A DNA stretch of 64,000 nt, taken from Nitrospiria bacterium (lineage in GTDB: Bacteria > Nitrospirota > Nitrospiria > JACQBZ01). The notes under the pieces were generated by a model. That model searched no databases. It saw only the letters and a list, made by a program, of their open reading frames with translations, and was not told where the DNA came from. Positions 1-64,000 of the stretch are shown here, piece by piece. A program made the translations under genes and the position numbers. The stretch spans positions 1 through 64,000 of the forward strand of contig DATIYJ010000035.1 in the NCBI GenBank assembly GCA_035517655.1, read 5' to 3'. Numbering within the stretch: the stretch's first letter is position 1; every line of letters starts with the position of its first letter.

Positions 1-160
1 CGCGCCGCCGCGAGTTCGCGGGAGGCTTCGGGGGTTTGTCTTTCTCCGTATACTCCTCTTCCCCTGCCGAGTCAACCGATCGTCATCCCTCGGACGAATA
101 CGCCGGATCGAAATGCGCCCGGCCGGATTGGAGGGCGCGGATAGTTTAGCAAAAAGGGGC

Positions 161-460
161 TCAGGCCGCGTAGATCCGAACCTTCTGGACCAGTTTGCCC
201 GCGAGCCGATCTTTTTCGATTTCGAGGTCATACATCGCCTGCAGGTTCAGCCAGAATTCCGGGGACATCTTGAAATACCGCCCCAGACGCAGGGCCGTAT
301 CCGCCGTGATCGCCCGCTTGCCGTGAACGATCTCGTTGATCCGGCGCGCTGGAACACTGATGTCTTTCGCCAATCGGTACTGGCTGATCCCCATCGGCTT
401 CAGAAATTCTTCATGCAGGACTTCACCGGGATGAATCGGCGAGATCTTTCGAGTCTTCAT
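161..460 (-). CDS. higA: HigA-family antitoxin
   Basis: A 99-residue helix-turn-helix protein of the HigA/VapI addiction-module family. It opens with the family signature around IHPGEVLHEEFL (residues 9-20). A helix-turn-helix region follows (about 25-60, with ISQYRLAKDISVPARRI), and then the MSPEFWLNLQ block typical of HigA antitoxins. It should neutralise the toxin encoded just upstream and repress the shared promoter. The gene lies 12 bases after higB on the same strand, so the order is toxin first, as in classical higBA loci. The full length is present. Family assignment is firm; binding to the palindrome upstream of higB is inferred from family behaviour. Confidence 0.92.
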   Translation of the reverse strand: MKTRKISPIHPGEVLHEEFLKPMGISQYRLAKDISVPARRINEIVHGKRAITADTALRLGRYFKMSPEFWLNLQAMYDLEIEKDRLAGKLVQKVRIYAA

Positions 461-472
461 TACGAACCCCTC

Positions 473-754
473 CTAATGATAATCAACGATCTCCACTCCT
501 TCGGCGGCCCCTTTGACCCATTTGAAACAGACACGCCATTGCTGATTAATGCGGATGCTGTGCTGGCCCTTCCGATCTCCGCCCAACGCCTCCAATTGAT
601 TCGAAGGCGGGATCGTTAATTCCCGCAGATCCTTCGCCGCATGCAGCATCCATAGCTTCCGCATTGCGATCCGCTGAATTGCCGGCGGAAGCTTTCTGGA
701 AAACTCGCGATTAAATATCTTCTCCGTCTCTTTGGAAGCAAAGGATTTAATCAC
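473..754 (-). CDS. higB: HigB-family toxin (RelE-like mRNA interferase)
   Basis: A 93-residue RelE/HigB-fold protein beginning VIKSFASKETEKIFNR, the usual HigB N-terminus, and ending with the conserved INQQWRVCFKW strand and VEIVDYH tail. HigB toxins cleave mRNA on the ribosome. An upstream ATG at 799 would give 108 residues. I chose the GTG at 754 for three reasons: it gives the normal family length, the upstream extension overlaps a palindromic operator, and a good promoter (TTGACG, 17-base gap, TATTAT) places its predicted transcript start on or beside this GTG. No Shine-Dalgarno sequence is visible, so translation may be leaderless. Confidence 0.88.
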   Translation of the reverse strand: MIKSFASKETEKIFNREFSRKLPPAIQRIAMRKLWMLHAAKDLRELTIPPSNQLEALGGDRKGQHSIRINQQWRVCFKWVKGAAEGVEIVDYH

Positions 755-760
755 AGACCA

Positions 761-796
761 ATAATAACGCATAACAACATTAACGTCAAGCGTTAT
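761..796 (-). promoter_or_regulatory. higBA promoter and palindromic operator
   Basis: On the minus strand, TTGACG (789-784) and TATTAT (766-761) are separated by 17 bases. Two inverted repeats overlap this promoter: TAACG-5-CGTTA at 781-795 and ATAACGC (764-770) with GCGTTAT (790-796). Such repeats covering -35 and -10 are what an autorepressing HigA would bind. The -10 box ends six bases before the GTG of higB. The site assignment is from sequence; autoregulation is inferred from the family. Confidence 0.6.
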
Positions 797-814
797 CATT
801 AGGCAGACGTTGTA

Positions 815-3800
815 TTAAAGGAAGGATAATGTAGGGCGGCTTTTGCCCATCGTCAACTGTTGCTTCACCTTTCTTGCGATCTCCGGATCGAGCTTCGGGT
901 CCACCCAGACCTCTCCCGCGACGCGATGGCCGATGCAACGGCCGCCGAGATACGCGACGGCGTTGGAGGCGATGGCGGGAACTTTGGGATCCGGCGTGAG
1001 GATGCCGACGAGGTTCATCGGGTCGGCGGCCGAGACGATGACGGGCGATTCATGAATCGGCCCTGCATAATTGTCCCGTCGTTCCTGTCGCAACAGGTCG
1101 ACCACCTCCGGCAGCGCGAACTGCTCGCCGCCGACGCCCGTGATGAAGCGTCCGCCGCGGATCTCGCCGCGCGCTTCCATGCGGCGATAGACCGGCAGAA
1201 GCTCCTGCCAGGACGGCGCGGCATCCTCGCGAGCGAGAAGATCGCGGAAAAAGACGCCGTAACGCGTCAACAACTGCCAGGCCCATTGTTCTGGAAACGA
1301 TTTCTCGATATCATCCACACTTACGCTCGTTTTATGTGATTCTATTAGTCTTAATTCCCACCATCGACCCATTTGCTGGCTAATTCCGAATGTCTTTATC
1401 CCACTTCGAATTATATGACGCTTAAGCCGTTGTGCCCTAACCCGCATCGGCGAGGTCAACGAACGGATCGCACCGAAGCCGTCCCCGCTCACCCGCCCTG
1501 CCGCGACCAGCTCCCAGAGGGCCTCTTGAACCTGTGTCGGGAGAAGCCGCGCGGACGAAACAATTTCGTTGAAGAAGAGCGCGCCGCGGGCCTGCAGCGT
1601 CGAAAGGACCTGCTTCGCGTCCGATCCCAAAGCATCCGGCCCATCTTGATTCGACCTCAGACCGTCCATATCCTCGCGAAGCATGATCGTAATGGAAAGG
1701 ATCTTGGTCGCGTCGCGCGATGCGCCGGTGCGCACCCTTCCCCAGACCGCCTCTCCCGATAGACAAAGATCGTCCAGCCATCTCGGGTCATACTCCGCGA
1801 CGCGGGATGGAAGGATCGCCTGCTCCCACAAAACGGCCGGGATCTCGAAGCCCTGAAGCTTTTCAATGACGGCGTGAAGACCGTCGCGCCCGTAGGCCCC
1901 CTTTCCCGGAGCCAGGTGACTCCAGCCGAGCAGAAACCGGACCAACTCGTCCGTCGTAACCGGCTCCATCCGACGACGCAGGCTGTCGAGCGTCAAGCGG
2001 TGAATACGGGCCAGGAGCCGCCGGGCGCACCATTGTATAGGTATAGTTGCCGTATCAGGGTCAAAGTGACCCCTTAAGACATAGCCCTCGGCCTCAAGCG
2101 CTCCAAGCGATGATTCGATGACAGGCTCCGGAAGTCCGAGCGCACGAGACAAGGCTTCGACTGTCGTCGGCCCGACCACCTCCATCCGTCCACGAACCGC
2201 CTGAACCCAGGCCTCTGGCGCGGTCCAGTCCACTCGGATTCCGGCCGGAACCGTAATACTCGGATTCGACGTGAAGCCCGGACGCGAGGCCGAAACCATC
2301 GGCCAGCGTTCCGTTGCGACCCAAAATGCTTTTCCGTCCGCATCCACCGCGCGCGTCGCCCGGCCGGAGCCGGCCAGCTCGGAGAACCATCGCTCCCACG
2401 GCCTTCCCTCCTCCTCCGGAAGAAGCCCGATCGTCAGCAAGGCGTCATGGAGCTCGTCCGCGTCTCGCGCCAGCGGCCAGGCCTCCTTCCGAACCTTTTC
2501 GATCGCATCGGGATCGAGCCTTCCCAGATCGCGGACCGACTCGATCGAGAGCGTCCGCCGCGTCGCCACGGACCGGGCCCGCCGCTCCTCCAGAGGCGCG
2601 TCGTCCAGGAAGGCGTAGGGTTGCGCGTTCAAAAGCGAATACGAAAACGGCGTCGGCTCGCGCACGTCCATCGCCGTCACGCGGATCGCTCCGGTCTGGA
2701 TCTCGGTCAGGAGCCGGACCAGCCCGTCCAGATCCATCGCCTCATGAAGCGCGTCGTCCATCGTCTGACGGACAAGCGGGTGATCCGGAATCGGGATGTC
2801 CGGACCGTTCATGTTGTTTTCGGGACAAGCCGTGATCGCCGGGAAGACGGCCGTGAGCAGATCATCCGCGCGAAACCGCTGCAACGGAGGAGGGACCTTC
2901 TTGCCGCCGCGATGCCGGAGCACCGCGAGAGCGCGCGTCGCATTCCATCGCCACCGGACCGTAAAAAACGGCGTCGGCAGCACGGCCTGCGCGAGCAGAG
3001 GCCCGGTCTGCCCGGCCGGGACCATCCGGGGAATTTCATCGAGCGGGAAGCTCTGTTGCGGCCCGAGCGAGAGCACGACGCCGTTGTCGTCCGCGCTGGC
3101 CTGCAGCTCGAAATCGAAGCGCCGGCAAAACCGTTTGCGAAGCGCCAGGCCCAGCGCGCGGTTGATCCGACCTCCGTAGGGCGAATGGATCACGAGTTCC
3201 ATGCCGCCCGATTCGTCGAAGAACCGCTCGATCAACAGATGGCGTTGTGTCGGGATCATGCCGACCGCGGCCTTCTGGGCCGCCAGATACTCCACCGCCT
3301 CCCTCGCGTTTGTTTCGCTCATTGCGCATTCGGTCGCAAGCCATGGGACGGCGCTTATTTTATCGGGGGGCCGCTGCGGCGAAGAAGAAACCGGGTCCTC
3401 ACATGCCCCCCGCTCCCCCGTCGTCGCGTGGGCAGAGCCCAACGCTCCTCCCGGATCGGTCAACCGGTTTTCGATCTCCTCGCGGAGCGCCGAGACTTCC
3501 TGGGAAAGCTCGACCGTGCGGGACGGGGCCTCGCCCCGCCAGAACGGAATCGTCGGCGCGGCACCGCGCGCGTCGGCCACGACCACCTCGCCGGCCCGAA
3601 CGTGCCGGATCCGCCAAGAGGTGTTGCCGAGAAGAAAGACATCCCCGCTCATGCTCTCGACCGCGAAATCCTCATCCACGGAGCCGACCGTGACCCGTTC
3701 CGGCTCGGCGACGACTTTGTAGTCGGCCCGCTCCGGAATCGCGCCGCCGGAGGTGAGCGCCGTAAGACGCGCGCCGCGCCGGGCCTTGATCCGGTGATGA

Positions 3801-5233
3801 ACCCCGTCGCGAAAGAGATAGGCCCCCGCGCGTCCGACCCGGGAAGCGAATCCCTCGGCCAGCATCCCGATCACGGCGTCGAAATCGCTTCGAGCCAGCT
3901 CACGGTAGGGATAAGCCCCGCGGACGAGGTCGAACAATTCATTCTCGCTCCAGTCCTCGCCTGCGGCGGCCGCCACGATCTGCTGGGCCAGGATGTCCAG
4001 CGGCGCTTTAGGAATCTCGATCCGGTCTAATCGCTTGGCCCGCACGGCACGGATCAACGCCGCCGACTCCAAAAGCTCGTCCCGCGTCAGCGCGAACAGC
4101 CGGCCCTTCGGGACCATCCCCAGCGCGTGGCCCGACCGGCCGATCCGCTGAAGAAAGGTCGCGATCGCGCGGGGGCTCCCGATCTGGATCACAAGATCGA
4201 TGAAGCCGATGTCGATCCCGAGCTCGAGCGAAGCCGTTGCCACGACGGCCTTCAGCTCGCCGGCCTTCAGCCGTTCCTCGGCCGCAAGCCGGATTTTTTT
4301 CGAAAGGCTCCCGTGATGCGAGGCGACCGCGTCCTCTCCGAGAAGCTCGGAAAGCTGATGCGTCACCCGTTCGGACAGACGCCGCGTGTTCACAAAGATC
4401 AGCGTGCTGCGATGTTGCTCGATCAGCTCGGCCACACGCTCATAAACTTCCTTCCATTGCTCGTTCGAGCAGACGGCCGACAGCGGCGTCTTCGGCGTCT
4501 CGATCGCAAGGTCCAGCTCGCGCAGATGCCCGACGTCCACGATCGAGCAGTGCGGCTGACCCTTTTCATCCATATGTTTCGTCCCAACCAACAAGCGGGC
4601 CATCTCCTCGATCGGCCGCTGCGTGGCCGAAAGTCCGATCCGGACCGGCCGCCGCTCGCAGAGATGCTCCAACCGCTCGATGGACAGGGCCAGATGCGAT
4701 CCCCGCTTGTCTCGCGCGACGGCATGGATTTCGTCAACGATCACGGTCTCAACCGTGCGGAGCATCTTCCGACTTTTCTCGGCTGTGAGCAGAAGATAGA
4801 GCGATTCGGGCGTCGTGACGAGAATGTGCGGCGGTCGGCGGGTCATCGCCTGCCGCTCCGAAGCGGGTGTGTCGCCCGTCCGGACGAGAACCCGGATCTC
4901 GGGAAAGGACAGGCCCTCGTGATGCGCCAGCGCCCGGATCTCGGAAAGCGGCCGTTGCAAGTTCCGCTGAACATCGTTGCTGAGGGCTTTGAGCGGCGAG
5001 ACATACACGACGCGGGTTTGATCGGTCAACCTTCCCGCGGTCCCGTCGCGGACCAGCCGGTCGAGGCCTGCGAGAAACGCGGCCAGCGTCTTTCCCGATC
5101 CGGTGGGCGCGGCGATCAGCGTATCGCGGCCTTCCGCGATCGACGGCCAGCCGAGACGCTGTGCGTCGGTCGGGGCCGCAAAGCGCTGCGCGAACCATTT
5201 CGTAATGAGGGGATGAAAAGAGGGGTGAGACAT
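815..5233 (-). CDS. lhr: Lhr-type large DEAD/DEAH helicase
   Basis: A 1472-residue superfamily 2 helicase of the Lhr family, similar in length to mycobacterial and E. coli Lhr (about 1500). Visible motifs are Walker A APTGSGKT (about 42-49), DEIH (167-170), SATQ (202-205), the motif IV block STLIFVNTRRLSERV, VATASLELGIDIG and QRIGRSGH. A long C-terminal part follows, as in full-length Lhr. The family are 3'-5' ssDNA-dependent ATPases and helicases linked to DNA repair. The gene lies 54 bases after the ATP-dependent ligase on the same strand, which supports a repair role. Odd feature: residues about 591-627 are low-complexity and match a dispersed intergenic repeat, so they look like an in-frame insertion. 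No clear Shine-Dalgarno sequence precedes the ATG. Confidence 0.93.
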   Translation of the reverse strand: MSHPSFHPLITKWFAQRFAAPTDAQRLGWPSIAEGRDTLIAAPTGSGKTLAAFLAGLDRLVRDGTAGRLTDQTRVVYVSPLKALSNDVQRNLQRPLSEIRALAHHEGLSFPEIRVLVRTGDTPASERQAMTRRPPHILVTTPESLYLLLTAEKSRKMLRTVETVIVDEIHAVARDKRGSHLALSIERLEHLCERRPVRIGLSATQRPIEEMARLLVGTKHMDEKGQPHCSIVDVGHLRELDLAIETPKTPLSAVCSNEQWKEVYERVAELIEQHRSTLIFVNTRRLSERVTHQLSELLGEDAVASHHGSLSKKIRLAAEERLKAGELKAVVATASLELGIDIGFIDLVIQIGSPRAIATFLQRIGRSGHALGMVPKGRLFALTRDELLESAALIRAVRAKRLDRIEIPKAPLDILAQQIVAAAAGEDWSENELFDLVRGAYPYRELARSDFDAVIGMLAEGFASRVGRAGAYLFRDGVHHRIKARRGARLTALTSGGAIPERADYKVVAEPERVTVGSVDEDFAVESMSGDVFLLGNTSWRIRHVRAGEVVVADARGAAPTIPFWRGEAPSRTVELSQEVSALREEIENRLTDPGGALGSAHATTGERGACEDPVSSSPQRPPDKISAVPWLATECAMSETNAREAVEYLAAQKAAVGMIPTQRHLLIERFFDESGGMELVIHSPYGGRINRALGLALRKRFCRRFDFELQASADDNGVVLSLGPQQSFPLDEIPRMVPAGQTGPLLAQAVLPTPFFTVRWRWNATRALAVLRHRGGKKVPPPLQRFRADDLLTAVFPAITACPENNMNGPDIPIPDHPLVRQTMDDALHEAMDLDGLVRLLTEIQTGAIRVTAMDVREPTPFSYSLLNAQPYAFLDDAPLEERRARSVATRRTLSIESVRDLGRLDPDAIEKVRKEAWPLARDADELHDALLTIGLLPEEEGRPWERWFSELAGSGRATRAVDADGKAFWVATERWPMVSASRPGFTSNPSITVPAGIRVDWTAPEAWVQAVRGRMEVVGPTTVEALSRALGLPEPVIESSLGALEAEGYVLRGHFDPDTATIPIQWCARRLLARIHRLTLDSLRRRMEPVTTDELVRFLLGWSHLAPGKGAYGRDGLHAVIEKLQGFEIPAVLWEQAILPSRVAEYDPRWLDDLCLSGEAVWGRVRTGASRDATKILSITIMLREDMDGLRSNQDGPDALGSDAKQVLSTLQARGALFFNEIVSSARLLPTQVQEALWELVAAGRVSGDGFGAIRSLTSPMRVRAQRLKRHIIRSGIKTFGISQQMGRWWELRLIESHKTSVSVDDIEKSFPEQWAWQLLTRYGVFFRDLLAREDAAPSWQELLPVYRRMEARGEIRGGRFITGVGGEQFALPEVVDLLRQERRDNYAGPIHESPVIVSAADPMNLVGILTPDPKVPAIASNAVAYLGGRCIGHRVAGEVWVDPKLDPEIARKVKQQLTMGKSRPTLSFL
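3345..3462 (-). repeat. Dispersed GC-rich repeat inserted in frame in lhr
   Basis: Read on the minus strand this stretch shows, in order, GGGCTCTGCCC, a GGGGGAGCGGGGGGCAT block with GAGGACC, then TTCGCCGC and CGGCCCCCCGATAA. The intergenic copy at 35939-36105 has the same order: AGGCTTTGCCT, CGGGGAGTGGGGGCAT with GAGGACC, GTCGCC, and GGGCCCCCACAGATAA. It encodes about 37 low-complexity residues between recognisable Lhr regions. The match is by eye; the boundaries are approximate. Confidence 0.55.
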
Positions 5234-5287
5234 AGAGTGATTATAACCCAGAGCGATGGCGGTCCCGCAACCGGAATCGGGAGAAGT

Positions 5288-6829
5288 TTACGCCCGTTGC
5301 TTCTTGAAAATCTCGGCGACGGTCCGGATCGTGTCGGCCTCGGCGGCCGATTTGTCCGGACGGAAACGTTTCACCCGCGCAAACCGAAGCGCCAGGCCGG
5401 CGGGATAGCGCGGCGATTCCTGGACGTCGCTGAAGGCGATCTCGACCACCAGCTCCGGGCGGACATGGACCGTCCAGTCGTCGCGGCCGATCTCCAATGC
5501 CAGAAGCTTTTCGGTCTGCCACTTCAGCATTTCGTCGGTGAGACCCTTGAAGGTCTTTCCCAGCATGACGAACCGCCCGCTTTCGGGATCCCGCGCGCCC
5601 AGATGAAGATTGGAAAGCCGGCCGGATCGTCGGCCGCTGCCCCACTCCGCCGCGAGAACCACCAGATCCAGCGTCTTCACGGGTTTGAGTTTCAGCCAAT
5701 AAAACCCCCGCTGACCGGCGGTGTACGCTGCGTCCAGCGACTTGGCCATCACGCCCTCATGTCCGGCCTCCAACGCGCGCTTTAAAAATCGCTCCGCCGC
5801 CGCGCGGTCCTTCGTTACGACCCTCGGCATGACCGTCCCGTCGGGGATCGTCCCGGACAGGATTTCAAAACGCCGACGGTAGGGCACGGAAACCAGCGGC
5901 CCGTCGCCCTCGCGATAGAGACAGTCAAAGAAAAAAGAGGTTAGAGGAAGCTCCCGTCGGATGGACGCGACGTCTTTGATCCGTCCGAACCGCCGCATTG
6001 TAATCTGGAACGGCTGTGGCCGCCCGTCCGGCCGGAGCGCGATCGCCTCCCCCTCCAGAACGATCCCGCCGACCGGCAACGCTCGGGTCCATTCGACCAC
6101 TTCGGGCAGCCGTTCCGTGACGTCTTGGAGTTGCCGGGTAAAGATCCGGACTTCCTCCCCCTTTTTATGGACCTGGATTCGCGCGCCGTCCAGCTTGAAC
6201 TCGAAGGCGGCCTCGCAAAGCCGTTCCAGCGCCGCTCCGACGTCCTCGGCCGTGTTGGCCAGCATCGGGGCCACCGGAGAGAAAATCCGGAAGGCGATGC
6301 GGGACAGTCCGAATGAACCCTCTTCCAACGCGACGCGGGCGATCGTGCCGATGTCGTTTGAAAACATCATGGCCTGCCGGACGTCGGATGAGGAAAGGCC
6401 GGAGGCCTTGGCGATCGCTTCCAGCAGAAGGCCTTCCAAGGCCCCCTGTCGGAGCTCGCCGATTAACAGACGCGACAGGAACCGCCGCTCCTCGACATGA
6501 GCCCGCTCGAAAAGCGACCGCAGCGTCGCGCTCTTCCGTTCATTCGAGCCGGGGCCCTGATCGGAGGCGATCCGGCTCAAGACCTGATCGATATCCGCCA
6601 GCGTCAGCGAGGCGCCCGTCGGGGACGTTTCGACCATCGCCGACTCGATCAATTTCCATCCGACGCCGATTTTCCCCCGGGGGAGACGGCCGCAGAGGTA
6701 AAGAGCCGCCAACTCCGTTTCCGCGCCGTGCGTCCGCTTGAGGAAGTCGGCCAGAAGCGCGATCTTCTCATTCTTTCCGGAAACGGATTGAACGCGGGCG
6801 ATCCGTTCAACTAATTGAGCCAATTCCAT
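5288..6829 (-). CDS. ATP-dependent DNA ligase (LigB/ligase I type)
   Basis: A 513-residue ATP-dependent DNA ligase. The N-terminal DNA-binding domain covers roughly residues 1-170. The adenylation domain carries motif I KLDGARIQ with the nucleotidyl lysine near residue 212. VLEGEAIA (motif III), EGVMAKSL (motif IV) and YWLKLKPVKTLDLVVL (motif V) follow, and an OB-fold region ends the protein. It is the archaeal/mycobacterial LigB-like class, accessory to the NAD-dependent replicative ligase in bacteria. An upstream in-frame start would add 30 residues. I chose the ATG at 6829 because the protein then begins MELAQLVERIARV, and because the predicted promoter would start transcription on that ATG. 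It is followed by lhr, forming a likely repair operon. Confidence 0.92.
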   Translation of the reverse strand: MELAQLVERIARVQSVSGKNEKIALLADFLKRTHGAETELAALYLCGRLPRGKIGVGWKLIESAMVETSPTGASLTLADIDQVLSRIASDQGPGSNERKSATLRSLFERAHVEERRFLSRLLIGELRQGALEGLLLEAIAKASGLSSSDVRQAMMFSNDIGTIARVALEEGSFGLSRIAFRIFSPVAPMLANTAEDVGAALERLCEAAFEFKLDGARIQVHKKGEEVRIFTRQLQDVTERLPEVVEWTRALPVGGIVLEGEAIALRPDGRPQPFQITMRRFGRIKDVASIRRELPLTSFFFDCLYREGDGPLVSVPYRRRFEILSGTIPDGTVMPRVVTKDRAAAERFLKRALEAGHEGVMAKSLDAAYTAGQRGFYWLKLKPVKTLDLVVLAAEWGSGRRSGRLSNLHLGARDPESGRFVMLGKTFKGLTDEMLKWQTEKLLALEIGRDDWTVHVRPELVVEIAFSDVQESPRYPAGLALRFARVKRFRPDKSAAEADTIRTVAEIFKKQRA

Positions 6830-6843
6830 GGCACTACTATAAA
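6815..6843 (+). promoter_or_regulatory. Predicted promoter for the MacAB-like efflux operon
   Basis: TTGAGC (6815-6820), a 17-base gap and TATAAA (6838-6843) on the plus strand. The predicted start near 6850 gives a leader of about 70 bases before the ATG at 6919. Its -10 overlaps the minus-strand -10 of the ligase promoter by four bases, so the two cannot be occupied at once. Confidence 0.5.
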
Positions 6844-6864
6844 TCGGTGTCGGATCTTTTACAA
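6836..6864 (-). promoter_or_regulatory. Predicted ligase promoter, possibly leaderless
   Basis: Minus-strand TTGTAA (6864-6859), a 17-base spacer and TATAGT (6841-6836). The -10 ends six bases before the ligase ATG at 6829, so the predicted transcript start coincides with the start codon. The -10 shares bases with the plus-strand -10 of the adaptor-gene promoter. Confidence 0.5.
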
Positions 6865-6918
6865 TCGTTTGGACAAATACGGCTATGCTTCCGCAATGAT
6901 TTGCCACAAGGCGGTTCA

Positions 6919-8196
6919 ATGCCTTATGATAAAGATTCCGTATTGTCTTATTCGAAGCGAGAAGCGATGGAAACCCAGCTCACGGATCTTTCCCAGTTGA
7001 AGATCACCCATCACGATGACGGACGTCGGCCCGTTCCCCGGAGGGGGCCCGGGAAGGCCGGATGGATCGCGGTTGCGGTCGCCCTGATCATCGTATCCGT
7101 CTTCGCCTCCCGTTTACTCGTCGCCCCGCCGGCCGCGGTCGAGGTGGCGATCGTTTCGACGGTGAATCCGGATCAGCCTACCGTGGTTTTGATCGCCACC
7201 GGCTATGCCGTCGCGCAGCGGCGGGCGGCCGTCGCCTCCAAAGGAACCGGCCGTCTGGTGGAATTGAATGTGCGGGAGGGCGACCGGATCAAAAAAGGAG
7301 CCGTGATCGGCCGTTTGGAGAGCGCCGACATGTCCGCGGTGCTCGCCCGGGCACAGGCCAACCGGAATGTGGCCGAGTCGGTGCTGGACGAAGCCAGGGC
7401 CGAGCTGACCGATGCAACGCTTTCCTACGAACGGAAAAAAAGCCTCATCGCGTCCGGGATGATCCCGCAGGCCGATTTCGAGTCGGCCGAGGCCCGGTAT
7501 CGCCGCGCGCTGGCCGTCGTCGCTTCGGGCGAAGCCGGGGTGAAGGCGGCCGGGGCCGCGGTACGGTCGGCCGAGGTGGATCTCGAGAACACGATCATCC
7601 GCGCGCCGTTCGACGGAACGGTCCTGACCAAAAACGCGGACGTGGGCGAGGTGGTCGCCCCGTTTGGCTCGGCCGTATCGGCCAAGGCGGCCGTCGTCAC
7701 GATGGCCGATATGGATTCCTTGGAGGTCGAGGCGGACGTTTCGGAATCGACCATCGAAAAGATCCGCGTGGGCCAACGCTGCGAGATCACCCTCGACGCC
7801 TACCCGGAAACGAAATACGACGGGATCGTCGAGGCCGTCGTGCCCACCGTAGACCGCGCCAAGGCGACGGTCCTGACCAAAGTCCGGTTCTTAAACAGGG
7901 ACGACCGCGTCCTGCCCGAGATGAGCGCACGGGTGGCCTTTCTCTCCGGACCCGCGTCGGTGGCGAATCAGAGGCCCGTCATCGCGGTCCCCCCGTCGGC
8001 GGTCGTCGCACGGGGCGAACGGCGCATCGTCTTTGCTGTCCGGGGCGACCGCGCGGAGGAGAAACCGGTCGAAGCGGGGGGCGCGGTGGGGAATCTGGTC
8101 GAGATTCAAAGCGGCCTCCAGCCCGGCGATCGCGTCGTCCTGAATCCGCCCGAAGGACTTCACGGCGGGGATCGAATACGGATCAAAACCCCGTAA
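6919..8196 (+). CDS. Periplasmic adaptor (MacA/HlyD/RND membrane-fusion type)
   Basis: About 425 residues. A basic N-terminus precedes one membrane anchor (WIAVAVALIIVSVFASRLL, about 47-67). A lipoyl-like half-motif (STGRLVELNVREGDRI region), an alpha-hairpin with LARAQANRNVAESVLDEA, the second lipoyl half with IRAPFDGTVLTKNADVGEVV, and beta-barrel and membrane-proximal domains follow. It should bridge the inner-membrane ABC complex encoded by the next three genes to an outer-membrane channel, which is not in the window. The start is uncertain: the ATG at 6919 follows AAGGCGG, while the ATG at 6967 gives METQLTDLSQ and would be 16 residues shorter. The next gene follows after nine bases. Confidence 0.88.
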   Translation: MPYDKDSVLSYSKREAMETQLTDLSQLKITHHDDGRRPVPRRGPGKAGWIAVAVALIIVSVFASRLLVAPPAAVEVAIVSTVNPDQPTVVLIATGYAVAQRRAAVASKGTGRLVELNVREGDRIKKGAVIGRLESADMSAVLARAQANRNVAESVLDEARAELTDATLSYERKKSLIASGMIPQADFESAEARYRRALAVVASGEAGVKAAGAAVRSAEVDLENTIIRAPFDGTVLTKNADVGEVVAPFGSAVSAKAAVVTMADMDSLEVEADVSESTIEKIRVGQRCEITLDAYPETKYDGIVEAVVPTVDRAKATVLTKVRFLNRDDRVLPEMSARVAFLSGPASVANQRPVIAVPPSAVVARGERRIVFAVRGDRAEEKPVEAGGAVGNLVEIQSGLQPGDRVVLNPPEGLHGGDRIRIKTP

Positions 8197-8205
8197 GGAT
8201 CGTCC

Positions 8206-8880
8206 GTGTCCGAACCCCTGATCGAGCTGACGCAGGTTTATAAGTCCTACCGGCGGGAGCGCCTCGAAATCCCCGTCCTTCAGAACATATCCCTGACCGT
8301 CCCCGAAGGCGAATTTCTGGCGCTGATGGGTCCTTCCGGTTCAGGGAAAACCACGCTTCTGAATCTGATCGCCGGAATCGACCGGCCCGACCGCGGGATG
8401 ATCCGTGTGGCCGGAACCGAAATCGGCTCGCTGGGGGAATCCGAACTGGCCCGGTGGCGATCCCGCCATATCGGATTCGTTTTTCAGTTATACAATCTTA
8501 TTCCGGTGCTCACGGCCCTCGAAAATGTGGAACTGCCGTTGTTGCTGACGCCGCTCTCCAGGCGGGAGCGCCGGGAGCACGCCGAGCTGGCCTTAAGCGT
8601 CGTCGGGCTTTCGGACCGGATGCGGCACTCCCCCCGTCAGCTTTCCGGCGGACAGGAGCAGCGCGTGGCGATCGCGCGCGCCATCGTGACCGACCCCACG
8701 CTTCTGGTGGCGGACGAGCCGACGGGAGATCTGGACAAGACCTCGGCGCAAGAGGTCATGGACCTTCTGGGACGGCTGAACACGGATTTCTCCAAAACGA
8801 TCGTGATGGTGACACACGATCCGCGCGCGGCGGAGAAGGCCCGGACCGTGAGGAATTTGGACAAGGGGGTCTTGATTTGA
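8206..8880 (+). CDS. ABC transporter ATPase (MacB/LolD family)
   Basis: A 224-residue ATPase starting at GTG. Walker A is GPSGSGKTT (42-50), the signature is LSGGQ (146-150) followed by EQRVAIARA, and Walker B is [12 protein letters not shown] (166-177). A Q-loop [10 protein letters not shown] and switch histidine in VTHDP are present. This is the o228/MacB subclass that powers mechanotransmission complexes rather than classical import. It sits between the adaptor and two FtsX-type permeases, with four bases to the next gene, so the four probably form one efflux or lipoprotein-handling machine. The substrate cannot be told from sequence. Confidence 0.93.
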
Positions 8881-8884
8881 CGCC

Positions 8885-10057
8885 ATGCAACTCATTCATT
8901 TGATCCTCAAGAACCTGTTCCGCCACAAGCTCCGGACGATTCTGACCGTCCTCGGGATCGCGATCGCGATCCTGGCCTTCGGCATGATACGGACCGTGAT
9001 CGCGATGTGGTATTCCGGCATCGAGGCCTCCTCCCCGAACCGCTTGATCGCCCGGAACGCCATCTCGCTGATCTTCCCCCTTCCGATCGCCTACCGGAAC
9101 GCGATCGTGGCGGTTCCGGGCGTGTCCGTGGTTTCCTACGCCCAGTGGTTCGGAGGAATCTACATTGACGAAAAACATTCCCAATTCCCGCAGATCGCGG
9201 TGGACGCGGCCACTTGGTTCGACGTGGCTCCGGAGAACCGGATTTCGGAGAGCGAGAAGGCCGCCTTCCTACGGGAGCGGAACGCCGCCGTCGTGGGCGT
9301 TCAACTCGCACGGCGCTTCGGCTGGAAGATCGGGGACGTCGTCCGGATGCGGAGCATGATCTTCTCCGGGGACTGGGACTTCGTGATCCGTGGAATCTAT
9401 ACCGGGGCCCAAAAATCGACCGATGAGACCTTCTTTTTTTTCCAGTGGCGGTACCTGGACGAGCAGATTCGGCGGCTCGAACCCTGGCGCGCGGGCAACG
9501 TCGGCTGGTACGTCGTGAAGATCGCCGACCCGAACCGTTCGGCTTCCATCAGCGAGGCCATCGATCGACGGTTTAAAAATTCCCTGGCCGAGACCCGCAC
9601 CGAGACGGAACAGTCCTTCGTGCAAGGCTTCATCTCGATGAGCGACGCGATCCTGGTCGCGCTTCGAATCATTTCGTTCGTGATCATCGGCGTGATCCTG
9701 GCGGTGCTCTCCAACACGATGGCGATGACGGCCCGCGAACGCCTCTCGGAATACGCCGTGCTCAAGACGCTCGGTTTCGGAGCGCGCCACCTCGTCCTGC
9801 TGATCGCGGGAGAGTCCCTGCTGATCGCGCTGATCGGCGGGGCGGCCGGGATTCTGCTGATCGGCCCGATCGTCGACGGGTTCGGTGTTGTGATGACCCT
9901 CACGGTGGGCGCGATGTTTCCGATTGTCGGGGTCAGCCCGGTCACGCGGGCGGTCAGCCTCCTGATGGCCCTCGGCGTCGGCCTGGCCGCCGCGATCTTT
10001 CCGGCCTGGCGGGCGGCGACGTTGAGAATCGTGGAAGGGTTGAGAAGGGTGGGGTAA
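8885..10057 (+). CDS. FtsX/MacB-type ABC permease, first copy
   Basis: A 390-residue permease with the MacB/FtsX layout. A first membrane helix (about 18-40, [16 protein letters not shown]) is followed by a periplasmic domain of some 210 residues and then three membrane helices in the last third (about 255-280, 305-330 and 350-375). The cytoplasmic loop contains the family motif [15 protein letters not shown]. It should pair with the ATPase immediately upstream. Its partner is most likely the second permease that follows after 50 bases, making a heterodimer. Confidence 0.9.
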
Positions 10058-10107
10058 AATAGGCCCATCGAGGAACGCACGGCCGACCGCGCCTACGGAA
10101 GATCACC

Positions 10108-11277
10108 ATGATCGCCATTCCTTTAGCCTACAGCCTTCGAAACCTCTGGGCCCGTCGCTTGACCACCGTCCTCACGGCGGCCGGGATCGCGATGGTGATC
10201 TTTGTGTTCGCGGCCGTCCTGATGCTGGCCTACGGTCTCGAGAAGACGCTGGTGGCGACCGGCGCCGATGACAACGCGATCGTGATCCGACGGGGATCCC
10301 AGTCCGAGATGATGAGCCTCATCGACCGCGCCGCGGCGAACATCATTCGATCCCAGCCCGAGATTGCGACGGACCCTCGGGGAAAACCATTGGCCGCCTC
10401 GGAGGCGGTGGTTTTGATCGGCAGGCCGAAGCGCGGAACGGGTCAAGAGGCCCATGTCCAGACCCGGGGTATCGCTCCCGAATCGTTTGCGATGCGGCCG
10501 CAAGTGAAGCTGGTGGCCGGACGCCTCTTCCGTCCGGGACTGTCGGAGGTAATCGTCGGCGCGGCGGCCGAGCGGCGATTCGAGGGAATGGGTCTGGGCC
10601 GGACGATCCGGTTTGCGATGCGGGACTGGACGGTCGTCGGTCTCTTCGAGGCGGAGGGGTCCGGCTTCGAGTCCGAGATTTGGCTGGACTCCGAACAACT
10701 GCTCCAGGCATTCCGACGGCCGGTCTTCTCCTCCGTAACCGTCCGGCTTTCGGACCCGTCCGGGTTCGACGCGCTGAAGCAACGGCTGGAGGGAGATCCG
10801 CGGTTCAATCTGGAGGTGAAACGGGAAAAGGCGTTCTATGCCGACCAGTCGGCGATGATGACCGGCTTCATTCGGGTACTGGGCCTCTTCGTCACGGTCA
10901 TTTTCAGCATCGGGGCGATGATCGGGGCCATGATCACCATGTACGCCGCCGTGGCGAATCGCACGACCGAGATCGGGACGCTTCGGGCGCTGGGATTTCC
11001 ACGCGGCAGCATCCTGCTGGCCTTTCTGGTCGAATCGCTCTTTCTTTCTCTCATCGGCGGCGGCGCGGGGCTCGTGCTCGCCTCGTTGCTTCAAAACATG
11101 ACCGTCTCGACCACAAACTTCGCCACCTTCTCCGAGCTGGCCTTCCGCTTCGCCCTTTCCCCCGCGATCGCGCTGGAGTCGATCGCCTTCGCCCTCGTCG
11201 TGGGGTTCTTGGGCGGCTTCCTCCCCGCCGTCCGGGCCGCCCGGCAGAACATTCTCCAGTCGCTCCGGGCCGCGTAG
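10108..11277 (+). CDS. FtsX/MacB-type ABC permease, second copy
   Basis: A 389-residue paralogue of the preceding permease with the same four-helix plan. TM1 is in LTTVLTAAGIAMVIFVFAAV, a large periplasmic domain follows, and three C-terminal helices contain VANRTTEIGTLRALGFPRGS, the coupling-loop motif of the family. It probably forms a heterodimeric channel with the first permease. Being last in the adaptor-ATPase-permease-permease run, it is followed by a short gap holding the promoter of the TetR gene. Confidence 0.9.
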   Translation: MIAIPLAYSLRNLWARRLTTVLTAAGIAMVIFVFAAVLMLAYGLEKTLVATGADDNAIVIRRGSQSEMMSLIDRAAANIIRSQPEIATDPRGKPLAASEAVVLIGRPKRGTGQEAHVQTRGIAPESFAMRPQVKLVAGRLFRPGLSEVIVGAAAERRFEGMGLGRTIRFAMRDWTVVGLFEAEGSGFESEIWLDSEQLLQAFRRPVFSSVTVRLSDPSGFDALKQRLEGDPRFNLEVKREKAFYADQSAMMTGFIRVLGLFVTVIFSIGAMIGAMITMYAAVANRTTEIGTLRALGFPRGSILLAFLVESLFLSLIGGGAGLVLASLLQNMTVSTTNFATFSELAFRFALSPAIALESIAFALVVGFLGGFLPAVRAARQNILQSLRAA

Positions 11278-11327
11278 TCGGGCCCGGCCGGAGAGACGAG
11301 CCGGATGGATGCGCAAGAAACCGGGTC

Positions 11328-11382
11328 TTGACAAATAACCGCGCGGTCTGATACATTGCTTTGCATACCAACTGGTAGGTAT
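11328..11382 (+). promoter_or_regulatory. tetR-family gene promoter and operator
   Basis: A consensus TTGACA (11328-11333) is followed, 18 bases on, by TACATT (11352-11357). Just downstream, ATACCAACTGGTAGGTAT (11365-11382) is an imperfect palindrome in which 14 of 18 positions match its reverse complement. Its size and place, overlapping the likely transcript start, fit a TetR-family operator used for autorepression. Confidence 0.6.
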
Positions 11383-11397
11383 ACAACAGGCTTTGAG

Positions 11398-12003
11398 ATG
11401 AAAACGGCCCAGACGCGGGCTCCCGCCCGCGAAAAACTACTCGACGCGGCCCAACGGCTGATGCTGGCCAAAGGCTATCCCGCGACCACGGTCGACGAGA
11501 TCTGCGCGGCGGCGAGGTTGACGAAAGGGAGCTTCTTCCATTATTTTGAAAGCAAGGAGGACCTGGGCAAAGCGCTTCTGAACCGCGATGACTCCTCCGG
11601 GCAGCGGATGGGACGGGACGCCCTCCTCGCAAGAAAGCGCGATCCCCTGGAACGGGTCTACGATTATCTGGATTTCGCCGCCCGGCGGTACCAAAGTCCG
11701 CCCGGTCGGAACGGCTGCCTGTTGGGAAACTTCGCCCAGGAGCTTTCGGATACGCACCCGGCAATCCGGGCGTTGTGCGCCGAGCGCTTCGACGAGTGGG
11801 CCGCGACGCTCAAGCGGGCCTTGGATGAAGCCAAGATGACGCATCGGCCGAGGGCCGCCCTGGACACCCGGAGTCTGGCCGAGCATTTCATCGCCGTCCT
11901 GGAGGGCTCGCTCATTCTGGGGAAGGCGCATCGGGACATGAGAATCGTCCGGAAGAATCTGCGCCATTTTAAACGGTACCTGAAGACGATTTTTCAAGAA
12001 TGA
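11398..12003 (+). CDS. TetR-family transcriptional repressor
   Basis: 201 residues with an N-terminal TetR helix-turn-helix: EKLLDAAQRLMLAKGYPATT, then VDEICAAARLTKGSFFHYF ending in the usual recognition-helix segment. A divergent ligand-binding C-terminal half follows. I chose the ATG at 11398 rather than the longer frame from 11356, because that extension would begin inside the promoter -10. A palindrome at 11365-11382 is its likely operator. The downstream genes follow closely (htrA-like gene 39 bases later), so the repressor may control them and itself. The inducer is unknown. Confidence 0.9.
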   Translation: MKTAQTRAPAREKLLDAAQRLMLAKGYPATTVDEICAAARLTKGSFFHYFESKEDLGKALLNRDDSSGQRMGRDALLARKRDPLERVYDYLDFAARRYQSPPGRNGCLLGNFAQELSDTHPAIRALCAERFDEWAATLKRALDEAKMTHRPRAALDTRSLAEHFIAVLEGSLILGKAHRDMRIVRKNLRHFKRYLKTIFQE

Positions 12004-12041
12004 ATCGAGCACGAATACGATGAAGGGAAGGAGAACCGCCG

Positions 12042-13109
12042 ATGAAATCCGCACTCGAATGGATATCACAAAACGAATCGAACGGAAATCTCGAAACCGC
12101 CGAAAGGTTTCCGCAGGAATCGTCGCCCGTTTCGGATGACCCTCTGCTGGACGCCTATTCGCAGGCGGTGATCGCCGCCGCCGAGAGGGTCAGTCCCTCG
12201 GTCGTCAATATTGAAGTCCATCAAACGCCGAGGGACAGGCAATTGATTGATCCCCGCCGCCCGCGGGAGCCCCGGGGTACCGGATCGGGTTTCATCTTTA
12301 CGAAGGACGGCCTGATCCTGACGAACAGCCACGTGGTGCACCGGGCGGCCGACATCGAAGTGACGCTCTCGGATGGTCGGCGCTTTGTAGCCGACGTGGT
12401 GGGCGACGATCCCGGAACGGACTTGGCCGTGATCCGAATCACGGCGCCCAACCTGACTCCCGCCCGGCTCGGCGAATCGAAAACGATCCGGCCGGGCCAA
12501 TTGGCGATCGCGATCGGCAACCCCTACGGTTTTCAGACAACCGTCACGGCCGGTGTGGTCAGCGCGCTCGGCCGTTCCCTGCGTTCCCGATCCGGACGGC
12601 TGATCGACGACGTGATCCAGACGGACGCCGCGTTGAACCCGGGCAACTCGGGCGGGCCGCTCGTAAACTCCCGCGGCGAGGCGATCGGCGTCAACACAGC
12701 CGTGATCATGGGCGCGCAGGGGATTTGCTTTGCGATCGGAATCGACACGGCCAAGTTCATCGCGGCCCGTCTGATCAAGGACGGCCGGGTCCGCCGGGGC
12801 TACATCGGCGTGGCCGGCCAGAACGTGCCGCTGCACCGACGCCTCGTGCGATTCCACAACCTGCCGGTCGAGAGCGGCGTGCTCGTCGTCTCAATCGAGC
12901 CGGAAAGTCCCGCCCGCCGGGCCGGACTGACCGAGGGGGACCTGATCATCGGTTACGACGGGCGGCCGATCAGGGGGATCGACGACCTTCACAAGGTCCT
13001 GACCGAAAAACAGGTCGGGGTGAAGGCGCCCTTGACGATCCTCCGTCGCACCGACAGGATGACGCTCGATATCGTGCCGGAGGAATCCAAAACCGAAACG
13101 GAGCCGTGA
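12042..13109 (+). CDS. HtrA/Deg-like serine protease with one PDZ domain, no signal peptide
   Basis: 355 residues. The trypsin-like domain has a full catalytic triad: His97 in TNSHVV, Asp127 in GTDLAVI and Ser203 in GNSGGPL. A single PDZ domain (about 250-345, with SPARRAGLTEGDLIIGYDG) follows. Most HtrA proteins are exported or membrane-anchored. Here the first 40 residues are polar and acidic with no hydrophobic segment, so the protein is predicted to be cytoplasmic. A strong Shine-Dalgarno (GAAGGAAGGAG) precedes the ATG. It sits between the TetR gene and a pirin gene, suggesting stress-linked quality control. Confidence 0.9.
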   Translation: MKSALEWISQNESNGNLETAERFPQESSPVSDDPLLDAYSQAVIAAAERVSPSVVNIEVHQTPRDRQLIDPRRPREPRGTGSGFIFTKDGLILTNSHVVHRAADIEVTLSDGRRFVADVVGDDPGTDLAVIRITAPNLTPARLGESKTIRPGQLAIAIGNPYGFQTTVTAGVVSALGRSLRSRSGRLIDDVIQTDAALNPGNSGGPLVNSRGEAIGVNTAVIMGAQGICFAIGIDTAKFIAARLIKDGRVRRGYIGVAGQNVPLHRRLVRFHNLPVESGVLVVSIEPESPARRAGLTEGDLIIGYDGRPIRGIDDLHKVLTEKQVGVKAPLTILRRTDRMTLDIVPEESKTETEP

Positions 13110-13155
13110 CGCGACGGGATGGGCCGTGTCGCCTCACCGGCGAAAGGAGGTTGTC

Positions 13156-14019
13156 ATGAAATCGTTGCCTCGAAAAATCGAAACGATCATCGAGCCGGAA
13201 ACGGTCATGGAGGGCGCGGGCGTCCGGCTCAAACGCAGCATTGCGACGCGAAGGCTGGATTATCTCGACCCCTTCCTGCTGCTCGATCACTTTGCGTCCG
13301 CCAACGCCCGTGATTATGAGGCCGGATTCCCCCTCCATCCTCACCGAGGAATCGAAACGGTCACCTACGTGCTGAGGGGGGAAGTGCGGCACCGGGACAC
13401 CCTCGGAAACTCCGGAAGCATCGGGGCCGGGGACGTTCAGTGGATGACGGCCGGCCGCGGCATCATGCACGAGGAAATGCCGCAGGTGCGTCCCGAAGGA
13501 ATCGCCGGATTCCAACTCTGGGTGAATCTGCCGGCGAAGCTCAAGATGACCCCGCCGCGCTACCAGGACATCCGTTCCGGCGAGATTCCTGAAATCGAAA
13601 AAGAAGGCGGGGCGAGGCTCCGGGTCATTGCGGGCACGGTGGGCGTGGTCCAGGGACCCGTCACCGGTATCGCCGCGGATCCCACTTACATCGATGTCTT
13701 CGTTCCCGCTCATGCCTCGTTCCGTCAGCCGATCGCACGGGGACACACGGCATTTACCTACGTTTTTGAAGGCGAGGCCAAATTCGCCGGTGAGGATCAG
13801 CAGGATGGAACCCCGATTTCCAACCCGCGACTGGTCGTCCTGGCCGACGGCGATTACGTAAAGGTGATCACGGGCGAGACCCCGGTCCGGTTTCTGTTGG
13901 TTTCGGGAAAACCGCTGCACGAGCCCATCGCGCGGTACGGCCCGTTTGTGATGAACACAAAAGAAGAGATCGAGCAAACGCTTCGCGAACTCCGTGAGGG
14001 AACGTTCGTCACGACTTGA
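13156..14019 (+). CDS. Pirin family protein
   Basis: 287 residues, two cupin domains. The metal-site histidines appear in PLHPHRGIETVTYV, and the family blocks GDVQWMTAGRGIMHEEM and VNLPAKLKMTPPRYQ are intact. Bacterial pirins include quercetin 2,3-dioxygenases and redox-sensitive regulators; which applies here is not visible. A near-perfect AAAGGAGGT lies just before the ATG at 13156, so I prefer it to an in-frame start 10 residues upstream. It is followed by an NmrA-like protein and a quinone oxidoreductase, a common electrophile-response grouping. Confidence 0.92.
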   Translation: MKSLPRKIETIIEPETVMEGAGVRLKRSIATRRLDYLDPFLLLDHFASANARDYEAGFPLHPHRGIETVTYVLRGEVRHRDTLGNSGSIGAGDVQWMTAGRGIMHEEMPQVRPEGIAGFQLWVNLPAKLKMTPPRYQDIRSGEIPEIEKEGGARLRVIAGTVGVVQGPVTGIAADPTYIDVFVPAHASFRQPIARGHTAFTYVFEGEAKFAGEDQQDGTPISNPRLVVLADGDYVKVITGETPVRFLLVSGKPLHEPIARYGPFVMNTKEEIEQTLRELREGTFVTT

Positions 14020-14045
14020 TCGGATAAAGCCAAAAGGAGAATGCC

Positions 14046-14939
14046 ATGTATGCCATTACAGGAGCCACGGGGAATACGGGGCGGCGGATCGCGGAGACCC
14101 TCCTATCCAATGGAAAAAAGGTCCGGGTGATCGGGCGGGATGCTGCGCGATTGAAACCGCTCGTTGAGAAAGGCGCCGAACCGCTTACCGGGTCTCTGGA
14201 AGACGCCGCGGCAATGACCCGCGCCTTCGCCGGCATGAAGGCGGTCTACGCCATCATCCCGCCGAACCCCGCGGCCAAAGATCTGCGAGCTTACCAAAAC
14301 CAGGTCGGCGAGGCGCTGGGAGCGGCCATCGCAAACGCGCGCGTTCCGCACGTCGTCAACTTGAGCAGCATCGGCGCGCATCGGTCCGACAAGGTCGGGC
14401 CGGTGAACGGACTCTACGATCAGGAGCAGCGTCTGAACAAATTAAACGAGGTCCATGTCGTTCACCTTCGGCCCGGCTATTTCATGGAAAACCTTTTCTG
14501 GAACATCGACATGATTAAAACCATGGGGATCAACGGCAGCCCGCTAAAACCGGACCTTCCCGTTACGATGATCGCGACCCAGGATATCGCGGCCGAGGCC
14601 GCGAGGCTGCTTCTGGATCTGAAATTCACCGGAAAATCGGTGAAGGAGCTGCTGGGCCAGCGGGACGTCTCGATGGCCGAGGCCACCCGGGCCCTTGGAA
14701 AGGCGATCGGCAAACCGGATCTCAAGTACATCCAGTTCCCTTACGAAGAGGCCGAGAAGGCGATGCTCGGGATGGGTCTGTCCGTTAGCGTTGTGAAAAA
14801 TTACATCGAGATGTACCGCGCCTTCAACGACGGCATCGTCCGATCGACCGAGAACCGCTCGACGGCCAACACGTCGCCGACCTCGATCGAGGAATTTGCA
14901 AAACAGTTCGCGGCCGCCTACAAGGGCGCGGCGCATTAA
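14046..14939 (+). CDS. NmrA-like NAD(P)-binding protein
   Basis: 297 residues of the atypical short-chain dehydrogenase group (NmrA/QOR2-like). The N-terminal Rossmann motif GATGNTG begins at residue 5, followed by VRVIGRD. The usual catalytic Tyr-x-x-x-Lys is not evident, as in NmrA-type sensors, though the QOR2 branch can reduce quinones. AAAGGAG precedes the ATG. It lies between pirin and the zinc-less quinone oxidoreductase with short gaps (26 and 13 bases), so a shared redox or quinone role is likely. A sensor role and a reductase role cannot be separated here. Confidence 0.85.
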   Translation: MYAITGATGNTGRRIAETLLSNGKKVRVIGRDAARLKPLVEKGAEPLTGSLEDAAAMTRAFAGMKAVYAIIPPNPAAKDLRAYQNQVGEALGAAIANARVPHVVNLSSIGAHRSDKVGPVNGLYDQEQRLNKLNEVHVVHLRPGYFMENLFWNIDMIKTMGINGSPLKPDLPVTMIATQDIAAEAARLLLDLKFTGKSVKELLGQRDVSMAEATRALGKAIGKPDLKYIQFPYEEAEKAMLGMGLSVSVVKNYIEMYRAFNDGIVRSTENRSTANTSPTSIEEFAKQFAAAYKGAAH

Positions 14940-14952
14940 GGAGGACGGTTCG

Positions 14953-15930
14953 ATGACGCGCGCGATTCTGATCGATCAATACGGCGGTCCGGATGTCCTT
15001 CAATGGAAGGAGGTTCCGGTGTCCGCCCCCGGTCCCGGCGAAGCGCTCGTGCGACAGACCGCGGTCGGCGTCAATTTCATCGATATTTACCACCGCCGCG
15101 GCCTCTATCCGCTTCCCTCATTGCCGGCCGGCATCGGGTCGGAGGCGGCCGGGCGGGTCGAGGCCGTCGGGCCGGGTGTTGTCGAAGTGGCGGAGGGCGA
15201 CCGCGTGGCGTATGCCGGCGGCCCGATAGGGGCCTACAGCGAGGCCCGGGTGATGCCGGTGCACCGCCTCGTGAAACTGTCCGACGGCGTCTCGGACCGG
15301 CAGGCCGCGGCGATGATGCTCAAGGGGATGACGGCCGAGTATCTCCTCCGCCGGGCGTTTACCGTCAAACCCGGCGACACGATCCTCATCCATGCCGCCG
15401 CGGGCGGCGTGGGGACGATCGCTTGCCAATGGGCCAAACGACTCGGCGCAAAGGTGATCGGCACGGTCGGAACCCGAAAGAAGGCCGAGATCGCATCGGC
15501 CCATGGTTGCGACCACGTGATCGTGACGGAAGAGGAAGACTTCGTCGCGCGGGTGCGCGAGGCCACCCGCGGCGAGGGCGTCCCGGTGGTGTATGATTCC
15601 GTCGGGCAGGACACCTTCATGCGCTCGCTGGACTGCCTGGGGCCGCGAGGCCTGCTGGTCAGCTACGGACAGTCATCGGGAATGGTCCCGCCGCTGGACA
15701 TCACGATCCTGTCGGCGAAGGGGTCCCTGTTTCTCACCCGGCCGACATTGGCGCACTACACCGGGAAGCGCGAAGAATTATTGGCGAGCGCCGCGGCGCT
15801 GTTCGACGCAGTGCTCCACGACGGCGTGAAGATCGAGATCGGCCAGACCTACCCGCTCCAGGATGCCGCGAAGGCGCATGCCGATCTCGAAGCGCGCAAA
15901 ACAACCGGGTCGACCGTTTTGATTCCGTGA
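14953..15930 (+). CDS. qor: NADPH:quinone oxidoreductase (zinc-less MDR family)
   Basis: 325 residues of the medium-chain reductase family. The start MTRAILIDQYGGPDVLQW, the GroES-like N-terminal domain, and the nucleotide-binding motif AAAGGVGTIACQWAK (about 150) are typical of Qor. Catalytic zinc cysteines are absent, as expected for quinone oxidoreductases. The ATG at 14953 has AAGGAGG upstream; an earlier in-frame start would overlap the NmrA-like gene. It probably reduces quinones with NADPH and belongs to the same transcript as pirin and NmrA-like. Confidence 0.92.
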   Translation: MTRAILIDQYGGPDVLQWKEVPVSAPGPGEALVRQTAVGVNFIDIYHRRGLYPLPSLPAGIGSEAAGRVEAVGPGVVEVAEGDRVAYAGGPIGAYSEARVMPVHRLVKLSDGVSDRQAAAMMLKGMTAEYLLRRAFTVKPGDTILIHAAAGGVGTIACQWAKRLGAKVIGTVGTRKKAEIASAHGCDHVIVTEEEDFVARVREATRGEGVPVVYDSVGQDTFMRSLDCLGPRGLLVSYGQSSGMVPPLDITILSAKGSLFLTRPTLAHYTGKREELLASAAALFDAVLHDGVKIEIGQTYPLQDAAKAHADLEARKTTGSTVLIP

Positions 15931-15974
15931 TGGGCGGATCCGCGGACGGCCGTTCATCACACTCGCTTCGTACC

Positions 15975-16547
15975 ATGAAACAACCCAAGCGCAGACGCTG
16001 CTGGAACAGCACCAACCTCCTTCTGCTGGATTATCACGACAACGAGTGGGGCGCTCCCGCGCGGGACGACCGGCTCCTTTTCGAGCACCTGATTTTGGGA
16101 GGATTTCAGGCCGGGCTCTCGTGGGGCATGATCCTCAACAAGCGGGAAAACTTCCGCAAGGCCTTTGCGGCTTTCGATCCCCGCCGGGTCGCCGGGTTCA
16201 AGGAACGGGAGATCCGAAGGCTCCTCTCGGATCCGGGGATCGTCCGGAACCGCGTGAAAATTCAAGCCGCGATCGGAAACGCCCGGGCCTTTATCCGGGT
16301 CCAGATGGAATTTGGGAGTTTCGCCAACTACGCCTGGGATTTCATCGGCGGGAAACCGATCCGCAAAAAACATCCCGGCGGAGACCTCCCCGCACGCACG
16401 CCGGAGTCGGATGCCTTCTCGGAGGATTTAAAGACCCGCGGCTTCCGGTTCGTCGGCTCGACGATCGTCTACGCCTTCATGCAGAGCGTGGGACTGGTGA
16501 ACGACCACCGCGCGGGATGCTGGAGATTGAAAAACAAGGACGGTTGA
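15975..16547 (+). CDS. tag: DNA-3-methyladenine glycosylase I
   Basis: 190 residues of the Tag family, which remove 3-methyladenine from DNA. Zinc ligands are recognisable: Cys in RRRCWNST, His in YHDNEWG, and His and Cys in NDHRAGCW near the C-terminus. GLSWGMILNKRENFRKAF, the usual substrate-pocket helix, is present. The ATG at 15975 gives the standard N-terminus, so I discount the upstream start at 15927 that overlaps qor. It closes the TetR-associated run and may extend that stress response to alkylation damage, together with ogt elsewhere in the window. Confidence 0.93.
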   Translation: MKQPKRRRCWNSTNLLLLDYHDNEWGAPARDDRLLFEHLILGGFQAGLSWGMILNKRENFRKAFAAFDPRRVAGFKEREIRRLLSDPGIVRNRVKIQAAIGNARAFIRVQMEFGSFANYAWDFIGGKPIRKKHPGGDLPARTPESDAFSEDLKTRGFRFVGSTIVYAFMQSVGLVNDHRAGCWRLKNKDG

Positions 16548-16621
16548 GTCACGAATGTTGATATTGCATCCTCCCGAAGCCCCCTGCCCCGAAAAGCCCT
16601 GATGACCATTCAACCGGCAAT

Positions 16622-17068
16622 CTATAGTCTTAACGGTTTGATCGGGGTGAGAACCGCGGCGGGATCTTTCTTCCAGACCGACGGATCGGCGTCGACATAG
16701 AGTTCCACCTCGTTGCCGTCCGGATCGAGCAGATACAGGCTCTGGCTCACGGTATGATCGCTCGCGCCGGTGATCGTCACGCCGGCTTTCTGCAACTCCT
16801 TCAACGCCGCACGCAGTTCCTCCATCGAATCACCGATCTTGATCCCGATGTGGTAAAGCCCGACCCGGTGGCCCGTCAAGGGACCCGGCGCCTCGCCGAC
16901 TTCGATGAACAGAAACTCATGGTGCGTCCGGCCGGAGGTCAGCGCGGCCGCTTGACCGTCGAAAACCCGGCCGACCTCGCGGAATCCCAGCAGGTCGCGG
17001 TAGAAGGCCAGCGATCGTTCGAGGTTCTTCACATAGAACACCACATGTCCGAGATAATGCGCTTTCAT
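16622..17068 (-). CDS. VOC-superfamily (glyoxalase/extradiol dioxygenase-like) protein
   Basis: 148 residues with the paired beta-alpha-beta-beta-beta modules of the vicinal oxygen chelate fold. LGHVVFYVKNLERSLAFYRD begins the first module, YHIGIKIGD the second, and LLDPDGNEVELYVD carries the metal-binding Glu. Candidate metal ligands are His in GHVVFYV, His in YHIGI and Glu in EVELY. It resembles catechol-2,3-dioxygenase-like proteins, but substrate and reaction are unknown. GGAGG lies nine bases before the ATG at 17068, which decides the start over a TTG nine bases upstream. The gene is convergent with tag. Confidence 0.85.
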   Translation of the reverse strand: MKAHYLGHVVFYVKNLERSLAFYRDLLGFREVGRVFDGQAAALTSGRTHHEFLFIEVGEAPGPLTGHRVGLYHIGIKIGDSMEELRAALKELQKAGVTITGASDHTVSQSLYLLDPDGNEVELYVDADPSVWKKDPAAVLTPIKPLRL

Positions 17069-17106
17069 GGTTTCCAACCTCCGTGGCTCGGTCTTTTCGC
17101 TTTGTT

Positions 17107-17136
17107 ACTATAAACGCGCGCGGGCCTTCCGGGCAA
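17107..17136 (-). promoter_or_regulatory. Predicted promoter for the VOC gene
   Basis: Minus-strand TTGCCC (17136-17131), an 18-base gap and TATAGT (17112-17107). It is 38 bases before the VOC start codon and its GGAGG site. Confidence 0.4.
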
Positions 17137-17209
17137 GGAAAACCGAAAATGATGTTCCTGCGGACCCCTTCCACGGCGGCTTGCGCCGGTGCCCCGCGGA
17201 TGAAAATGG

Positions 17210-17238
17210 TTGAAGCGAGGACATGCGTCAGGTATGAT
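17210..17238 (+). promoter_or_regulatory. Predicted promoter for the NitT/TauT-type ABC operon
   Basis: TTGAAG (17210-17215), a 17-base gap and TATGAT (17233-17238), 47 bases before the ATG of the ATPase gene. Confidence 0.45.
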
Positions 17239-17285
17239 TGTTTTTTGTCGTTTGTCGATCATAATCCGAAACCCTTTGGGAAAAA

Positions 17286-18599
17286 ATGACACCGAGAGAC
17301 CCCATCATCGAAGCGCGCGCGGTGGAAAAGATTTTCGTTCAACCCGACGGTCACAAGATCCAGATCATCGCACCGACGGATCTGGTCATCTATCCGGATC
17401 AAATCGTCGCCTTGCTCGGTCCTTCCGGATCGGGAAAGTCCACCTTGCTTCGCATCCTGACCGGGCTCGTGCCGCCGTCCGCGGGCGAGTTGTTCTGGCA
17501 CGGCCGTCCGTTCAACGGCCAGATCCCGAATGTGTCCATTGTCTTTCAGAGCTTCGCGCTCTTCCCTTGGCTCACGGTGCTGGATAACGTGGAGGCTCCG
17601 CTTCAGGCGCGCGGGGTCCCGGTCGCTGAACGCCACAGGCGCGCGTTGAAGATTCTGGACACCGTCGGCCTGGATGGATTCGAGGCGGCTTACCCGAAGG
17701 AGCTCTCCGGCGGCATGAAACAGCGCGTGGGCTTTGCACGGGCTCTGGCCGTGGAACCGGAGCTGCTCTTCATGGACGAACCGTTTTCAGCGCTGGACGT
17801 CCTGACGGCCGAAAACCTCCGCGGGGAACTGTTGGAGCTGTGGCTCAGCAAGAAAATGCCGACGCGCGCAATCTTCTTCGTCACGCACAACATTGAGGAG
17901 GCGATGTTGCTGGCCGACCGCATTATCGTGCTCGACCGAAATCCCGCGCGGGTCCGAGAAGATTTTGAGGTAAGCCTGGCGCGCCCGCGCAATCGCCAGG
18001 CCGAGCGGTTCGTCGAGCTGGTGGACTATGTCTATAAAGTATTGACCCAGCCGAAACTGGAACACACGTTGCCCCTTCCCGGAGCCAAGCCGGTTACGGA
18101 GGGCGAGCCGTCCCCCGGCAAGTACCCGATGCTGCCGCACGCCCGGCCGGGCGGCATCGCGGGATTGCTCGAGCTCCTGCTCGATCGCGGAGGACGGGAT
18201 GATCTCTACCACCTGGCCGAAGAACTGGTCATGGAGGTGGATCAACTGCTGCCGATTATCGAAGCGGCCGCGCTGCTGCATTTTGCCCGCTTGCAGGAGG
18301 GCGACGTGCAGGTCACACCCGAAGGCCGCACCTTCGCCGAGGCCGACATCCTCACGCGCAAAGTCCTTTTCCGGAAGGCCGCGCTCCAACACGCCCTCCT
18401 CCTTCGTCAGGTCGAACGGGCCCTCAAGGCCCGATCCGACCACACGCTGCCGGATGACTTTTTTCGGGACATCCTCGATGAACACTTCAGCGAAGAAGAA
18501 ACGCAACTACAGCTTGAAACCGCGATTCACTGGGGACGTTATGCCGAGATCTTCGACTACGACGCGAATCGTAAAAGGCTTTTTTTGACCGAAGCATAG
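17286..18599 (+). CDS. NitT/TauT-type ABC ATPase with C-terminal AAA-associated domain
   Basis: 437 residues. The first 260 form an ABC ATPase of the nitrate/sulfonate/bicarbonate class: Walker A GPSGSGKST (45-53), FQSFALFPWLTV Q-loop, signature LSGGMKQRVGFARAL and Walker B LLFMDEPFSALD. About 170 residues follow, containing a helical AAA-associated domain (roughly 300-430, with GGRDDLYHLAEELVMEVDQL), known from a subset of these transporters and of unknown function. The fused permease follows after 53 bases. Neither gene is accompanied by a substrate-binding protein, so the substrate is unassigned. Confidence 0.9.
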   Translation: MTPRDPIIEARAVEKIFVQPDGHKIQIIAPTDLVIYPDQIVALLGPSGSGKSTLLRILTGLVPPSAGELFWHGRPFNGQIPNVSIVFQSFALFPWLTVLDNVEAPLQARGVPVAERHRRALKILDTVGLDGFEAAYPKELSGGMKQRVGFARALAVEPELLFMDEPFSALDVLTAENLRGELLELWLSKKMPTRAIFFVTHNIEEAMLLADRIIVLDRNPARVREDFEVSLARPRNRQAERFVELVDYVYKVLTQPKLEHTLPLPGAKPVTEGEPSPGKYPMLPHARPGGIAGLLELLLDRGGRDDLYHLAEELVMEVDQLLPIIEAAALLHFARLQEGDVQVTPEGRTFAEADILTRKVLFRKAALQHALLLRQVERALKARSDHTLPDDFFRDILDEHFSEEETQLQLETAIHWGRYAEIFDYDANRKRLFLTEA

Positions 18600-18652
18600 C
18601 ACCGGATGGAACGGGAACGATTTCGCACTCGACCCCAACGTAACGGCAGCCG

Positions 18653-20383
18653 ATGACCAAGCCGATCTTGGACAGAGCCATCTTCCACGAACGCACGGGA
18701 CCATTCCTCATCGATGTCCTGATTTTCGGCGGGGTGATGGCGGGCTTCTACGGTCTTCTCATGATCGCCCAGACATGGTTCGGACCGTTCCGGCCCACGG
18801 TCGCGATTTCTCGAAATCCTTGGACCCTCCCCGCGTACGCCGGCTATTCGCTGTTGCGCATGCTTCTCGCGTATGGTCTCAGTCTCCTCTTCTCAATCGT
18901 GTACGGCTATATCGCCGCATACAACGCGAAGGCCGAACGTTTTATGATCCCGCTGCTGGACATTCTGCAGTCCATCCCCGTGCTGAGCTTCCTGCCCGGC
19001 GTGGTCCTGGCCATGGTGGCCCTCTTTCCCAGTCACCAGTTCGGTCTCGAGCTGGGCTCGATTCTGCTCATTTTCACCGGCCAGGTCTGGAACATGACCT
19101 TCAGTTTCTATGCCTCACTCAAAGGCATCCCGCAAGAGCTTCGCGAAGCCGCCCGCGTCTATCGTTTCAATGGGTGGCAGTGCTTCACGCAACTTGAATT
19201 GCCCTACGCGGCCATCGGGCTCATCTGGAATTCCATGATGTCGGTGGCGGGAGGGTGGTTCTTCCTGATGGCCTGTGAGATGTTTGTGCTGGGGGAGCGC
19301 GACTTCCGACTGCCCGGCTTGGGTTCCTATTTGCAAACGGCGGCGAGCGCGGGGGATACCCGCGCCATCGCGTGGGGGCTCGGCGCGATGATCAGCATCA
19401 TCGTCTTGCTGGATCAACTCCTCTGGCGTCCGGTGATCGCTTGGGCAGAGAAGTTCAAATTGGAACAGGTCGAGAGCGGAAGGGTTCCGCGACCGGCCGT
19501 GCTGAGGTTCCTGCGCCGGTCATCCGTGCTGACCTACCTCAAGCGCAGGGCATTCGATCCGGGAAGCGAACGGTTGGGGCTGTATTTTGCGCGACACGCC
19601 GACCGACCGGCCACGTCCCTTCCCCTGTCGGCATGGCGGATTTGGAGAGATCGGATTCTCGTTTTCGTGTTGCTGGCCGCGGTGGGCTATGGGATTACGC
19701 GTGGGGGTCTGATGCTGACCGGGCTCACCCGCCCCGAGATCGCGGAGATCGTGCGCGGGACGGGGGCGACCCTGCTTCGGGTCATGGCGGCGCTGTTCAT
19801 CGGGGCGGCCTGGACGATTCCCGCGGGCGTTGCCATCGGTTTCAACCCACGCCTGGCCCGCGTGGCCCAGCCACTGGCACAGATTGCAGCCTCCGTTCCG
19901 GCCACGGCGCTCTTTCCGGTGGTGTTACTTGTGCTGATTCATGCGGGTGGCGGATTGGGCATCGGGTCGGTGGTGTTAATGTTGCTGGGCACTCAGTGGT
20001 ATATCCTTTTCAATGTGATTGCCGGGGCGATGGCCATTCCGAACGACCTCAAAGAAGCGGCGAGCGTTTTTCGGTTGGGAAACGCGGACCGCTGGCGGCG
20101 GCTGATTCTGCCGGGTATTTTCCCTCATCTCATCACCGGATTGGTGACCGCCGCCGGAGGCGCGTGGAACGCCAGCATCGTTGCCGAATATTTTCATTTC
20201 AAGGGCCAGATCCTCATGACCACGGGCCTGGGCGCCACCATCAGCCAAGCCACGGATAAGGGCAATTTCGATCTTTTACTGGCTGCAACAATCGTCATGT
20301 CCATCATGGTTGTAATGATCAACCGCCTGGTGTGGCGAAGGTTCTACCGGCTGGCCGAGACACGATTCAAGCTGGAGACCTGA
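18653..20383 (+). CDS. Two-domain ABC permease (NitT/TauT type)
   Basis: 576 residues holding two complete binding-protein-dependent permease domains in one chain. Each has a membrane bundle and the EAA coupling motif: first EAARVYRFNGWQCFTQLELP, then EAASVFRLGNADRWRRLILP. A polar linker of about 60 residues (about 265-325) separates them. One polypeptide can thus supply both membrane halves to the ATPase upstream. No periplasmic binding protein gene is adjacent. The 3' end converges on bioB. Confidence 0.9.
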   Translation: MTKPILDRAIFHERTGPFLIDVLIFGGVMAGFYGLLMIAQTWFGPFRPTVAISRNPWTLPAYAGYSLLRMLLAYGLSLLFSIVYGYIAAYNAKAERFMIPLLDILQSIPVLSFLPGVVLAMVALFPSHQFGLELGSILLIFTGQVWNMTFSFYASLKGIPQELREAARVYRFNGWQCFTQLELPYAAIGLIWNSMMSVAGGWFFLMACEMFVLGERDFRLPGLGSYLQTAASAGDTRAIAWGLGAMISIIVLLDQLLWRPVIAWAEKFKLEQVESGRVPRPAVLRFLRRSSVLTYLKRRAFDPGSERLGLYFARHADRPATSLPLSAWRIWRDRILVFVLLAAVGYGITRGGLMLTGLTRPEIAEIVRGTGATLLRVMAALFIGAAWTIPAGVAIGFNPRLARVAQPLAQIAASVPATALFPVVLLVLIHAGGGLGIGSVVLMLLGTQWYILFNVIAGAMAIPNDLKEAASVFRLGNADRWRRLILPGIFPHLITGLVTAAGGAWNASIVAEYFHFKGQILMTTGLGATISQATDKGNFDLLLAATIVMSIMVVMINRLVWRRFYRLAETRFKLET

Positions 20384-20422
20384 AAATGCATCCCTCAAAA
20401 GCGCCCGTTTTAAAATCGCGGC

Positions 20423-21409
20423 TCATTCTTGCATGGCCGGATTCGGCTCCTCCACTTCGAATCCCAAGTCCTTGATCATCCGCCAGGCATCCTCCGGTTT
20501 TTGGCCCGGAGTCGTAAGGTAGCCGCCGACGAAAAGCGAGTCGCCGATATAAAGCGCCTGGGCCTGGAGCGACCGCAGGCTGTGCTCGCGGCCGCCCGCG
20601 ATCCGAATCTCGGTCTTCGGATGGACGAACCGGAAGAGCGAAAGGATCTTGAGGCATCGCGCCGGGGCCGGGGGTGTCCGTGCGCCCAACGGCGTGCCCT
20701 CGACGGGATGCAGAAAGTTGATCGGGATGGAATCGGGTCCGATTTCACGTAGCGCGAAGGCCAGATCGATCAGGTCGTCGTCCGCCTCTCCCATTCCGGC
20801 GATGCCGCCGGAGCAGAGTTCCAGACCGGCTTCGCGAGCGTTCCGGAGCGTGTCGACCCGGTCCCGGTAGGTATGGGTCGTGCAAATTTCTTTGTGGAAG
20901 CCTTCGCTCGTGTTCAGGTTGTGATTGACCCGGTCCACGCCGGCTTCTTTCAGGATCCTCGCGTCGTCCGGCGTGAGAAGTCCCAGCGAGCAGCAAAGCG
21001 CAAGCGGCGTTTCTTGTTTGATGGTCCGGACGGCCGACGCGATCTCGGCCATTTCCCTGGGGCGCGGCCCGCGGCCGGAGATCACGATGCAGTACCTTAA
21101 GGCTTTGGCCGCAACGGCGCGTCGGGCGCCGTCCAAAATCTCCTCTTTCGAGAGGAGCGGATAGTGATCGATATCGGCCTTCGAACTGCGCGATTGGGAA
21201 CAGTAATGGCAGTCCTCCTCACAGAGACCGCTTTTCGCGTTGATCAGCATATGGAGTTTGACCCGGCGGCCCGAATTCGCGAACCGGACCCGCCAAGCGG
21301 CCTGGATAAGGTCCGGCAATTGGTCATCGGACGCTTTCAACACGGTCCGGGCTTCTTCCCGCGTCGGACATTCTCCACGCAGGGCTTTATCCGCTAGGAT
21401 TTGGAACAT
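20423..21409 (-). CDS. bioB: Biotin synthase
   Basis: 328 residues of the radical SAM enzyme that inserts sulfur into dethiobiotin. The SAM [4Fe-4S] motif is Cys63, Cys67, Cys70 in GLCEEDCHYCSQS. NHNLNTSEGFHKEICTTHTY and the C-terminal IRIAGGREHSLR block with the cluster-ligand arginine region match BioB. GAGGAGG precedes the ATG. It is the last gene of the minus-strand housekeeping run, 75 bases after lapB. No other biotin genes are in the window. Confidence 0.95.
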   Translation of the reverse strand: MFQILADKALRGECPTREEARTVLKASDDQLPDLIQAAWRVRFANSGRRVKLHMLINAKSGLCEEDCHYCSQSRSSKADIDHYPLLSKEEILDGARRAVAAKALRYCIVISGRGPRPREMAEIASAVRTIKQETPLALCCSLGLLTPDDARILKEAGVDRVNHNLNTSEGFHKEICTTHTYRDRVDTLRNAREAGLELCSGGIAGMGEADDDLIDLAFALREIGPDSIPINFLHPVEGTPLGARTPPAPARCLKILSLFRFVHPKTEIRIAGGREHSLRSLQAQALYIGDSLFVGGYLTTPGQKPEDAWRMIKDLGFEVEEPNPAMQE

Positions 21410-21483
21410 CGTTCATCCTCCTCTCGTTTTCAACCTTCTTTGAACATTCGGATCGGGGTCGTGATGGAACGATCACCGGCGCA

Positions 21484-22833
21484 CTACACGGGCTCCGCCT
21501 TGCGGATAATACGGGAAGGGGACCATTCGCGCATGATGGGCGAGGCCTCATAACTGTTCCAATGACCGCAGCGGGGACAACGTCCGGACCACTGATGCGC
21601 GTGATAATCACAGAGGGGACAGTAATAGGGAACCAGCACGCGCTTTCGGAGACCGAGGGCTTTTTTAAACTCGTCCACCGCGGCATCCACGTTTCCTTTT
21701 CGAAGATATAGATTCCCCAGAAGCTTGTGAAGGTCGGGCATCTTCTCGTGGCCGGGATCCAAGGCGGCCAGAACCTCGAACGCCTCGTCCACCATCTCAA
21801 GGCGGTAGTAAAGTTTTCCAAGATAAAACCGGAGAATCAGATTGTCCGGCTCCCGGTTGACGGCCTCCTGGTACAGGTTGAGAACCCTCGCCGGTTGGTC
21901 CAGCTCCAGGTAAAGATCCTCCAAACGATGAAGCAGGAGAATGCTGGAAGTCATCTCATAGGCTTTTTGCCAAAGCTCGCCGGCATCCTTCAACTTGCCT
22001 TCGTCCACCAGAATCTCTCCCAAACCCATATAGCCCGGGATGAAACCGCGGTTCAACTTGATCGCCCCCCGGAAATAGCGCCGGGCACGGTCCCGCTCAC
22101 CCTTTTCGAGCAGCTGGCGGCCGATCTCATACTTGATTCCTTCAAACCACAATTGCTCGTTCTTCAACTCTTCCGGACGCAGCGACCCCTGAAGGATCTT
22201 CTCCTGGACGTCATGGGCTTCCTCCCAACGGGACAGCTTTACGAACAGATCCCGAAGGCGGATAAAAACCGTCAGACCGCTCCCGGCTTGCCGGCGCATC
22301 TCCTGAAGCAGTTGCACCGATTCGTCCAACCGTTTGGATTCCTCCAGATCCTTGGCCAGGGCCAGGAGGATTTCCATGTTGTTTTCTTCCAGGTTCCGGG
22401 CTTTGCGGTGGAGTCGGATCGCCTCGGTCGCGTTCCCCTGAGCGCGGTACAGATTTCCCAGGCGGAGGAGGGCCGGAACATGATTGGGATTCAACAGGAG
22501 GATCTTTTGAAACAGGCCGACCGCATCTTCAAATCGTTTCGAGATTTTCGCGTTGACCGCCAATTGCAGCAACTCATGGATTCGCTCATCCCGCTGCTTG
22601 GTCCTCGCCTGCCGCCAGCCGCGGAACAGGTGTTTGATCTCGGCAAAGCCGGCCGCGACGATGGCCAACAACCCGCCGAGGGCCATCGACATCAGGACCA
22701 GTGCCACGGTTGGAACATCCAGAAAAAGTTCGGGAGAGAGACGGAGGGTCGTATGACCGGGGTTAAAATAGGCCAGCCACGCCACGCAGGCGGTCAGAAT
22801 GACAAAGCCCAGACTCAAAACAATTAAACGCAT
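21484..22833 (-). CDS. lapB: LapA-LapB fusion: TPR lipopolysaccharide assembly protein
   Basis: 449 residues. The N-terminus resembles LapA (DUF1049) with two membrane segments (about 4-24 and 44-66, around FNPGHTTLRLS). A long TPR region (about 90-410) follows. A rubredoxin-like zinc site ends the protein: CPLC near 413 and CPRC near 428. In E. coli, LapB is a separate anchored protein that regulates LpxC proteolysis and LPS assembly, while LapA is encoded just upstream. Here both seem joined. The gene starts four bases after rsfS ends, so expression is linked to that operon. Confidence 0.85.
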   Translation of the reverse strand: MRLIVLSLGFVILTACVAWLAYFNPGHTTLRLSPELFLDVPTVALVLMSMALGGLLAIVAAGFAEIKHLFRGWRQARTKQRDERIHELLQLAVNAKISKRFEDAVGLFQKILLLNPNHVPALLRLGNLYRAQGNATEAIRLHRKARNLEENNMEILLALAKDLEESKRLDESVQLLQEMRRQAGSGLTVFIRLRDLFVKLSRWEEAHDVQEKILQGSLRPEELKNEQLWFEGIKYEIGRQLLEKGERDRARRYFRGAIKLNRGFIPGYMGLGEILVDEGKLKDAGELWQKAYEMTSSILLLHRLEDLYLELDQPARVLNLYQEAVNREPDNLILRFYLGKLYYRLEMVDEAFEVLAALDPGHEKMPDLHKLLGNLYLRKGNVDAAVDEFKKALGLRKRVLVPYYCPLCDYHAHQWSGRCPRCGHWNSYEASPIMREWSPSRIIRKAEPV

Positions 22834-22836
22834 ACA

Positions 22837-23220
22837 TCAGCCTTTGTTCGCGCGCAGCCTGCCTCCTTCTTTAGCTGCCTTCAGCTTGCTGACCTGTGGT
22901 TCAAGCCCGTTCGGTAGCTCTCGCTTCAAATCCAACCGGGGCGCATCACCCCACAGTCGCTCCAGGGCGTAAAAAGACCGGACATCCTCCTTGAAGATAT
23001 GGACGAGGATGTCGCTGTAATCCATCAGGATCCAGCGGCCGGTTTCCTCACCCTCCGTACTGTAAAGATGGCAGCCTTGCCGGGACAGTGTATCGTCGAT
23101 ATGGTCTCGAATCGCCCGGACCTGCCGATGCGATTCGGCCGAACAGATGACGAAATACTCCGCGACCGTCGTCAACCCGCCGACCTTGAACACGATCAGA
23201 TCGGATGCCTTCTTTTCCAA
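22837..23220 (-). CDS. rsfS: Ribosome silencing factor RsfS, start unclear
   Basis: An RsfS/Iojap protein that binds uL14 and blocks subunit joining. DLIVFKVGGLTTVAEYFVIC, HRQVRAIRDHI and the DYSDILVHIF-type block are clear. The only common start in frame is TTG at 23220 (127 residues). The family needs an extra N-terminal helix, and the frame upstream does encode one (SREKSLRAAQAALEKKASD), but it has no ATG, GTG or TTG. An ATG at 23320, overlapping the end of nadD, lies in another frame and would join this frame if one A of the run of six near 23300 were skipped. The CTG that overlaps the nadD stop is another option. Confidence 0.88.
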   Translation of the reverse strand: MEKKASDLIVFKVGGLTTVAEYFVICSAESHRQVRAIRDHIDDTLSRQGCHLYSTEGEETGRWILMDYSDILVHIFKEDVRSFYALERLWGDAPRLDLKRELPNGLEPQVSKLKAAKEGGRLRANKG

Positions 23221-23294
23221 AGCCGCCTGGGCTGCCCGCAGGCTTTTTTCTCGAGAGTTGACCGTCGATGCTCCGATTGATCCTGAACCTTTTT

Positions 23295-23987
23295 TCAGGA
23301 TGAGTGGGCGGTGCGTTCATATAAACGATGTTTCATTATATAGGATTCGACGAGGGGTGGCAAGAGGTTTTTGATCCGTTTTCCGCCGCAAAGATGATCC
23401 CGAATCTGGGTCGCCGAAACGTCATGGGCCTTCACGCGCATCAGGATCAGCCGCGTGTCGGGTGTCAGGGGAAGTTCGTACCGGCGACGGCGCCCCTGAT
23501 CCAATTCCCGCAGAGGTTTCGGGTCGGCGTTGCCCGGAATATCCAACCGGGGCAGGTCGGCGAAAAGGAACCCCGGACGGGACACCACGACCAGATGGCA
23601 TCGCGCCTTAAGCTCGTCCGGCGAGCGCCAGGTGTGAAATTCCATGAAGGCGTCCAGCCCCAGAATCAAGTAGAACTCGGTCCCTTTGGGGTAATTCCGT
23701 TCCAGCACCCTGACGGTTTCAATCGTATAGGATTTCCCCCGGCGCCTCACCTCCAGATCGGACACCTCCAGATCGGGATGCGCCCGGACCGAAAGACGGA
23801 CCATATCAAGGCGGTGTTTGGCCGGAGGAATTTTGCTCCCTGTTTTGTGCGGAGGCCGGCCGGCCGGGATGAGAAGGACGCGGTCCAGACCGATCGCTTT
23901 TCGGACGCCCTCCGCGATCGCCAGATGGCCGCGATGAATGGGATTGAATGTTCCGCCGAAGATGCCGACGCGCAACGGCCTTGTCAT
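23295..23987 (-). CDS. nadD: Nicotinate-nucleotide adenylyltransferase
   Basis: 230 residues of the nucleotidyltransferase that makes nicotinate adenine dinucleotide in NAD synthesis. The nucleotide-binding motif GGTFNPIHRGHL is at residues 11-22, and the C-terminal signature is ISATQIRD-like, here VSATQIRDHL. The gene overlaps the end of proA by four bases (ATGA), indicating translational coupling, and precedes rsfS, a very common pairing. Full length for the family. Confidence 0.94.
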   Translation of the reverse strand: MTRPLRVGIFGGTFNPIHRGHLAIAEGVRKAIGLDRVLLIPAGRPPHKTGSKIPPAKHRLDMVRLSVRAHPDLEVSDLEVRRRGKSYTIETVRVLERNYPKGTEFYLILGLDAFMEFHTWRSPDELKARCHLVVVSRPGFLFADLPRLDIPGNADPKPLRELDQGRRRRYELPLTPDTRLILMRVKAHDVSATQIRDHLCGGKRIKNLLPPLVESYIMKHRLYERTAHSS

Positions 23988-25240
23988 TCCCTCAATTGCC
24001 CTTCGCCCAGGACGATGTACTTGGTGGTGGTGAGTTCTTCAAGGCCCATCGGTCCGCGGGCATGGATCCGGCTGGTCGAGATCCCGATCTCGGCTCCGAG
24101 TCCGAACTGGTATCCGTCGTTCAGCCGCGTGGATGCGTTGACGAAGACGGCGCAGGCGTCCACTTCGTTTAGGAACCGCCGGGCCCGGACGTAATCACGC
24201 GTGACGATCGCCTCGGAATGTTGGGAGCCGTAGCGGGCGATATGCTCCATCGCTTCGTCCAGGCTTTTCACGATTTTCACCGATAGAATCAGGTCCAGAT
24301 ATTCGGTCGTCCAGTCCTCCTCGTCCGCTTCCTTGATTCCGGAAATGATCGCGCGCGTCTTGGAGCAACCGCGGACCTCGACCCCGGCATCCTGAAGGGC
24401 CCGGATCATCCCGGGCAAAAAGGCCGGCGCGACGTCTTCATGCACGAGCAGGGTCTCCATGGCGTTGCAGGTCCCCGGCCGCTGGACCTTGGCATTGAAG
24501 CAGATCGCCCGGGCCATCGAAAGATCCGCGCCCTCGTCCACATAGGTATGGCAGAGCCCTTTGTCGTGCTTGATGACCGGAATGCGGGAATGTTCCGTCA
24601 CGGTCTTCATCAGGGCCTCCCCGCCGCGGGGGATGATCAGGTCAATCAGCGCATCCAGTTTCAGCATCTCCATCACGGCCTGTCGGTCCGGACTGTCCAG
24701 AAAGGCCACGCAACCCTCCGGCAGCCCGCTGGCGGCGCCGGCCGTGGATAAAATCTGAACGATCGCCGCGTTGGAATGGACCGCCTCGGAACCGCCGCGA
24801 AGCACCACGGCGTTGCCGGCCTTGAGGCAGAGACCCGCGGCGTCGGCCGTGACGTTGGGCCGCGATTCGTACACGATTCCGATCACTCCGATCGGAACGC
24901 GGACGCGACCCACCTGCATCCCGTTCGGCCGTCGGACCATTTTAATCACCTCGCCGACCGGATCGGGCAACGTCGCCACATCGTGAAGGCCCGCCGCCAT
25001 TTCGCCGATCCGCTTCGTGTTCAGCGTCAACCGATCGACCATGGCTCCGGGAAGACCCCGTCGGTCGGCCTCCTGCAAATCCTTCGCGTTGGCTGAAAGA
25101 AGCGCCGAGGCTTGGTCCACCAGCGCGTCGGCCATTTTAAGAAGCGCGGTGTTCTTGACGGTCGAGGATACCGCGGCCAACTTCCGAGCCGCCGTCTTCG
25201 CCCCTCGTGCCTTCTCGGTTACATAGGAACGGATATCCAT
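23984..25240 (-). CDS. proA: Gamma-glutamyl phosphate reductase
   Basis: 418 residues of the aldehyde-dehydrogenase-fold enzyme for the second step of proline synthesis. The catalytic cysteine lies in KVQRPGTCNAMETLLVHED, and GVIGIVYESRPNVTADAAGL and the C-terminal HARGPMGLEELTTTKY block are typical. It follows proB, with a 70-base gap that holds two strong hairpins, and overlaps nadD by four bases. Complete and unremarkable otherwise. Confidence 0.95.
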   Translation of the reverse strand: MDIRSYVTEKARGAKTAARKLAAVSSTVKNTALLKMADALVDQASALLSANAKDLQEADRRGLPGAMVDRLTLNTKRIGEMAAGLHDVATLPDPVGEVIKMVRRPNGMQVGRVRVPIGVIGIVYESRPNVTADAAGLCLKAGNAVVLRGGSEAVHSNAAIVQILSTAGAASGLPEGCVAFLDSPDRQAVMEMLKLDALIDLIIPRGGEALMKTVTEHSRIPVIKHDKGLCHTYVDEGADLSMARAICFNAKVQRPGTCNAMETLLVHEDVAPAFLPGMIRALQDAGVEVRGCSKTRAIISGIKEADEEDWTTEYLDLILSVKIVKSLDEAMEHIARYGSQHSEAIVTRDYVRARRFLNEVDACAVFVNASTRLNDGYQFGLGAEIGISTSRIHARGPMGLEELTTTKYIVLGEGQLRE

Positions 25241-25254
25241 GTTTTACCCCTCAG

Positions 25255-25310
25255 GGGCAGACCGCCGTGTCTGCCCGGAATGAACAGCGGGCGAACCCGC
25301 AGGTTCGCCC
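25255..25310. repeat. Two tandem hairpin repeats between proB and proA
   Basis: Perfect inverted repeats: GGGCAGAC (25255-25262) with GTCTGCCC (25269-25276), and GGGCGAACC (25289-25297) with GGTTCGCCC (25302-25310). They fill the proB-proA gap and the second abuts the proB stop codon. There is no U-tract, so simple terminators are unlikely. They resemble short interspersed palindromes seen in many environmental genomes. Confidence 0.7.
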
Positions 25311-26441
25311 CTACAATATTACAAGATTGTCCCGATGAATCACTTCATCGTAATCGTTCCGTCCCAGGATCTTGGCGATCTCCGCCGTCTTGGCCCCTTT
25401 GATCTTTTCGACATGGTCGGACGAATAGTTAACCAACCCCTTGGCCACTTCCCGCCCTTTCGAATCGATACAGGTCACGGCGTCCCCGGCCTGAAAGCGG
25501 CCCTCCACCCGGACGATCCCGGAAGGGAGAAGACTCTTCCCCTTCGCCGTCAAAGCCTCCACCGCGCCGGCGTCGAGGGACAATCGTCCCTTGGTCCGGC
25601 TCGTGAAGGCAATCCAATGTTTCCGGCTGTTCCGCCGGCCGCGCGACGGAAGAAACAACGTTCCGACCGGATTCCCTTTCAGGATCTCGGTCAACACACC
25701 GGACTTCCTCCCGCTGGCGATCACGGTCGGCACACCGTAGGTCGCCACGTCCCGCGCCGTCTGAACCTTGGAGCGCATGCCGCCGGTTCCCTCCCGCGTC
25801 GTGGTATCCCTGGCGAGACGCTCCGTCTCCGAATCGACTTGGTTGACGACCGGGATGAGCCGCGCATCGGGATGGAGACGCGGATCATCCGTAAACAGGC
25901 CCTCCACATCGGAAAGAATCACCAGCAGCTGCGCGTCTATCAGGTGGGTCACCAAACCGGCCAGGTTGTCGTTGTCCCCGAACCGGATCTCTTCCACCGC
26001 CACCGTGTCGTTCTCATTGATCACCGGGATGACGCCGTACTCCAGCAGCGTCGTGAGCGTGTTGCGTGAATTCAAGAATCGTTTTCGATCGGCGAGGTCT
26101 TCCTGGGTTAAAAGGACCTGGGCCACCTTCAACCCTTGTGCCTCAAAAGCCTTCTCGTACGCCCAGATCAACCGGCTCTGACCGACGGCGGCGGCGGCCT
26201 GCTTGACCGGCAGGCTCTTGGGTCGCTGCTTGATTCCCAGTTTCTCCAGACCGGACAGAATCGCGCCGGATGAGACGATCACGATCTCATGTCCCTGCCT
26301 CTGGAGGTGGGCCATCTCGTGAGCCAGCGCCTCCAAGCGATGAGGGTCCAGGCCGTGATCCCTGGAGGCGATCAGGCTGCTCCCGATCTTCACAACGAAC
26401 CGTTTGACGGCTTGGATGAGGGTCCCCGAATTCGCGTCCAT
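25311..26441 (-). CDS. proB: Glutamate 5-kinase
   Basis: 376 residues. The amino-acid kinase domain (about 1-265) starts with RFVVKIGSSLI and contains GTGGMRSKVQTARDVATYG. A C-terminal PUA domain (about 285-365) follows, the full-length bacterial form. It phosphorylates glutamate as the first step of proline synthesis. The ATG overlaps the obg stop as TAATG, which decides this start over a 48-residue extension running back into obg. The stop codon abuts a hairpin repeat. Confidence 0.95.
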   Translation of the reverse strand: MDANSGTLIQAVKRFVVKIGSSLIASRDHGLDPHRLEALAHEMAHLQRQGHEIVIVSSGAILSGLEKLGIKQRPKSLPVKQAAAAVGQSRLIWAYEKAFEAQGLKVAQVLLTQEDLADRKRFLNSRNTLTTLLEYGVIPVINENDTVAVEEIRFGDNDNLAGLVTHLIDAQLLVILSDVEGLFTDDPRLHPDARLIPVVNQVDSETERLARDTTTREGTGGMRSKVQTARDVATYGVPTVIASGRKSGVLTEILKGNPVGTLFLPSRGRRNSRKHWIAFTSRTKGRLSLDAGAVEALTAKGKSLLPSGIVRVEGRFQAGDAVTCIDSKGREVAKGLVNYSSDHVEKIKGAKTAEIAKILGRNDYDEVIHRDNLVIL

Positions 26442-27481
26442 TAGACCTTCTCGGATGACGTCATGCCGCCCGGAACCCGGATTCGCGACGCCCGAACCCG
26501 GTCGCCAAGAAATCGCACCAGATCGGGAATCCCCCGACCGGTGACGGCCGACACGGGCAGGCAGTGATATTTTTTCCGACGACAATAAACGACGAGGCTC
26601 TTGAGCCGGCCGCCGTCTCCCTGAATGTCCAGCTTGGTGGCCGCAACCGCGAAAGGCTTTTCCACCAGTTCCGGATTGTACGCCTTCAACTCCCGACGGA
26701 GAATCTCGAAACTTTCCACCGGCTCTTTCTCGGCCGACTCCCCGACGTCGATCAAGTAGAGGAGAAAGACGTTTCGTTCGATATGCCGGAGGAATTGAAG
26801 GCCCAATCCCTTTCCGGTGTGGGCCCCTTCGATCAAACCGGGGATATCCGCCACCACAAAGCTTCCGCGGTCCTCATCGGTCACCACCCCGAGCTGCGGG
26901 GCAAGGGTCGTGAAAGGATACGCGGCGATCTTGGGCCGGGCCGATGAAATCCTCGAGATCAGCGTGGACTTTCCGGCGTTGGGAAAACCGACCAGCCCCA
27001 CATCCGCCAGGAGTTTGAGTTCCAGCACCAGCCAGCGTTCTTCACCGGGGCGCCCCTTTTCCGCACGGCGGGGCGCACGATTCGTGGAAGTCGCAAAGGC
27101 CGCGTTGCCTCGCCCGCCCCGGCCGCCTTTGGCCACAATATGCTCCTGGCCCTCGTCCGTCAGATCCGCCAGTTGCTCCCGGGTCTCGGCATCCCGGATG
27201 ACTGTCCCGCACGGCACCGAGATGATCAGCGGCGGACTGTTGCGGCCGTGGCAATCCTTGCCCTGACCGTGCTCGGCGTGCGGAACCAGGTAGTGCTGCT
27301 GGTATCGCAGATCCAAAAGCGTACGAAGTTGGCCGGTGGCTCGAAGAAGGATATCCCCTCCGTTTCCGCCGTCGCCGCCGTTGGGCCCCCCCCGCGGAAC
27401 GTATTTCTCCCGTCGAAAGCTGACGCAACCGTCGCCGCCGTCTCCGGCCTTAACGAATATTTTGACCTGATCGACAAACAC
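26441..27481 (-). CDS. obg: Obg GTPase
   Basis: 346 residues of the ribosome-associated Obg/CgtA GTPase. The glycine-rich Obg fold (about 1-158) begins VFVDQVKIFVKAGDGGDGC, and the G domain has GFPNAGKST, DIPGLIEGA and ATKLD. The chain ends soon after the G domain, so the optional C-terminal OCT domain is absent. I chose the GTG at 27481 because it gives the canonical N-terminus; an ATG at 27544 adds 21 unrelated residues. It sits in the classic rplU-rpmA-obg order and overlaps proB by one base. Confidence 0.93.
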   Translation of the reverse strand: MFVDQVKIFVKAGDGGDGCVSFRREKYVPRGGPNGGDGGNGGDILLRATGQLRTLLDLRYQQHYLVPHAEHGQGKDCHGRNSPPLIISVPCGTVIRDAETREQLADLTDEGQEHIVAKGGRGGRGNAAFATSTNRAPRRAEKGRPGEERWLVLELKLLADVGLVGFPNAGKSTLISRISSARPKIAAYPFTTLAPQLGVVTDEDRGSFVVADIPGLIEGAHTGKGLGLQFLRHIERNVFLLYLIDVGESAEKEPVESFEILRRELKAYNPELVEKPFAVAATKLDIQGDGGRLKSLVVYCRRKKYHCLPVSAVTGRGIPDLVRFLGDRVRASRIRVPGGMTSSEKV

Positions 27482-27605
27482 AACGGCAACGATGAGTCCT
27501 GTTCGGTGAAATGGGGAGGGTCCGAGCCGGAGAACGACCCGCAATCAAAAAATCCAGTGCAGGCCCGAGCAGGCTACCATGGCGGATGGAAATCGGCCGT
27601 GCGGT

Positions 27606-27875
27606 CTATCGTGCCGGTTCCGGTACCGGATAGATGCTGATTTTTTTGCGATCCCCGGTCCGGCTTTCAAACTTGACCACGCCGGTGATTTTGGCAAAGA
27701 GCGTGTGATCGCTTCCGGTCCCCACATTAAATCCGGGATGGAACCGGGTTCCCCGTTGCCGGACGAGGATGGTTCCGGCCGGCACGACTTGCCCGCCGAA
27801 TGCTTTAACGCCGAGGCGCTTGGACTGACTGTCGCGGCCGTTTTGAGTGGAACCCTGTCCTTTTTTATGTGCCAT
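27606..27875 (-). CDS. rpmA: 50S ribosomal protein bL27
   Basis: 89 residues starting [20 protein letters not shown], the standard bL27 N-terminus without a cleavable leader, followed by LGVKAFGGQ and [13 protein letters not shown]. It forms part of the peptidyl-transferase environment of the large subunit. The gene is 21 bases after rplU and precedes obg by about 125 bases, which contain no other gene that I can support. Confidence 0.97.
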
Positions 27876-27896
27876 TGTTTAAAACTCCTCTGCCGG

Positions 27897-28211
27897 TCAG
27901 GCCGACTGGATCTCGGTGATCTTGAGCCGTGTAAAGATCTGCCGATGCCCCTTCGTCCGTCGGTAGTTTTTCCGTCTCATTTTTTTAAAGACAACCACCT
28001 TGGCTTGGCGACCCTGGGCCACTACCTCGGCTTTAACCACCGCGCCCGGAACGACCGGGGTCCCGATTCGGGTTCCCGTTTCCGCCTGCGTCATGAAGAC
28101 ACGGGAAATGGAAACGGTGTCACCCACCTTCCCTTCCAGCGCCTCGACCTCCACGGTTTCACCCGGGGCCACTCGGTACTGCTTCCCACCCGTTTCAATA
28201 ATGGCATACAT
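27897..28211 (-). CDS. rplU: 50S ribosomal protein bL21
   Basis: 104 residues starting MYAIIETGGKQYRVAPGETV, with the C-terminal KMRRKNYRRTKGHRQ signature of bL21. It is the first gene of the minus-strand run to bioB. A minus-strand TTGACA at 28269-28264 lies about 50 bases upstream, but the matching -10 (TTATCT, 17 bases later) is weak, so I do not list it as a separate promoter. Complete. Confidence 0.97.
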   Translation of the reverse strand: MYAIIETGGKQYRVAPGETVEVEALEGKVGDTVSISRVFMTQAETGTRIGTPVVPGAVVKAEVVAQGRQAKVVVFKKMRRKNYRRTKGHRQIFTRLKITEIQSA

Positions 28212-28312
28212 CGCACGACTCCATCAAAGGTGAATGAGTTAGATAACATAAAGTATTGAAGATTGTCAAGGGTCTTTAATTATTACCGGAGAATTCCTTT
28301 TCTATGCGTATA

Positions 28313-28342
28313 TTGACAAATCCCCTGCGGGGTTGTTATAGT
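28313..28342 (+). promoter_or_regulatory. Predicted ilvE promoter
   Basis: A perfect TTGACA (28313-28318), an 18-base gap and TATAGT (28337-28342). The predicted start near 28349 gives a leader of about 37 bases before the ATG at 28386. Confidence 0.6.
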
Positions 28343-28385
28343 GAAATCCGTTCATCGTTCGCGTTTCTTCAACATAGGGCTCTCC

Positions 28386-29303
28386 ATGATTCAGGAAGCA
28401 TCGAAAATCTGGATGGACGGCCGGTTCATCGACTGGAAAGAGGCCAAGATCCACGTCTTGACCCATACGCTCCACTATGGTCTGGGTGTCTTCGAAGGCC
28501 TCCGCTGCTACAAAGGGAAAAAAGGCTCCGCCGTCTTTCGGCTGAAGGAACATGTGAAGCGGCTGTTCGACTCGGCCCAGATTGTCCAGATCAAAATCCC
28601 CTTCTCTCCCAAAGAAATCGAGGAAGCCATCCTCGGCACGGTAAAGGTCAACCGGCTGCAAGAATGTTACATCCGCCCTATCGCCTTTATCGGGTACGGA
28701 GACATGGGTCTTTATGTCCAGAAAAATCCGATCCAGGTCGCCATTGCGGCGTGGCCCTGGGGCACCTATCTGGGGGACGAGGGAATCCGCAACGGCATCC
28801 GAGCCAAAATTTCGTCCTTCACGCGCCACCACGTCAACGTCAGCATGACGCGCGCCAAGGTCACCGCCTATTATGCGAACTCGCAACTGGCCAAACAGGA
28901 AGCCAAGGAAGCCGGCTATGATGAGGCGATCCTGCTGGATACGGACGGTTACGTCGCCGAAGGACCGGGCGAGAATATCTTCATCGTCCGGAACGGCACG
29001 CTGAAGACGACTCCGCTCACCTCGATCCTGGAGGGCATCACCCGCAACAGCATCATACAACTTGCACAAGAAAAGGGCATCCCGGTGGCGCAGGAACGGT
29101 TCACGCGCGACGAGATTTATATCGCCGAAGAGGCGTTTTTTACCGGCACCGCGGCCGAAATCACTCCGATTCGCGAGGTGGACGGACGTGTGATCGGCAC
29201 CGGAAAACCGGGTGAAATCACCAAGCGGCTTCAAACGTCATTCTTCGACGCCGTGACCGGCAAAGATCGTGGCCACCCATCCTGGTTGACGCCCGTCGTC
29301 TGA
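28386..29303 (+). CDS. ilvE: Branched-chain amino acid aminotransferase
   Basis: 305 residues of fold-type IV PLP aminotransferases. The N-terminus [33 protein letters not shown], the PLP-lysine region [20 protein letters not shown] and the [10 protein letters not shown] block all match IlvE. It carries out the last step of valine, leucine and isoleucine synthesis. I chose the ATG at 28386 since the longer frame from 28341 would start on the promoter -10. It stands alone in front of ogt, 14 bases away. Confidence 0.93.
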
Positions 29304-29317
29304 TCGCTGATAAGGGT

Positions 29318-29902
29318 GTGGTTTACTTACCGAGGGCTTCCTTGAACCAAGAGCTTTCTTCCCGGACCATCTACTACACTCTTTTTTCTTCCCCGATCGG
29401 GCGGATTGGAATGGCCGCCACTCCAAAGGGTCTCTGCCAGCTCTCATTGAATGTGATCAGCGAACCGACGTTTCGCAGAAAACTTCAGCGCGAATATCAT
29501 CGACCGGTCATTCGCAGCGACGAGCGTTTTGGGGACCTCGTGGCTCGGCTTGGGGCTTACCTTGCCGGCAAACCCATCCGCTTCCACACACGATTTGACC
29601 TTTTGGAAGGGACCTCCTTTCAACAAAAGGTCTGGCGCGCTCTTCAGCGAATTCCCTACGGACAGACACGCAGCTACCAATCGGTGGCCAAAAGCATCGG
29701 TCATCCCCGGAGCTTCCGAGCGGTTGGCGGTGCGTGTGGAAAGAATCCGGTCGCGGTTTTGATTCCCTGTCACCGCGTCATCGGCGCCGATGGGCAACTC
29801 GCCGGTTTTACCGGTGGACTCCGGACAAAACGCTGGCTGCTCCGCTCCGAAAGGAAATACGTTCGCGGCCCGGATCGTGATCCGGACGGGAGAATCCCAT
29901 GA
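29318..29902 (+). CDS. ogt: Methylated-DNA--protein-cysteine methyltransferase
   Basis: 194 residues of the O6-alkylguanine transferase family. The acceptor is Cys151 in IPCHRVIG, preceded by the DNA-binding helix with the arginine finger in FRAVGGACGKNP, and followed by GFTGGLRTKRWLL. It repairs O6-methylguanine in a suicide reaction. The start is a GTG at 29318; a shorter start would still leave the domain intact. The stop overlaps the PilZ gene by four bases (ATGA). Confidence 0.92.
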   Translation: MVYLPRASLNQELSSRTIYYTLFSSPIGRIGMAATPKGLCQLSLNVISEPTFRRKLQREYHRPVIRSDERFGDLVARLGAYLAGKPIRFHTRFDLLEGTSFQQKVWRALQRIPYGQTRSYQSVAKSIGHPRSFRAVGGACGKNPVAVLIPCHRVIGADGQLAGFTGGLRTKRWLLRSERKYVRGPDRDPDGRIP

Positions 29903-30267
29903 CCCAAGCGTCCGGCCGCGACCGGAGGAAGGATCCTCGTTTCGATGTCAAGGTCAAGGTGGATTATTCGACGCGAGAGATGTTTGTCTCGAACTACGTC
30001 ACCAACCTGAGTAAAGGCGGGGTCTTCATTCAAACCGATGATCCGCTCCCGCTTCAATCCCGGATTAATCTCACATTTTTCCTGCCCGATCTCGACATTA
30101 AAATTGAAGCCAAGGGAAAAGTGGTCTGGACCTATGACATTAAAAAGGGAACCGGCAATATCGTCCCCGGAATGGGCATCAAGTTCACGGACCTTTCGGC
30201 TCAACATAAGACGTTGATTGAAGATTACATCCATAAATTATCCAATCCGTCCCGAACATCCCATTAA
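29899..30267 (+). CDS. PilZ domain protein
   Basis: 122 residues forming a single PilZ domain. The c-di-GMP-binding motifs are present: RRKDPR near residue 8 and NLSKGGVFI near residue 36, a N-x-S-x-x-G variant. The arrangement resembles the myxobacterial TIGR02266 subgroup. Ligand binding is likely but unproven. It overlaps ogt by four bases, so the two are co-translated, although no functional link is evident. Confidence 0.88.
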   Translation: MTQASGRDRRKDPRFDVKVKVDYSTREMFVSNYVTNLSKGGVFIQTDDPLPLQSRINLTFFLPDLDIKIEAKGKVVWTYDIKKGTGNIVPGMGIKFTDLSAQHKTLIEDYIHKLSNPSRTSH

Positions 30268-30384
30268 CAGTCTGCCGTGTACCGGCATCATCGGTCGATG
30301 CATTTCGCTTGCCTTCCCCGGCTTCCGCTTGGTATCATCAAACCCCCTGTTTTTTTAGTTAACATACATGGGATCCGACCAAAG

Positions 30385-30858
30385 ATGGCCAAACAGGAGT
30401 GGTTCCTGAAAGTAATCATCTGGGAGTTGACCATCAAGGGCCTCCTTCTTCTGTTGCTTTCGGCCGGCCTCCTCAGCCTGATCAACAAAGACCTCGAACT
30501 TCTTACGAAACGACTGGCTCAGATCCTTAATCTGGACGTGGACAAACATTATATCAGCCTCCTGCTCAGCATGGCCGGAACGTTGAAGAATGCCCTGCTC
30601 GTGGAGGTCTCGGCCGGGATGTTTTTGTACGGAATCTTGAGCTGGGTAGAAGCTTACGGGCTTCACAAACGGAAACGGTGGGCGGAATATTTAACGGCGG
30701 TCGCAACCGGCTTATTCATTCCGCTGGAGATTTACGAAGTGGTTTCCCGACTCTCCGTAATACGCGTGGCCGTGCTTATACTCAATGTTGCCGTAGTTTA
30801 TTATCTCATCAAGCACAAAGAACTGTTTCCAAATAAGAGGTTAGCCCAGGCCAAGTAA
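30385..30858 (+). CDS. DUF2127-like integral membrane protein
   Basis: 158 residues with four hydrophobic segments: about 12-30 (LTIKGLLLLLLSAGLLSL), 62-85, 100-120 and 123-140. The overall plan and the YGLHKRKRWAEYLTAVATG loop fit the DUF2127 family, whose function is unknown. I chose the ATG at 30385, as the frame upstream to 30277 is rich in His, Pro and Arg and unlike a membrane protein start. It lies 117 bases after the PilZ gene. No partner is obvious. Confidence 0.8.
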   Translation: MAKQEWFLKVIIWELTIKGLLLLLLSAGLLSLINKDLELLTKRLAQILNLDVDKHYISLLLSMAGTLKNALLVEVSAGMFLYGILSWVEAYGLHKRKRWAEYLTAVATGLFIPLEIYEVVSRLSVIRVAVLILNVAVVYYLIKHKELFPNKRLAQAK

Positions 30859-31043
30859 GTTTTTTCATTTTTCTCTTTACAACGGATCAGGGATTGTGCT
30901 ATCCTTTGATTCGTATCTAGCGTATATATCGTTTTATCCTCATCACTGCCTCCTTCGTAGCGTCATCTGGTTTTATCTTTGCTTCTTCGCGGTCTCATTT
31001 CATTTTTACGGCCGAGGTTTATCTTGTGACCTTGCTTGGAAGC

Positions 31044-31063
31044 ACGGGGGTAAAATACCCCGT
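31044..31063 (+). promoter_or_regulatory. Hairpin in the leader of the lytic transglycosylase gene
   Basis: GGGGTA and TACCCC around an AAA loop, extended by a bulged C-G and an A-T pair, ending six bases before an AAGGAG site (31069-31074). The gap 30859-31085 has no supported gene. A TTTACA and TATCCT pair near 30877-30906 could be its promoter. The hairpin might tune translation; it does not match a riboswitch that I recognise. Confidence 0.3.
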
Positions 31064-31085
31064 CACATAAGGAGCCAGTGAGACG

Positions 31086-31886
31086 ATGGCGGACACGGAC
31101 AATAAAATTAAACCAACCGCTGGACCGATTCGGTTCGGCCTGGTTTTGGGTGTTCTAATCCAATTGACGATCCTGATCGGATTCATCGTTGGATTCTTCC
31201 AGCAGGCCCGTCCGGCCCAGCCGCTTCAGATCTCCCTCTTGTCTCTTCCGAACGCGGCCGAGCCGGAAGGCCAGGTCATTTCCGACTGGTGGATCAAAGA
31301 CGCCCGGATCGGTATGACGGACCAGATCCGGCAAGCGAAAAGGATTTTGCTTTCCGAGCCATCGGCCTTCAAGCAGATTTCCAAAATTCACCAGATTCTG
31401 CACGGTTTTCATTCCGGGCTTTCCGTCCAAGACGAAGAGCGCCTTGCCGAATTGATCTACCAGGAGAGCCTTCGATACGGTTACGCGCCCGAATTAATTG
31501 TTTCAGTGATCATGACCGAAAGCTCCTTCTCTCAACGGGCGTATTCCCGTAAGGGTGCGATCGGGTTAATGCAGATCAAACCCGGGACGGGACAGGAAAT
31601 GGCCGAGATCAATCAAATCTCGTTTCACGGCGCAAAGGCCCTCTACGACCCCAATCTCAACATCAAATTGGGCATCCAGTACCTGGCCTTGCTGCACCAG
31701 CGATTCGGGGATCTGAAGCTGGCCCTGACGGCCTATAACTACGGGCCGACTCGAATCGCGGGATACATGGACCGAGGTGAAAACATTCCGCCCGGATACA
31801 CCCGGAAGGTTCTTCGCCGCTACGAACAACTCCTCCAGGAAAACCCGAGCGATGATTCCCCGACGACCGACGACCGCCAATCCTGA
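31086..31886 (+). CDS. Membrane-anchored SLT-type lytic transglycosylase
   Basis: 266 residues. One N-terminal membrane segment (about 17-38, LVLGVLIQLTILIGFIVGFF) is a signal anchor. A soluble soluble-lytic-transglycosylase domain lies in the C-terminal half: catalytic Glu in MTESSF, then AYSRKGAIGLMQI, YDPNLNIKLGIQYLA and LTAYNYGP. It should cleave peptidoglycan glycan strands in the periplasm. The protein ends in a short charged tail. Its 3' end faces nth, with a dispersed repeat between them. Confidence 0.92.
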   Translation: MADTDNKIKPTAGPIRFGLVLGVLIQLTILIGFIVGFFQQARPAQPLQISLLSLPNAAEPEGQVISDWWIKDARIGMTDQIRQAKRILLSEPSAFKQISKIHQILHGFHSGLSVQDEERLAELIYQESLRYGYAPELIVSVIMTESSFSQRAYSRKGAIGLMQIKPGTGQEMAEINQISFHGAKALYDPNLNIKLGIQYLALLHQRFGDLKLALTAYNYGPTRIAGYMDRGENIPPGYTRKVLRRYEQLLQENPSDDSPTTDDRQS

Positions 31887-31894
31887 TCCATTCC

Positions 31895-32056
31895 AGGGGC
31901 TCGCGTTGCCGCCATTATCTGTGGGGACCCCTGCGGGCTCCGCTCTTCCAATGCCCCCATGCCCCGTGCTCGGACAGGCGAAGCCTGTCTGTCCCTCGCT
32001 TACCCCCTGGCGGAGCCGGACGGAGCCGCCCCCCTCTCGCTCGCCGTGCTCGCCGG
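31895..32056 (-). repeat. Dispersed composite repeat, copy 1
   Basis: About 160 bases between two convergent genes. Its reverse complement lines up almost end to end with 35939-36105: GCGAGCGAGA, GGCTCCGTCCGGCT, a GCCTGTCCGAGC palindromic stem, GGGGGCAT, and CAGATAATGGCGGCAACGC with GAGCCCCT at the end. It contains a perfect stem GACAGGC-GAA-GCCTGTC. There is no coding frame that I can support. The position suggests it may double as a bidirectional terminator. Confidence 0.75.
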
Positions 32057-32080
32057 ATAGATACCGTAAACGGGTGACCG

Positions 32081-32737
32081 CTATCGGCTTCGTCCGACTC
32101 CCACGCGATCGCAATGGGTTGAAATCGGACACCGGCTGCAGTGCGGCGAAATCGGCTTGCAGAGATTTTGACCGTAGGTCACCAAAAGATCGTTAAAGAT
32201 AATCCAATAGCGCTTGGGCAGTTTTTTGCGAAGGGCCATCTCGGTTTCCTCCGGAGTCTTCGTCTTGACGTATCCCAGCCGGTTGCTGATGCGGTGGACG
32301 TGCGTGTCCACGCAGATTCCATATTTCCGAAAACCCAAGGTGATCACCAGGTTCGCCGTCTTGCGCCCGACTCCTTTGAGCGTAAGCAGTTCTTCCAGAT
32401 CGTCCGGAACCCGGGCGTGATACCGCCGGATGAGGTCCCGGCTGACCGAGAGGAGGGTCCGGGCCTTGGTCCGGTAAAAGCCGACGGGGTAGATGGCCTT
32501 CCGGATCGTTCCGGCCGACAGCCGGATCATTTCGGCCGGCGTCTTCGCCAGTCGAAACAATCGCTCGGTCGCTTCCGCCGTCGTGCTGTCCTTGGTCCGA
32601 AGGCTCAACAGGCAGGAAATGAGGACCTGGTAGGGATCGTTCGACCGGTCGGCCACCACCCCGACAATGGGAACCTTCCACTTCCGGATTTCCCGTTTGA
32701 GAATTCTGACAACGGAGTGAATCGCTTGATCGTCCAT
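32081..32737 (-). CDS. nth: Endonuclease III
   Basis: 218 residues of the HhH-GPD base-excision glycosylase/AP lyase. Catalytic Lys126 is in LKGVGRKTANL, Asp144 in CVDTHVHR, and the [4Fe-4S] cysteines 193, 200, 203 and 209 have the exact C-x6-C-x2-C-x5-C spacing. It removes oxidised pyrimidines. I chose the ATG at 32737 because a TACAAT box preceded by TTGGTT at 17 bases lies only 12 bases before it, giving a very short leader. The start at 32764 would fall inside this promoter. Confidence 0.93.
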   Translation of the reverse strand: MDDQAIHSVVRILKREIRKWKVPIVGVVADRSNDPYQVLISCLLSLRTKDSTTAEATERLFRLAKTPAEMIRLSAGTIRKAIYPVGFYRTKARTLLSVSRDLIRRYHARVPDDLEELLTLKGVGRKTANLVITLGFRKYGICVDTHVHRISNRLGYVKTKTPEETEMALRKKLPKRYWIIFNDLLVTYGQNLCKPISPHCSRCPISTHCDRVGVGRSR

Positions 32738-32826
32738 CGTTAGACCGGTATTGTACACGATCACGATCGGGAAACCAAAATGAAAACCTGCCCCGGTAGT
32801 TGAATTCGTCTTTATAAAATGATACG

Positions 32827-33117
32827 ATGCCTATGACGACTAGAGCGGAGCGGGAACCGATGGTGGCCTTGGCCAGAAAGACCCTGATTCATATGGTCGG
32901 CTGGACGTTCATCCTGCTCGGGATCGTCGGGCTCTTCCTGCCGGTTCTGCAGGGAGTTTTATTTCTACTGATCGGCCTTCTGATCCTTTCGAAAGAGAGC
33001 CAGCGGGCGAAAGACCTCCTTCATCGAATCGAGAAACGGTACCCGGTCCAATACCGGAAAATGCACGAATTCAACGAACGGCTTAAAAAACGGATCCGCG
33101 GCTTCGTAAAGAAATAG
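32827..33117 (+). CDS. Small two-helix membrane protein (PGPGW-like)
   Basis: 96 residues, or 85 if translation begins at the ATG at 32860, which has GGAG nine bases upstream. Two hydrophobic stretches (about 22-40 and 42-55) are joined by LPVLQG, and a basic amphipathic C-terminal tail (RIEKRYPVQYRKM) follows. The hairpin resembles PGPGW/DUF454-type small membrane proteins of unknown function, though the name-giving motif is not exact. It lies divergently from nth and 32 bases before polA, so it may share the polA transcript. Confidence 0.75.
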   Translation: MPMTTRAEREPMVALARKTLIHMVGWTFILLGIVGLFLPVLQGVLFLLIGLLILSKESQRAKDLLHRIEKRYPVQYRKMHEFNERLKKRIRGFVKK

Positions 33118-33148
33118 CCTCTCCCGCCCGTCTCCTCCGGAGTGTTCC

Positions 33149-35935
33149 ATGCCTGTCCCGAATCCCGATCCTCAAATTTCAACCCGACCCCGTCTTCTTC
33201 TGATCGACGGCCATTCGTACATCTACCGGGCGTACTTTGCGATCCGCAACCTCTCCACCTCGAAAGGGATCCCGACCAACGCCGTCTTCGGCTTCACCAC
33301 GATGCTCTTGAAGACGGTCCGCGACCAACGGCCCGATTATCTCGCGGTGGCCTTTGACGCCAAAGGCCCGACTCTTCGGCATGCGGAATACCGGGAGTAT
33401 AAAGCCCAACGACCGGAGATGCCCGACTCCCTCCGCCGGCAGATCCCGTATATCCAGCGTGTGGTGGAGGCCTTTCGTATCCCCGTCCTCCTCCAGGAAG
33501 GGTTGGAGGCGGACGATCTGATCGGAACCCTGGCCCGTCAGGCGGAGGCGGCCGGCCTGGACGTGACGATCGTCAGCGGCGACAAGGACATGTTCCAGCT
33601 GATCTCGCCGCGAACCTGCGTGTACGACACGATGAAGGACAGGGTGTATCGGGCCGAGGATGTCCGGGAGCGATTCGGCGTCGAGCCGGAGCGGGTCATC
33701 GATATTATGGGCCTCATGGGCGACTCGATCGACAATATACCGGGAGTTCCGGGGATTGGTGAGAAAACGGCCGTGGATCTCATCCGCCGCTTCGGCTCGA
33801 TCGAGAATCTTTTGGCCCATCTCGACGAGATCGATAAACCCAAGCTCCGAGAGAACCTTCGCGCGTTTTCGGAGCAGGCCCGGCTGAGCCGCCAGCTGGC
33901 CGAGATCAAGCGGGACTGTCCGGTCGAACTGAACCTCGACCGCTTCCAGCGGGCCGAACCGGATGCGGAGGCGATGACCCGCCTCTTCCTCGAACTGGAA
34001 TTCGGCAGCCTGCTCAAACGGGTCGAATCGCCCGCCCGCCTGCCTGCCGGTCAGGCAGGTCCGACAGACGGGCCCGCCGCTCCCGACTCGGTCCGGGTCG
34101 AAATCACGGATTCCGATGAATCGCTGCGCGGGATGGCGGGCGTCCTGGCCGCCGCCAAAACCATCGGACTGGGTTTTTGGACCCTCCCAAGCGGTCCTGC
34201 CCGTCCGGCAGGCGGGTCTTCCGCCGACCATCATGCGCCGGGCCGGGACCGGTCCGCGATTCTGGGAATCGCCCTCGCGGTGACGGATCGGGTCTTCTAT
34301 ATCCCGTTGGGCCATCACTACCTGGGCGCGCCGGCCGCGCCGGAGAGCCGAATCATCATAGAACAGTTGCGGCCCTTGCTGTCGGATGCGTCGATCCGGA
34401 AGGTCGGCCATGACCTCAAAGCGGCCCTGTTGACAAGCCATCAAAGCGGCCTCTCGATCGAAGAGCCGATGGATGACACCATGATCGCCTCCTATCTTTT
34501 AAACCCCAACCGGCGGGATCATAGCCTGGAAACCGCAGCGATCGATCGGCTCGGCCTCCGCTTGCCCGAACTGGCCGCTCCGCTTGCGCCGGAAATTCCC
34601 GTCGAACAGATGGCTTCGGCCGCGGGCGAACGCGCGTCGGCCGTTCTGCGACTCGATTCGTCCCTCCGGCCGCTTCTTCACGAACAGGGACTGGACCGAT
34701 TGTTCGACGAGATCGAGATGCCGCTGGTCCCGGTGCTGGCCGAGATGGAAGAGATCGGCATCAAGCTGGATGTCGGTCGGCTTGCGTCTCTTTCCAAGGA
34801 ACTGGAGACGCAGCTGTCGGGCATGGTTCAAAGAATCCAGACCCTGGCCGGAACGGAGTTTAATCTCAATTCTCCGAAGCAGTTGGCCGAGATCCTGTTC
34901 GACCGGCTCGGTTTAAAACCCATCAAGAAAACGAAGACGGGCTATTCCACCAATGAAGAGGTGCTGCAGCAACTGGCCCTTCAGCACGAGCTCCCGGCCG
35001 AGATCCTCAACTACCGGCAATTGACGAAACTCAAATCGACTTACGTCGACGCGCTGCCCCGTCTGGTCCATCCCGGGACCCGCCGCCTTCACACCTCGCT
35101 GAACCAGACCGTCGCGGCCACCGGCCGTCTCTCCAGCAGCGATCCCAACCTCCAGAACATCCCGGTCAAGGGCGAGTGGGGAGCGCGCATCCGTCAGGCC
35201 TTTATTGCGGAGACCGGATGCCGCTTGCTTTCGGCCGACTACAACCAGGTCGAGCTCCGGATCCTGGCCCATCTTTCACAGGACCCGCACCTCCTGTCCT
35301 CCTTTCAACACGGGGAAGACATCCACGCCACGACGGCCACGCAAATCTTCGGCCTCGCCCCGGAGCAGATCACGGCCGAGATGCGCCGCACCGCGAAGAC
35401 GGTGAACTTCGGGATCATCTACGGGATCAGCCCCTACGGCCTGTCCGGCACGCTGGGCGTTTCCCAGTCGGAGGCCAAACGGTACATCGACCGGTATTTC
35501 GCCCATTACAGCGGCGTCCGACGCTTCATCGACAAGACGATCGCCGAGGCGAAGGAACGGGGCTACGTCACCACGATCTTTTCGAGGCGCAGGCCGATTC
35601 CGGAGCTGGCCAACGAAACGCCGTCCGTCCGTGGTCTGGGCGAGCGCACCGCGATCAACACGCCGATCCAAGGAAGCGCCGCCGACCTGATCAAACTGGC
35701 GATGATCCGCATCGCGCGGCGGCTGAAGGCGGAAGGCCGTCGGTCCCGGATGTTACTGCAGATTCACGACGAGCTGATCTTCGAAGTTCCGGAAGAGGAG
35801 ATCGATCCGATCACCGGGCTGGTGCGGAATGAGATGGAGGGCGTGATGCCGTGCCTGCCGGCAGGCGGGCCGCTTTCCGTTCCCTTGAAGGTCGACATCG
35901 GCGTCGGCGCGAACTGGAACGAGGCGCACCCGTAG
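33149..35935 (+). CDS. polA: DNA polymerase I, proofreading site degenerate
   Basis: 928 residues. The 5' nuclease domain covers about 1-290, an exonuclease-like domain about 310-500, and the polymerase domain the rest with motif A LLSADYNQVELRI (about 693), motif B RRTAKTVNFGIIYG (about 745) and motif C QIHDELIFEV (about 870). In the middle domain the catalytic DxE of E. coli (FDTET) is replaced by GFWTLPSG and the NLKYD aspartate is lost in HDLKAAL, so 3'-5' proofreading is probably absent, as in Taq polymerase. Three short palindromic insertions add LPAGQAG (about 297), GPARPAGG (about 349) and PCLPAGG (about 902) to the chain. Confidence 0.95.
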   Translation: MPVPNPDPQISTRPRLLLIDGHSYIYRAYFAIRNLSTSKGIPTNAVFGFTTMLLKTVRDQRPDYLAVAFDAKGPTLRHAEYREYKAQRPEMPDSLRRQIPYIQRVVEAFRIPVLLQEGLEADDLIGTLARQAEAAGLDVTIVSGDKDMFQLISPRTCVYDTMKDRVYRAEDVRERFGVEPERVIDIMGLMGDSIDNIPGVPGIGEKTAVDLIRRFGSIENLLAHLDEIDKPKLRENLRAFSEQARLSRQLAEIKRDCPVELNLDRFQRAEPDAEAMTRLFLELEFGSLLKRVESPARLPAGQAGPTDGPAAPDSVRVEITDSDESLRGMAGVLAAAKTIGLGFWTLPSGPARPAGGSSADHHAPGRDRSAILGIALAVTDRVFYIPLGHHYLGAPAAPESRIIIEQLRPLLSDASIRKVGHDLKAALLTSHQSGLSIEEPMDDTMIASYLLNPNRRDHSLETAAIDRLGLRLPELAAPLAPEIPVEQMASAAGERASAVLRLDSSLRPLLHEQGLDRLFDEIEMPLVPVLAEMEEIGIKLDVGRLASLSKELETQLSGMVQRIQTLAGTEFNLNSPKQLAEILFDRLGLKPIKKTKTGYSTNEEVLQQLALQHELPAEILNYRQLTKLKSTYVDALPRLVHPGTRRLHTSLNQTVAATGRLSSSDPNLQNIPVKGEWGARIRQAFIAETGCRLLSADYNQVELRILAHLSQDPHLLSSFQHGEDIHATTATQIFGLAPEQITAEMRRTAKTVNFGIIYGISPYGLSGTLGVSQSEAKRYIDRYFAHYSGVRRFIDKTIAEAKERGYVTTIFSRRRPIPELANETPSVRGLGERTAINTPIQGSAADLIKLAMIRIARRLKAEGRRSRMLLQIHDELIFEVPEEEIDPITGLVRNEMEGVMPCLPAGGPLSVPLKVDIGVGANWNEAHP
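34039..34059. repeat. Palindrome inserted in polA, first copy
   Basis: CCTGCCTG, a five-base loop and CAGGCAGG, with the stem extendable outward through GCCCG and CGGGC (34034-34073). It encodes LPAGQAG in the linker between the 5' nuclease and exonuclease-like domains of polA and keeps the reading frame. Confidence 0.75.
34196..34212. repeat. Palindrome inserted in polA, second copy
   Basis: CCTGCC, a five-base loop and GGCAGG. It encodes part of GPARPAGG at the place where the proofreading DxE motif would normally begin. Confidence 0.6.
35854..35865. repeat. Palindrome inserted in polA, third copy
   Basis: The perfect 12-base palindrome CCTGCCGGCAGG, encoding PCLPAGG between MEGVM and PLSVPLKV near the C-terminus of polymerase I. 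Other polymerases usually run from EGA directly into LSVPLKV here. Confidence 0.65.
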
Positions 35936-35938
35936 TTC

Positions 35939-36105
35939 AGCGAGCAAAGCGAGCGAGAAGGGGAGGCTCCGTCCGGCTTGGCCGGTGGAGAATAAGCGAA
36001 GATCAGGCTTTGCCTGTCCGAGCGCGGGGAGTGGGGGCATCGGAGGACCAGTTATAAGGGTCGCCGGACGGGCCCCCACAGATAATGGCGGCAACGCGAG
36101 CCCCT
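35939..36105 (+). repeat. Dispersed composite repeat, copy 2
   Basis: About 167 bases between the converging ends of polA and the first propeller gene. It is the inverted partner of 31895-32056. Readable modules are GCGAGCAAAGCGAGCGAGA, GGCTCCGTCCGGCTTGGCC, AGGCTTTGCCTGTCCGAGC, GTGGGGGCATCGGAGGACC, CGGACGGGCCCCCACAG and ATAATGGCGGCAACGCGAGC. No gene is supported in it. Confidence 0.75.
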
Positions 36106-36117
36106 ATGATGAAGACG

Positions 36118-37269
36118 CTATTGCAGCCCCAGCGTCGTCCAGGTCTGTCCGCCGTCGGTCGTCTTGATGATTTTCCGGTTGAAGAGGGCGGCATAAAAAG
36201 TGGTGTGGTCGATGTCGGTCTTCATGAAGTCGGCCGCCGCGAAGGCCGTCAGGCCGGGCTGGAGGATCTCGGAAGGCGTCGAGCAGTCCCAAAGAATGCA
36301 CCAAAAGCCCCCTCGATCCACGCTCCGAACAATCCCATCGGAACCCGCGTAGAGCGTCAGATCCGCCGTGGTGGGACCGATCAGCGGCGCCACAAAATAG
36401 ATTGTGAATTTGAATTTGGGATCGTAGGAAAGGTTAAAAGTAATCCCCGAGTCCGTGCTCTTGTATATCCCGCTGCCACCCGAACCGGCTTCTCCCCCGC
36501 TCGTCCCGACGTACAGCTCGGAAGCCAGCTGCGGGTTCACGGCCATGGAGACCACCTCCTCCTGCGTCAAGGCCTTCAGGCCGGGGATGGCCTCGGTCCA
36601 CTGGGCATCGATGCTCGGGTTGACTCCTCTCGAGAAAAACCCGCCGCCCTCGGTCCCGATATAGAGCCGGCTCGTCGCCTGGTCGGGGACGAGGGTGGGG
36701 TAAATGGCCATGGCCGTGACGGCGGAATTGCTCAAGTTGTCGGTGAACGGCGAAAAGGTGAAGCCGCCGTCGGCGCTTCTCCAGACACCGCTCGACTGGC
36801 TCGCCAGATAAACGCCGCGGCAAGGGGGGGTGGGGGGACAAAAGTTGCGGTCGATGACGATCGCCCGTATGCTGGTGATCGCGCTTTGACCGATGGGACT
36901 TGACCAGGTCTCACCGTAATCCAGGCTGGCAAAGATCCCTCCGTTTTCCGTTCCGGCATAGATCCGGGACGGCGTGACCCAATCAATCGCCAGCGCCGTG
37001 ACCTTCAGGTCGATCAATCCGTTGTTGATCGGGGCCCACGAACTTCCGCCGTCGGTGCTCTTGAAGACGCCGCCGCCGTCGGTGCCCACGTAGAGCGTGG
37101 TCGGCGTAACGGGATCGATCGCGATCGCCTTGAGGTCGTAGGTGCTCGAAATATTCTTGGAAGGGGAACCCCAGCAGCCGGACAGGACCGGGACGAGGAT
37201 TAGGACCAGGATCAGGCCGCCAAGGGGATGAACATTGACGACCCGGTTGAGAGAATCTTCGGAGGTCAT
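36118..37269 (-). CDS. BNR-repeat exported lipoprotein
   Basis: 383 residues. A lipoprotein signal ends in LVPVLSGC with the modified Cys at about 32. BNR/sialidase-type blades follow, with repeated GVFKSTDGGSSWAPI, GIFASLDYGETW, GVWRSADGGFTF and IIKTTDGGQTW turns, as in Asp-box and Ycf48-like propellers. No sialidase catalytic residues are evident, so I would not call it an enzyme. A longer open frame runs upstream to 38181, but the first part is the shadow of the next gene. The ATG at 37269 overlaps the stop of the YVTN gene as TAATG. It is the last gene of the propeller array. Confidence 0.85.
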   Translation of the reverse strand: MTSEDSLNRVVNVHPLGGLILVLILVPVLSGCWGSPSKNISSTYDLKAIAIDPVTPTTLYVGTDGGGVFKSTDGGSSWAPINNGLIDLKVTALAIDWVTPSRIYAGTENGGIFASLDYGETWSSPIGQSAITSIRAIVIDRNFCPPTPPCRGVYLASQSSGVWRSADGGFTFSPFTDNLSNSAVTAMAIYPTLVPDQATSRLYIGTEGGGFFSRGVNPSIDAQWTEAIPGLKALTQEEVVSMAVNPQLASELYVGTSGGEAGSGGSGIYKSTDSGITFNLSYDPKFKFTIYFVAPLIGPTTADLTLYAGSDGIVRSVDRGGFWCILWDCSTPSEILQPGLTAFAAADFMKTDIDHTTFYAALFNRKIIKTTDGGQTWTTLGLQ

Positions 37270-38336
37270 TACATCATCGGGATTCGGTAGTGTTGCACCA
37301 TCCGCTGCCCCGCGGTATCGATCACCGAGAGATTCTCCTCGCCGTAATTCGTGACGAAGACGTTTTTCCCGTCGGCCGAGAGGGCAATGGACCGCGGCGA
37401 TGCCCCCGCGTCCATGGTCTTCTGAACCGTCCCGGTCGCCGCGTCGATCAGTGAAAGGGTGTTGGAATGTTGATTCAAAACATAGGCGGTTTTCCCGTCC
37501 GGGGTGAAAGCCACTTCCATCGGCCCTTCCCCGACCGGGATCGTCCGGATCACTTGAAGGCTCGACAGGTCCACGACCGCCACGCTGTCGGCTCCTTCGT
37601 CGGCGACGTAGGCCTGACGGCCGTCCGGCGCCACGGCGACGGCCATGGGCGCCAGGCCGACCTCGACGCGCCGGACGATCCGCCACGACGCGGTATCGAT
37701 CACGGCCATGTCTTTGTAGCCGTGATCCACGACGTAGGCCTGACGGCCGTCCGGCGAGAAGGCGATCCCGCAGGGCCGGCTTCCCACCGGGATCGTCCGG
37801 ACCACGCGCTTGGAGGCCGTATCGATGACCGAGACGTCGTTCGATCCGTGGTTGCTGACGTACAGAAACCCTCCGGAAGGGGTCAGGGCCGCGCGGATCG
37901 GATTGCGCCCGACCGGGATCGTCGCCGTCACTTGTTGCCCGGCAAGGTCGACGACCGAAACCGAATCGGAAAGATGGTTGGCCACGTAGGCTTCTTTCCC
38001 GTCGGATGATATCGCCATGAAAATCGGCGCGCTCCCGACCGGAACGCGGCTCACCGCGCGCTGGGACTGCCGGTCCACGAACAGCAGCATCCCCTCCCCC
38101 GCCTTGGCCCGAAGCAGAAAGAGCTGTCGGTCCGACGGGCCCGCGACCACGCGCAGCGGTTCCTGACGGATCGCGCTCCACATTCCCTCATCCGGGTCGG
38201 CGTCCTGTCCCTTGAGCAGCCAATTCTCGGACGCGTAGGGCTTCTTCGCGGGACCGGAAGTCGCGCCGCAACCCGCGAGCCCTCCCGCCGCGATGAAGAT
38301 GGCGAGACTCCAAGCGATCCCCTCACGTCTTTTCAT
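37269..38336 (-). CDS. YVTN-type seven-bladed propeller lipoprotein
   Basis: 355 residues. The signal ends GGLAGC (Cys at about 23). Seven blades follow of the form VSVIDTASKRVVRTIPVG with SPDGRQAYV strands. Two linkers carry NHLS and NHGS in place of the usual TN, and one blade has SRPCGIAFSPDG followed by DHG, a Cys/His set shared with two paralogues in this window. The fold is related to the heme d1-binding and methylamine dehydrogenase propellers, but no cofactor can be claimed. It overlaps the BNR lipoprotein by one base, so both are probably made together. Confidence 0.9.
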   Translation of the reverse strand: MKRREGIAWSLAIFIAAGGLAGCGATSGPAKKPYASENWLLKGQDADPDEGMWSAIRQEPLRVVAGPSDRQLFLLRAKAGEGMLLFVDRQSQRAVSRVPVGSAPIFMAISSDGKEAYVANHLSDSVSVVDLAGQQVTATIPVGRNPIRAALTPSGGFLYVSNHGSNDVSVIDTASKRVVRTIPVGSRPCGIAFSPDGRQAYVVDHGYKDMAVIDTASWRIVRRVEVGLAPMAVAVAPDGRQAYVADEGADSVAVVDLSSLQVIRTIPVGEGPMEVAFTPDGKTAYVLNQHSNTLSLIDAATGTVQKTMDAGASPRSIALSADGKNVFVTNYGEENLSVIDTAGQRMVQHYRIPMM

Positions 38337-38359
38337 GATTCTTCCTCCTTTTAAGAAGC

Positions 38360-39520
38360 CTACAGCGGAACCTTCGCGTATTGGGCGACGACGCTCTTCC
38401 GTTCGGTGTCCATCAGGCTGACGTCGGTCCGGCCTTCATGCGTGATGTAGAGAAAGCGGCCGTCGGCCGTCAGCGCCATCGAGCCCGGGAATTGGCCCAC
38501 CGGAAGCGTCGCCATCACCCGCCCCTCGTTCGCGTCGATCACCGACAGATCGTTTGATCGGGCATGGATGACGTAGGCGACCTTTCCGTCCGGGCTGAAG
38601 CTTACCTCGACCGGTCCCGCCCCGGCCGAAAGTGTTTTCACCACATCGAGACTCGCCGTGTCCACGACCGAGACCGTATCGGAACCCTCGTTCGCCACGA
38701 GGATCGTCCGGCCGTCCGGGGTGATGCCCAAGCCCATCGGCATCTTGCCGACCTTGACGCGCTTGACGACGAGGGAGGTGGCCGTGTCGATCACGGCCAT
38801 ATCCTGTCCGCCGTGATGAACGACGTAGGCATATTTTCCCCCGGGATCGAAGACGAGACCGCAGGGCCAATGGCCGACCGGGATCTCGCCGTCGGCCTGC
38901 TTTGTGGAAAGATTCAAGACCGAGATCGTATCCGACCCGTGATTCGCGACGTACGCGTAGGTTCCCGACGGCGCGATCGCGATCCGGATCGGGCGATGGC
39001 CGACCGGAATCGTCCGGACGACCCGCCGCGTCGCGGTGTCGACCACCGAGACCGTATCCGAGAGGTGATTCGCGACGTACAGCTCCTTTCCGTCGGCCGT
39101 CAGGGCCAGCGCGATAGGCACCTTCCCGACCTCGACCCGTCCGGCGATCCGGTAATTCGCCCGGTCCAGGACGACCAGCGTTCCATTTTCATCCGCCTTC
39201 GCGGTCCGAAGGAGATAGAGCGCGCGGTCGTCGGGCGAAAGGGCGACCCGCAAGGGACTCTGCCGCATCACGCGGTAGACCCAGACCGCGTCTTCCGTAT
39301 CGTAATTGTATTCGGAATTTAAATCCTTTTCATCGCCGGGATGGACGCGGTCCTGAGGGTTGTTCTCCTGGTCCGACGCTTGCGGAGCCGCATCTGGATA
39401 GGGCGAGGCCGCCGCCCGATTCTGAGCACCGGAAAATCCTCCGCAGCCCGTTAAGACGAAAAGGGAGAGGAGGTATGATGCCAGATGCCGGTGACGAAAA
39501 ACCCTTAACGGCTGTAACAT
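38360..39520 (-). CDS. YVTN-type seven-bladed propeller lipoprotein
   Basis: 386 residues, a close paralogue of the next gene downstream. The lipobox is LFVLTGC, Cys at about 26. Seven YVTN blades follow a linker rich in Asp, Glu, Gln and Asn. The Cys/His blade reads GHWPCGLVFDPGG then YVVHHGGQDMAVID, and NHLSD and NHGSD appear in earlier blades. GGAGAG lies eight bases before the ATG at 39520, so I prefer it to the ATG seven codons earlier. The order of blades matches the paralogue at 37269-38336, pointing to tandem duplication. Confidence 0.9.
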   Translation of the reverse strand: MLQPLRVFRHRHLASYLLSLFVLTGCGGFSGAQNRAAASPYPDAAPQASDQENNPQDRVHPGDEKDLNSEYNYDTEDAVWVYRVMRQSPLRVALSPDDRALYLLRTAKADENGTLVVLDRANYRIAGRVEVGKVPIALALTADGKELYVANHLSDTVSVVDTATRRVVRTIPVGHRPIRIAIAPSGTYAYVANHGSDTISVLNLSTKQADGEIPVGHWPCGLVFDPGGKYAYVVHHGGQDMAVIDTATSLVVKRVKVGKMPMGLGITPDGRTILVANEGSDTVSVVDTASLDVVKTLSAGAGPVEVSFSPDGKVAYVIHARSNDLSVIDANEGRVMATLPVGQFPGSMALTADGRFLYITHEGRTDVSLMDTERKSVVAQYAKVPL

Positions 39521-39569
39521 ATGTTTTCTCTCCACAAGCATCCCGCCACCAGCATCTTTACACTTATAC

Positions 39570-42500
39570 TCACGGCCCCGCGGTGTAGTACAGTCGCGTG
39601 TTATTATCCCCGGACACCAGGGGCGAGGACCAGCCGAGGAAGACGGACAACGCGCTGCCCGCTCCCCCCGTCGCGGGCATATCGATCACCGGGCTGTAAT
39701 AAGCGCTCTCGGATCCCACGCCGCCGTCAATAATAACCGCGCCCTGCCAGCCCGGCACGGACACGTTTCCACAGGGACCCGGCCCGGTCGACAGCGCGAA
39801 GCAGTTGCTGTAGATCCGGAACATCGCGCCGTCGTTCTGCGTCCAGACCTCCACCCCGTTTCCTGCGGCATCCATCACGATCTGCGGCGCATGCGCGTCC
39901 CCGCTCCCGGCGTCGATCTCTTGTCCGGCCAGCCAGGGACTGATAAAATAGTGGGCCCAAATATTCCAGCCCGATCCATCGTAACTCTCGTAGGTCGTAA
40001 TGGCGTAGCCGGCTCCGTTCGACGCCATCGCAATATGCGGATTCCTGAATTGGCAATTCAGAATCGAGCGAACGCCGTCGAGCGAGGTGGAGGAGGGGCA
40101 GCCGCCGGCAAAGGGCCCGGTTCCGAAGACCGTGGGAGTCGATACCGTATTAACACCATCGGGTATGGTTAGGACAGGATAGCTGCCAAAATTGGCTAAT
40201 ATATCCATAGTCCAGTTGACGGCCGACCAGGGAGAACCCATCCCGTACTCGCGCGCCACGATCGCCTGGCCTTCATAGTACTGATCGGCATTTCCATCCG
40301 GATTACAGTTCCCGTTATGAGCCCCGCTTGCACAGCCCGCCCCCAAAGGATTCGAGATAGAAAAATCCTCGCTCAGCCCCCAAGAGGTCTTAATCAACAG
40401 GAAAGTCTGGCCCGTTGTATCCATCGCGAGATCAAACTCGACGATGTTGACGCAGGAATCGCTATTGCTGACCGTTCCCCGACTTGGCGCACCTCCGTCA
40501 CCGGCTTCGAAACAAATAAGTTGATTCCGGCTGGCAACGCTGCCGGGCGTACCGCTGGAGAGGTTGGCATCCGGACTAAGGTCCATCGGACTCTGCCAGC
40601 TTGTTCCATTGAAAAGATTGGCCTGAAGGCTTGAGACCATACAAGGACCTTGTTGTATCGTTAAATTGTTGACATCACCTGTAACGCCCCCGTCGAACGT
40701 CGAAGGGTCAACCGTAGGCGGGACAAAGCAGTCCGTCTGTTGCACCATCTGGATAAAGGCCACAATCGAACGACCGAAGTTGTCCACCTTCACACGCGGG
40801 CTCTGGCTGGGTTGAACCGTGGAGCTGTCCACACCGCTGAGGTAGCAGATGCCGTCGTTCAGGCCGCTCCCTGCAGGGCAAATGGTGTCCGACGTGTCCC
40901 AGACCCCGTTGACCAGCCGCCGTACGACCGTCTGCCATCCGGCCGAGAACTTATAGATGTCTCCACCCGTATCAAAGGTATTTCCCAATCCCGCATACAA
41001 ATCTCCATCGTAGACGGCAAGAGAATGCACCGAGTCATACGTATTAAAATCATGGCTATCGGACCAATCTGTCTTATCGCACGCGATACACCTCTTGATA
41101 TCTCCGCTGCTTCTCGTCCCTCCGCTTGGATCGCCCAGACCGATGTACAAAAATCCATTATAGGGGACCATGGTATTGACACCCGCAAAATTTTCCGGAT
41201 AATCACTCCCCGTGAACACATTGGTCCAGTCACTATTTCCACCGCAGATGCTGCAACTCTCGATATCGCCATGCGCTGCGGTAACCGACTGAACGTCCTC
41301 CCCATAGCCGATATAAAGCCGGCCGTTGTAAACCGCCATGGAATCCACGGCCCCGTAGGTCGCCGAATTATCTCTAACGGTAACCCAGTCCGACCCGTCG
41401 CAAATCGTGCAGCGCTTCACATCGGCCGTGGTAACGGAAGAGATGATATTTCCATCTCCAAAACCGGCATAGAGCTGGGGGGCGGCGCAGGTCGAACATT
41501 GATAGACGGCCATGGAATCTATGGCGCCGTAGAAACCCGGGTTGGGAAACACCGGACTCTTCCAGACCATTTGCCAATCGGAGCCGTCGCACACGGCGCA
41601 CCGCCATATGTCTCCTTTACCAGGCGTCCCCACGGTTCCGGTCCCGTGTCCCATGCCGATATAGAGCGATGGAGTCGGACAAGCAGGACACTGATAGACC
41701 GCGATCGACCGCACGTCATTATAAATCGCGGCGCCGCCGACGTTCGCGCAGGGGGGGGAGCCGCCGCCGCACGACAGATTATTCGTGGTCAATGGAGTCC
41801 AGGCGGTTCCGTCAAAGACCCTCATGTCCCCTTCACTATTGTTGGTGATACTGGCGCCCAGACCGGCGTATAATTTACCATTATAAACAGCCATGGACCT
41901 AACTTCTTCATACCCGTTGGTTGGGTCATCATCATTAAAAGAATAGGACCAGGTATTTGTGCCAGCATCGTAAACGTAGATGTCCGAGCTTCCTCTCTGG
42001 ATGCCGCCCATGCCCGCAAATAACTCGCCGTTGTAAACACCCTCCATCGTCAGCACCTGGGAGCAATTATTATTCCCACCACCAGGGCATTGCGGACCTT
42101 GATCCGTCATGACCGTGATCCTGATCCGATCAATATTGAGCGGGGCCGCCGTCGTATCGTTATCCGAAATCAGGACACCGAACGAAGGATTGGGGGAGCT
42201 GGGAGCGCCGATATCGGACGGCGTCCAAATCGTTCCCCAGAGGTCGTTCAGGTTCCCGGTCACCGTGCCTGTATCCGTGGTCTGGCTCATCTGAATGCCC
42301 GTCTTGCGCGTTCCGACCAATGTACAGCCCGACTTTGTCAAACCGATGCGATATTGACGATCCGTTGCAGTGCCTGATGCCCCATTGCCTTGCACGCTCA
42401 CGATAATACCCTGAATACTCGTTGCGGTAATATTAAAATTGAAACCGGTAACACAAAGGTCATCCTGGGTCGTGTTATTGTATGTGGCATAGAAGCCATC

Positions 42501-43325
42501 CGCAGCAGTTTGTACGGCATTGGTTAATGTTCCCGAAGGAGTAGCCGTCCAGTTCGTCCCCGAGGCCGCTCCAGGGGTTTTAGGAGTAGGATTCGCGGCA
42601 GTCGAATCAAACACCTGGATCCAATCCTTTTGATTGTACTGCGACCAGACCGCCATGGCGCTGCCGACACCGTCGTCCGCCGTGCCTCCGGACGGCGGCA
42701 CGCCGTTGTTCGCCGGGTCCGGCTCCAGCGCGATCGCCGGGTCCGCCGCGTCAAAGTTGGTGAACTCCCCAGAGTCGTTGAGCTGCTGGACGGCTCCCCA
42801 GATCCCGCCGCTGAAGCGTCGCGCATAGACCCGCTGGGCCGTGCCGTCGTGCTGCTGCCACACCACAATCGCGTCCCCGTTGTCGTCCATCGAAACCTTC
42901 GGCGACCAGGCGTCGTACTGCGCGCTACCCGTGTCGATCACGCAGACCCCGTCGTTTCCCGTCGGGTCCGGATTCCCGAACGGGCAGGCCGTGTCGGTCG
43001 TGTCCAAGACGCCGCCGGTCCAATGCGCCGCGTAGAGATGGTAGACTGCCGGGAGGCTATCCGAGGCGTCCAGATCCACCCGCTTGGTCCAGACCGCGAC
43101 CGCGCCGCCTCCGCCGTTCGGCTGGACCGCTACCTGGGGGGTCACGTCAAAAACCGCGCCGACATCGAGCGGCGAGGCCGAGGGCGCCCAGGCCTTGGCC
43201 CTAAGACCGTTGTCGGCATTCCCGGACGAGGAGCTGGTTTTCATCCCGCAGCCGCTTAAAAGATAAATACTGCTCACCAGCGCGAGCGGAGGGATGAGGT
43301 ATGATCGTTTAAGCATTTTCATCAC
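39570..43325 (-). CDS. Giant Kelch/BNR-like surface lipoprotein with CxxC repeats
   Basis: 1251 residues. The lipobox is IYLLSGC (Cys at about 26). The N-terminal third has FDVTPQVAVQPNGGG and AVAVWTKR-type repeats. The centre has at least seven Kelch-like units of the form SMAVYNGRLYIGYG and DGDLYAGLG. Interleaved with them are CxxC pairs (CPAC, CAVC, CSTC, CTIC, CSIC, CIAC), several followed by DGSDW. The C-terminal part returns to YAITTYESYDGSGWNIWAHY units. No CxxCH heme site was seen. It may be a surface-exposed, metal- or disulfide-stabilised propeller assembly; function unknown. It is the largest gene in the array. Confidence 0.88.
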   Translation of the reverse strand: MMKMLKRSYLIPPLALVSSIYLLSGCGMKTSSSSGNADNGLRAKAWAPSASPLDVGAVFDVTPQVAVQPNGGGGAVAVWTKRVDLDASDSLPAVYHLYAAHWTGGVLDTTDTACPFGNPDPTGNDGVCVIDTGSAQYDAWSPKVSMDDNGDAIVVWQQHDGTAQRVYARRFSGGIWGAVQQLNDSGEFTNFDAADPAIALEPDPANNGVPPSGGTADDGVGSAMAVWSQYNQKDWIQVFDSTAANPTPKTPGAASGTNWTATPSGTLTNAVQTAADGFYATYNNTTQDDLCVTGFNFNITATSIQGIIVSVQGNGASGTATDRQYRIGLTKSGCTLVGTRKTGIQMSQTTDTGTVTGNLNDLWGTIWTPSDIGAPSSPNPSFGVLISDNDTTAAPLNIDRIRITVMTDQGPQCPGGGNNNCSQVLTMEGVYNGELFAGMGGIQRGSSDIYVYDAGTNTWSYSFNDDDPTNGYEEVRSMAVYNGKLYAGLGASITNNSEGDMRVFDGTAWTPLTTNNLSCGGGSPPCANVGGAAIYNDVRSIAVYQCPACPTPSLYIGMGHGTGTVGTPGKGDIWRCAVCDGSDWQMVWKSPVFPNPGFYGAIDSMAVYQCSTCAAPQLYAGFGDGNIISSVTTADVKRCTICDGSDWVTVRDNSATYGAVDSMAVYNGRLYIGYGEDVQSVTAAHGDIESCSICGGNSDWTNVFTGSDYPENFAGVNTMVPYNGFLYIGLGDPSGGTRSSGDIKRCIACDKTDWSDSHDFNTYDSVHSLAVYDGDLYAGLGNTFDTGGDIYKFSAGWQTVVRRLVNGVWDTSDTICPAGSGLNDGICYLSGVDSSTVQPSQSPRVKVDNFGRSIVAFIQMVQQTDCFVPPTVDPSTFDGGVTGDVNNLTIQQGPCMVSSLQANLFNGTSWQSPMDLSPDANLSSGTPGSVASRNQLICFEAGDGGAPSRGTVSNSDSCVNIVEFDLAMDTTGQTFLLIKTSWGLSEDFSISNPLGAGCASGAHNGNCNPDGNADQYYEGQAIVAREYGMGSPWSAVNWTMDILANFGSYPVLTIPDGVNTVSTPTVFGTGPFAGGCPSSTSLDGVRSILNCQFRNPHIAMASNGAGYAITTYESYDGSGWNIWAHYFISPWLAGQEIDAGSGDAHAPQIVMDAAGNGVEVWTQNDGAMFRIYSNCFALSTGPGPCGNVSVPGWQGAVIIDGGVGSESAYYSPVIDMPATGGAGSALSVFLGWSSPLVSGDNNTRLYYTAGP

Positions 43326-43353
43326 TTCTAATTATAACCCCTGTCCATCATCC

Positions 43354-44763
43354 TCAGTTGGACCGCGCAAAGTAGATATCGTTGCCCTCTTCTTCCGTGT
43401 GCGCATCGGCATCGGCCGAGGAGACAAAGGGGTTGCCGCGGCCGTCCGTCCAGAGGAGATACGCCCTGCCCTGCTCATCCACCGCCAGGCTCGGGTGGTA
43501 GTGACGCGCGCGGGCGGCATCGTCGTTCACTTTTTCGTTGGCCCGGAGGCCGACCTGTCCCGGGCCGATCTGCGCGAAATAGATATCGGCCTGGCCGTTC
43601 CGGAAATCCTCCCAGGCCAGATCGATGCCGCCGCGCGGGTCGAAGGCAACGGAGGGGAAGGCCTGAGGGCGGTCCGTTCGATCATCGTTCACCCGGCTCG
43701 ACGGACTGAAATGGGCCCCGCCGTCCGCGCTGACGGCCAGATCGATGTCCGCGTCGCCCTGCCGGACCTTTTCCCACCAGAGCGTTTCGCCCTTGGCGGC
43801 GTCGGGCGGATCGACCGGCCCCGATTGCGGCCGGAACTGGGCCCAGGCGACGGCGACCCGGCCGTGCGGATCGACGGCGATGCTGGGAGAAACCTGGACC
43901 GTCCCGTCGGCCCCGGACACGACCCTCCGGTTCGGCTCGAAGGTCCTTCCGCCGTCGATGCTTCGGGTCAGATAGATTTCGGAGCGGCCGTTCCGAAAAT
44001 CCTCCCAGGCCACGACGACGAGACCCCCGGCTCCGGCCCCGACGGTGGGGTGCGACTGGACGGAACGGCCCGCATCGTCGTTCAGCCGGAGGTTCCGGCC
44101 GAAGCTTCTTCCACGGTCATGACTGACGGTAAAATAAATGTCCCCCTCGCCGTTGCGGTCGTCCGACCAGGCCGCATAGACGTTTCCCTCCGGAGAGACC
44201 CCGATCGACGGATTGCCATGATAGGCCCAGCCGTTGTCGTCGTTGAGGAGGAGGTTTTTGGTAAAGGTCTTCCCGCCGTCCTCGCTCCGCGCGAAAAAGA
44301 TGTCCGCGTGGCCTCTCCGGTCGTCCCGCCAGATCATATAGATCGCGCCCGCGGCATCCAGCCCGAGGCTGGGCTTGTACTGCCGGGCGCGGCCCGTGTC
44401 GTCGTTCACCCGGACATTCGGACCGAAGGTCGCTCCCCTGTCGTCGCTTTTGGCGAAGAAGACGTCGGAATCCCCGTTTCGAACATCGTACCAGGCCGTG
44501 AAGACCTCTCCTCCCCGCACCGCCACGCTGTGCGCCCCGGAAGAAAAGGTATGCGCCCAGAAGGACCGCCGGCCGGCGTCCGTGATGCGGTGATTGGGCT
44601 GAAACGAAGATGCCGGGGACTTAATGCTGGATGCCGGTGAGCTGCCTTCAACCTGCTGAGACAATGCCGACGGTCCCGCTAACGGGGTCAATGAAAGAGC
44701 CAGTGATAAATAGAATACCATTTTTCTCTTCCAGCATCTTGCGTCACGCCACTTGCTTCTCAT
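43354..44763 (-). CDS. Exported sialidase-fold (BNR) repeat protein
   Basis: 469 residues. A Sec-type signal runs through MVFYLSLALSLTPLAG, with cleavage likely after PSALS. Six or more units follow with the pattern NDD-x-GRAR, PSLGLDAAGAIYMIWRDDR and DIFFARSEDGGKTF, the Asp-box type repeat of sialidase-fold propellers. No lipobox Cys is visible. Conserved Asp-Asp-Arg turns suggest structural calcium or a repeated surface patch. The start may instead be 14 codons later at MVFYLS. It precedes the giant Kelch-like gene with a 28-base gap. Confidence 0.88.
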   Translation of the reverse strand: MRSKWRDARCWKRKMVFYLSLALSLTPLAGPSALSQQVEGSSPASSIKSPASSFQPNHRITDAGRRSFWAHTFSSGAHSVAVRGGEVFTAWYDVRNGDSDVFFAKSDDRGATFGPNVRVNDDTGRARQYKPSLGLDAAGAIYMIWRDDRRGHADIFFARSEDGGKTFTKNLLLNDDNGWAYHGNPSIGVSPEGNVYAAWSDDRNGEGDIYFTVSHDRGRSFGRNLRLNDDAGRSVQSHPTVGAGAGGLVVVAWEDFRNGRSEIYLTRSIDGGRTFEPNRRVVSGADGTVQVSPSIAVDPHGRVAVAWAQFRPQSGPVDPPDAAKGETLWWEKVRQGDADIDLAVSADGGAHFSPSSRVNDDRTDRPQAFPSVAFDPRGGIDLAWEDFRNGQADIYFAQIGPGQVGLRANEKVNDDAARARHYHPSLAVDEQGRAYLLWTDGRGNPFVSSADADAHTEEEGNDIYFARSN

Positions 44764-44818
44764 CGCTTTTTCCTTTCACCCGCATCCTGTATCCAGCATC
44801 TCTCGCCCGTTCACCGAT

Positions 44819-45883
44819 TCAATTCTTCCGGTCCAAGCCGCTTTCGTTGTAGGTCACCAAACTGCGCATATCGTCCGCCGGATTATGGGTCAGGTTGACC
44901 AGCCCCGAACCGTCCCGGTTCATGGCATACAATTCCCAGTTGCCGTCCCGGTTGGTCACGAACAGGATGCGGCCGTCCGGAAGCCAGACCGGATCGTCCT
45001 CCTCGGACCGGGGCGTGCGGGTCAGGTTGTGGGGTTTGGATCCGTCCGCGTTCATGATATAGATCTCCCGGTTGCCGTCGCGAATCGTCACGAACGGAAG
45101 GACTCTTCCGTCCATCGACCAGGTAAACATTCCGCTGCCGTCGTCCGCCGGATTGCGGGTGAGGTTCGCCGGGTCCGAGCCGTCCGGGTTCATGGAATAG
45201 ATCTCCCGGTTGCCGTCGCGGGTCGTGACAAACCCGATCCGGGTCCCGTCCGGCGACCAGAAGGCGTTCCAGTCCAGACCGGGGCTGTGGGTGAGGTTCC
45301 GCTGATGGGAACCGTCGGCGTCCATGATATAGATGTCCTCGTCCCCGCTCGCGCTTGTCGAGGTGAAGGCGATCCGGGTGCCGTCGGGCGACCATTTGGC
45401 GTCCGACTGCTCGTTCTCCGACCGGGTCAGGCGAATCTGGCGGGATCCGTCGGCGTTCATGAGGTAAACTTCCCGGTTTCCCTCCCGCGCCGAGATGAAA
45501 AGGATTTTTTTCTTGTCCGGCGACCAGCGGGGGAATTCATCCGTGCCGGTGTCGGTCAGCCGGTGCTGATCGGTCCCGTCGGGCGCCATCGAATAGATAT
45601 CCCGCTTGCCGTGATCGTTGTTCACATAGACGACCCGGCTGCCGTCCAGCGTCACCACGGCAAAGTACTTGGCCCCGCTGCTGTTCGTCAGCCGGATCTG
45701 GTGCTCGCCGTCCGGATCCATCCGGAACAACTCGCGCTCGCCGGTGCGATTGGATGAAAAATAGATCTTGTAGTCCCGGGTCTCGCGCGGAATCAAAAGG
45801 CCCGGCTTGACCTTCTGACCGCACCCGGACACGACCAGGACGGCCGTGATCGCCGCCATTGCCCATCGGTACGTCCTTTTCAT
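44819..45883 (-). CDS. PD40/TolB-like seven-bladed lipoprotein
   Basis: 354 residues. The lipobox is VLVVSGC (Cys at about 21). Seven PD40 blades follow, each with FVTTRDGNREIYSMNPDG-type strands and W-x-PDG turns. One blade (FTSTSASGDEDIYIM) has a two-residue longer hairpin. GGAGG precedes the ATG at 45883; the longer frame from 45907 is rejected. Propellers of this type occur in TolB of the Tol-Pal system, but the N-terminal TolB domain is missing, so this is not TolB. The 96-base gap before the next gene upstream holds a short palindrome. Confidence 0.9.
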   Translation of the reverse strand: MKRTYRWAMAAITAVLVVSGCGQKVKPGLLIPRETRDYKIYFSSNRTGERELFRMDPDGEHQIRLTNSSGAKYFAVVTLDGSRVVYVNNDHGKRDIYSMAPDGTDQHRLTDTGTDEFPRWSPDKKKILFISAREGNREVYLMNADGSRQIRLTRSENEQSDAKWSPDGTRIAFTSTSASGDEDIYIMDADGSHQRNLTHSPGLDWNAFWSPDGTRIGFVTTRDGNREIYSMNPDGSDPANLTRNPADDGSGMFTWSMDGRVLPFVTIRDGNREIYIMNADGSKPHNLTRTPRSEEDDPVWLPDGRILFVTNRDGNWELYAMNRDGSGLVNLTHNPADDMRSLVTYNESGLDRKN

Positions 45884-45949
45884 AACATCCTCCATGGACT
45901 CTTCCACCGGGGGGGGCCCGTGCGGAAGCGGAAACCGTCCTCCGACCCG

Positions 45950-45965
45950 CCTGCCGGCAGGCAGG
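45950..45965. repeat. Short palindrome between two PD40 genes
   Basis: CCTGCCGGCAGGCAGG, the same core as the palindromes inserted in polA. It lies in the 96-base intergenic gap downstream of the stop of the 45980-47062 gene. Confidence 0.65.
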
Positions 45966-45979
45966 CGCCCCCCGGACCC

Positions 45980-47062
45980 CTACCGTCCCGGATAGAGCCG
46001 GATCCCTCTTGTGTCGTCGGCCGGGTTATTCGTCAGATTCGTCACTCCGGACCCGTCGCGGTTCATGGCGTACAGCTCCCAGTTGCCGTCCCGGTTGGTC
46101 AGAAACAGGATCCGGCCGTCCGGAAGCCAGACCGGATCGTCTTCATCCGCGTTCGGCGTGTTCGTAAGATTCCGGGGATTGGACCCGTCCGCGTTCATGA
46201 TAAAAATCTCGCGCCGGCCGGCGCGGTTGGTCACAAACGGCAGGACCCTTCCGTCCGAGGACCAGGTGAACATCCCGCTGCCGTCGTCCGCCGGATTGCG
46301 GGTCAGGTTCATCGGATCGGACCCGTCCGCGTTCATCGCGTAAATTTCCCGGTTGCCGTCGCGCGTCGAGACGAACCCGATCCGGGTCCCGTCCGGCGAC
46401 CAGAACGGGTTCCAGTCCTCCGCGCGATTCTTGGTCAGGTTCGTCTGATGGGCGCCGTCCGGATCCATCACGTAGATCTCTTCGTTGCCGTCCCGGTTCG
46501 AGGTGAAGGCGATCTTGTTTCCGTGGGGAAGCCACTGGGGATCGTCCTCCATCCCCGGGGTGTGGGTCAGCCGCGTCTGATCGGTCCCGTCCGAATTCAT
46601 CATGTAGAGCTCCGCGTTGCCGTCGCGCTCGGAGATGAACACGATCCTCTTTCCGTCGGGCGACCACCGGGGCGCGTAATCGTCCGCGTCGTTGTGGGTG
46701 AGCTGGACCCGGTCGGACCCGTCCACATTGATCCGGTAGATCTCACGGTTGCCGGTGCCGTCCGTGACGTACACGGCCCGCTTTTCATCCGGAGAGGCCA
46801 CGGCGTAATCCACCTGGCCCATGTTGCGGGTCAACCGGGTCTGGTGGCTTCCGTCCGGATCCATGACGTAGAGTTCCCGGGTGCCATCCCGGTACGAAAT
46901 AAAAAACAGTTTAAAATCCAACGGCGCGTTTTGCGGAGCGGAGAGATCTCCGGCACTTCGTCCGGACGGCGTCATCATCTGACCGCATCCGACCAGCCCC
47001 GACATCGCCGAAACCGCCAAGGCTCCGAGCACGCCCGAAACGACCTGCGATCTCCTCTTCAT
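45980..47062 (-). CDS. PD40/TolB-like seven-bladed lipoprotein
   Basis: 360 residues. The signal ends MSGLVGC (Cys at about 26). Seven PD40 blades follow, from FFISYRDGTRELYVM to FLTNRDGNWELYAM. It is the closest visible paralogue of the gene at 44819-45883: the last three blades are nearly superimposable, including RSEEDDPVWLPDG against NADEDDPVWLPDG. This suggests a recent tandem duplication. GAGGAGGATGACGA precedes the ATG. The two are separated by 96 bases containing a palindrome. Confidence 0.9.
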   Translation of the reverse strand: MKRRSQVVSGVLGALAVSAMSGLVGCGQMMTPSGRSAGDLSAPQNAPLDFKLFFISYRDGTRELYVMDPDGSHQTRLTRNMGQVDYAVASPDEKRAVYVTDGTGNREIYRINVDGSDRVQLTHNDADDYAPRWSPDGKRIVFISERDGNAELYMMNSDGTDQTRLTHTPGMEDDPQWLPHGNKIAFTSNRDGNEEIYVMDPDGAHQTNLTKNRAEDWNPFWSPDGTRIGFVSTRDGNREIYAMNADGSDPMNLTRNPADDGSGMFTWSSDGRVLPFVTNRAGRREIFIMNADGSNPRNLTNTPNADEDDPVWLPDGRILFLTNRDGNWELYAMNRDGSGVTNLTNNPADDTRGIRLYPGR

Positions 47063-47096
47063 TCGTCATCCTCCTCTTGAACAACCTTCCAATCCG

Positions 47097-47924
47097 CTAC
47101 CAAACCACCAGGCTGTAATTTTCCGGGCCGTCCTTCGCGATATCCACCCGAACCGGACTCTCCTCCAACGGGATCGTCCGGACCGCCCGCTGCCGTTTCA
47201 GATCGATCACGGTCAGGGAAGCGGAACCGCTGTTGGCCACGTAGGCCCACCGTCCGTCGGGTGAGACCGCCGCGCTCTTGGGAGCGCGGCCGACCGGAAT
47301 GAGGCTCACGGTCTTCAACCCCCGAGTTTCCAGCACGGACACATCGTTCGACGCCTCGTTCACGATGAGAAGCCGCGCGCCGTCCGGCGTCACCGCCGCG
47401 GCCATCGGTCCCGTCCCGACCGCGACTTGCGCAATCTTCTCGAACGACGGGATGGACAAAACCGAGACGCGGTTGCCGCCGTGGTGCGTGACATAGGCCC
47501 GGGAACCGTCCGGTGAAAGCGCGATGCCGCACGGGTTGTCTCCCAGGACCAACGTCCGTCCCACTTCGCCCCGCGCGTTTTCGATGATCGACAAGTCCCC
47601 GGAATGATGATTCGTCACCAGTGTGAACCGGCCGTCGGGGGTCACCACGATCCCCATCGGGTTGGTTCCGACCGGGATGCGCTTCAGGATCCGGCGGCCC
47701 TCCAGGTCCAGGACAAAAACTTCGTTCAAATCTTCCGGAATGGCGTAACCGGTCCGTCCCCAGACGGCCAGTCGCATCGGTCGATGCTCGCCCATGATGG
47801 CCCGGGCCGACCGGAAATCGGGATAGCCCTTGTCGATCCGGACGTCGGGAATCCCGCCCCCGCATCCCCAAAGGGCGATGCCCGCCAGCGCGACCGCGAT
47901 CGTCATCCGAGGCGTTTTTGTCAC
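47097..47924 (-). CDS. YVTN-type propeller lipoprotein, short form
   Basis: 275 residues from a GTG. The lipobox is GIALWGC (Cys at about 21). Five clear YVTN blades are visible, with a weaker one at the start, so it is shorter than its seven-bladed paralogues and may need a partner to close the ring. It carries GDNPCGIALSPDG followed by THHGG, and TNHHSG, the same Cys/His pattern as the two YVTN proteins at 37-39 kb. The GTGA overlap with the upstream PD40 gene implies coupled translation of a YVTN and a PD40 protein. Confidence 0.86.
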   Translation of the reverse strand: MTKTPRMTIAVALAGIALWGCGGGIPDVRIDKGYPDFRSARAIMGEHRPMRLAVWGRTGYAIPEDLNEVFVLDLEGRRILKRIPVGTNPMGIVVTPDGRFTLVTNHHSGDLSIIENARGEVGRTLVLGDNPCGIALSPDGSRAYVTHHGGNRVSVLSIPSFEKIAQVAVGTGPMAAAVTPDGARLLIVNEASNDVSVLETRGLKTVSLIPVGRAPKSAAVSPDGRWAYVANSGSASLTVIDLKRQRAVRTIPLEESPVRVDIAKDGPENYSLVVW

Positions 47925-49780
47925 GGCCGCACCCCGGCCGCCTCGGTCAGCAAGCGTTTTTGCGTCCCGTTCGGGTCCGTGATCCAGATCCGGTATTCAC
48001 CGCTCGCGTTCGTGACGTAGGCCAGCCATCGGCCGTTCGGGCTGGCCGTGGGATGCCAGATGCGGGTGCCGGGCGGCGCGATGGAGCGGGTCAAGGACAC
48101 GATCTCCCCGCTCTCAAGATTCTTCCGGTACAATTCATCGCGGCCGGCCGATTCGGCGACGAAATAAAGTTGCTTGCCGTCCGCGGACCAGGCCGGCAGC
48201 CGCGCCGATGGAAGCCGCACGACCGCGCCCGCATGCCCTCCGTCCCGATCCATGATATAAATGGCGGAAGTCCCGTCCCGGTTGGAGGTGAACGCGATCC
48301 GACGGTCGTCGGGCGACCAGGCCGGTTGAATATCCGCACCCGGGGCGTCGGTCAACCGCGTCGGGTTCGAGCCGTCCGATCCAGCAACGTAGACCTCCCA
48401 ATGGCCGTCCCGATTGGACTCGAACGCGACCCACTTTCCGTCATGAGATTCGACCGGGTCCTCGCCCGGTTCGATCGCAAAAGGGCGCGCATGTCCGTCG
48501 ATCGTCCCTGGGTCCGCACGCTCGATCCGACCGGTTTCGGTGTCCATCACATACCATCCCCGAGCCTCATCCCGCCCGGCCGCAAAGGCGATCCGGCGAC
48601 CGTCGGCGAACCAGGTCGGATGCTCTTCAAAATAGCCTCCCGTTCCGTGCGAGCCCTCCTCGTTCGAATGGAAGCTCACGGCGATCTCGCGAAAATCCGA
48701 CATGCGGATGGCGTAAATTTCTTCCCGTCCGCCCCGGTTCGAGGAAAAATAAATTTTCGACCCGTCCGGAGACCAATACGGGCAGATGTCGTTGTCGGGA
48801 TTGAAGGTCAGGCGCGTCGGGTTGGACCCGTCCGAATCCATGACGTAGATCTCCGGATTTCCGTCCCGATAGGAGGCAAACGCGACATGCCTCATATCCG
48901 GGGAAAAGACCGGGCTGGATTCGGCCGCCGGGGTCTGCGTCAGGCGGACCAGACCCGTTCCGTCCGCCCGGATCGTGTAGACGTCCCAGTTCCCGTCTTT
49001 GTTCGATTCAAAGACGATCCGCCGACCGTCGGAAGCCCAACGCGGATGATCCTCGTCCGAGGGGTAGTCCGTCAGATCCACGGCCTCGCCTCCTTCGGAG
49101 GGCATGAGAAAAATATCCCAATTCCCGGTGCGGTCCGAAATGAACGCCAGGGACCGGCCGTCGGGCGAATAGACCGGCGCGTCGTTGTCTTGGGCGCTGG
49201 CCGTCAGGGCCTCCAGGGCCGTGCCGTCGGGATGGACCCGGTAGATCTGCCAGCTTCCGCTCCGGTTCGACGCGAAGGCCAGCCATCGGCCGTCCGGCGA
49301 CCAAACGGGATTATAATCCTGCGCCGAGCCGCTTGTCACGCGCCGAAGGTCCCGCCCGTCCGGCCTCACGGTATAAACGGCCCAATTCCCGCTGCGCCGG
49401 GAAGCGAAGACGATCCGGCTTCCGTCGGGGGACCAGGCGTAACTGCCGTTTCCGTCCTCGGCGCGGTTCCGGGTCAGGTTGACCGGGTTCGAGCCGTCGT
49501 CGTTCATCACGTACAGCTCGGTGTTGCCGTCCCGATTGGAGACAAAGGCGATCCGCTTTCCGTCGGGCGAGGCCACCGGCCAGATGTATACCGGTTTTCC
49601 CTCCCGGAGATCCATCGGCTGGTCTTCCTCCTCCGAGCCGTACGGTTGATTCCCCTTCAGCGGATTAACAAGGGATGGGGCCGGACCGCCGCCGCATCCG
49701 GCCGTCAAAAAGGCGAAAAGCGTTGCAAGGTTGAAAAGTCGCGCGGCCGCATTGAACCTTTGGACCCTTAAACCCTTCAC
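47921..49780 (-). CDS. Twelve-bladed PD40 double-propeller lipoprotein
   Basis: 619 residues from a GTG that gives a short basic N-terminus and lipobox FAFLTAGC (Cys at about 29). I count twelve PD40 blades, from FVSNRDGNTELYVM to YVTNASGEYRIWIT, consistent with two six-bladed rings. A break near the middle (ISVSFHSNEEGSHGTGGYF-like loop after FSSNRGGREEIYAI) may mark the junction. The longer frame to 49948 runs into the next gene and is rejected. The stop overlaps the YVTN gene by four bases. It is the largest PD40 protein in the array. Confidence 0.87.
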   Translation of the reverse strand: MKGLRVQRFNAAARLFNLATLFAFLTAGCGGGPAPSLVNPLKGNQPYGSEEEDQPMDLREGKPVYIWPVASPDGKRIAFVSNRDGNTELYVMNDDGSNPVNLTRNRAEDGNGSYAWSPDGSRIVFASRRSGNWAVYTVRPDGRDLRRVTSGSAQDYNPVWSPDGRWLAFASNRSGSWQIYRVHPDGTALEALTASAQDNDAPVYSPDGRSLAFISDRTGNWDIFLMPSEGGEAVDLTDYPSDEDHPRWASDGRRIVFESNKDGNWDVYTIRADGTGLVRLTQTPAAESSPVFSPDMRHVAFASYRDGNPEIYVMDSDGSNPTRLTFNPDNDICPYWSPDGSKIYFSSNRGGREEIYAIRMSDFREIAVSFHSNEEGSHGTGGYFEEHPTWFADGRRIAFAAGRDEARGWYVMDTETGRIERADPGTIDGHARPFAIEPGEDPVESHDGKWVAFESNRDGHWEVYVAGSDGSNPTRLTDAPGADIQPAWSPDDRRIAFTSNRDGTSAIYIMDRDGGHAGAVVRLPSARLPAWSADGKQLYFVAESAGRDELYRKNLESGEIVSLTRSIAPPGTRIWHPTASPNGRWLAYVTNASGEYRIWITDPNGTQKRLLTEAAGVRP

Positions 49781-49800
49781 CGTTTCCGGATCATGTTTTT

Positions 49801-50940
49801 CTATTTCGGCGACCAGTATGGCCACTTGCTCTCTCCTTGCAACCGGGTCAACTGCGTGACACGGGATCCATCCGGACTCATGGTGTAAATCTGATAATGC
49901 CCATCCCGGTTCGAACTGAACGCGATCTGCCGGCCGTCGGGCGACCATTGGGGCCCGATGTCGTCGGCCGGATCGTTCGTCAGGTTTCGCAGATCTTGCC
50001 CTCCGGCGTCCATGACGTAAATATCATTCCGCCCTTGTCGAAGCGCTTCGAAGGCCAATCGGCGCCCGTCCGGCGACCAGGCCGGGTTCGACGCGGCGCC
50101 GTCCATCCGCGTCAGGCGGCGGGGCTTGGACCCGTCGGCCGCCATGACATAAATCTCCCAATGACCGTCCCGGTCGGACTCGAACGCGATTTGGGCTCCG
50201 TCCGGGGACCAGACCGGTGTTTCGTTATCGCCCGTTCCCCGGGTCAGCCGAAGCGGATCGCCGCCCTTCGCCTCCACCCGATAGATCTCCCAACGGCCCG
50301 TCGCATTGGACTCGAACGCGATCGTCTCTCCGTTGGGAGACCAGGCCGCCGCCACCTTGTCGCCGGGAAGATTCGTGAGCCGAGTCCTTTCTTGCCCATC
50401 GGCCCGCATCAGGTAGATCTCCCGACGGCCCTCGTCGCCGAGCATGAAGGCCAGCCGGTCACCTTTAACGCAGCCCTCCGGCTCCGCCGGGGGCTGCGCG
50501 GGGCCCGGGGACATCGGAGCACCCGTCGAAGACGGAGCGCACGGGCCCCCGGATCCAACGGGCGACCAGGCCGGGGCGCTCTGCCGCTCCGGTGTCCGGG
50601 TTATCTTCGTATCGACGAAATCCCGAAGGGTCATACTGTAAATCTCCCAGCGGCCGTCCCGGTCGCTGAGATAAGCCAGCCGTTCTCCGTCGGGCGACCA
50701 CGCCGGCCAGATATTTTTACCCCGGCCCCGCGTGACGTTGCTCAAGTGGCGCCCATCGCGGTTGACGATATAAATGTCCCGGCCCCCCCCATGCAGAACG
50801 GTGAAGGCCAGCCGGGCCTCCCGCCCCGCCGGGTCCGGAAAGCCTAATTCAGGCCTCGGACTCCCGGTCGTCGCGCAAGCCGCGGGAAGCAGCCAGGCCG
50901 CCGCGATGAAAAGCGCCCATCGCCATGCCGTTTCCTTCAT
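49801..50940 (-). CDS. PD40/TolB-like seven-bladed lipoprotein with a repeat insertion
   Basis: 379 residues. The signal ends WLLPAAC (Cys at about 22; proline at -3 makes the lipobox imperfect). Seven PD40 blades follow. In the third, the normal WSPDGDRLAF is interrupted after WSP by about 32 residues rich in Gly, Pro and Ala (VGSGGPCAPSSTGAP to EGCVK). The DNA there matches the composite repeat found between genes in this window. The insertion is in frame and would lie in a blade-blade turn. GGCGGAG precedes the ATG. The gap to the next gene is seven bases. Confidence 0.9.
   Translation of the reverse strand: MKETAWRWALFIAAAWLLPAACATTGSPRPELGFPDPAGREARLAFTVLHGGGRDIYIVNRDGRHLSNVTRGRGKNIWPAWSPDGERLAYLSDRDGRWEIYSMTLRDFVDTKITRTPERQSAPAWSPVGSGGPCAPSSTGAPMSPGPAQPPAEPEGCVKGDRLAFMLGDEGRREIYLMRADGQERTRLTNLPGDKVAAAWSPNGETIAFESNATGRWEIYRVEAKGGDPLRLTRGTGDNETPVWSPDGAQIAFESDRDGHWEIYVMAADGSKPRRLTRMDGAASNPAWSPDGRRLAFEALRQGRNDIYVMDAGGQDLRNLTNDPADDIGPQWSPDGRQIAFSSNRDGHYQIYTMSPDGSRVTQLTRLQGESKWPYWSPK
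50464..50567 (-). repeat. Dispersed repeat inserted in frame in a PD40 propeller gene
   Basis: On the plus strand this reads CAGCCCTCCGGC with GCCGGGGGCTG (a hairpin), then GCGCGGGGCCCGGGGACAT, CGGAGCACC and GCACGGGCCCCC. Copy 2 at 35939-36105 has TCCGGCTTGGCCGG, GCGCGGGGAGTGGGGGCAT, CGGAGGACC and GGACGGGCCCCC in the same order. The insertion splits the WSPDG motif of one blade and preserves the frame. Confidence 0.65.
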
Positions 50941-50947
50941 CTCCGCC

Positions 50948-52072
50948 TCAGGGAATCGGCGCAACGAACGGTCCGTCACCCTCGTCGTGTCGGGCCTGTT
51001 GCGTTCCCCAGAGGTCCATGACGAAGATCTGCCAGGGTCCCTGGCCATCCTTCTGGACGAAGCTGATTCGCGATCCGTCCGGAGACCAGGAAGGAACCTC
51101 CTTTTCCGAAACGGCGTCCGTCATCGTTTTCTGAATCCGTCCGGCCAAATCGACCACCGAGATATAGGCCCCCGCTTCCCCTTTCGAGACGAACGCGATC
51201 ATCTTCCCGTCCGGCGACCACCGCGGGCTGTCCTCCTCTTCCGGCGTCCGGGTCAGTTGCCGGGGATTCGAACCGTCCGCGTTCATGACATACAGTTCCC
51301 AATTGCCGGTCCGGTTGGAGACAAAGGACAGGTGCTTCCCGTCCGGCGACCAGTTGGGGCAGGTGCTCTCGCCCGAAGTCTTGGTCAGCGGGCGGGGCCG
51401 GGAGCCTTGACCGTCCATGAGGTAGATCTCGTTGTGACCGCTCAGATCGGAGACGAAAACGACATGCTTCATGTCCGGAGACCATTTCTGGTTGTCTTCC
51501 ACGGCCGGCAATGTCGTGAGCCGTCGTTGATCCGAGCCGTCCGGGTTCATCGAAAAAAGGTCCCAGCTTCCCGACCGGTCCGAGATGAACATGATTTTCA
51601 ATCCGTCGTAGGACCAAACCGGCCAGCGGTCGTTCGCGGCATTCCGGCTCAGATTGGTCTGATGCGTACCGTCCGAATCCATGACATAGATCTCTTTATT
51701 CCCGTCGCGGTTCGAGACGAAGAGTATCCGCTGCCCGTCCGGCGACCAGATCGGGTCGTCGTCGTCCGCCGGGTTCCCGGTCAGGTTTCGCGCATGCCCG
51801 CCGTCCGGATCCATGGCGTAAATTTCTTTATTGCCGTCCCGCCTCGACTCGAACGCCAGGCGGGTTCCGTCCGGCGACCAGACCGGATTCTCTTCGTCCG
51901 TTTCGGTCCGCGTCAGCCGCACGATGGCCGGCGTCGTCCGGCTGATCCGTTCGGAAATGATCGGATCCGTGTTGAACGGTTCCGTCGCGACTTGACGCAT
52001 CCCACAGCCGATCAGGTTGATCGCAGAAAACAGAAAGAAGGCCGAGACCCGGAGTCGAAAGAACGTGTTCAT
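50948..52072 (-). CDS. PD40/TolB-like seven-bladed lipoprotein
   Basis: 374 residues. The lipobox is AINLIGC (Cys at about 23). Five regular PD40 blades (FESRRDGNKEIYAM to FVSNRTGNWELYVM) are followed by two degenerate ones, FVSKGEAGAYISVV and FVQKDGQGPWQIFVM, which lack the RDGN turn. The C-terminal blade may therefore have a different surface. The start codon overlaps the stop of the upstream PD40 gene (ATGA), and the stop is seven bases before the next gene, so the three are tightly packed. Confidence 0.9.
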   Translation of the reverse strand: MNTFFRLRVSAFFLFSAINLIGCGMRQVATEPFNTDPIISERISRTTPAIVRLTRTETDEENPVWSPDGTRLAFESRRDGNKEIYAMDPDGGHARNLTGNPADDDDPIWSPDGQRILFVSNRDGNKEIYVMDSDGTHQTNLSRNAANDRWPVWSYDGLKIMFISDRSGSWDLFSMNPDGSDQRRLTTLPAVEDNQKWSPDMKHVVFVSDLSGHNEIYLMDGQGSRPRPLTKTSGESTCPNWSPDGKHLSFVSNRTGNWELYVMNADGSNPRQLTRTPEEEDSPRWSPDGKMIAFVSKGEAGAYISVVDLAGRIQKTMTDAVSEKEVPSWSPDGSRISFVQKDGQGPWQIFVMDLWGTQQARHDEGDGPFVAPIP

Positions 52073-53082
52073 TTAACGGGCCTCCAGAACGGCCATGTGT
52101 TGTCCGACGCCGTGTGGGTCAGGCGCGTTTGATGCGAGCCGTCGCGGTTCATGACATAAATCTGATTGTGGCCGTCCCGGCTGGAGACAAACGTGATCTG
52201 TCCCCCGTCCGGCGACCAGGTCGGGATGTCCGCATCCGTCGGGCCGACGGTCAACCGCTTGATGCTCGATCCGTCCACGTTCATCAGGTAAACCTGCCAG
52301 TTGCCGTCCCGGTTCGAAATCACCGTCAGCTGCTGGCTGTTCGGGGCCCAGAAAAAAGCCCCGCGGCCGTCCTCGTGTTTATCGCGGGTCATGTTCGTCG
52401 CGTTCGACCCGTCGGCGTTCATGACGTAGATTTCGTTGTTCCCGTCCCGGTTGGAAACGAACCCGATCTTGGTGCCGTCCGGCGACCATTTCGGGTTGAA
52501 ATCGTCCCCCCGGCTTTTGGTTAGATTCCGCTGGTCGGATCCGTCGGCGTTCATCACATAGACTTCGCTGTTGCCGTCCCGCTTCGACAGAAAGGCGATC
52601 TTGGTGCCGTCCGGCGACCAGAACGGCCGGGAATCCTCGGCCGGGTCGCGTGTCAGCCGACGGAGATCGGTCCCGTCGCTGTTGACCACGTAGATTTCAT
52701 GGTTGCCGTCCCGCGTCGAGATGAAGGCCAGTCGGCGGCCGTCCGGCGACCAGAAGGGATCTTCATCCTCGGCCGGGTCGTGCGTCAGCCGGACCGGATG
52801 CGAACCGTCCGCGTCCATGATGTAGACTTCCTTGTTCCCGTCGCGGGTGGAAACGAAGGCCAGCCGCCGGCCGTCGGCCGACCAGACGGGCCAGACGTCG
52901 TCGCCGGGGCTCCGCGTGAGGTTGCGTTGATCGGACCCGTCCGGGTTCATGGAATAGATCTCCCAGTTGCCGTCCCGGTGCGACTCGAACGCGATCCGGC
53001 GGGACAGGCCGCCTTCTTCCCCGGATGCGAGTCCGGAACCGCACAGGACCAGACCCACCGTAGCCAGTATAACCCCTTTCAT
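52069..53082 (-). CDS. PD40/TolB-like seven-bladed secreted protein
   Basis: 337 residues. The signal peptide has no lipobox and should be cut after GSGLAS, so this member is soluble rather than lipid-anchored. All seven blades are very regular (FESHRDGNWEIYSM, FVSTRDGNKEVYIM, FISTRDGNHEIYVV, FLSKRDGNSEVYVM, FVSNRDGNNEIYVM, VISNRDGNWQVYLM, FVSSRDGHNQIYVM). Hardly any linker precedes blade one. It is the most consensus-like PD40 protein here. It overlaps the next gene by four bases. Confidence 0.92.
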   Translation of the reverse strand: MKGVILATVGLVLCGSGLASGEEGGLSRRIAFESHRDGNWEIYSMNPDGSDQRNLTRSPGDDVWPVWSADGRRLAFVSTRDGNKEVYIMDADGSHPVRLTHDPAEDEDPFWSPDGRRLAFISTRDGNHEIYVVNSDGTDLRRLTRDPAEDSRPFWSPDGTKIAFLSKRDGNSEVYVMNADGSDQRNLTKSRGDDFNPKWSPDGTKIGFVSNRDGNNEIYVMNADGSNATNMTRDKHEDGRGAFFWAPNSQQLTVISNRDGNWQVYLMNVDGSSIKRLTVGPTDADIPTWSPDGGQITFVSSRDGHNQIYVMNRDGSHQTRLTHTASDNTWPFWRPVK

Positions 53083-53121
53083 TTTCGGTCCACCTCCTTT
53101 AGATTGATCCGACCGTCCCGC

Positions 53122-54192
53122 TCAATTGAGCAACCATTGCGGATCGGCTTTCCGTCCCGCGACGGCCGTCACGGGCGTCGCCCCCGAACCGTCGGCGGCC
53201 GCAATGAAAAGTTCGGGGGCGTCGAGTTGATATCCCACGAACAACACCCTCCGGCCGTCCGGAGACCAGACCGGCTTGGCCTCGTCCGGCACGCGCGACA
53301 TCAGTCGCTTTTCATGGCGGCCGTCGGCATCCATCACATGGATTTCCCGCCGGCCGGATTGATCCACGGCGTACGCGATCCGGCTTCCGTCCGGAGACCA
53401 GACCGGATCCGTCTCGTCCCCGCGGCTCCGGGTCAACCGCGCGATGCCGCTGCCGTCCGACGCCATCCGGTAAAGCTCCCAGCTTCCGGTCCGGTTCGAA
53501 ACAAACAACATCTGTTTTCCATCCGGAGACCAGGCCGGACACCGATCGTCGGCGAGGTTTCGAGTGAGATTGGCCGGATGCGATCCGTCCGCGTCCATCG
53601 AATAAATTTCCCAGGCCCCCTCCCGCCTGGCTTCATACGCGATCCGGCGACCGTCCGGCGACCAAACGGGGTTGGCCTCCTCTTCCGGCGTCTCGGTCAG
53701 CCGCCGCTCGCTCGATCCGTCCGCATCGATGCGATAGAGCTCCCAATTTCCGTCCCGGTTCGATTCAAAGGCGACCCGGCGGCTGTCCGGGGACCAGACC
53801 GGCCCTTCGTCAATCCCCTTGGCGTAGGTCAGTCGGACCGGGGCGCTTCCATCGGTGTTCATGATATAGATTTCGTAGTCGCCATCCCGTCTCGAAACAA
53901 ACGCGATCTTGGTTCCGTCCGGGGAAGGCATCAGCCCTTCCTCCTCCTCCGGAGTGGAGGTCAAACGCTCGGTGCGTCGACCGTCGGCCGTCACCGAATA
54001 AATGTCCCAGGGACCGTCCTGCGTGGAGGCATAGACGATCCGGCCGGCCGCGGCTTCGGCCGGGATCGGAACGGCGGCGGGCGGGCTTTCCTTGAAAAGC
54101 GTCCCCTCGCAACCGGCGATGAAGCCGATCAAACCGCAAACCAGGAGGCCTTGTTGTCGGTCCCGCTTCCATCGGCCTTTCCCGCCGTCCAT
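53122..54192 (-). CDS. PD40/TolB-like seven-bladed lipoprotein
   Basis: 356 residues. The lipobox is LIGFIAGC (Cys at about 28). Seven PD40 blades follow, with YASTQDGPWDIYSV first and a divergent last blade (FVGYQLDAPELFIA). I chose the ATG at 54192, which has GCGGAG upstream, over a TTG five codons earlier. A 39-base gap separates it from the next PD40 gene, and 46 bases separate it from the YVTN gene upstream. No partner enzyme is nearby. Confidence 0.89.
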   Translation of the reverse strand: MDGGKGRWKRDRQQGLLVCGLIGFIAGCEGTLFKESPPAAVPIPAEAAAGRIVYASTQDGPWDIYSVTADGRRTERLTSTPEEEEGLMPSPDGTKIAFVSRRDGDYEIYIMNTDGSAPVRLTYAKGIDEGPVWSPDSRRVAFESNRDGNWELYRIDADGSSERRLTETPEEEANPVWSPDGRRIAYEARREGAWEIYSMDADGSHPANLTRNLADDRCPAWSPDGKQMLFVSNRTGSWELYRMASDGSGIARLTRSRGDETDPVWSPDGSRIAYAVDQSGRREIHVMDADGRHEKRLMSRVPDEAKPVWSPDGRRVLFVGYQLDAPELFIAAADGSGATPVTAVAGRKADPQWLLN

Positions 54193-54238
54193 ATTCCACT
54201 CCGCCAACCTTGACCGGCCCGCCGCGGGAGAGCCCGGG

Positions 54239-55267
54239 TCACTGAACCGCCAGACCGCTCGGTCGGACCCCGACCTTCACGGTCCGGACCACATGACCGG
54301 ACGGAAGGTCGATCACCGAGAGGTCGGACGATCCTTCGTTCAAAACATAGGCGTAACGGCCGTCCCGGCTGACCTTGACCTCGACGGGGGTCTTGCCGAC
54401 CGGGATATCGCCGACCACTTGGTACGTGCCGGCATCGATCACCGAGAGATCGTCCGTGCTGACATTCGTGACGTAGACGAATTTTCCGTCCGGAGAAAAC
54501 GTCAACCCGGCCGGAAAACTTTTGACGGTGATCGTCCGTTCGATGTTCCTCGACGCCGTGTCGATGATCGTCACGCCGCGGGGATAATCCGCCACCCAGA
54601 CCGTCCTACCGTCCGGTGAAACCCGGAGGCCGGTCGGCATCTCGCCCACCTTGATTTTCTGAACCACGGAACGGGTCCCGGTTTCGATAACCGCCACCTC
54701 GCTGGAGCTGCCGTTGCTGACGTAAACGAAGCGCCCGTCGGGGGCCACATCGATCCAGTTGGGGCCCAGTCCCACCGGAATGGTTTGAATCGTCCGCCCT
54801 TGCGCCAGATCGACGACCGAGACGGTATGCGACGAACGGTTGGTGACATACAGGATCTTTTGATCCGGGGACAGGGCCAGGCCCGTCGCGCCGTTCCCGA
54901 CTTCGATGGTGTTCACCACCCGATCGGAAGACGTGTCGACTACCGTTACGGTATTCGTGAAATTTGCCACGTAGAGACGGCTCCCGTCCCGCGTCAACGC
55001 CACGCCCCCCGGCAGCGCGCCCACCGGCAGCGTCTTGAGCGTCCGGTACCGGCGGGCGTCGATCACCATCAGATTATTGGATCCCTCGTTGGTCACATAA
55101 AGGAGCCCGCGCGGAACCGATCCGTCGGGAGCGGCGGGCGTCGGAAGACCGCATCCCAGAATTCCCAACAGAGCGAGACCTGTCGCCGCCGGTTTCCAGA
55201 CCGGGTTTCGGAGCCTCGGGGGCCGGACCGTATCGGCCGAAGGGATCGTTGCGCCGTGCGAACTCAT
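54239..55267 (-). CDS. YVTN-type seven-bladed propeller lipoprotein
   Basis: 342 residues. An unusually long N-terminus (basic, Pro-rich, about 28 residues) precedes the hydrophobic segment and lipobox LLGILGC (Cys at about 39). Seven YVTN blades follow (LMVIDARRYRTLKTLPVG to LSVIDLPSGHVVRTVKVG). The Cys/His blade pattern of the 37-39 kb paralogues is absent: the equivalent positions read VTNRS and VSNGSS. It overlaps the upstream YVTN gene by four bases (ATGA). Confidence 0.9.
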   Translation of the reverse strand: MSSHGATIPSADTVRPPRLRNPVWKPAATGLALLGILGCGLPTPAAPDGSVPRGLLYVTNEGSNNLMVIDARRYRTLKTLPVGALPGGVALTRDGSRLYVANFTNTVTVVDTSSDRVVNTIEVGNGATGLALSPDQKILYVTNRSSHTVSVVDLAQGRTIQTIPVGLGPNWIDVAPDGRFVYVSNGSSSEVAVIETGTRSVVQKIKVGEMPTGLRVSPDGRTVWVADYPRGVTIIDTASRNIERTITVKSFPAGLTFSPDGKFVYVTNVSTDDLSVIDAGTYQVVGDIPVGKTPVEVKVSRDGRYAYVLNEGSSDLSVIDLPSGHVVRTVKVGVRPSGLAVQ

Positions 55268-56310
55268 CGTCGCGCGATCCCTTCCTGAATGGATTCTCCC
55301 ATGGCCAGCGACTTGAGCACCCGTCCGGTCGCCATATCCAAGACCGTGACGGTGCTGGAGTCCCGGTGCGAAACAAAGGCCTGCTTGGCGTCGGGGGTAA
55401 AAAGCACATCCACCGGAAACTTTCCGCCGGTCGGAAGGGTCCGGACCACTTCCGCCGAGGCGGCGTCGATGACGGAGAGGCTGTTCGATTTTTCATTCGC
55501 CACGTAGACCCACCGGCCGCCGGGGCCGAGGGTCACCCCCGCCGGGGCCTTCCCGACCGGGATCGTCTTCACGACGATGTTGGTCGTCAGGTCGATCACG
55601 GACACGTCGTCGCTGATATTGTTCGCGACAAACGCCCGCGTCCCGTCCGGCGTGATGACGATCCCCTCCGGAACGACGCCCACCCCGATCGTCTTCACCA
55701 CGGTCTGCGCGCGGGCGTCGATGACCGAAACGTTGTTCGAATCGCAGTTGGTCACGTAGGCAAACCGGCCGTCCGGGGTGAACACGATGCCGTCCGGCGA
55801 CTTGCCGACGGGCAAGGTCTTGACCGTTCTGAAGCTCGAGGTTTCGATGATCGTGAGGTCGTTCGAGGCCGAGTTGGCCACGTAGGCCCACTTTCCATCG
55901 GGCGAAATATGAATGCCGTCCGGGGCCGTTCCGACCGGAACGGTCCGCGCCACCTTCAGCAGACCCAGATCCACGACCGAGACGCTGTTCGAATCGAAAT
56001 TGGCGACGAGGGCATACCGTCCGTCCCGCGTGGTCGCGACCCCCAAAGGCCGCTTTCCAACCTTGATGGATTTGACGATCTGCTGGGTGACGGGATCCAC
56101 GATGGCCAGGTCATCCGTCGTGGCGTTGGTGATATAAAACAGGGGGGACGGCCCATCCCCGGTCGCACCGCCGAGCAGGGAGGCTTCCTGACGGCTCTGG
56201 TGATTGGCCCAGGCATTGATGGGGGCTAGAGACAGGATTAAGAATGCGAATACGATGCCACCGATACTTAGCCACCCGGCCTTGCCTGTTCTCATCCTGA
56301 AGTCTTCCAT
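55264..56310 (-). CDS. YVTN-type seven-bladed secreted propeller
   Basis: 348 residues. A Sec signal (FAFLILSLAPINAWA) with cleavage likely after AWA makes it soluble. Seven YVTN blades follow (LAIVDPVTQQIVKSIKVG to VTVLDMATGRVLKSLAMG), each with an A-N or T-N turn. One blade has CDSNNVSVID. AAAGGAGA precedes the ATG. It is translationally coupled to the lipoprotein YVTN gene downstream, so a soluble and an anchored propeller are made as a pair. Confidence 0.91.
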   Translation of the reverse strand: MEDFRMRTGKAGWLSIGGIVFAFLILSLAPINAWANHQSRQEASLLGGATGDGPSPLFYITNATTDDLAIVDPVTQQIVKSIKVGKRPLGVATTRDGRYALVANFDSNSVSVVDLGLLKVARTVPVGTAPDGIHISPDGKWAYVANSASNDLTIIETSSFRTVKTLPVGKSPDGIVFTPDGRFAYVTNCDSNNVSVIDARAQTVVKTIGVGVVPEGIVITPDGTRAFVANNISDDVSVIDLTTNIVVKTIPVGKAPAGVTLGPGGRWVYVANEKSNSLSVIDAASAEVVRTLPTGGKFPVDVLFTPDAKQAFVSHRDSSTVTVLDMATGRVLKSLAMGESIQEGIARR

Positions 56311-56364
56311 GATTACTCTCCTTTTACTTTTTCATCCACATCCATATACCGTATCCGGCGTCTT

Positions 56365-57267
56365 TCATTTCAGGGTGATGACCCAGATATCGCTGTTTCC
56401 GGAGCGCAGGGACGTGTAGGCAATCTTGCGGCCGTCCGGGCTCCAAGAAGAACGCCACCCGTCCACCATTCCGTCCAGCGTCAGGGGCGAGCGGTTCGAT
56501 CCGTCCGAATTCATGATCCACAGATTCGAATCGGCCGTACGGAAGATGATGCGTTTGCCGTCCGGACTCCAGGAGGCCGCCGGATTATTGTCGAACCGCT
56601 TGTCGGCCACCAGCCGAACCAGGTTTTTCCCCTGCAGGTCCGACAGCCAAAGGCCCCATTCCCCGCTCAGGTTCGAAGAGAAAAGGACCCGCGTGCTGTC
56701 CGGGTTGAAGGAAGGATGCCAGTGCTCGGCCATCCCGATCGAGTGTCGCCACTGTTTTTGCGTCGTCAGATCGATGATCCAGTTTTCATCCTTTCCCGTT
56801 CGATTCGACGTAAAAATGATCATCTTCCCGTCGCGGCTCCAGGAAGGATCGCGATTCCATGTGGTTGGAAGAGGATCGGCCCGGGTCAGGGGCCGCTGAT
56901 GGGATCCGTCCGCGTCCATCAGCCAGAGTTGGTTGACGCCGTCGCGGCTCGAGGTAAAGGCGATCGTCTTCCCGTCCGGGCTCCAGGCCGGGGACCAGTC
57001 GCCCTTCGGGTGATGGGTCAACGAATGGGCGTTTTTCCCGTCCAGATCCATCACCCAGATCTCTTCCTCCCCGCTCGCGTACGATGTGAACGCCAGCCGT
57101 TTCCCGTCCGGACTGAAGCTGGGAAGGTAGTCCATCTCCGGACTCGTCGTGAGTTGAACTTCATTACCCACCTGCGGTCCGAGCTTGAACGCCGCCGGAG
57201 TCTCCGCCATGGCCGCGGCCGGGCAGAGGACGACCCCGATCATCATCACACTAAAAAGTTTACGCAT
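56365..57267 (-). CDS. PD40/TolB-like six-bladed secreted protein
   Basis: 300 residues. The signal MRKLFSVMMIGVVLCPAAAMA has a normal cleavage site after AMA. Six PD40 blades of a distinct type follow, using Trp in place of Tyr at the end of each outer strand (EEEIWVM, VNQLWLM, KDENWII, EWGLWLS, SNLWIM, NSDIWVI). This W-type is shared with the gene at 60330-61310 and sets the two apart from the EIYVM group. I chose the ATG at 57267; the frame upstream to 57297 lacks a signal-like start. Confidence 0.9.
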   Translation of the reverse strand: MRKLFSVMMIGVVLCPAAAMAETPAAFKLGPQVGNEVQLTTSPEMDYLPSFSPDGKRLAFTSYASGEEEIWVMDLDGKNAHSLTHHPKGDWSPAWSPDGKTIAFTSSRDGVNQLWLMDADGSHQRPLTRADPLPTTWNRDPSWSRDGKMIIFTSNRTGKDENWIIDLTTQKQWRHSIGMAEHWHPSFNPDSTRVLFSSNLSGEWGLWLSDLQGKNLVRLVADKRFDNNPAASWSPDGKRIIFRTADSNLWIMNSDGSNRSPLTLDGMVDGWRSSWSPDGRKIAYTSLRSGNSDIWVITLK

Positions 57268-57302
57268 GGGATTCCCCGTCTTTGATATTTTTTGCATAAA
57301 TG

Positions 57303-58442
57303 TTAATCATCACTCGCCGAAAAGTGTTCCCGTTGACGGGCGGCGCTGACCGAGCGCCGGGCGTCTTCATCCCGTCCGGTATAGGCCACGTACGCAATCC
57401 TAGAGCCGTCCGGCGACCAGCGATGCCGGTCTTTGCCTTTATCGGCCAACCCAAAGGTCAATCGCCGCTGACCGGAGCCGTCCGTGTTCATCACATAAAT
57501 TTCATTGTGCCCGTCCCGGTCCGAAACAAAAGCGATCCTGTTCCCGTTCGGAGACCAGAAGGGATTAAAGTCCTTCGCCGGATTCACGGTCAATCGGCGG
57601 GCCCCCGTCCCGTCCGAGTTGGCCCGGTAGATTTCCCAGTTTCCGTCTTGCCGGGAAGCGTAGAGAACCTGCCGTCCGTCCGGGGACCAGGCCGGACCTT
57701 CCGCCGGGGCTTCGGTACGGCTGATGTTCTGCTGATGGCTGCCGTCCGCATTCATTCGGTACACCTGATACGGCCCGTCGCGATTGGAATCGAAGAGGAT
57801 CGACCGGCCGTCGGGAGACCATTCGTTCCAGCAGAAGCCGTCCATCGCCGGGTTGTGCGTGAGGCGTTGCTCCCGGCTGCCGTCCGCCGCCATGACATAA
57901 ACCTCCCAGTTTCCATCTTTATTGCTGACGTAGGAAAGCGCTTGTCCATCGGGCGACCAGGCCGGATCAATGCTGTCCCCCTTGAGCGTCCGGGTCAGCC
58001 GGCGCTGTTGCGATCCATCCGACGCCATCGAGTACAGTTCCCAGTGGCCGGTCTGTTGGGAGGTAAAGACGATCCGGGAGCCGTCCGGCGTCCATTCCGG
58101 ATCGTCTTCATCGGACTGATTATAGGTCAATCGAAGTCCGTTGGACCCGTCCCGGTCCATGACATACACCTCGTCTCTTCCGTCTCGATTCGAGATAAAC
58201 GCCAGCTTGGTCCCGTCCGGCGACCACGCCAGGCTTCGCCCCTCCAGGGGAGGCGACGTCAGGCGATACGGTTTCGAATCATCGACCGACGTCCAAAAAA
58301 GTTCCCAGTGCCCCTGAGACGGGGGCCGGTCCAGAGCTTGGCGGCCCGCCATCGGTTCGCCCGCGGTCCAACCCCAGCAACCGCCGAGAACGGTGACGGC
58401 GAGAATCCAGAACCCGATGAATCTGTTTTCCCGATCGTTCAT
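57303..58442 (-). CDS. PD40/TolB-like lipoprotein, seven or eight blades
   Basis: 379 residues. The lipobox is VTVLGGC (Cys at about 22). Six regular PD40 blades (FISNRDGRDEVYVM to FVSDRDGHNEIYVM) lie between partial ones: GHWELFWTSV at the N-terminus and YVAYTGRDEDARRS at the C-terminus. These two may complete a seventh ring blade by the usual strand exchange between chain ends. One blade has an extra residue run CWNEWSPDGRS. Its start is seven bases from the Ycf48-like gene stop, so they are probably co-transcribed. Confidence 0.89.
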   Translation of the reverse strand: MNDRENRFIGFWILAVTVLGGCWGWTAGEPMAGRQALDRPPSQGHWELFWTSVDDSKPYRLTSPPLEGRSLAWSPDGTKLAFISNRDGRDEVYVMDRDGSNGLRLTYNQSDEDDPEWTPDGSRIVFTSQQTGHWELYSMASDGSQQRRLTRTLKGDSIDPAWSPDGQALSYVSNKDGNWEVYVMAADGSREQRLTHNPAMDGFCWNEWSPDGRSILFDSNRDGPYQVYRMNADGSHQQNISRTEAPAEGPAWSPDGRQVLYASRQDGNWEIYRANSDGTGARRLTVNPAKDFNPFWSPNGNRIAFVSDRDGHNEIYVMNTDGSGQRRLTFGLADKGKDRHRWSPDGSRIAYVAYTGRDEDARRSVSAARQREHFSASDD

Positions 58443-58449
58443 CTCACCG

Positions 58450-60333
58450 TCACAATCCGGCGGCCCCGGGCGCCAGCCAATGTTTTCCGCCGTCCCGGGT
58501 GTAGCGGATCAGCCCGCCGGTTCCAACCGCCGCGCCATGTTCGGCATCCGAGAAATGAACGCTGTAAAAATCGTTCGTCGTATCGGACGCCTGAGCCCGC
58601 CACCGCGTTCCGCCGTCCTCCGTCGCCAGGATGACGCCCCGATCTCCCACGATCCAGCCGTGTTGCGCGTCCGGGAAATAGACGTCGCCCAACTTCTCCG
58701 TCGTGCCCACGGCCTCCCGCTTCCAGGCGGCCCCGCCGTCCACCGTATGCAGGACGACGCCATCGCTCCCCACCGCCCAGCCGTTCAACGGATCCACAAA
58801 ATGGATATCGCCGAGCCATTTTCCATCAGGAGCCCGTTGCGTCCGCCAGTGCTTCCCGCCGTCCTCGGTCGTGAGGATAACCCCTCCGCGGCCGACCGCC
58901 CAGCTCCGAAGCCGGTCCTGGACGAAAAGTCCGTCCAGCCAATCCGTCGTCCCGCTTTCCTGCCGTTCCCAGTTCTCCCCACCGTCGCGCGTGCGGAGGA
59001 TCAGTCCGTTCCGTCCCACCGCCCAACCCTGCGCGGGAAGATCATCGGATGAACCCGCAAATTGAACATCGTAAATCCAATTTTCAGACGTCCCGCTGGT
59101 TTGGGAAAGCCAGTGCCGTCCGCCGTCCGTCGTGTGCCAGATCGCACCGAATCCGCCCACCACCCAGCCGTTCTTCGAATCGGTGAAATCGATTCCGCAC
59201 AACCACCGCATCGTATCGATCGGCTGCGCCGTCCATCGTATCCCGCCGTCGGTCGTATGCAGGATCACTCCGCTGTCCCCGACCGCCCAGCCGTTCAGGG
59301 CATCTGCAAAATGCACCCCGCACAACCAGGTTTTGACCTCCCGACTCTGCGCGATCCAGGTGTCGCCGCCGTTCGCGGTATGCCGGATGGCCCCGCCGCG
59401 GCCGACGATCCAACCGTTCCGCGGATCGGCAAAAAACACGCCGAGCCAATTCGCCCGGCCGCCGGACTGGGATTCCCATCGTTCCCCGCCGTCCGCAGTA
59501 TGGAGCACCGTTCCCGCCACGCCGACGGCCCAGCCGTTGCGCGCGTCCAAAAAATGGACGCAATACAGAGATCGGGCGGTTCCGCTGTTCTGGCGTCTCC
59601 ATTCGCGCCCCCCGTCGATCGTCGACAGAACGACCCCGTCCTTGCCGACGGCCCATCCCTGCCGCTCGTCGATAAAGAAAACCTCGTAGAGCCAGTAGCC
59701 TTCGGGAAGGACTTGATTCTCCCAGGTCTCCCCTCCATCCCGGGTGTGAAGGATCAGCCCGTCCCGCCCGACGATCCAGCCCCGATTTGCGTTTACAAAA
59801 CTCACGCTATAGAGGTAGCTTTGCGTTCCGCTCGCCTGGGGACGCCAGTGCTCCCCCCCGTCGTCGGTGTGAAGAATCGTTCCGTCCCGCCCGACGATCC
59901 AGCCCCGGTTGGAATCGATAAAATGGAGGCTGAACAGATGGGAGGATGTTCCGGCGCGTTGCCGCCTCCAGCGGTTTCCCCCGTCGAGCGTCCGTAGGAT
60001 GGTCCCGTCGTCTCCGATCGCCCATCCCTGTAAGGGATCCAGAAACTGCACGCCGCCCAAACCGCTCCGACTGCCGCTCGCCTGCGCCGTCCAGTGCTCC
60101 CCCCCGTCGTCGGTGTGAAGAATCAATCCGCCTTTTCCGACGATCCAGCCCCGGCGGGGATCGAGAAAAAAGACCCGGTCCAGATCTTCCTGCGGCCAGA
60201 GCGAAGGCGCCGCGGCCTCACGCCGCAAGCTGCACGCCGAGACGAGCATCCCGAAACAGATCATGCTGACAAAGAACACGGCCAACCGGACACCGCCGGA
60301 GGTTCCGACGGGGGCCAAAACGTTTATCCTCAT
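58450..60333 (-). CDS. Fourteen-repeat Ycf48-like lipoprotein
   Basis: 627 residues. The lipobox is GMLVSAC (Cys at about 34). I count fourteen repeats of GWIVGRDGTILHTDDGGEHW type, about 42 residues each, from GWIVGKGGLILHT to GAAVGTGGLIRYT. Ycf48 itself is a single seven-bladed propeller that assists photosystem II assembly in phototrophs. Fourteen repeats would make two such rings. There is no sign of phototrophy here, so the Ycf48 role should not be transferred. It overlaps the PD40 gene upstream by four bases (ATGA). Confidence 0.92.
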   Translation of the reverse strand: MRINVLAPVGTSGGVRLAVFFVSMICFGMLVSACSLRREAAAPSLWPQEDLDRVFFLDPRRGWIVGKGGLILHTDDGGEHWTAQASGSRSGLGGVQFLDPLQGWAIGDDGTILRTLDGGNRWRRQRAGTSSHLFSLHFIDSNRGWIVGRDGTILHTDDGGEHWRPQASGTQSYLYSVSFVNANRGWIVGRDGLILHTRDGGETWENQVLPEGYWLYEVFFIDERQGWAVGKDGVVLSTIDGGREWRRQNSGTARSLYCVHFLDARNGWAVGVAGTVLHTADGGERWESQSGGRANWLGVFFADPRNGWIVGRGGAIRHTANGGDTWIAQSREVKTWLCGVHFADALNGWAVGDSGVILHTTDGGIRWTAQPIDTMRWLCGIDFTDSKNGWVVGGFGAIWHTTDGGRHWLSQTSGTSENWIYDVQFAGSSDDLPAQGWAVGRNGLILRTRDGGENWERQESGTTDWLDGLFVQDRLRSWAVGRGGVILTTEDGGKHWRTQRAPDGKWLGDIHFVDPLNGWAVGSDGVVLHTVDGGAAWKREAVGTTEKLGDVYFPDAQHGWIVGDRGVILATEDGGTRWRAQASDTTNDFYSVHFSDAEHGAAVGTGGLIRYTRDGGKHWLAPGAAGL

Positions 60334-61310
60334 TTCGTCCGCTGAGCCACCTGCAACACCGCAATTTCCCCGCGCCCCTCGTCATTCACGCGGGTGAACG
60401 CCAGGTCCCGGCCGTCCGGGCTAAAGGAGAGATACAGAAAGCTCAAGCCCTCGAACACTTGTTTGTCCACGTTGTATTTGACTTCGTGCGTTCCCAGCAG
60501 CCCTCTCCCGATGCGCCGCTCGTTGTTTCCGTTCCCGTCCATGATCCAGATATCCCGTTGCCCGTTGCGCTCCGAGACAAAGGCGATTTGGGAGCCGTCC
60601 GGGCTCCAGGCCGGAAGAAAGTCCCGCCGCGTTTCGGTCTTTTGGGTGAGTTGTTTGATGGTCCGCTCCTGGGTATCGATCAGCCAGATATCGCTCTTGC
60701 CGCGCATCGAGGAGACGGCGGCCACCGATCGCGCGTCCGGGCTCCAGGCCGACACCCAATCGCCGCAGCGGATGTTCGGCATCCCCTGGACATTCCCGCC
60801 GTCCGCATCCATGACCCAGACGAGCACATCCATCGATCGAGATGATACAAAGGCGATGCGTTTCCCATCCGGACTCCAGACCGGCGCAATATCCAGACCG
60901 TTATAGTGGGTCAGCTGCCGGGTGTCGGTCCCGTCGAGTTTCAGGCTCCAGATATCCCAATTGCCGCCCTGATCGGACGCGTAGGCCAGCCGGGTTCCGT
61001 CCGGGCTCCACGATGGAAAGCGTTCATTGCTCGAATCATGCGTGATTTGTTTCAGTCCGGTTCCGTCCCGGTTGATGGTCCAGATATCCCAATTTCCGGC
61101 CATGTCGCTTTCGAACGCCAACGACTTTCCATCCGGACTCCAGACCGGATGGACCGCGTTGGCCGGCAACGCGCGGATGGACCTCACGGTCACATTGTCC
61201 AAGGCGCAACCGGCGACTAAAAGTTGAAAAATTAAAACGGTAAAAAAAGTCGAACGGATTTCCGTCCTTTTAACTAAACCCTTGGACCTTCCAATCTCAA
61301 AAACCTTCAT
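60330..61310 (-). CDS. PD40/TolB-like six-bladed lipoprotein, Trp type
   Basis: 326 residues. The lipobox is FQLLVAGC (Cys at about 35, after a long basic N-terminus). Six PD40 blades of the Trp type follow (NWDIWTI, NWDIWSL, VLVWVM, KSDIWLI, QRDIWIM), the last ending in EIAVL. The third blade has the unusual turn SRSMDVLVW. GGAGAAGA precedes the ATG at 61310; the frame continuing to 61484 is the shadow of the next gene. Its stop overlaps the Ycf48-like gene start. Confidence 0.9.
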   Translation of the reverse strand: MKVFEIGRSKGLVKRTEIRSTFFTVLIFQLLVAGCALDNVTVRSIRALPANAVHPVWSPDGKSLAFESDMAGNWDIWTINRDGTGLKQITHDSSNERFPSWSPDGTRLAYASDQGGNWDIWSLKLDGTDTRQLTHYNGLDIAPVWSPDGKRIAFVSSRSMDVLVWVMDADGGNVQGMPNIRCGDWVSAWSPDARSVAAVSSMRGKSDIWLIDTQERTIKQLTQKTETRRDFLPAWSPDGSQIAFVSERNGQRDIWIMDGNGNNERRIGRGLLGTHEVKYNVDKQVFEGLSFLYLSFSPDGRDLAFTRVNDEGRGEIAVLQVAQRTK

Positions 61311-61339
61311 CGTATTCTTCTCCAAACCCCCGTCCACTT

Positions 61340-62371
61340 TTACGGCTGCCACCGGGGCGCGCTGACCCCGCCGCGGTTGAAGGTCAACCGCTTCAGGTGG
61401 TCCCCGTTGGGATCCATGATATAAACCGCTTCCTCGCCGTCCCGATTGGAGACAAAAGCGATCTGTTTTCCATCCGGAGACCATATCGGCTGGGCGTCCA
61501 CGGCCGGATTCCGCGAGAGATTCTTCACGCCGGACCCGTCCCGGTTCATCACATAAATCTCGTTGTTGCCGTCCCGGGTCGTCGTGAAGACGATCTGTCG
61601 GCCGTCCGGAGACCAGACCTGCATCCCCATCTGTTCATCGGACTTCGTCCGCGTGACATTGCTCGGGTTCGAGCCGTCGGCGTTCATCACGTAGATCTCC
61701 CAGTTCCCGTCCCGATTCATATCGCGGTCCGTTCCCCACGCGATCAGGGCCCCGTCCGGAGACCAGGAATGGAATCCCCGCCCGTCCTCCGCGGGGTTCT
61801 GAGTCAGATTGATCGGATGCCCTCCGTCGGCATCCATGGCATAGATCTCATAGTTGTCGTCCCGTCGGGACACAAAGGCGATTTTGGTCCCGTCCGGCGA
61901 CCAGTCGGGACTGTAATCCCGCGCTTCGTTCCGCGTCAGTCGGCGAACCGGGCCGCCGTCCATGGTCATCGAATAGATTTCTTGATTGCCGTCCCGATCC
62001 GATACAAACGCCACCTGTTTCCCGTCCGGAGACCAGGCCGGATTGTAATCCTGACCGAGGTTCCGTGTCAGGTTGGTCTGGCGGGAACCGTCGGCATCCA
62101 TTCCGTAGATCTCTTTGTTGCCGTCCCGTTCCGACACGAAAACAATCTTTGTTCCGTCCGGCGACCATGCGGGGGCGCGGTTGTCGGCCCGGCCATGGGT
62201 CAGGCGCGTCGCGCCCGTGCCGTCGGTGTTCATCGTATAGATTTCCCAATGGCCGTTTTCATTCGACTCGTAAACGATCTTTTTCGCCCCGGCCATCGCC
62301 GGGGGCGAAAAAAGCAGCAGAACGGCGCCGGCGACCCATGTCGCGCGACCGGTTTTAAAAAACGCCTTCAT
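61340..62371 (-). CDS. PD40/TolB-like seven-bladed secreted protein
   Basis: 343 residues. The signal peptide VAGAVLLLFSPPAMA is followed by AGAKK, with no lipobox, so it should be soluble in the periplasm. Seven PD40 blades follow (YESNENGHWEIYTM to FVSNRDGEEAVYIM). The fifth has a four-residue longer hairpin (WGTDRDMNRDGNWEIYVM), shared in position with a W-type turn of the fusion gene upstream. AAAGGAG precedes the ATG. A 116-base gap separates it from the next gene. Confidence 0.91.
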   Translation of the reverse strand: MKAFFKTGRATWVAGAVLLLFSPPAMAGAKKIVYESNENGHWEIYTMNTDGTGATRLTHGRADNRAPAWSPDGTKIVFVSERDGNKEIYGMDADGSRQTNLTRNLGQDYNPAWSPDGKQVAFVSDRDGNQEIYSMTMDGGPVRRLTRNEARDYSPDWSPDGTKIAFVSRRDDNYEIYAMDADGGHPINLTQNPAEDGRGFHSWSPDGALIAWGTDRDMNRDGNWEIYVMNADGSNPSNVTRTKSDEQMGMQVWSPDGRQIVFTTTRDGNNEIYVMNRDGSGVKNLSRNPAVDAQPIWSPDGKQIAFVSNRDGEEAVYIMDPNGDHLKRLTFNRGGVSAPRWQP

Positions 62372-62403
62372 CGCCTGGACTCCTTTTGTTAAGGGGCTCA
62401 CGT

Positions 62404-62468
62404 CGCCCCCTCCACCGGCCAAGCCGGATGGAGACTCCCACTCTCGCTCGCTGTGCTCGCTGAGAGTC
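62404..62468 (-). repeat. Partial copy of the dispersed composite repeat
   Basis: The minus strand reads GCGAGCACAGCGAGCGAGAG, then TCTCCATCCGGCTTGGCCGG and TGGAG, matching the first module of copy 2 (35939-36000). It is in the 116-base gap between two propeller genes. The later modules are missing. Confidence 0.65.
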
Positions 62469-62473
62469 TATCC

Positions 62474-62500
62474 AATATATATAAGTCTCACGGCTGCCAA
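62474..62500 (-). promoter_or_regulatory. Weak candidate promoter inside the propeller array
   Basis: Minus-strand TTGGCA (62500-62495) and TATATT (62479-62474), but with a 15-base spacer, shorter than usual. The surrounding TATATATAT is unusually AT-rich for this region. It could start a second transcript of the array. Confidence 0.25.
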
Positions 62501-64000
62501 CGGGGATAATCTTCCCTCGTCTGCGTGAACGTCAATTGCTCTTGATACCGACCATCGGTATCCATGACGTAGATTTCGTCATGGCCGGTCCGATTCGAGA
62601 CAAACGCCACTTTTTTCCCGTCCGGAGACCAAAGCGGAACATCGTCCATCGCCGGATTTCTCGACAGGTTCAACGAGCCGGTCCCGTCCGAATTAACGAT
62701 ATAAACCTCTTCGTTTCCATCCCGCGTCGAGATGAAGGCGATCTGCCGGCTGTCCGGGGACCAGACAAACATCCCGACCCCTTCCTCGGCCGGACTGTGG
62801 GTGACGTTCACCGGTTTGGACCCGTCGGCATTCATGACATAGATCTCCCAATTCCCGTCCCGGTTCGTGACCCACGCGATCTTGGAGCCGTCCGGCGACC
62901 AGGAGTGACTTCCCCGACCGTCCTCGGCCGGGTTATTCGTCAGGTTTTTTTGATCGGTTCCATCCGCGTTCATAAGGTAGATCTCGTTGTTGCGGTCGCG
63001 GTTTGAAACAAAGGCCACCCTCCGGCTGTCGGAGGACCAGTTGGGGTTCCAATTGTCGCCGGCCGCGGTCAAACGTGTCTGACGCCGTCCCTCCATGTCC
63101 ATTCGGTAGATCTCGCGGCGGCCGTCCCGATTCGAGACATAGGTGATCCATTCGCCGTTCGGCGACCAGGAGGGGCTGAAATCATCCCCCGCGCTGCGGG
63201 TGAGGTTGCGTTGATCCGATCCATCGGCATTCATCCGGTAGACCTCTTTGTTGCCGTCGCGGTCCGAAACGAAAAGAATTTCTCGGCCGTCCGGCGACCA
63301 GAAGGGGGCCCGATTCTCGGCCGTGGTATGGGTCAGACGGACCTGATGCGTCCCGTCGGCATCCATCAAATAAATCTCCCAATTCCCGGACCGCCGGGAT
63401 TCAAAGGCGATCTTATGATCCCGGTCGGGTTGGGACGGAGGGGGGGGCGAGGCTTGCGCGACCGTCCCGCCCAGCGCCACGGTCGATACCACCTCGTAGT
63501 CGGAGGCGTCGATGATCGAAACGTCCGAGGACCCTTGATTGACGACATAAACCGTCCGGCCATCGGGAGAAACGGTGATGTCCCAAGGATTTTTCCCCAC
63601 CGAAATCTTCCGGACGATCTTTTCATCCGCGGTATCGAGCACCGAGATCTCCCGGGCGTCGCGGTGCGCGATATAAAGAGAGCGGCCGTCCGGGGACAGG
63701 GCCAATCCGCCGGGATAGCTTCCGACCTTGACCATCCTCCGAATCCGCTTCGTCTGCGTATCCAGGATCGCGACCGCTCCGCTGTTCTCGATCGCCGCAT
63801 ACGCCGCTTTCCCATCCGGCGCCATCACGATGTCCCTCGGTCCCCGAAAAATCTCTTCACCGTCCGGAAGGACGACGGTCCGGGCCGCATCGGAACCCGG
63901 ATCTTCCACGTTCAACCGGGCCACGACCTCGCCGGTTGTTGCGTCGACGACGCGGATCGAATAGAAGTCGGTCACATAGAGGGCTTTCCCATCCGGGGTG
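62488..64000 (-). CDS. YVTN-PD40 propeller fusion, cut by the window edge
   Basis: At least 503 residues. Its N-terminus lies beyond the right edge, so the GTG at 63975 is internal: TPDGKALY is readable in frame before it. At least four YVTN blades (IRVVDATTGEVVARL, VAILDTQTKRIRRMVKVG, ISVLDTADEKIVRKISVG, VSIIDASDYEVV) are followed by a linker ASPPPPSQPDRD. Seven PD40 blades then run from FESRRSGNWEIYLM to FVSNRTGHDEIYVM. This joins in one chain the two propeller classes that alternate in the array, direct support for their working together. Confidence 0.9.
   Translation of the reverse strand, partial: TPDGKALYVTDFYSIRVVDATTGEVVARLNVEDPGSDAARTVVLPDGEEIFRGPRDIVMAPDGKAAYAAIENSGAVAILDTQTKRIRRMVKVGSYPGGLALSPDGRSLYIAHRDAREISVLDTADEKIVRKISVGKNPWDITVSPDGRTVYVVNQGSSDVSIIDASDYEVVSTVALGGTVAQASPPPPSQPDRDHKIAFESRRSGNWEIYLMDADGTHQVRLTHTTAENRAPFWSPDGREILFVSDRDGNKEVYRMNADGSDQRNLTRSAGDDFSPSWSPNGEWITYVSNRDGRREIYRMDMEGRRQTRLTAAGDNWNPNWSSDSRRVAFVSNRDRNNEIYLMNADGTDQKNLTNNPAEDGRGSHSWSPDGSKIAWVTNRDGNWEIYVMNADGSKPVNVTHSPAEEGVGMFVWSPDSRQIAFISTRDGNEEVYIVNSDGTGSLNLSRNPAMDDVPLWSPDGKKVAFVSNRTGHDEIYVMDTDGRYQEQLTFTQTREDYPRWQP

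Follow-up and report, generated by a model that had tools for sequence, protein, structure and literature searches.

Within the window, a stretch of 64,000 nucleotides from a Nitrospiria bacterium, a PD40 propeller gene carries 30 additional in-frame codons that are very probably a copy of a non-autonomous, hairpin-forming, mobile-like element of about 85–100 nt, translated as a tolerated loop of ~30 residues. Dispersal of the element, its in-frame insertion into at least six genes, and its presence or absence between closely related species are demonstrated at the level of sequence. We infer mobility because related species have both filled and empty sites, and frame and length suggest translation as a tolerated loop.

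The host protein and its insert

The gene (49801–50940, minus strand; ATG at 50940) encodes a putative PD40/TolB-like β-propeller lipoprotein of 379 residues, with the lipobox LLPAAC and a PF07676 match (E = 1.6e-59). Its open frame is continuous through 50464–50567, where the initial annotation had proposed that repeat-like DNA keeps the frame, and reads WSP-V-GSGGPCAPSSTGAPMSPGPAQPPAEPEGCV-KGDRLAF. Relative to the G002 orthologue, the closest one lacking the insert (72% identical; WSP-M-KEDRLAF), the additional DNA measures exactly 90 bp (50467–50556, minus strand), so the 104-bp interval first noted was about right but slightly wide. The peptide encoded by the element insert includes GSGGPCAPSSTGAPM. 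The comparison with homologues lacking the insertion, which had been proposed as a check, agrees: the insert is absent from three orthologues (G002, G003, and G005) and from four paralogues in the window.

An AlphaFold model of the protein, computed with five window paralogues as input, has a mean pLDDT of 82.6 and shows a propeller; TolB chains are its best matches in the PDB (E about 1e-20). With PD40 repeats and a TolB-like fold in the model, the host protein can be classed as a predicted TolB-like propeller. The insert is positioned between predicted strands E119–125 and E162–169, and residues 131–158 are the sole internal stretch with pLDDT < 50. Apart from the insert, which is modelled as a low-confidence loop, the predicted fold is that of a normal propeller, and in this model, which covers the PD40 protein, the insert site looks like a loop between strands.

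PD40 propeller genes form long clusters in the window (about 44900–54200 and 56400–63400), in which several genes have lipobox-like N-termini and YVTN-type propeller genes are interspersed; PD40 matches are also numerous in relatives of the family.

A dispersed family of two-hairpin elements

When the insert DNA was folded, 0 of 200 shuffles were as stable as the sense strand. A first, blastn-type search of the genome found five more places matching the insert, a short pattern added others, and copies were examined in the sequence stretches around the matches. Alignment of 19 copies gave a consensus of two hairpins with 23 pairs, 12 of which show compensatory change, and a covariance model of ~97 nt (R1) was built from it. 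Searched with R1, the 2.65-Mb genome yields about 30 strong copies, mostly outside genes, and the window yields four (3354–3453, 31911–32003, 35992–36089, and 50466–50562). The last of these is the PD40 copy, which lies on the plus strand, antisense to the gene (78.7 bits, E = 9.2e-17); its own fold and the covariation of the family place hairpin 1 at 50469–50498 and hairpin 2 at 50501–50556, both on the plus strand. The model score, the number of genome copies, and the shuffles together bear out the repeat nature that had been ascribed to this DNA.

Across 83 copies from six genomes, 96.7% of cells were paired, compared with 31.7 to 51.6% when the pairing was slid; these percentages lean towards the model, since the alignment was fitted to R1. 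Changes on both sides of a pair numbered 206 cells, versus 56 in shuffles. These compensatory changes show that the predicted two-hairpin structure is conserved. In 99 copies, G.T pairs outnumbered A.C mispairs on the modelled strand (167 vs. 22, or 75 to 22 after dropping one nearly invariant U.G pair), an excess that points to the modelled strand as the structured strand. This strand runs opposite to the gene in 8 of 9 in-gene copies.

These results bear on whether the insert is instead a native loop of a propeller subfamily, with a resemblance to repeats that is only compositional (high GC, proline/glycine-rich). The initial annotation had held that homologues with the same insert would mark it as native, and this is half borne out: the insert recurs in two orthologues from another genus (G004 and G006), where its position is the same and its peptide similar, but the sites of three orthologues and four paralogues are empty. 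Moreover, DNA of this structure is present in about 30 copies across the genome, most of them outside genes, and the covariation tracks base pairs rather than amino acids. Because of the empty orthologues and paralogues and the homologous DNA copies dispersed elsewhere in the genome, we conclude that the insert is not native to the protein and regard a native loop as ruled out, with scarcely any probability left to it.

Many copies of the element belong to larger repeats. The core copy at 31911–32003 (minus strand, 61.3 bits; repeats I2/I3) belongs to a composite repeat located 3′ of a transglycosylase-like ORF, and that at 35992–36089 (plus strand, 96.3 bits; repeats I1–I3) to another (about 35936–36107) located 3′ of the DNA polymerase I ORF. 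The simple form of the composite, an outer palindromic element without a core, is found at 62392–62463 (plus strand, repeat I1) and is 91% complementary to 35937–35990. An outer-element signature occurs within 110 nt of 35 of the 76 copies not counted in genes versus 1 of 9 in-gene copies, and at 29 of about 2000 control places. In one relative (G009), the core sits inside the outer element in the other orientation. This association and the G009 arrangement point to palindromic elements nested in one another. A known structured RNA was also considered and set aside: Rfam gave no gathering-level match in the window and, over the element in nine loci, none save one sub-threshold match of 25.5 bits.

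Further observations concern intergenic copies and a second palindrome. Those at 31911–32003 and 35992–36089, in opposite orientation, flank about 4 kb that contains an endonuclease III-like ORF and DNA polymerase I; they are probably ordinary intergenic copies. A second palindrome, CCTGCCTGCCGGCAGG, occurs in the window at 35850–35869 and 45946–45965, one copy being near the 3′ end of the DNA polymerase I ORF. It has 31 matches in the genome versus 1 for a reversed control (≤1 mismatch, both strands; the sequence being palindromic, some places are counted twice), and two copies of the main element, L058 (C61:5214–5327) and L063 (C36:52835–52951), have it nested in their hairpin 2. At L054, L055, L058, L062, and L078 (C61), intergenic copies adjoin tRNA-gene-like sequences, one of them directly after a tRNA gene.

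Copies within genes and at orthologous sites

In-frame copies are present in at least six unrelated genes of the bacterium's own genome: PD40, an HlyD/RND adaptor, a DUF58-like gene, a VWA-type gene (1055 aa), the N-terminus of a ThiE-like gene, and an Lhr-like helicase (1490 aa). The names other than PD40, for which a family search was made, come from reading the sequences. Five of the six copies share orientation and frame and encode peptides of type SGGPCGEEGTGSSDAPRVPAQARAKPDACL; the Lhr copy (window 3354–3453, minus strand, 80.4 bits) is reversed, in opposite orientation relative to its gene. The VWA insert is absent in every relative compared, the Lhr insert in G001 and G002, and the DUF58 insert in G002, G004, and G005; the HlyD insert is shared by G002 and absent in G001, G003, and G006. 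ThiE is a weaker case, since its orthologues start downstream of the insert. In the DUF58 gene at L068 (C45), a second ATCGGGGGGCCGCTCCG follows the full element and is either a partial copy or a duplicated target.

Core length modulo 3 falls in one class in 8 of 9 in-gene copies compared with 22 of 74 others (Fisher p=0.001; 0.015 with 6 independent sites), as expected if the copies are translated. The in-gene count is 9 of 83 sampled copies; many other long ORFs over copies were left out because, judged by eye, they resembled antisense or read-through frames. Strong mRNA hairpins might instead mean that the insert is skipped, by translational bypass or as an element removed at the RNA level. 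However, the frame-keeping length class and the lack of stops in the used frame of in-gene copies are both things that bypass or removal does not need, and we consider skipping very unlikely. A translated loop of about 30 residues, unstructured and with no selected function of its own, would be tolerated by the host protein, and the in-gene copies that we see may be those that fell into loops with a frame-keeping length.

The filled and empty PD40 sites conflict with the gene tree. For the whole length of the G000 insert (the genome analysed here), the closest DNA is the same-site copy in G004 (87%), and others are shorter or of lower identity. The two inserts differ by 11 base changes, which alter about nine of 30 aligned residues; among the modelled pairs, two had both bases replaced (C-G to T-A) and a third was altered in one base. 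Divergence between G000 and G004 is 0.126 in the insert, 0.315 in the flank, and 0.55 at fourfold sites; between G000 and G002, it is 0.080 in the HlyD insert and 0.172 in its flank. The lower divergence of the insert and the conflict with the gene tree make re-insertion, exact loss, and structural constraint candidates. A simple recent independent insertion does not explain the same-site grouping or the low insert divergence. To account for the pattern, one or another of four candidate processes is required: repeated entry at a single site, precise loss, transfer, or slow evolution.

Two histories were weighed within the translated-element explanation. Site-specific re-insertion, in which a single PD40 codon received closely related copies repeatedly, as at a hot spot, falls somewhat short of an even chance. 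The tree conflict and the low insert divergence favour it, as do the G000 flanks, which follow G002 up to the junction, and an ATCG/CGAT-like word at the element start point in the empty VWA, DUF58, HlyD, and Lhr sites (a handful of cases, read without statistics). Against it, other copies in the same genomes are more distant than the same-site copies, although a donor-like G002 copy (C67:4404) is fairly near. The other history, which we hold a shade more tentatively, is an ancient PD40 insertion before the split of genera g1 and g3, followed by loss in G002, G003, and G005 and by slow evolution via selected structure or homogenisation. In a tree of 98 distinct copies, G000, G004, and G006 group together by their PD40 inserts (98%), and the two HlyD inserts make up a separate clade (100%), as an ancient insertion would predict, with support values to be read with care because the tree rests on 97 columns. 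The empty G002 allele has one codon more than its G003 and G005 counterparts, a weak, scar-like hint of loss. However, up to three near-exact losses are required, the PD40 insert is far less diverged than its flank and the fourfold sites, and the empty HlyD site of G001 resembles native G003 sequence rather than a deletion scar.

A bolder reading seems to us rather improbable: a Nitrospirota-specific family would re-enter, or depart from, one and the same codon of a given gene in different species, and compensatory changes would preserve its nucleic-acid structure within coding sequence while the peptide drifts, as selfish DNA whose constraint overrides the protein code. The G006 PD40 insert (L125:1834–1951) contains an extra nested palindrome, GGGGACAGATTTGAAATCTGTCCCC; it exceeds the other copies in length by 21 nt, with the frame kept.

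Proposed mobility and relation to known palindromic elements

Our best guess is that the element would move by its structure in single-stranded form, aided by a transposase acting in trans. The small size of the hairpin repeats, their composite forms, and one Y1 gene in the own genome are what a REP-type element mobilised by a RAYT (Y1) transposase might show. Against such an element, R1 found no match in 86.6 kb around 20 Y1 (PF01797) loci, within about 2–4 kb (the only Y1 gene found in the own genome and 19 loci of relatives); co-occurrence with Y1 was poor, several many-copy genomes being without a detected Y1 gene; and GTAG and CGTC tags lay near the ends of 3 and 4 of 85 copies, respectively. 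We therefore think RAYT mobilisation unlikely. At the compared junctions, read by eye, there was no consistent terminal inverted repeat or target duplication; short repeats were seen at PD40 (GTT/CGTT) and Lhr (CGAT), and none that was clear at either VWA or HlyD.

The best-known examples of in-frame palindromic repeats come from Rickettsia and Wolbachia (PMC10969869; PMC3767692). As summarised there, Rickettsia palindromic elements (RPEs; RPE-1 to -3 and others, Ogata 2000/2002) are hairpin repeats of 100–150 bp, some inserted without destroying the frame, at exposed sites and often common to orthologues. The likeness to RPEs that the initial annotation suggested holds up: the Nitrospiria element is a dispersed, hairpin-forming repeat (about 30 copies, 97-nt model), in frame in six unrelated genes, with a loop site predicted for PD40 and a same-site insert in some orthologues. 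It differs in its phylum, GC-richness, and two-hairpin consensus, and in that most sampled copies lie outside genes and some orthologues are empty. By this comparison, the element is supported as an analogue of RPEs, a likeness only and a separate claim from membership in the RPE family; the named families were likened by description, and the exact core pattern occurs only in Nitrospirota records. The same holds for Wolbachia palindromic elements (Ogata 2005, cited in PMC3767692), which are likewise protein-coding palindromic repeats, likened by description rather than by sequence and from another phylum.

Intragenic REPs, GTAG- and CGTC-tagged, are described in some other bacteria in PMC3733652, which makes no mention of Nitrospirota. 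Like them, the element is a short palindromic repeat with some copies in genes, and CGTC-type REPs also lack a dedicated transposase (PMC3733652); unlike them, it is longer, has two hairpins, and bears no GTAG/CGTC tag. Bacterial MITEs are small, non-autonomous, and able to make in-frame fusions (PMC10969869), as is the Nitrospiria element, but no clear terminal inverted repeats or target duplications were found here. Because of its RPE-like behaviour, and because the GTAG/CGTC tag and RAYT adjacency both failed, we would place the element in a new family that behaves like RPEs. No Nitrospirota examples of such elements were found in the open-access literature.

The family is abundant and well defined; it belongs to a distant phylum, comes mostly from groundwater genomes, and has both filled and empty alleles among sister species. 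This series is natural material for testing how elements enter proteins, whether the peptide matters, and whether elements depart again, and it cautions annotators that such inserts are not functional domains.

Judged by sequence matches, nearly all occurrences of the element fall within certain families of the class Nitrospiria. It occurs in 23 of 58 relatives, with up to 71 copies, and in 14 of 396 genomes sampled from the phylum; 13 of these 14 belong to the same class. An exact pattern run against 84,980 GTDB species genomes gave 69 hits, all in Nitrospirota records (records of the own genome may be left out), among them Ca. Manganitrophus GAC4 and groundwater MAGs.

Follow-up and report, generated by a model that had tools for sequence, protein, structure and literature searches.

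Does a single reading frame at the edge of this locus join two different classes of propeller, and, if it does, does the joined gene tell us that the separate YVTN and PD40 propeller proteins encoded next to it associate with one another? The window, by which we mean the whole analysed stretch of 64,000 nucleotides, corresponds to C35:1-64000 of a 2.65-Mb assembly in 71 contigs. A preliminary description had proposed such a fusion in one open frame at 62488-64000; the minus-strand frame, 62488-63999 (503 aa), does remain open up to the window edge. The gene, g2, belongs to an array of propeller genes, and its parts are laid out as follows.

37269-64000, minus strand: array of 18 propeller genes, g1-g18, colinear in the family where visible (g1 lies just outside the window, at C35:64527-65570)
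62488-64000, minus strand, continuing to C35:64527: YVTN-PD40 fusion gene g2, 679 aa in total
63472-64000, minus strand: YVTN propeller half of g2, blades 4-7 in the window (full half, C35:63472-64416)
63415-63471, minus strand: linker of g2, about 18 residues, with low-confidence residues 354-369 in the structural model
62488-63414, minus strand: PD40 propeller half of g2, seven blades

When the sequence was read beyond position 64000, as had been recommended for finding the N-terminus, the frame carried on along contig C35, where 754 codons are open. On the contig the gene spans 62488-64527 and encodes 679 residues. Its likely ATG, at C35:64527, overlaps the stop codon of the upstream PD40 gene, g1, in the form TGATG, with one A common to both. 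A GTG at 63975 was discarded as the start, since the frame continues upstream of it on C35.

The g2 protein begins with a signal peptide ending at about residue 37 (assigned by eye), followed by the YVTN half (residues ~38-352), the linker and the PD40 half (residues 372-679). HMMs built from the blades of this array gave YYYYYYPPPPPPP on g2, that is, six YVTN and seven PD40 blades. A seventh, N-terminal YVTN blade was missed by the HMM and read by eye; it agrees with the predicted strands and with the alignment to 1L0Q over residues 48-354. The architecture given in the preliminary description, at least four YVTN blades, a Pro-rich linker and seven PD40 blades, is borne out by the full gene: four YVTN blades can be read by eye in the window and seven in the complete protein, seven PD40 blades are counted, and the linker of 18 residues is rich in proline and contains ASPPPPSQPDRD.

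Each half of g2 is an ordinary member of its own propeller class. The TIGR02276 YVTN repeat model scores 156.8 bits on g2 (cut-off 27.85), and Pfam PD40 (PF07676) scores 214.9 bits in 6 stretches (cut-off 20.9). The N-terminal half resembles the archaeal surface-layer YVTN propeller 1L0Q (TIGR02276), its best solved match (phmmer 3e-51), with 34% identity over 282 residues and the same seven-bladed fold (Z 38.3, 1.8 Å, 282 residues aligned). In 1L0Q, the YVTN propeller is joined to a PKD domain, whereas in g2 it is joined to a second propeller. The PD40 half was compared by sequence only, because the fold search with the whole model was dominated by the N-terminal half. Its best solved relatives are TolB chains (7.5e-27), with which it has the PD40 blades in common (PF07676, TIGR02800). 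We rejected g2 as a TolB ortholog, as it scores 284.6 on the TIGR02800 equivalog against a cut-off of 343.15. The TolB N-terminal domain is absent from the 25 of 27 Pfam families listed for g2, and the TolB propeller is six-bladed, while the PD40 half of g2 has seven blades.

Matches of g2 to Lactonase, Cytochrom_D1 and hydrazine synthase could be taken to indicate an enzyme. We discarded this reading in favor of generic propeller similarity, given that the NCBIfam equivalogs score far below their cut-offs (for hydrazine synthase beta, NF052340, 120.9 on g2 against 560) and that no CxxCH heme motif was seen by eye in the g2 translation. In the fold search with the g2 model, 5c2v_B, the hydrazine synthase beta subunit, ranks second, and, according to an excerpt of PMC12758564, the alpha and beta subunits bring a seven-bladed and a six-bladed propeller into one c-type-heme complex. 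There, the propellers are separate subunits, whereas those of g2 lie in one chain that shows no CxxCH by eye. Two propellers per chain, as in g2, also occur in the Aip1 homologue 1NR0 and in tricorn protease, which are cytoplasmic and belong to other propeller classes. An excerpt of PMC3797127 assigns YVTN and PD40, as groups, to a single propeller hub.

AlphaFold models of the fusion were obtained for the window genome, G000 (input of 5 sequences, pLDDT 78.0, pTM 0.50), and for its relative G004 (input of 1 sequence, pLDDT 70.6, pTM 0.50). Both have a weak linker region, and neither of them, at this shallow input, gave a fixed relative placement of the two propellers. Within the limits set by such input, a pTM of 0.50 together with a weak linker is the outcome that two independent domains would produce.

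In a search of 58 genomes, comprising the window genome and its relatives, g2 was present in all six other genomes of the family. It gave one match each in G001, G002 and G004 (81-86% identity) and two matches inside one 827-codon frame in G003. In G005, the gene appears as two pieces of one frame with a TAA within the first PD40 blades, and in G006 it is split by contig ends, leaving it intact in five of the seven family genomes. The in-frame TAA, at L093:14800-14802 in the PD40 half of the G005 ortholog, marks either a broken copy or a sequence error. Among the 10 pairs of G000-G004, dN/dS (NG86) lies at 0.09-0.19 in the YVTN half and at 0.05-0.09 in the PD40 half; the linker, for which six pairs had enough codons, gives 0.37-0.89. 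Purifying selection acts on both halves, and the fusion is therefore not the product of a frameshift or an assembly join, an outcome named in the preliminary description as one that would overturn its proposal. Although the window genome is fragmented, an artefact that joined two genes is exceedingly improbable and was rejected, because the same junction is found in five genomes with records from two sites (named records of four family genomes are groundwater assemblies from Montesol and Hainich that bear the label Nitrospirae or Nitrospiria), the linkers differ among genomes, the gene contains no N in the six genomes checked, and dN/dS is well below 1 on either side.

Outside the family, the fusion was not encountered in the sets that we searched. 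The YVTN half of g2 is matched at 1e-20 in 20 of 269 genomes of the class, and the matches outside the family share 28-41% identity and, in the loci scanned, have no PD40 in the same frame. No YVTN-PD40 fusion was present among the ORFs of 18 other loci scanned, and 53 further loci yielded none beyond the family members. No unfused ortholog of g2 was found among the 269 class genomes; the set of 58 genomes lists no member of the same order from outside the family, so that it lacks the nearest comparison. A search of 395 genomes of the phylum, with two candidates scored per genome, returned five full-length g2 matches, all from the family, and a plasmid search with g2 returned 722 records, 2 of which cover 80% or more at 25% identity. 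The YVTN-PD40 pairing was thus found only in one bacterial family, to which it appears confined in the sets searched. In a literature search we recognised no description of this fusion or of the propeller array, which is no proof of absence. A YVTN-YVTN joining in L092 was not counted, as it crosses an N gap. An open frame of 3397 codons with YVTN blades lies in a genome from another family of the class (G066:C35; L114, L129).

The origin of g2 can be approached through its linker and its nearest relative in the array.

61340-62371, minus strand: g3, unfused PD40 propeller that carries a signal peptide, the closest paralog of the PD40 half of g2

The PD40 half of g2 is sister to g3 with support of 100/99, and the two share 56-61% identity in the six genomes with both compared (60% for the closest paralog); the pair therefore represents an old tandem duplication. 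g3 scores 356.1 on the NCBIfam TolB equivalog, above the cut-off of 343.15, and automatic annotation may call it TolB; the TolB N-terminal domain is absent from the 16 Pfam families listed for g3, and tricorn protease is a weak match of it.

The linkers of G000 to G005 measure 18, 18, 17, 82, 5 and 57 residues, respectively. The two long ones, in G003 and G005, contain a conserved Met and a basic stretch, followed by a hydrophobic run resembling a signal peptide. The Kyte-Doolittle mean over 17 residues reaches 2.31 and 2.33 in the long linkers, as against at most 0.55 in the short ones. The G000 linker, GTVAQASPPPPSQPDRDHKI, aligns to the stretch behind the hydrophobic segment of G003 and appears to be its counterpart. 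In g3, the signal peptide stands directly ahead of the first blade, and the inner hydrophobic segment is what a PD40 gene with a signal peptide of its own, as in g3, would leave behind. The second signal-like segment in the G003 and G005 linkers is thus best read as a relic of two separate exported genes that merged.

In the scenario that follows from this reading, the ancestor would have carried a YVTN gene alongside a duplicate of a g3-like PD40 gene, both equipped with signal peptides. The stop codon between the two genes would have been lost, and the internal signal would then have been deleted in the window genus and in G004, leaving both propellers on the same side of the membrane in one chain. 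As an unfused ortholog of g2 was not found, we infer the two-gene ancestor from the relic only. The order of these steps, loss of the stop and then deletion of the inner signal, is likely, not proven, since gain of the segment in the G003/G005 line plus one loss amounts to two events, the same as two losses. The inner Met in G003 and G005 may start a separate PD40 protein, and in G003 an AAGAGG lies ~10 bases ahead of it. Read in this order, the relatives would present a readable series of two exported genes becoming one: stop lost, inner signal present, inner signal gone. We consider it rather probable that g2 is one Sec-exported YVTN and PD40 double propeller that was born of a merger of two genes and works as a non-enzymatic bivalent adaptor.

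A second YVTN-to-PD40 fusion was identified further along the array.

54239-55267, minus strand: g8, YVTN propeller encoded on its own, joined in G004 to the PD40 gene that follows
53122-54207, minus strand: g9, PD40 lipoprotein encoded on its own, joined to the end of g8 in G004

In G004, the counterparts of g8 and g9 form one frame, in which a short linker takes the place of the lipoprotein signal of g9, whereas in G000, G002, G003, G005 and G006 the two genes are separate, with a stop codon between them. The PD40 part of the G004 fusion is cut by the contig end, and there is no N at the junction. This part was assigned to g9 by its position and by its best match (54% identity over 206 residues; g10 follows with 47%). 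As read from the frames in these genomes, g8-g9 is a proper Rosetta-stone pair, its orthologs occurring separately. The series of merger stages and this second fusion make up the best part of the results; double propellers as such are already known.

On the strength of g2, the preliminary description had argued, by the Rosetta-stone principle, that the unfused YVTN and PD40 proteins in the array probably associate. This claim stands in part: g8 and g9 are fused in G004 and separate in five relatives, but for g2 the strict argument is not applicable, because no unfused ortholog was found. The evidence points only weakly to a general association of the separate proteins. We listed 17 propeller-propeller junctions by hand, taking g2 and g13 as two domains each, and found that 2 of 3 YVTN-to-PD40 junctions are fused somewhere, compared with 1 of the 14 others (one-sided Fisher p = 0.063). 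The single case among the others is g13, for which a fusion origin was assumed.

47921-49948 (the start being an upper bound), minus strand: g13, 12-blade PD40 protein whose stop overlaps the GTG of g14
47097-47924, minus strand: g14, YVTN lipoprotein, second gene of the GTGA pair, lacking in G003 and G006

Twelve PD40 blades lie in one chain in five of the six genomes where g13 is seen, and in two frames in G004; g13 is probably a PD40-PD40 double propeller. The GTGA overlap of g13 and g14 at 47.9 kb, which had been offered as a further sign of pairing, is present, but an in-frame ATG of g14 also follows, 14 bases beyond the stop. As evidence for pairing we rejected it as unspecific. Stop/start overlaps occur at 6 of 23 junctions and are of several types (PD40 to fusion, PD40 to BNR, YVTN to YVTN, PD40 to PD40, PD40 to YVTN, which is the GTGA at 47.9 kb, and YVTN to BNR), so that they reflect general compactness.

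Such compactness is in line with a neutral origin of the fusions, to which we give somewhat less than an even chance: packed exported propeller genes would sometimes lose their stops, and the joined product would work as two proteins with no partnership implied. WD40-type propellers are named, in an excerpt of PMC2248599, as promiscuous domains to be filtered from gene-fusion links. The variety of the overlaps, the look of g13 as a same-class joining, the p value of only 0.063 and the flexible linker of g2 agree with this explanation as well. It accounts less readily for the fact that g2 has been kept intact in five genomes under selection, and for the absence of the inner signal-like segment in two lineages, as would be expected if the one-chain form were favored.

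It is more doubtful that unfused YVTN and PD40 proteins from the array assemble into specific heteromers, of which the fusions would be tethered versions. A single family has YVTN-to-PD40 fusions at two different positions in its array, and this, together with the contrast between 2 of 3 and 1 of 14 junctions, argues for such heteromers. So do the YVTN-PD40 linkers of 5-18 residues, which fall within the 30-residue range of one survey: as given in an excerpt of PMC529437, domain pairs at most 30 residues apart on one chain touch in 90% of its structures. The two propeller subunits joined in the one heme complex of hydrazine synthase (PMC12758564, in the excerpt cited above) provide a precedent. 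The g14 gene, however, was seen in G000, G002, G004 and G005, whereas G003 and G006 lack it (best match 38%) and retain g13 directly beside g15, so that one supposed partner has been lost without the loss of its neighbors. The unspecific stop/start overlaps, the lack of a fixed interface in the AlphaFold models of the fusion and the small numbers also speak against specific heteromers. If the propellers do partner, g8 with g9 and the two halves of g2 would be testable pairs, in an envelope locus beside multiheme cytochromes.

The order of g1-g18 is the same wherever contigs show it in G002-G006, save for the loss of g14 in two genomes and local changes downstream of g16. In G001, only g1-g4 and g17-g18 can be seen; its missing g5-g16 were not counted as a loss, because contigs C55 and C7 end there. 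Orthologs within the array are mostly 60-94% identical and paralogs ~30-63%, which, together with the fixed order, indicates an old, stable array and not a recent burst.

Upstream of the array, and sharing its strand, are two FGE-type genes (Pfam was run on one) and a cluster at L031:8154-19822 (C35 ~68.2-79.8 kb) that encodes four multiheme cytochromes with 11, 4, 4 and 5 CxxCH motifs, two NHL propellers and a SurA-like chaperone. A 629-aa protein of the cluster with no Pfam match is, by its look, a probable outer-membrane barrel. G001, G002 and G005 preserve the order of the cluster over the length of the stretches compared. The 20 kb analysed from G003 contained the FGE genes and the large cytochrome but no NHL, barrel or chaperone gene. 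The contigs of G004 and G006 end before the cluster.

In our preferred reading of g2 as a bivalent adaptor, its two halves, an N-terminal YVTN propeller with seven blades, of the archaeal surface-layer type, and a C-terminal PD40 propeller, also with seven blades and of the TolB type, would bind separate partners within a large envelope assembly for which the locus codes. From the fold class and the gene neighborhood we infer that g2 may serve as a bivalent envelope scaffold beside the multiheme-cytochrome cluster. An electron-transfer system nearby is proposed because of the multiheme cytochromes, NHL propellers, probable barrel and SurA-like chaperone of that cluster. A much bolder version, which we regard as unlikely, is that the whole locus encodes a scaffold of at least 18 propeller proteins organizing a multiheme-cytochrome conduit, an undescribed electron-transfer assembly in which the YVTN-PD40 fusions would be covalently locked joints. 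If this were true, sister species would show the locked joint with and without the inner export signal.

Two further observations concern the composition of the array. The protein encoded at 39570-43325 (1251 aa) has only a weak Kelch-type Pfam match. BNR/Ycf48-type propeller genes lie in or flank the array at 58450-60333, 43354-44763 and 36118-37268 (the last assigned by eye); being interspersed with the YVTN and PD40 genes, they add a third propeller class to the array.
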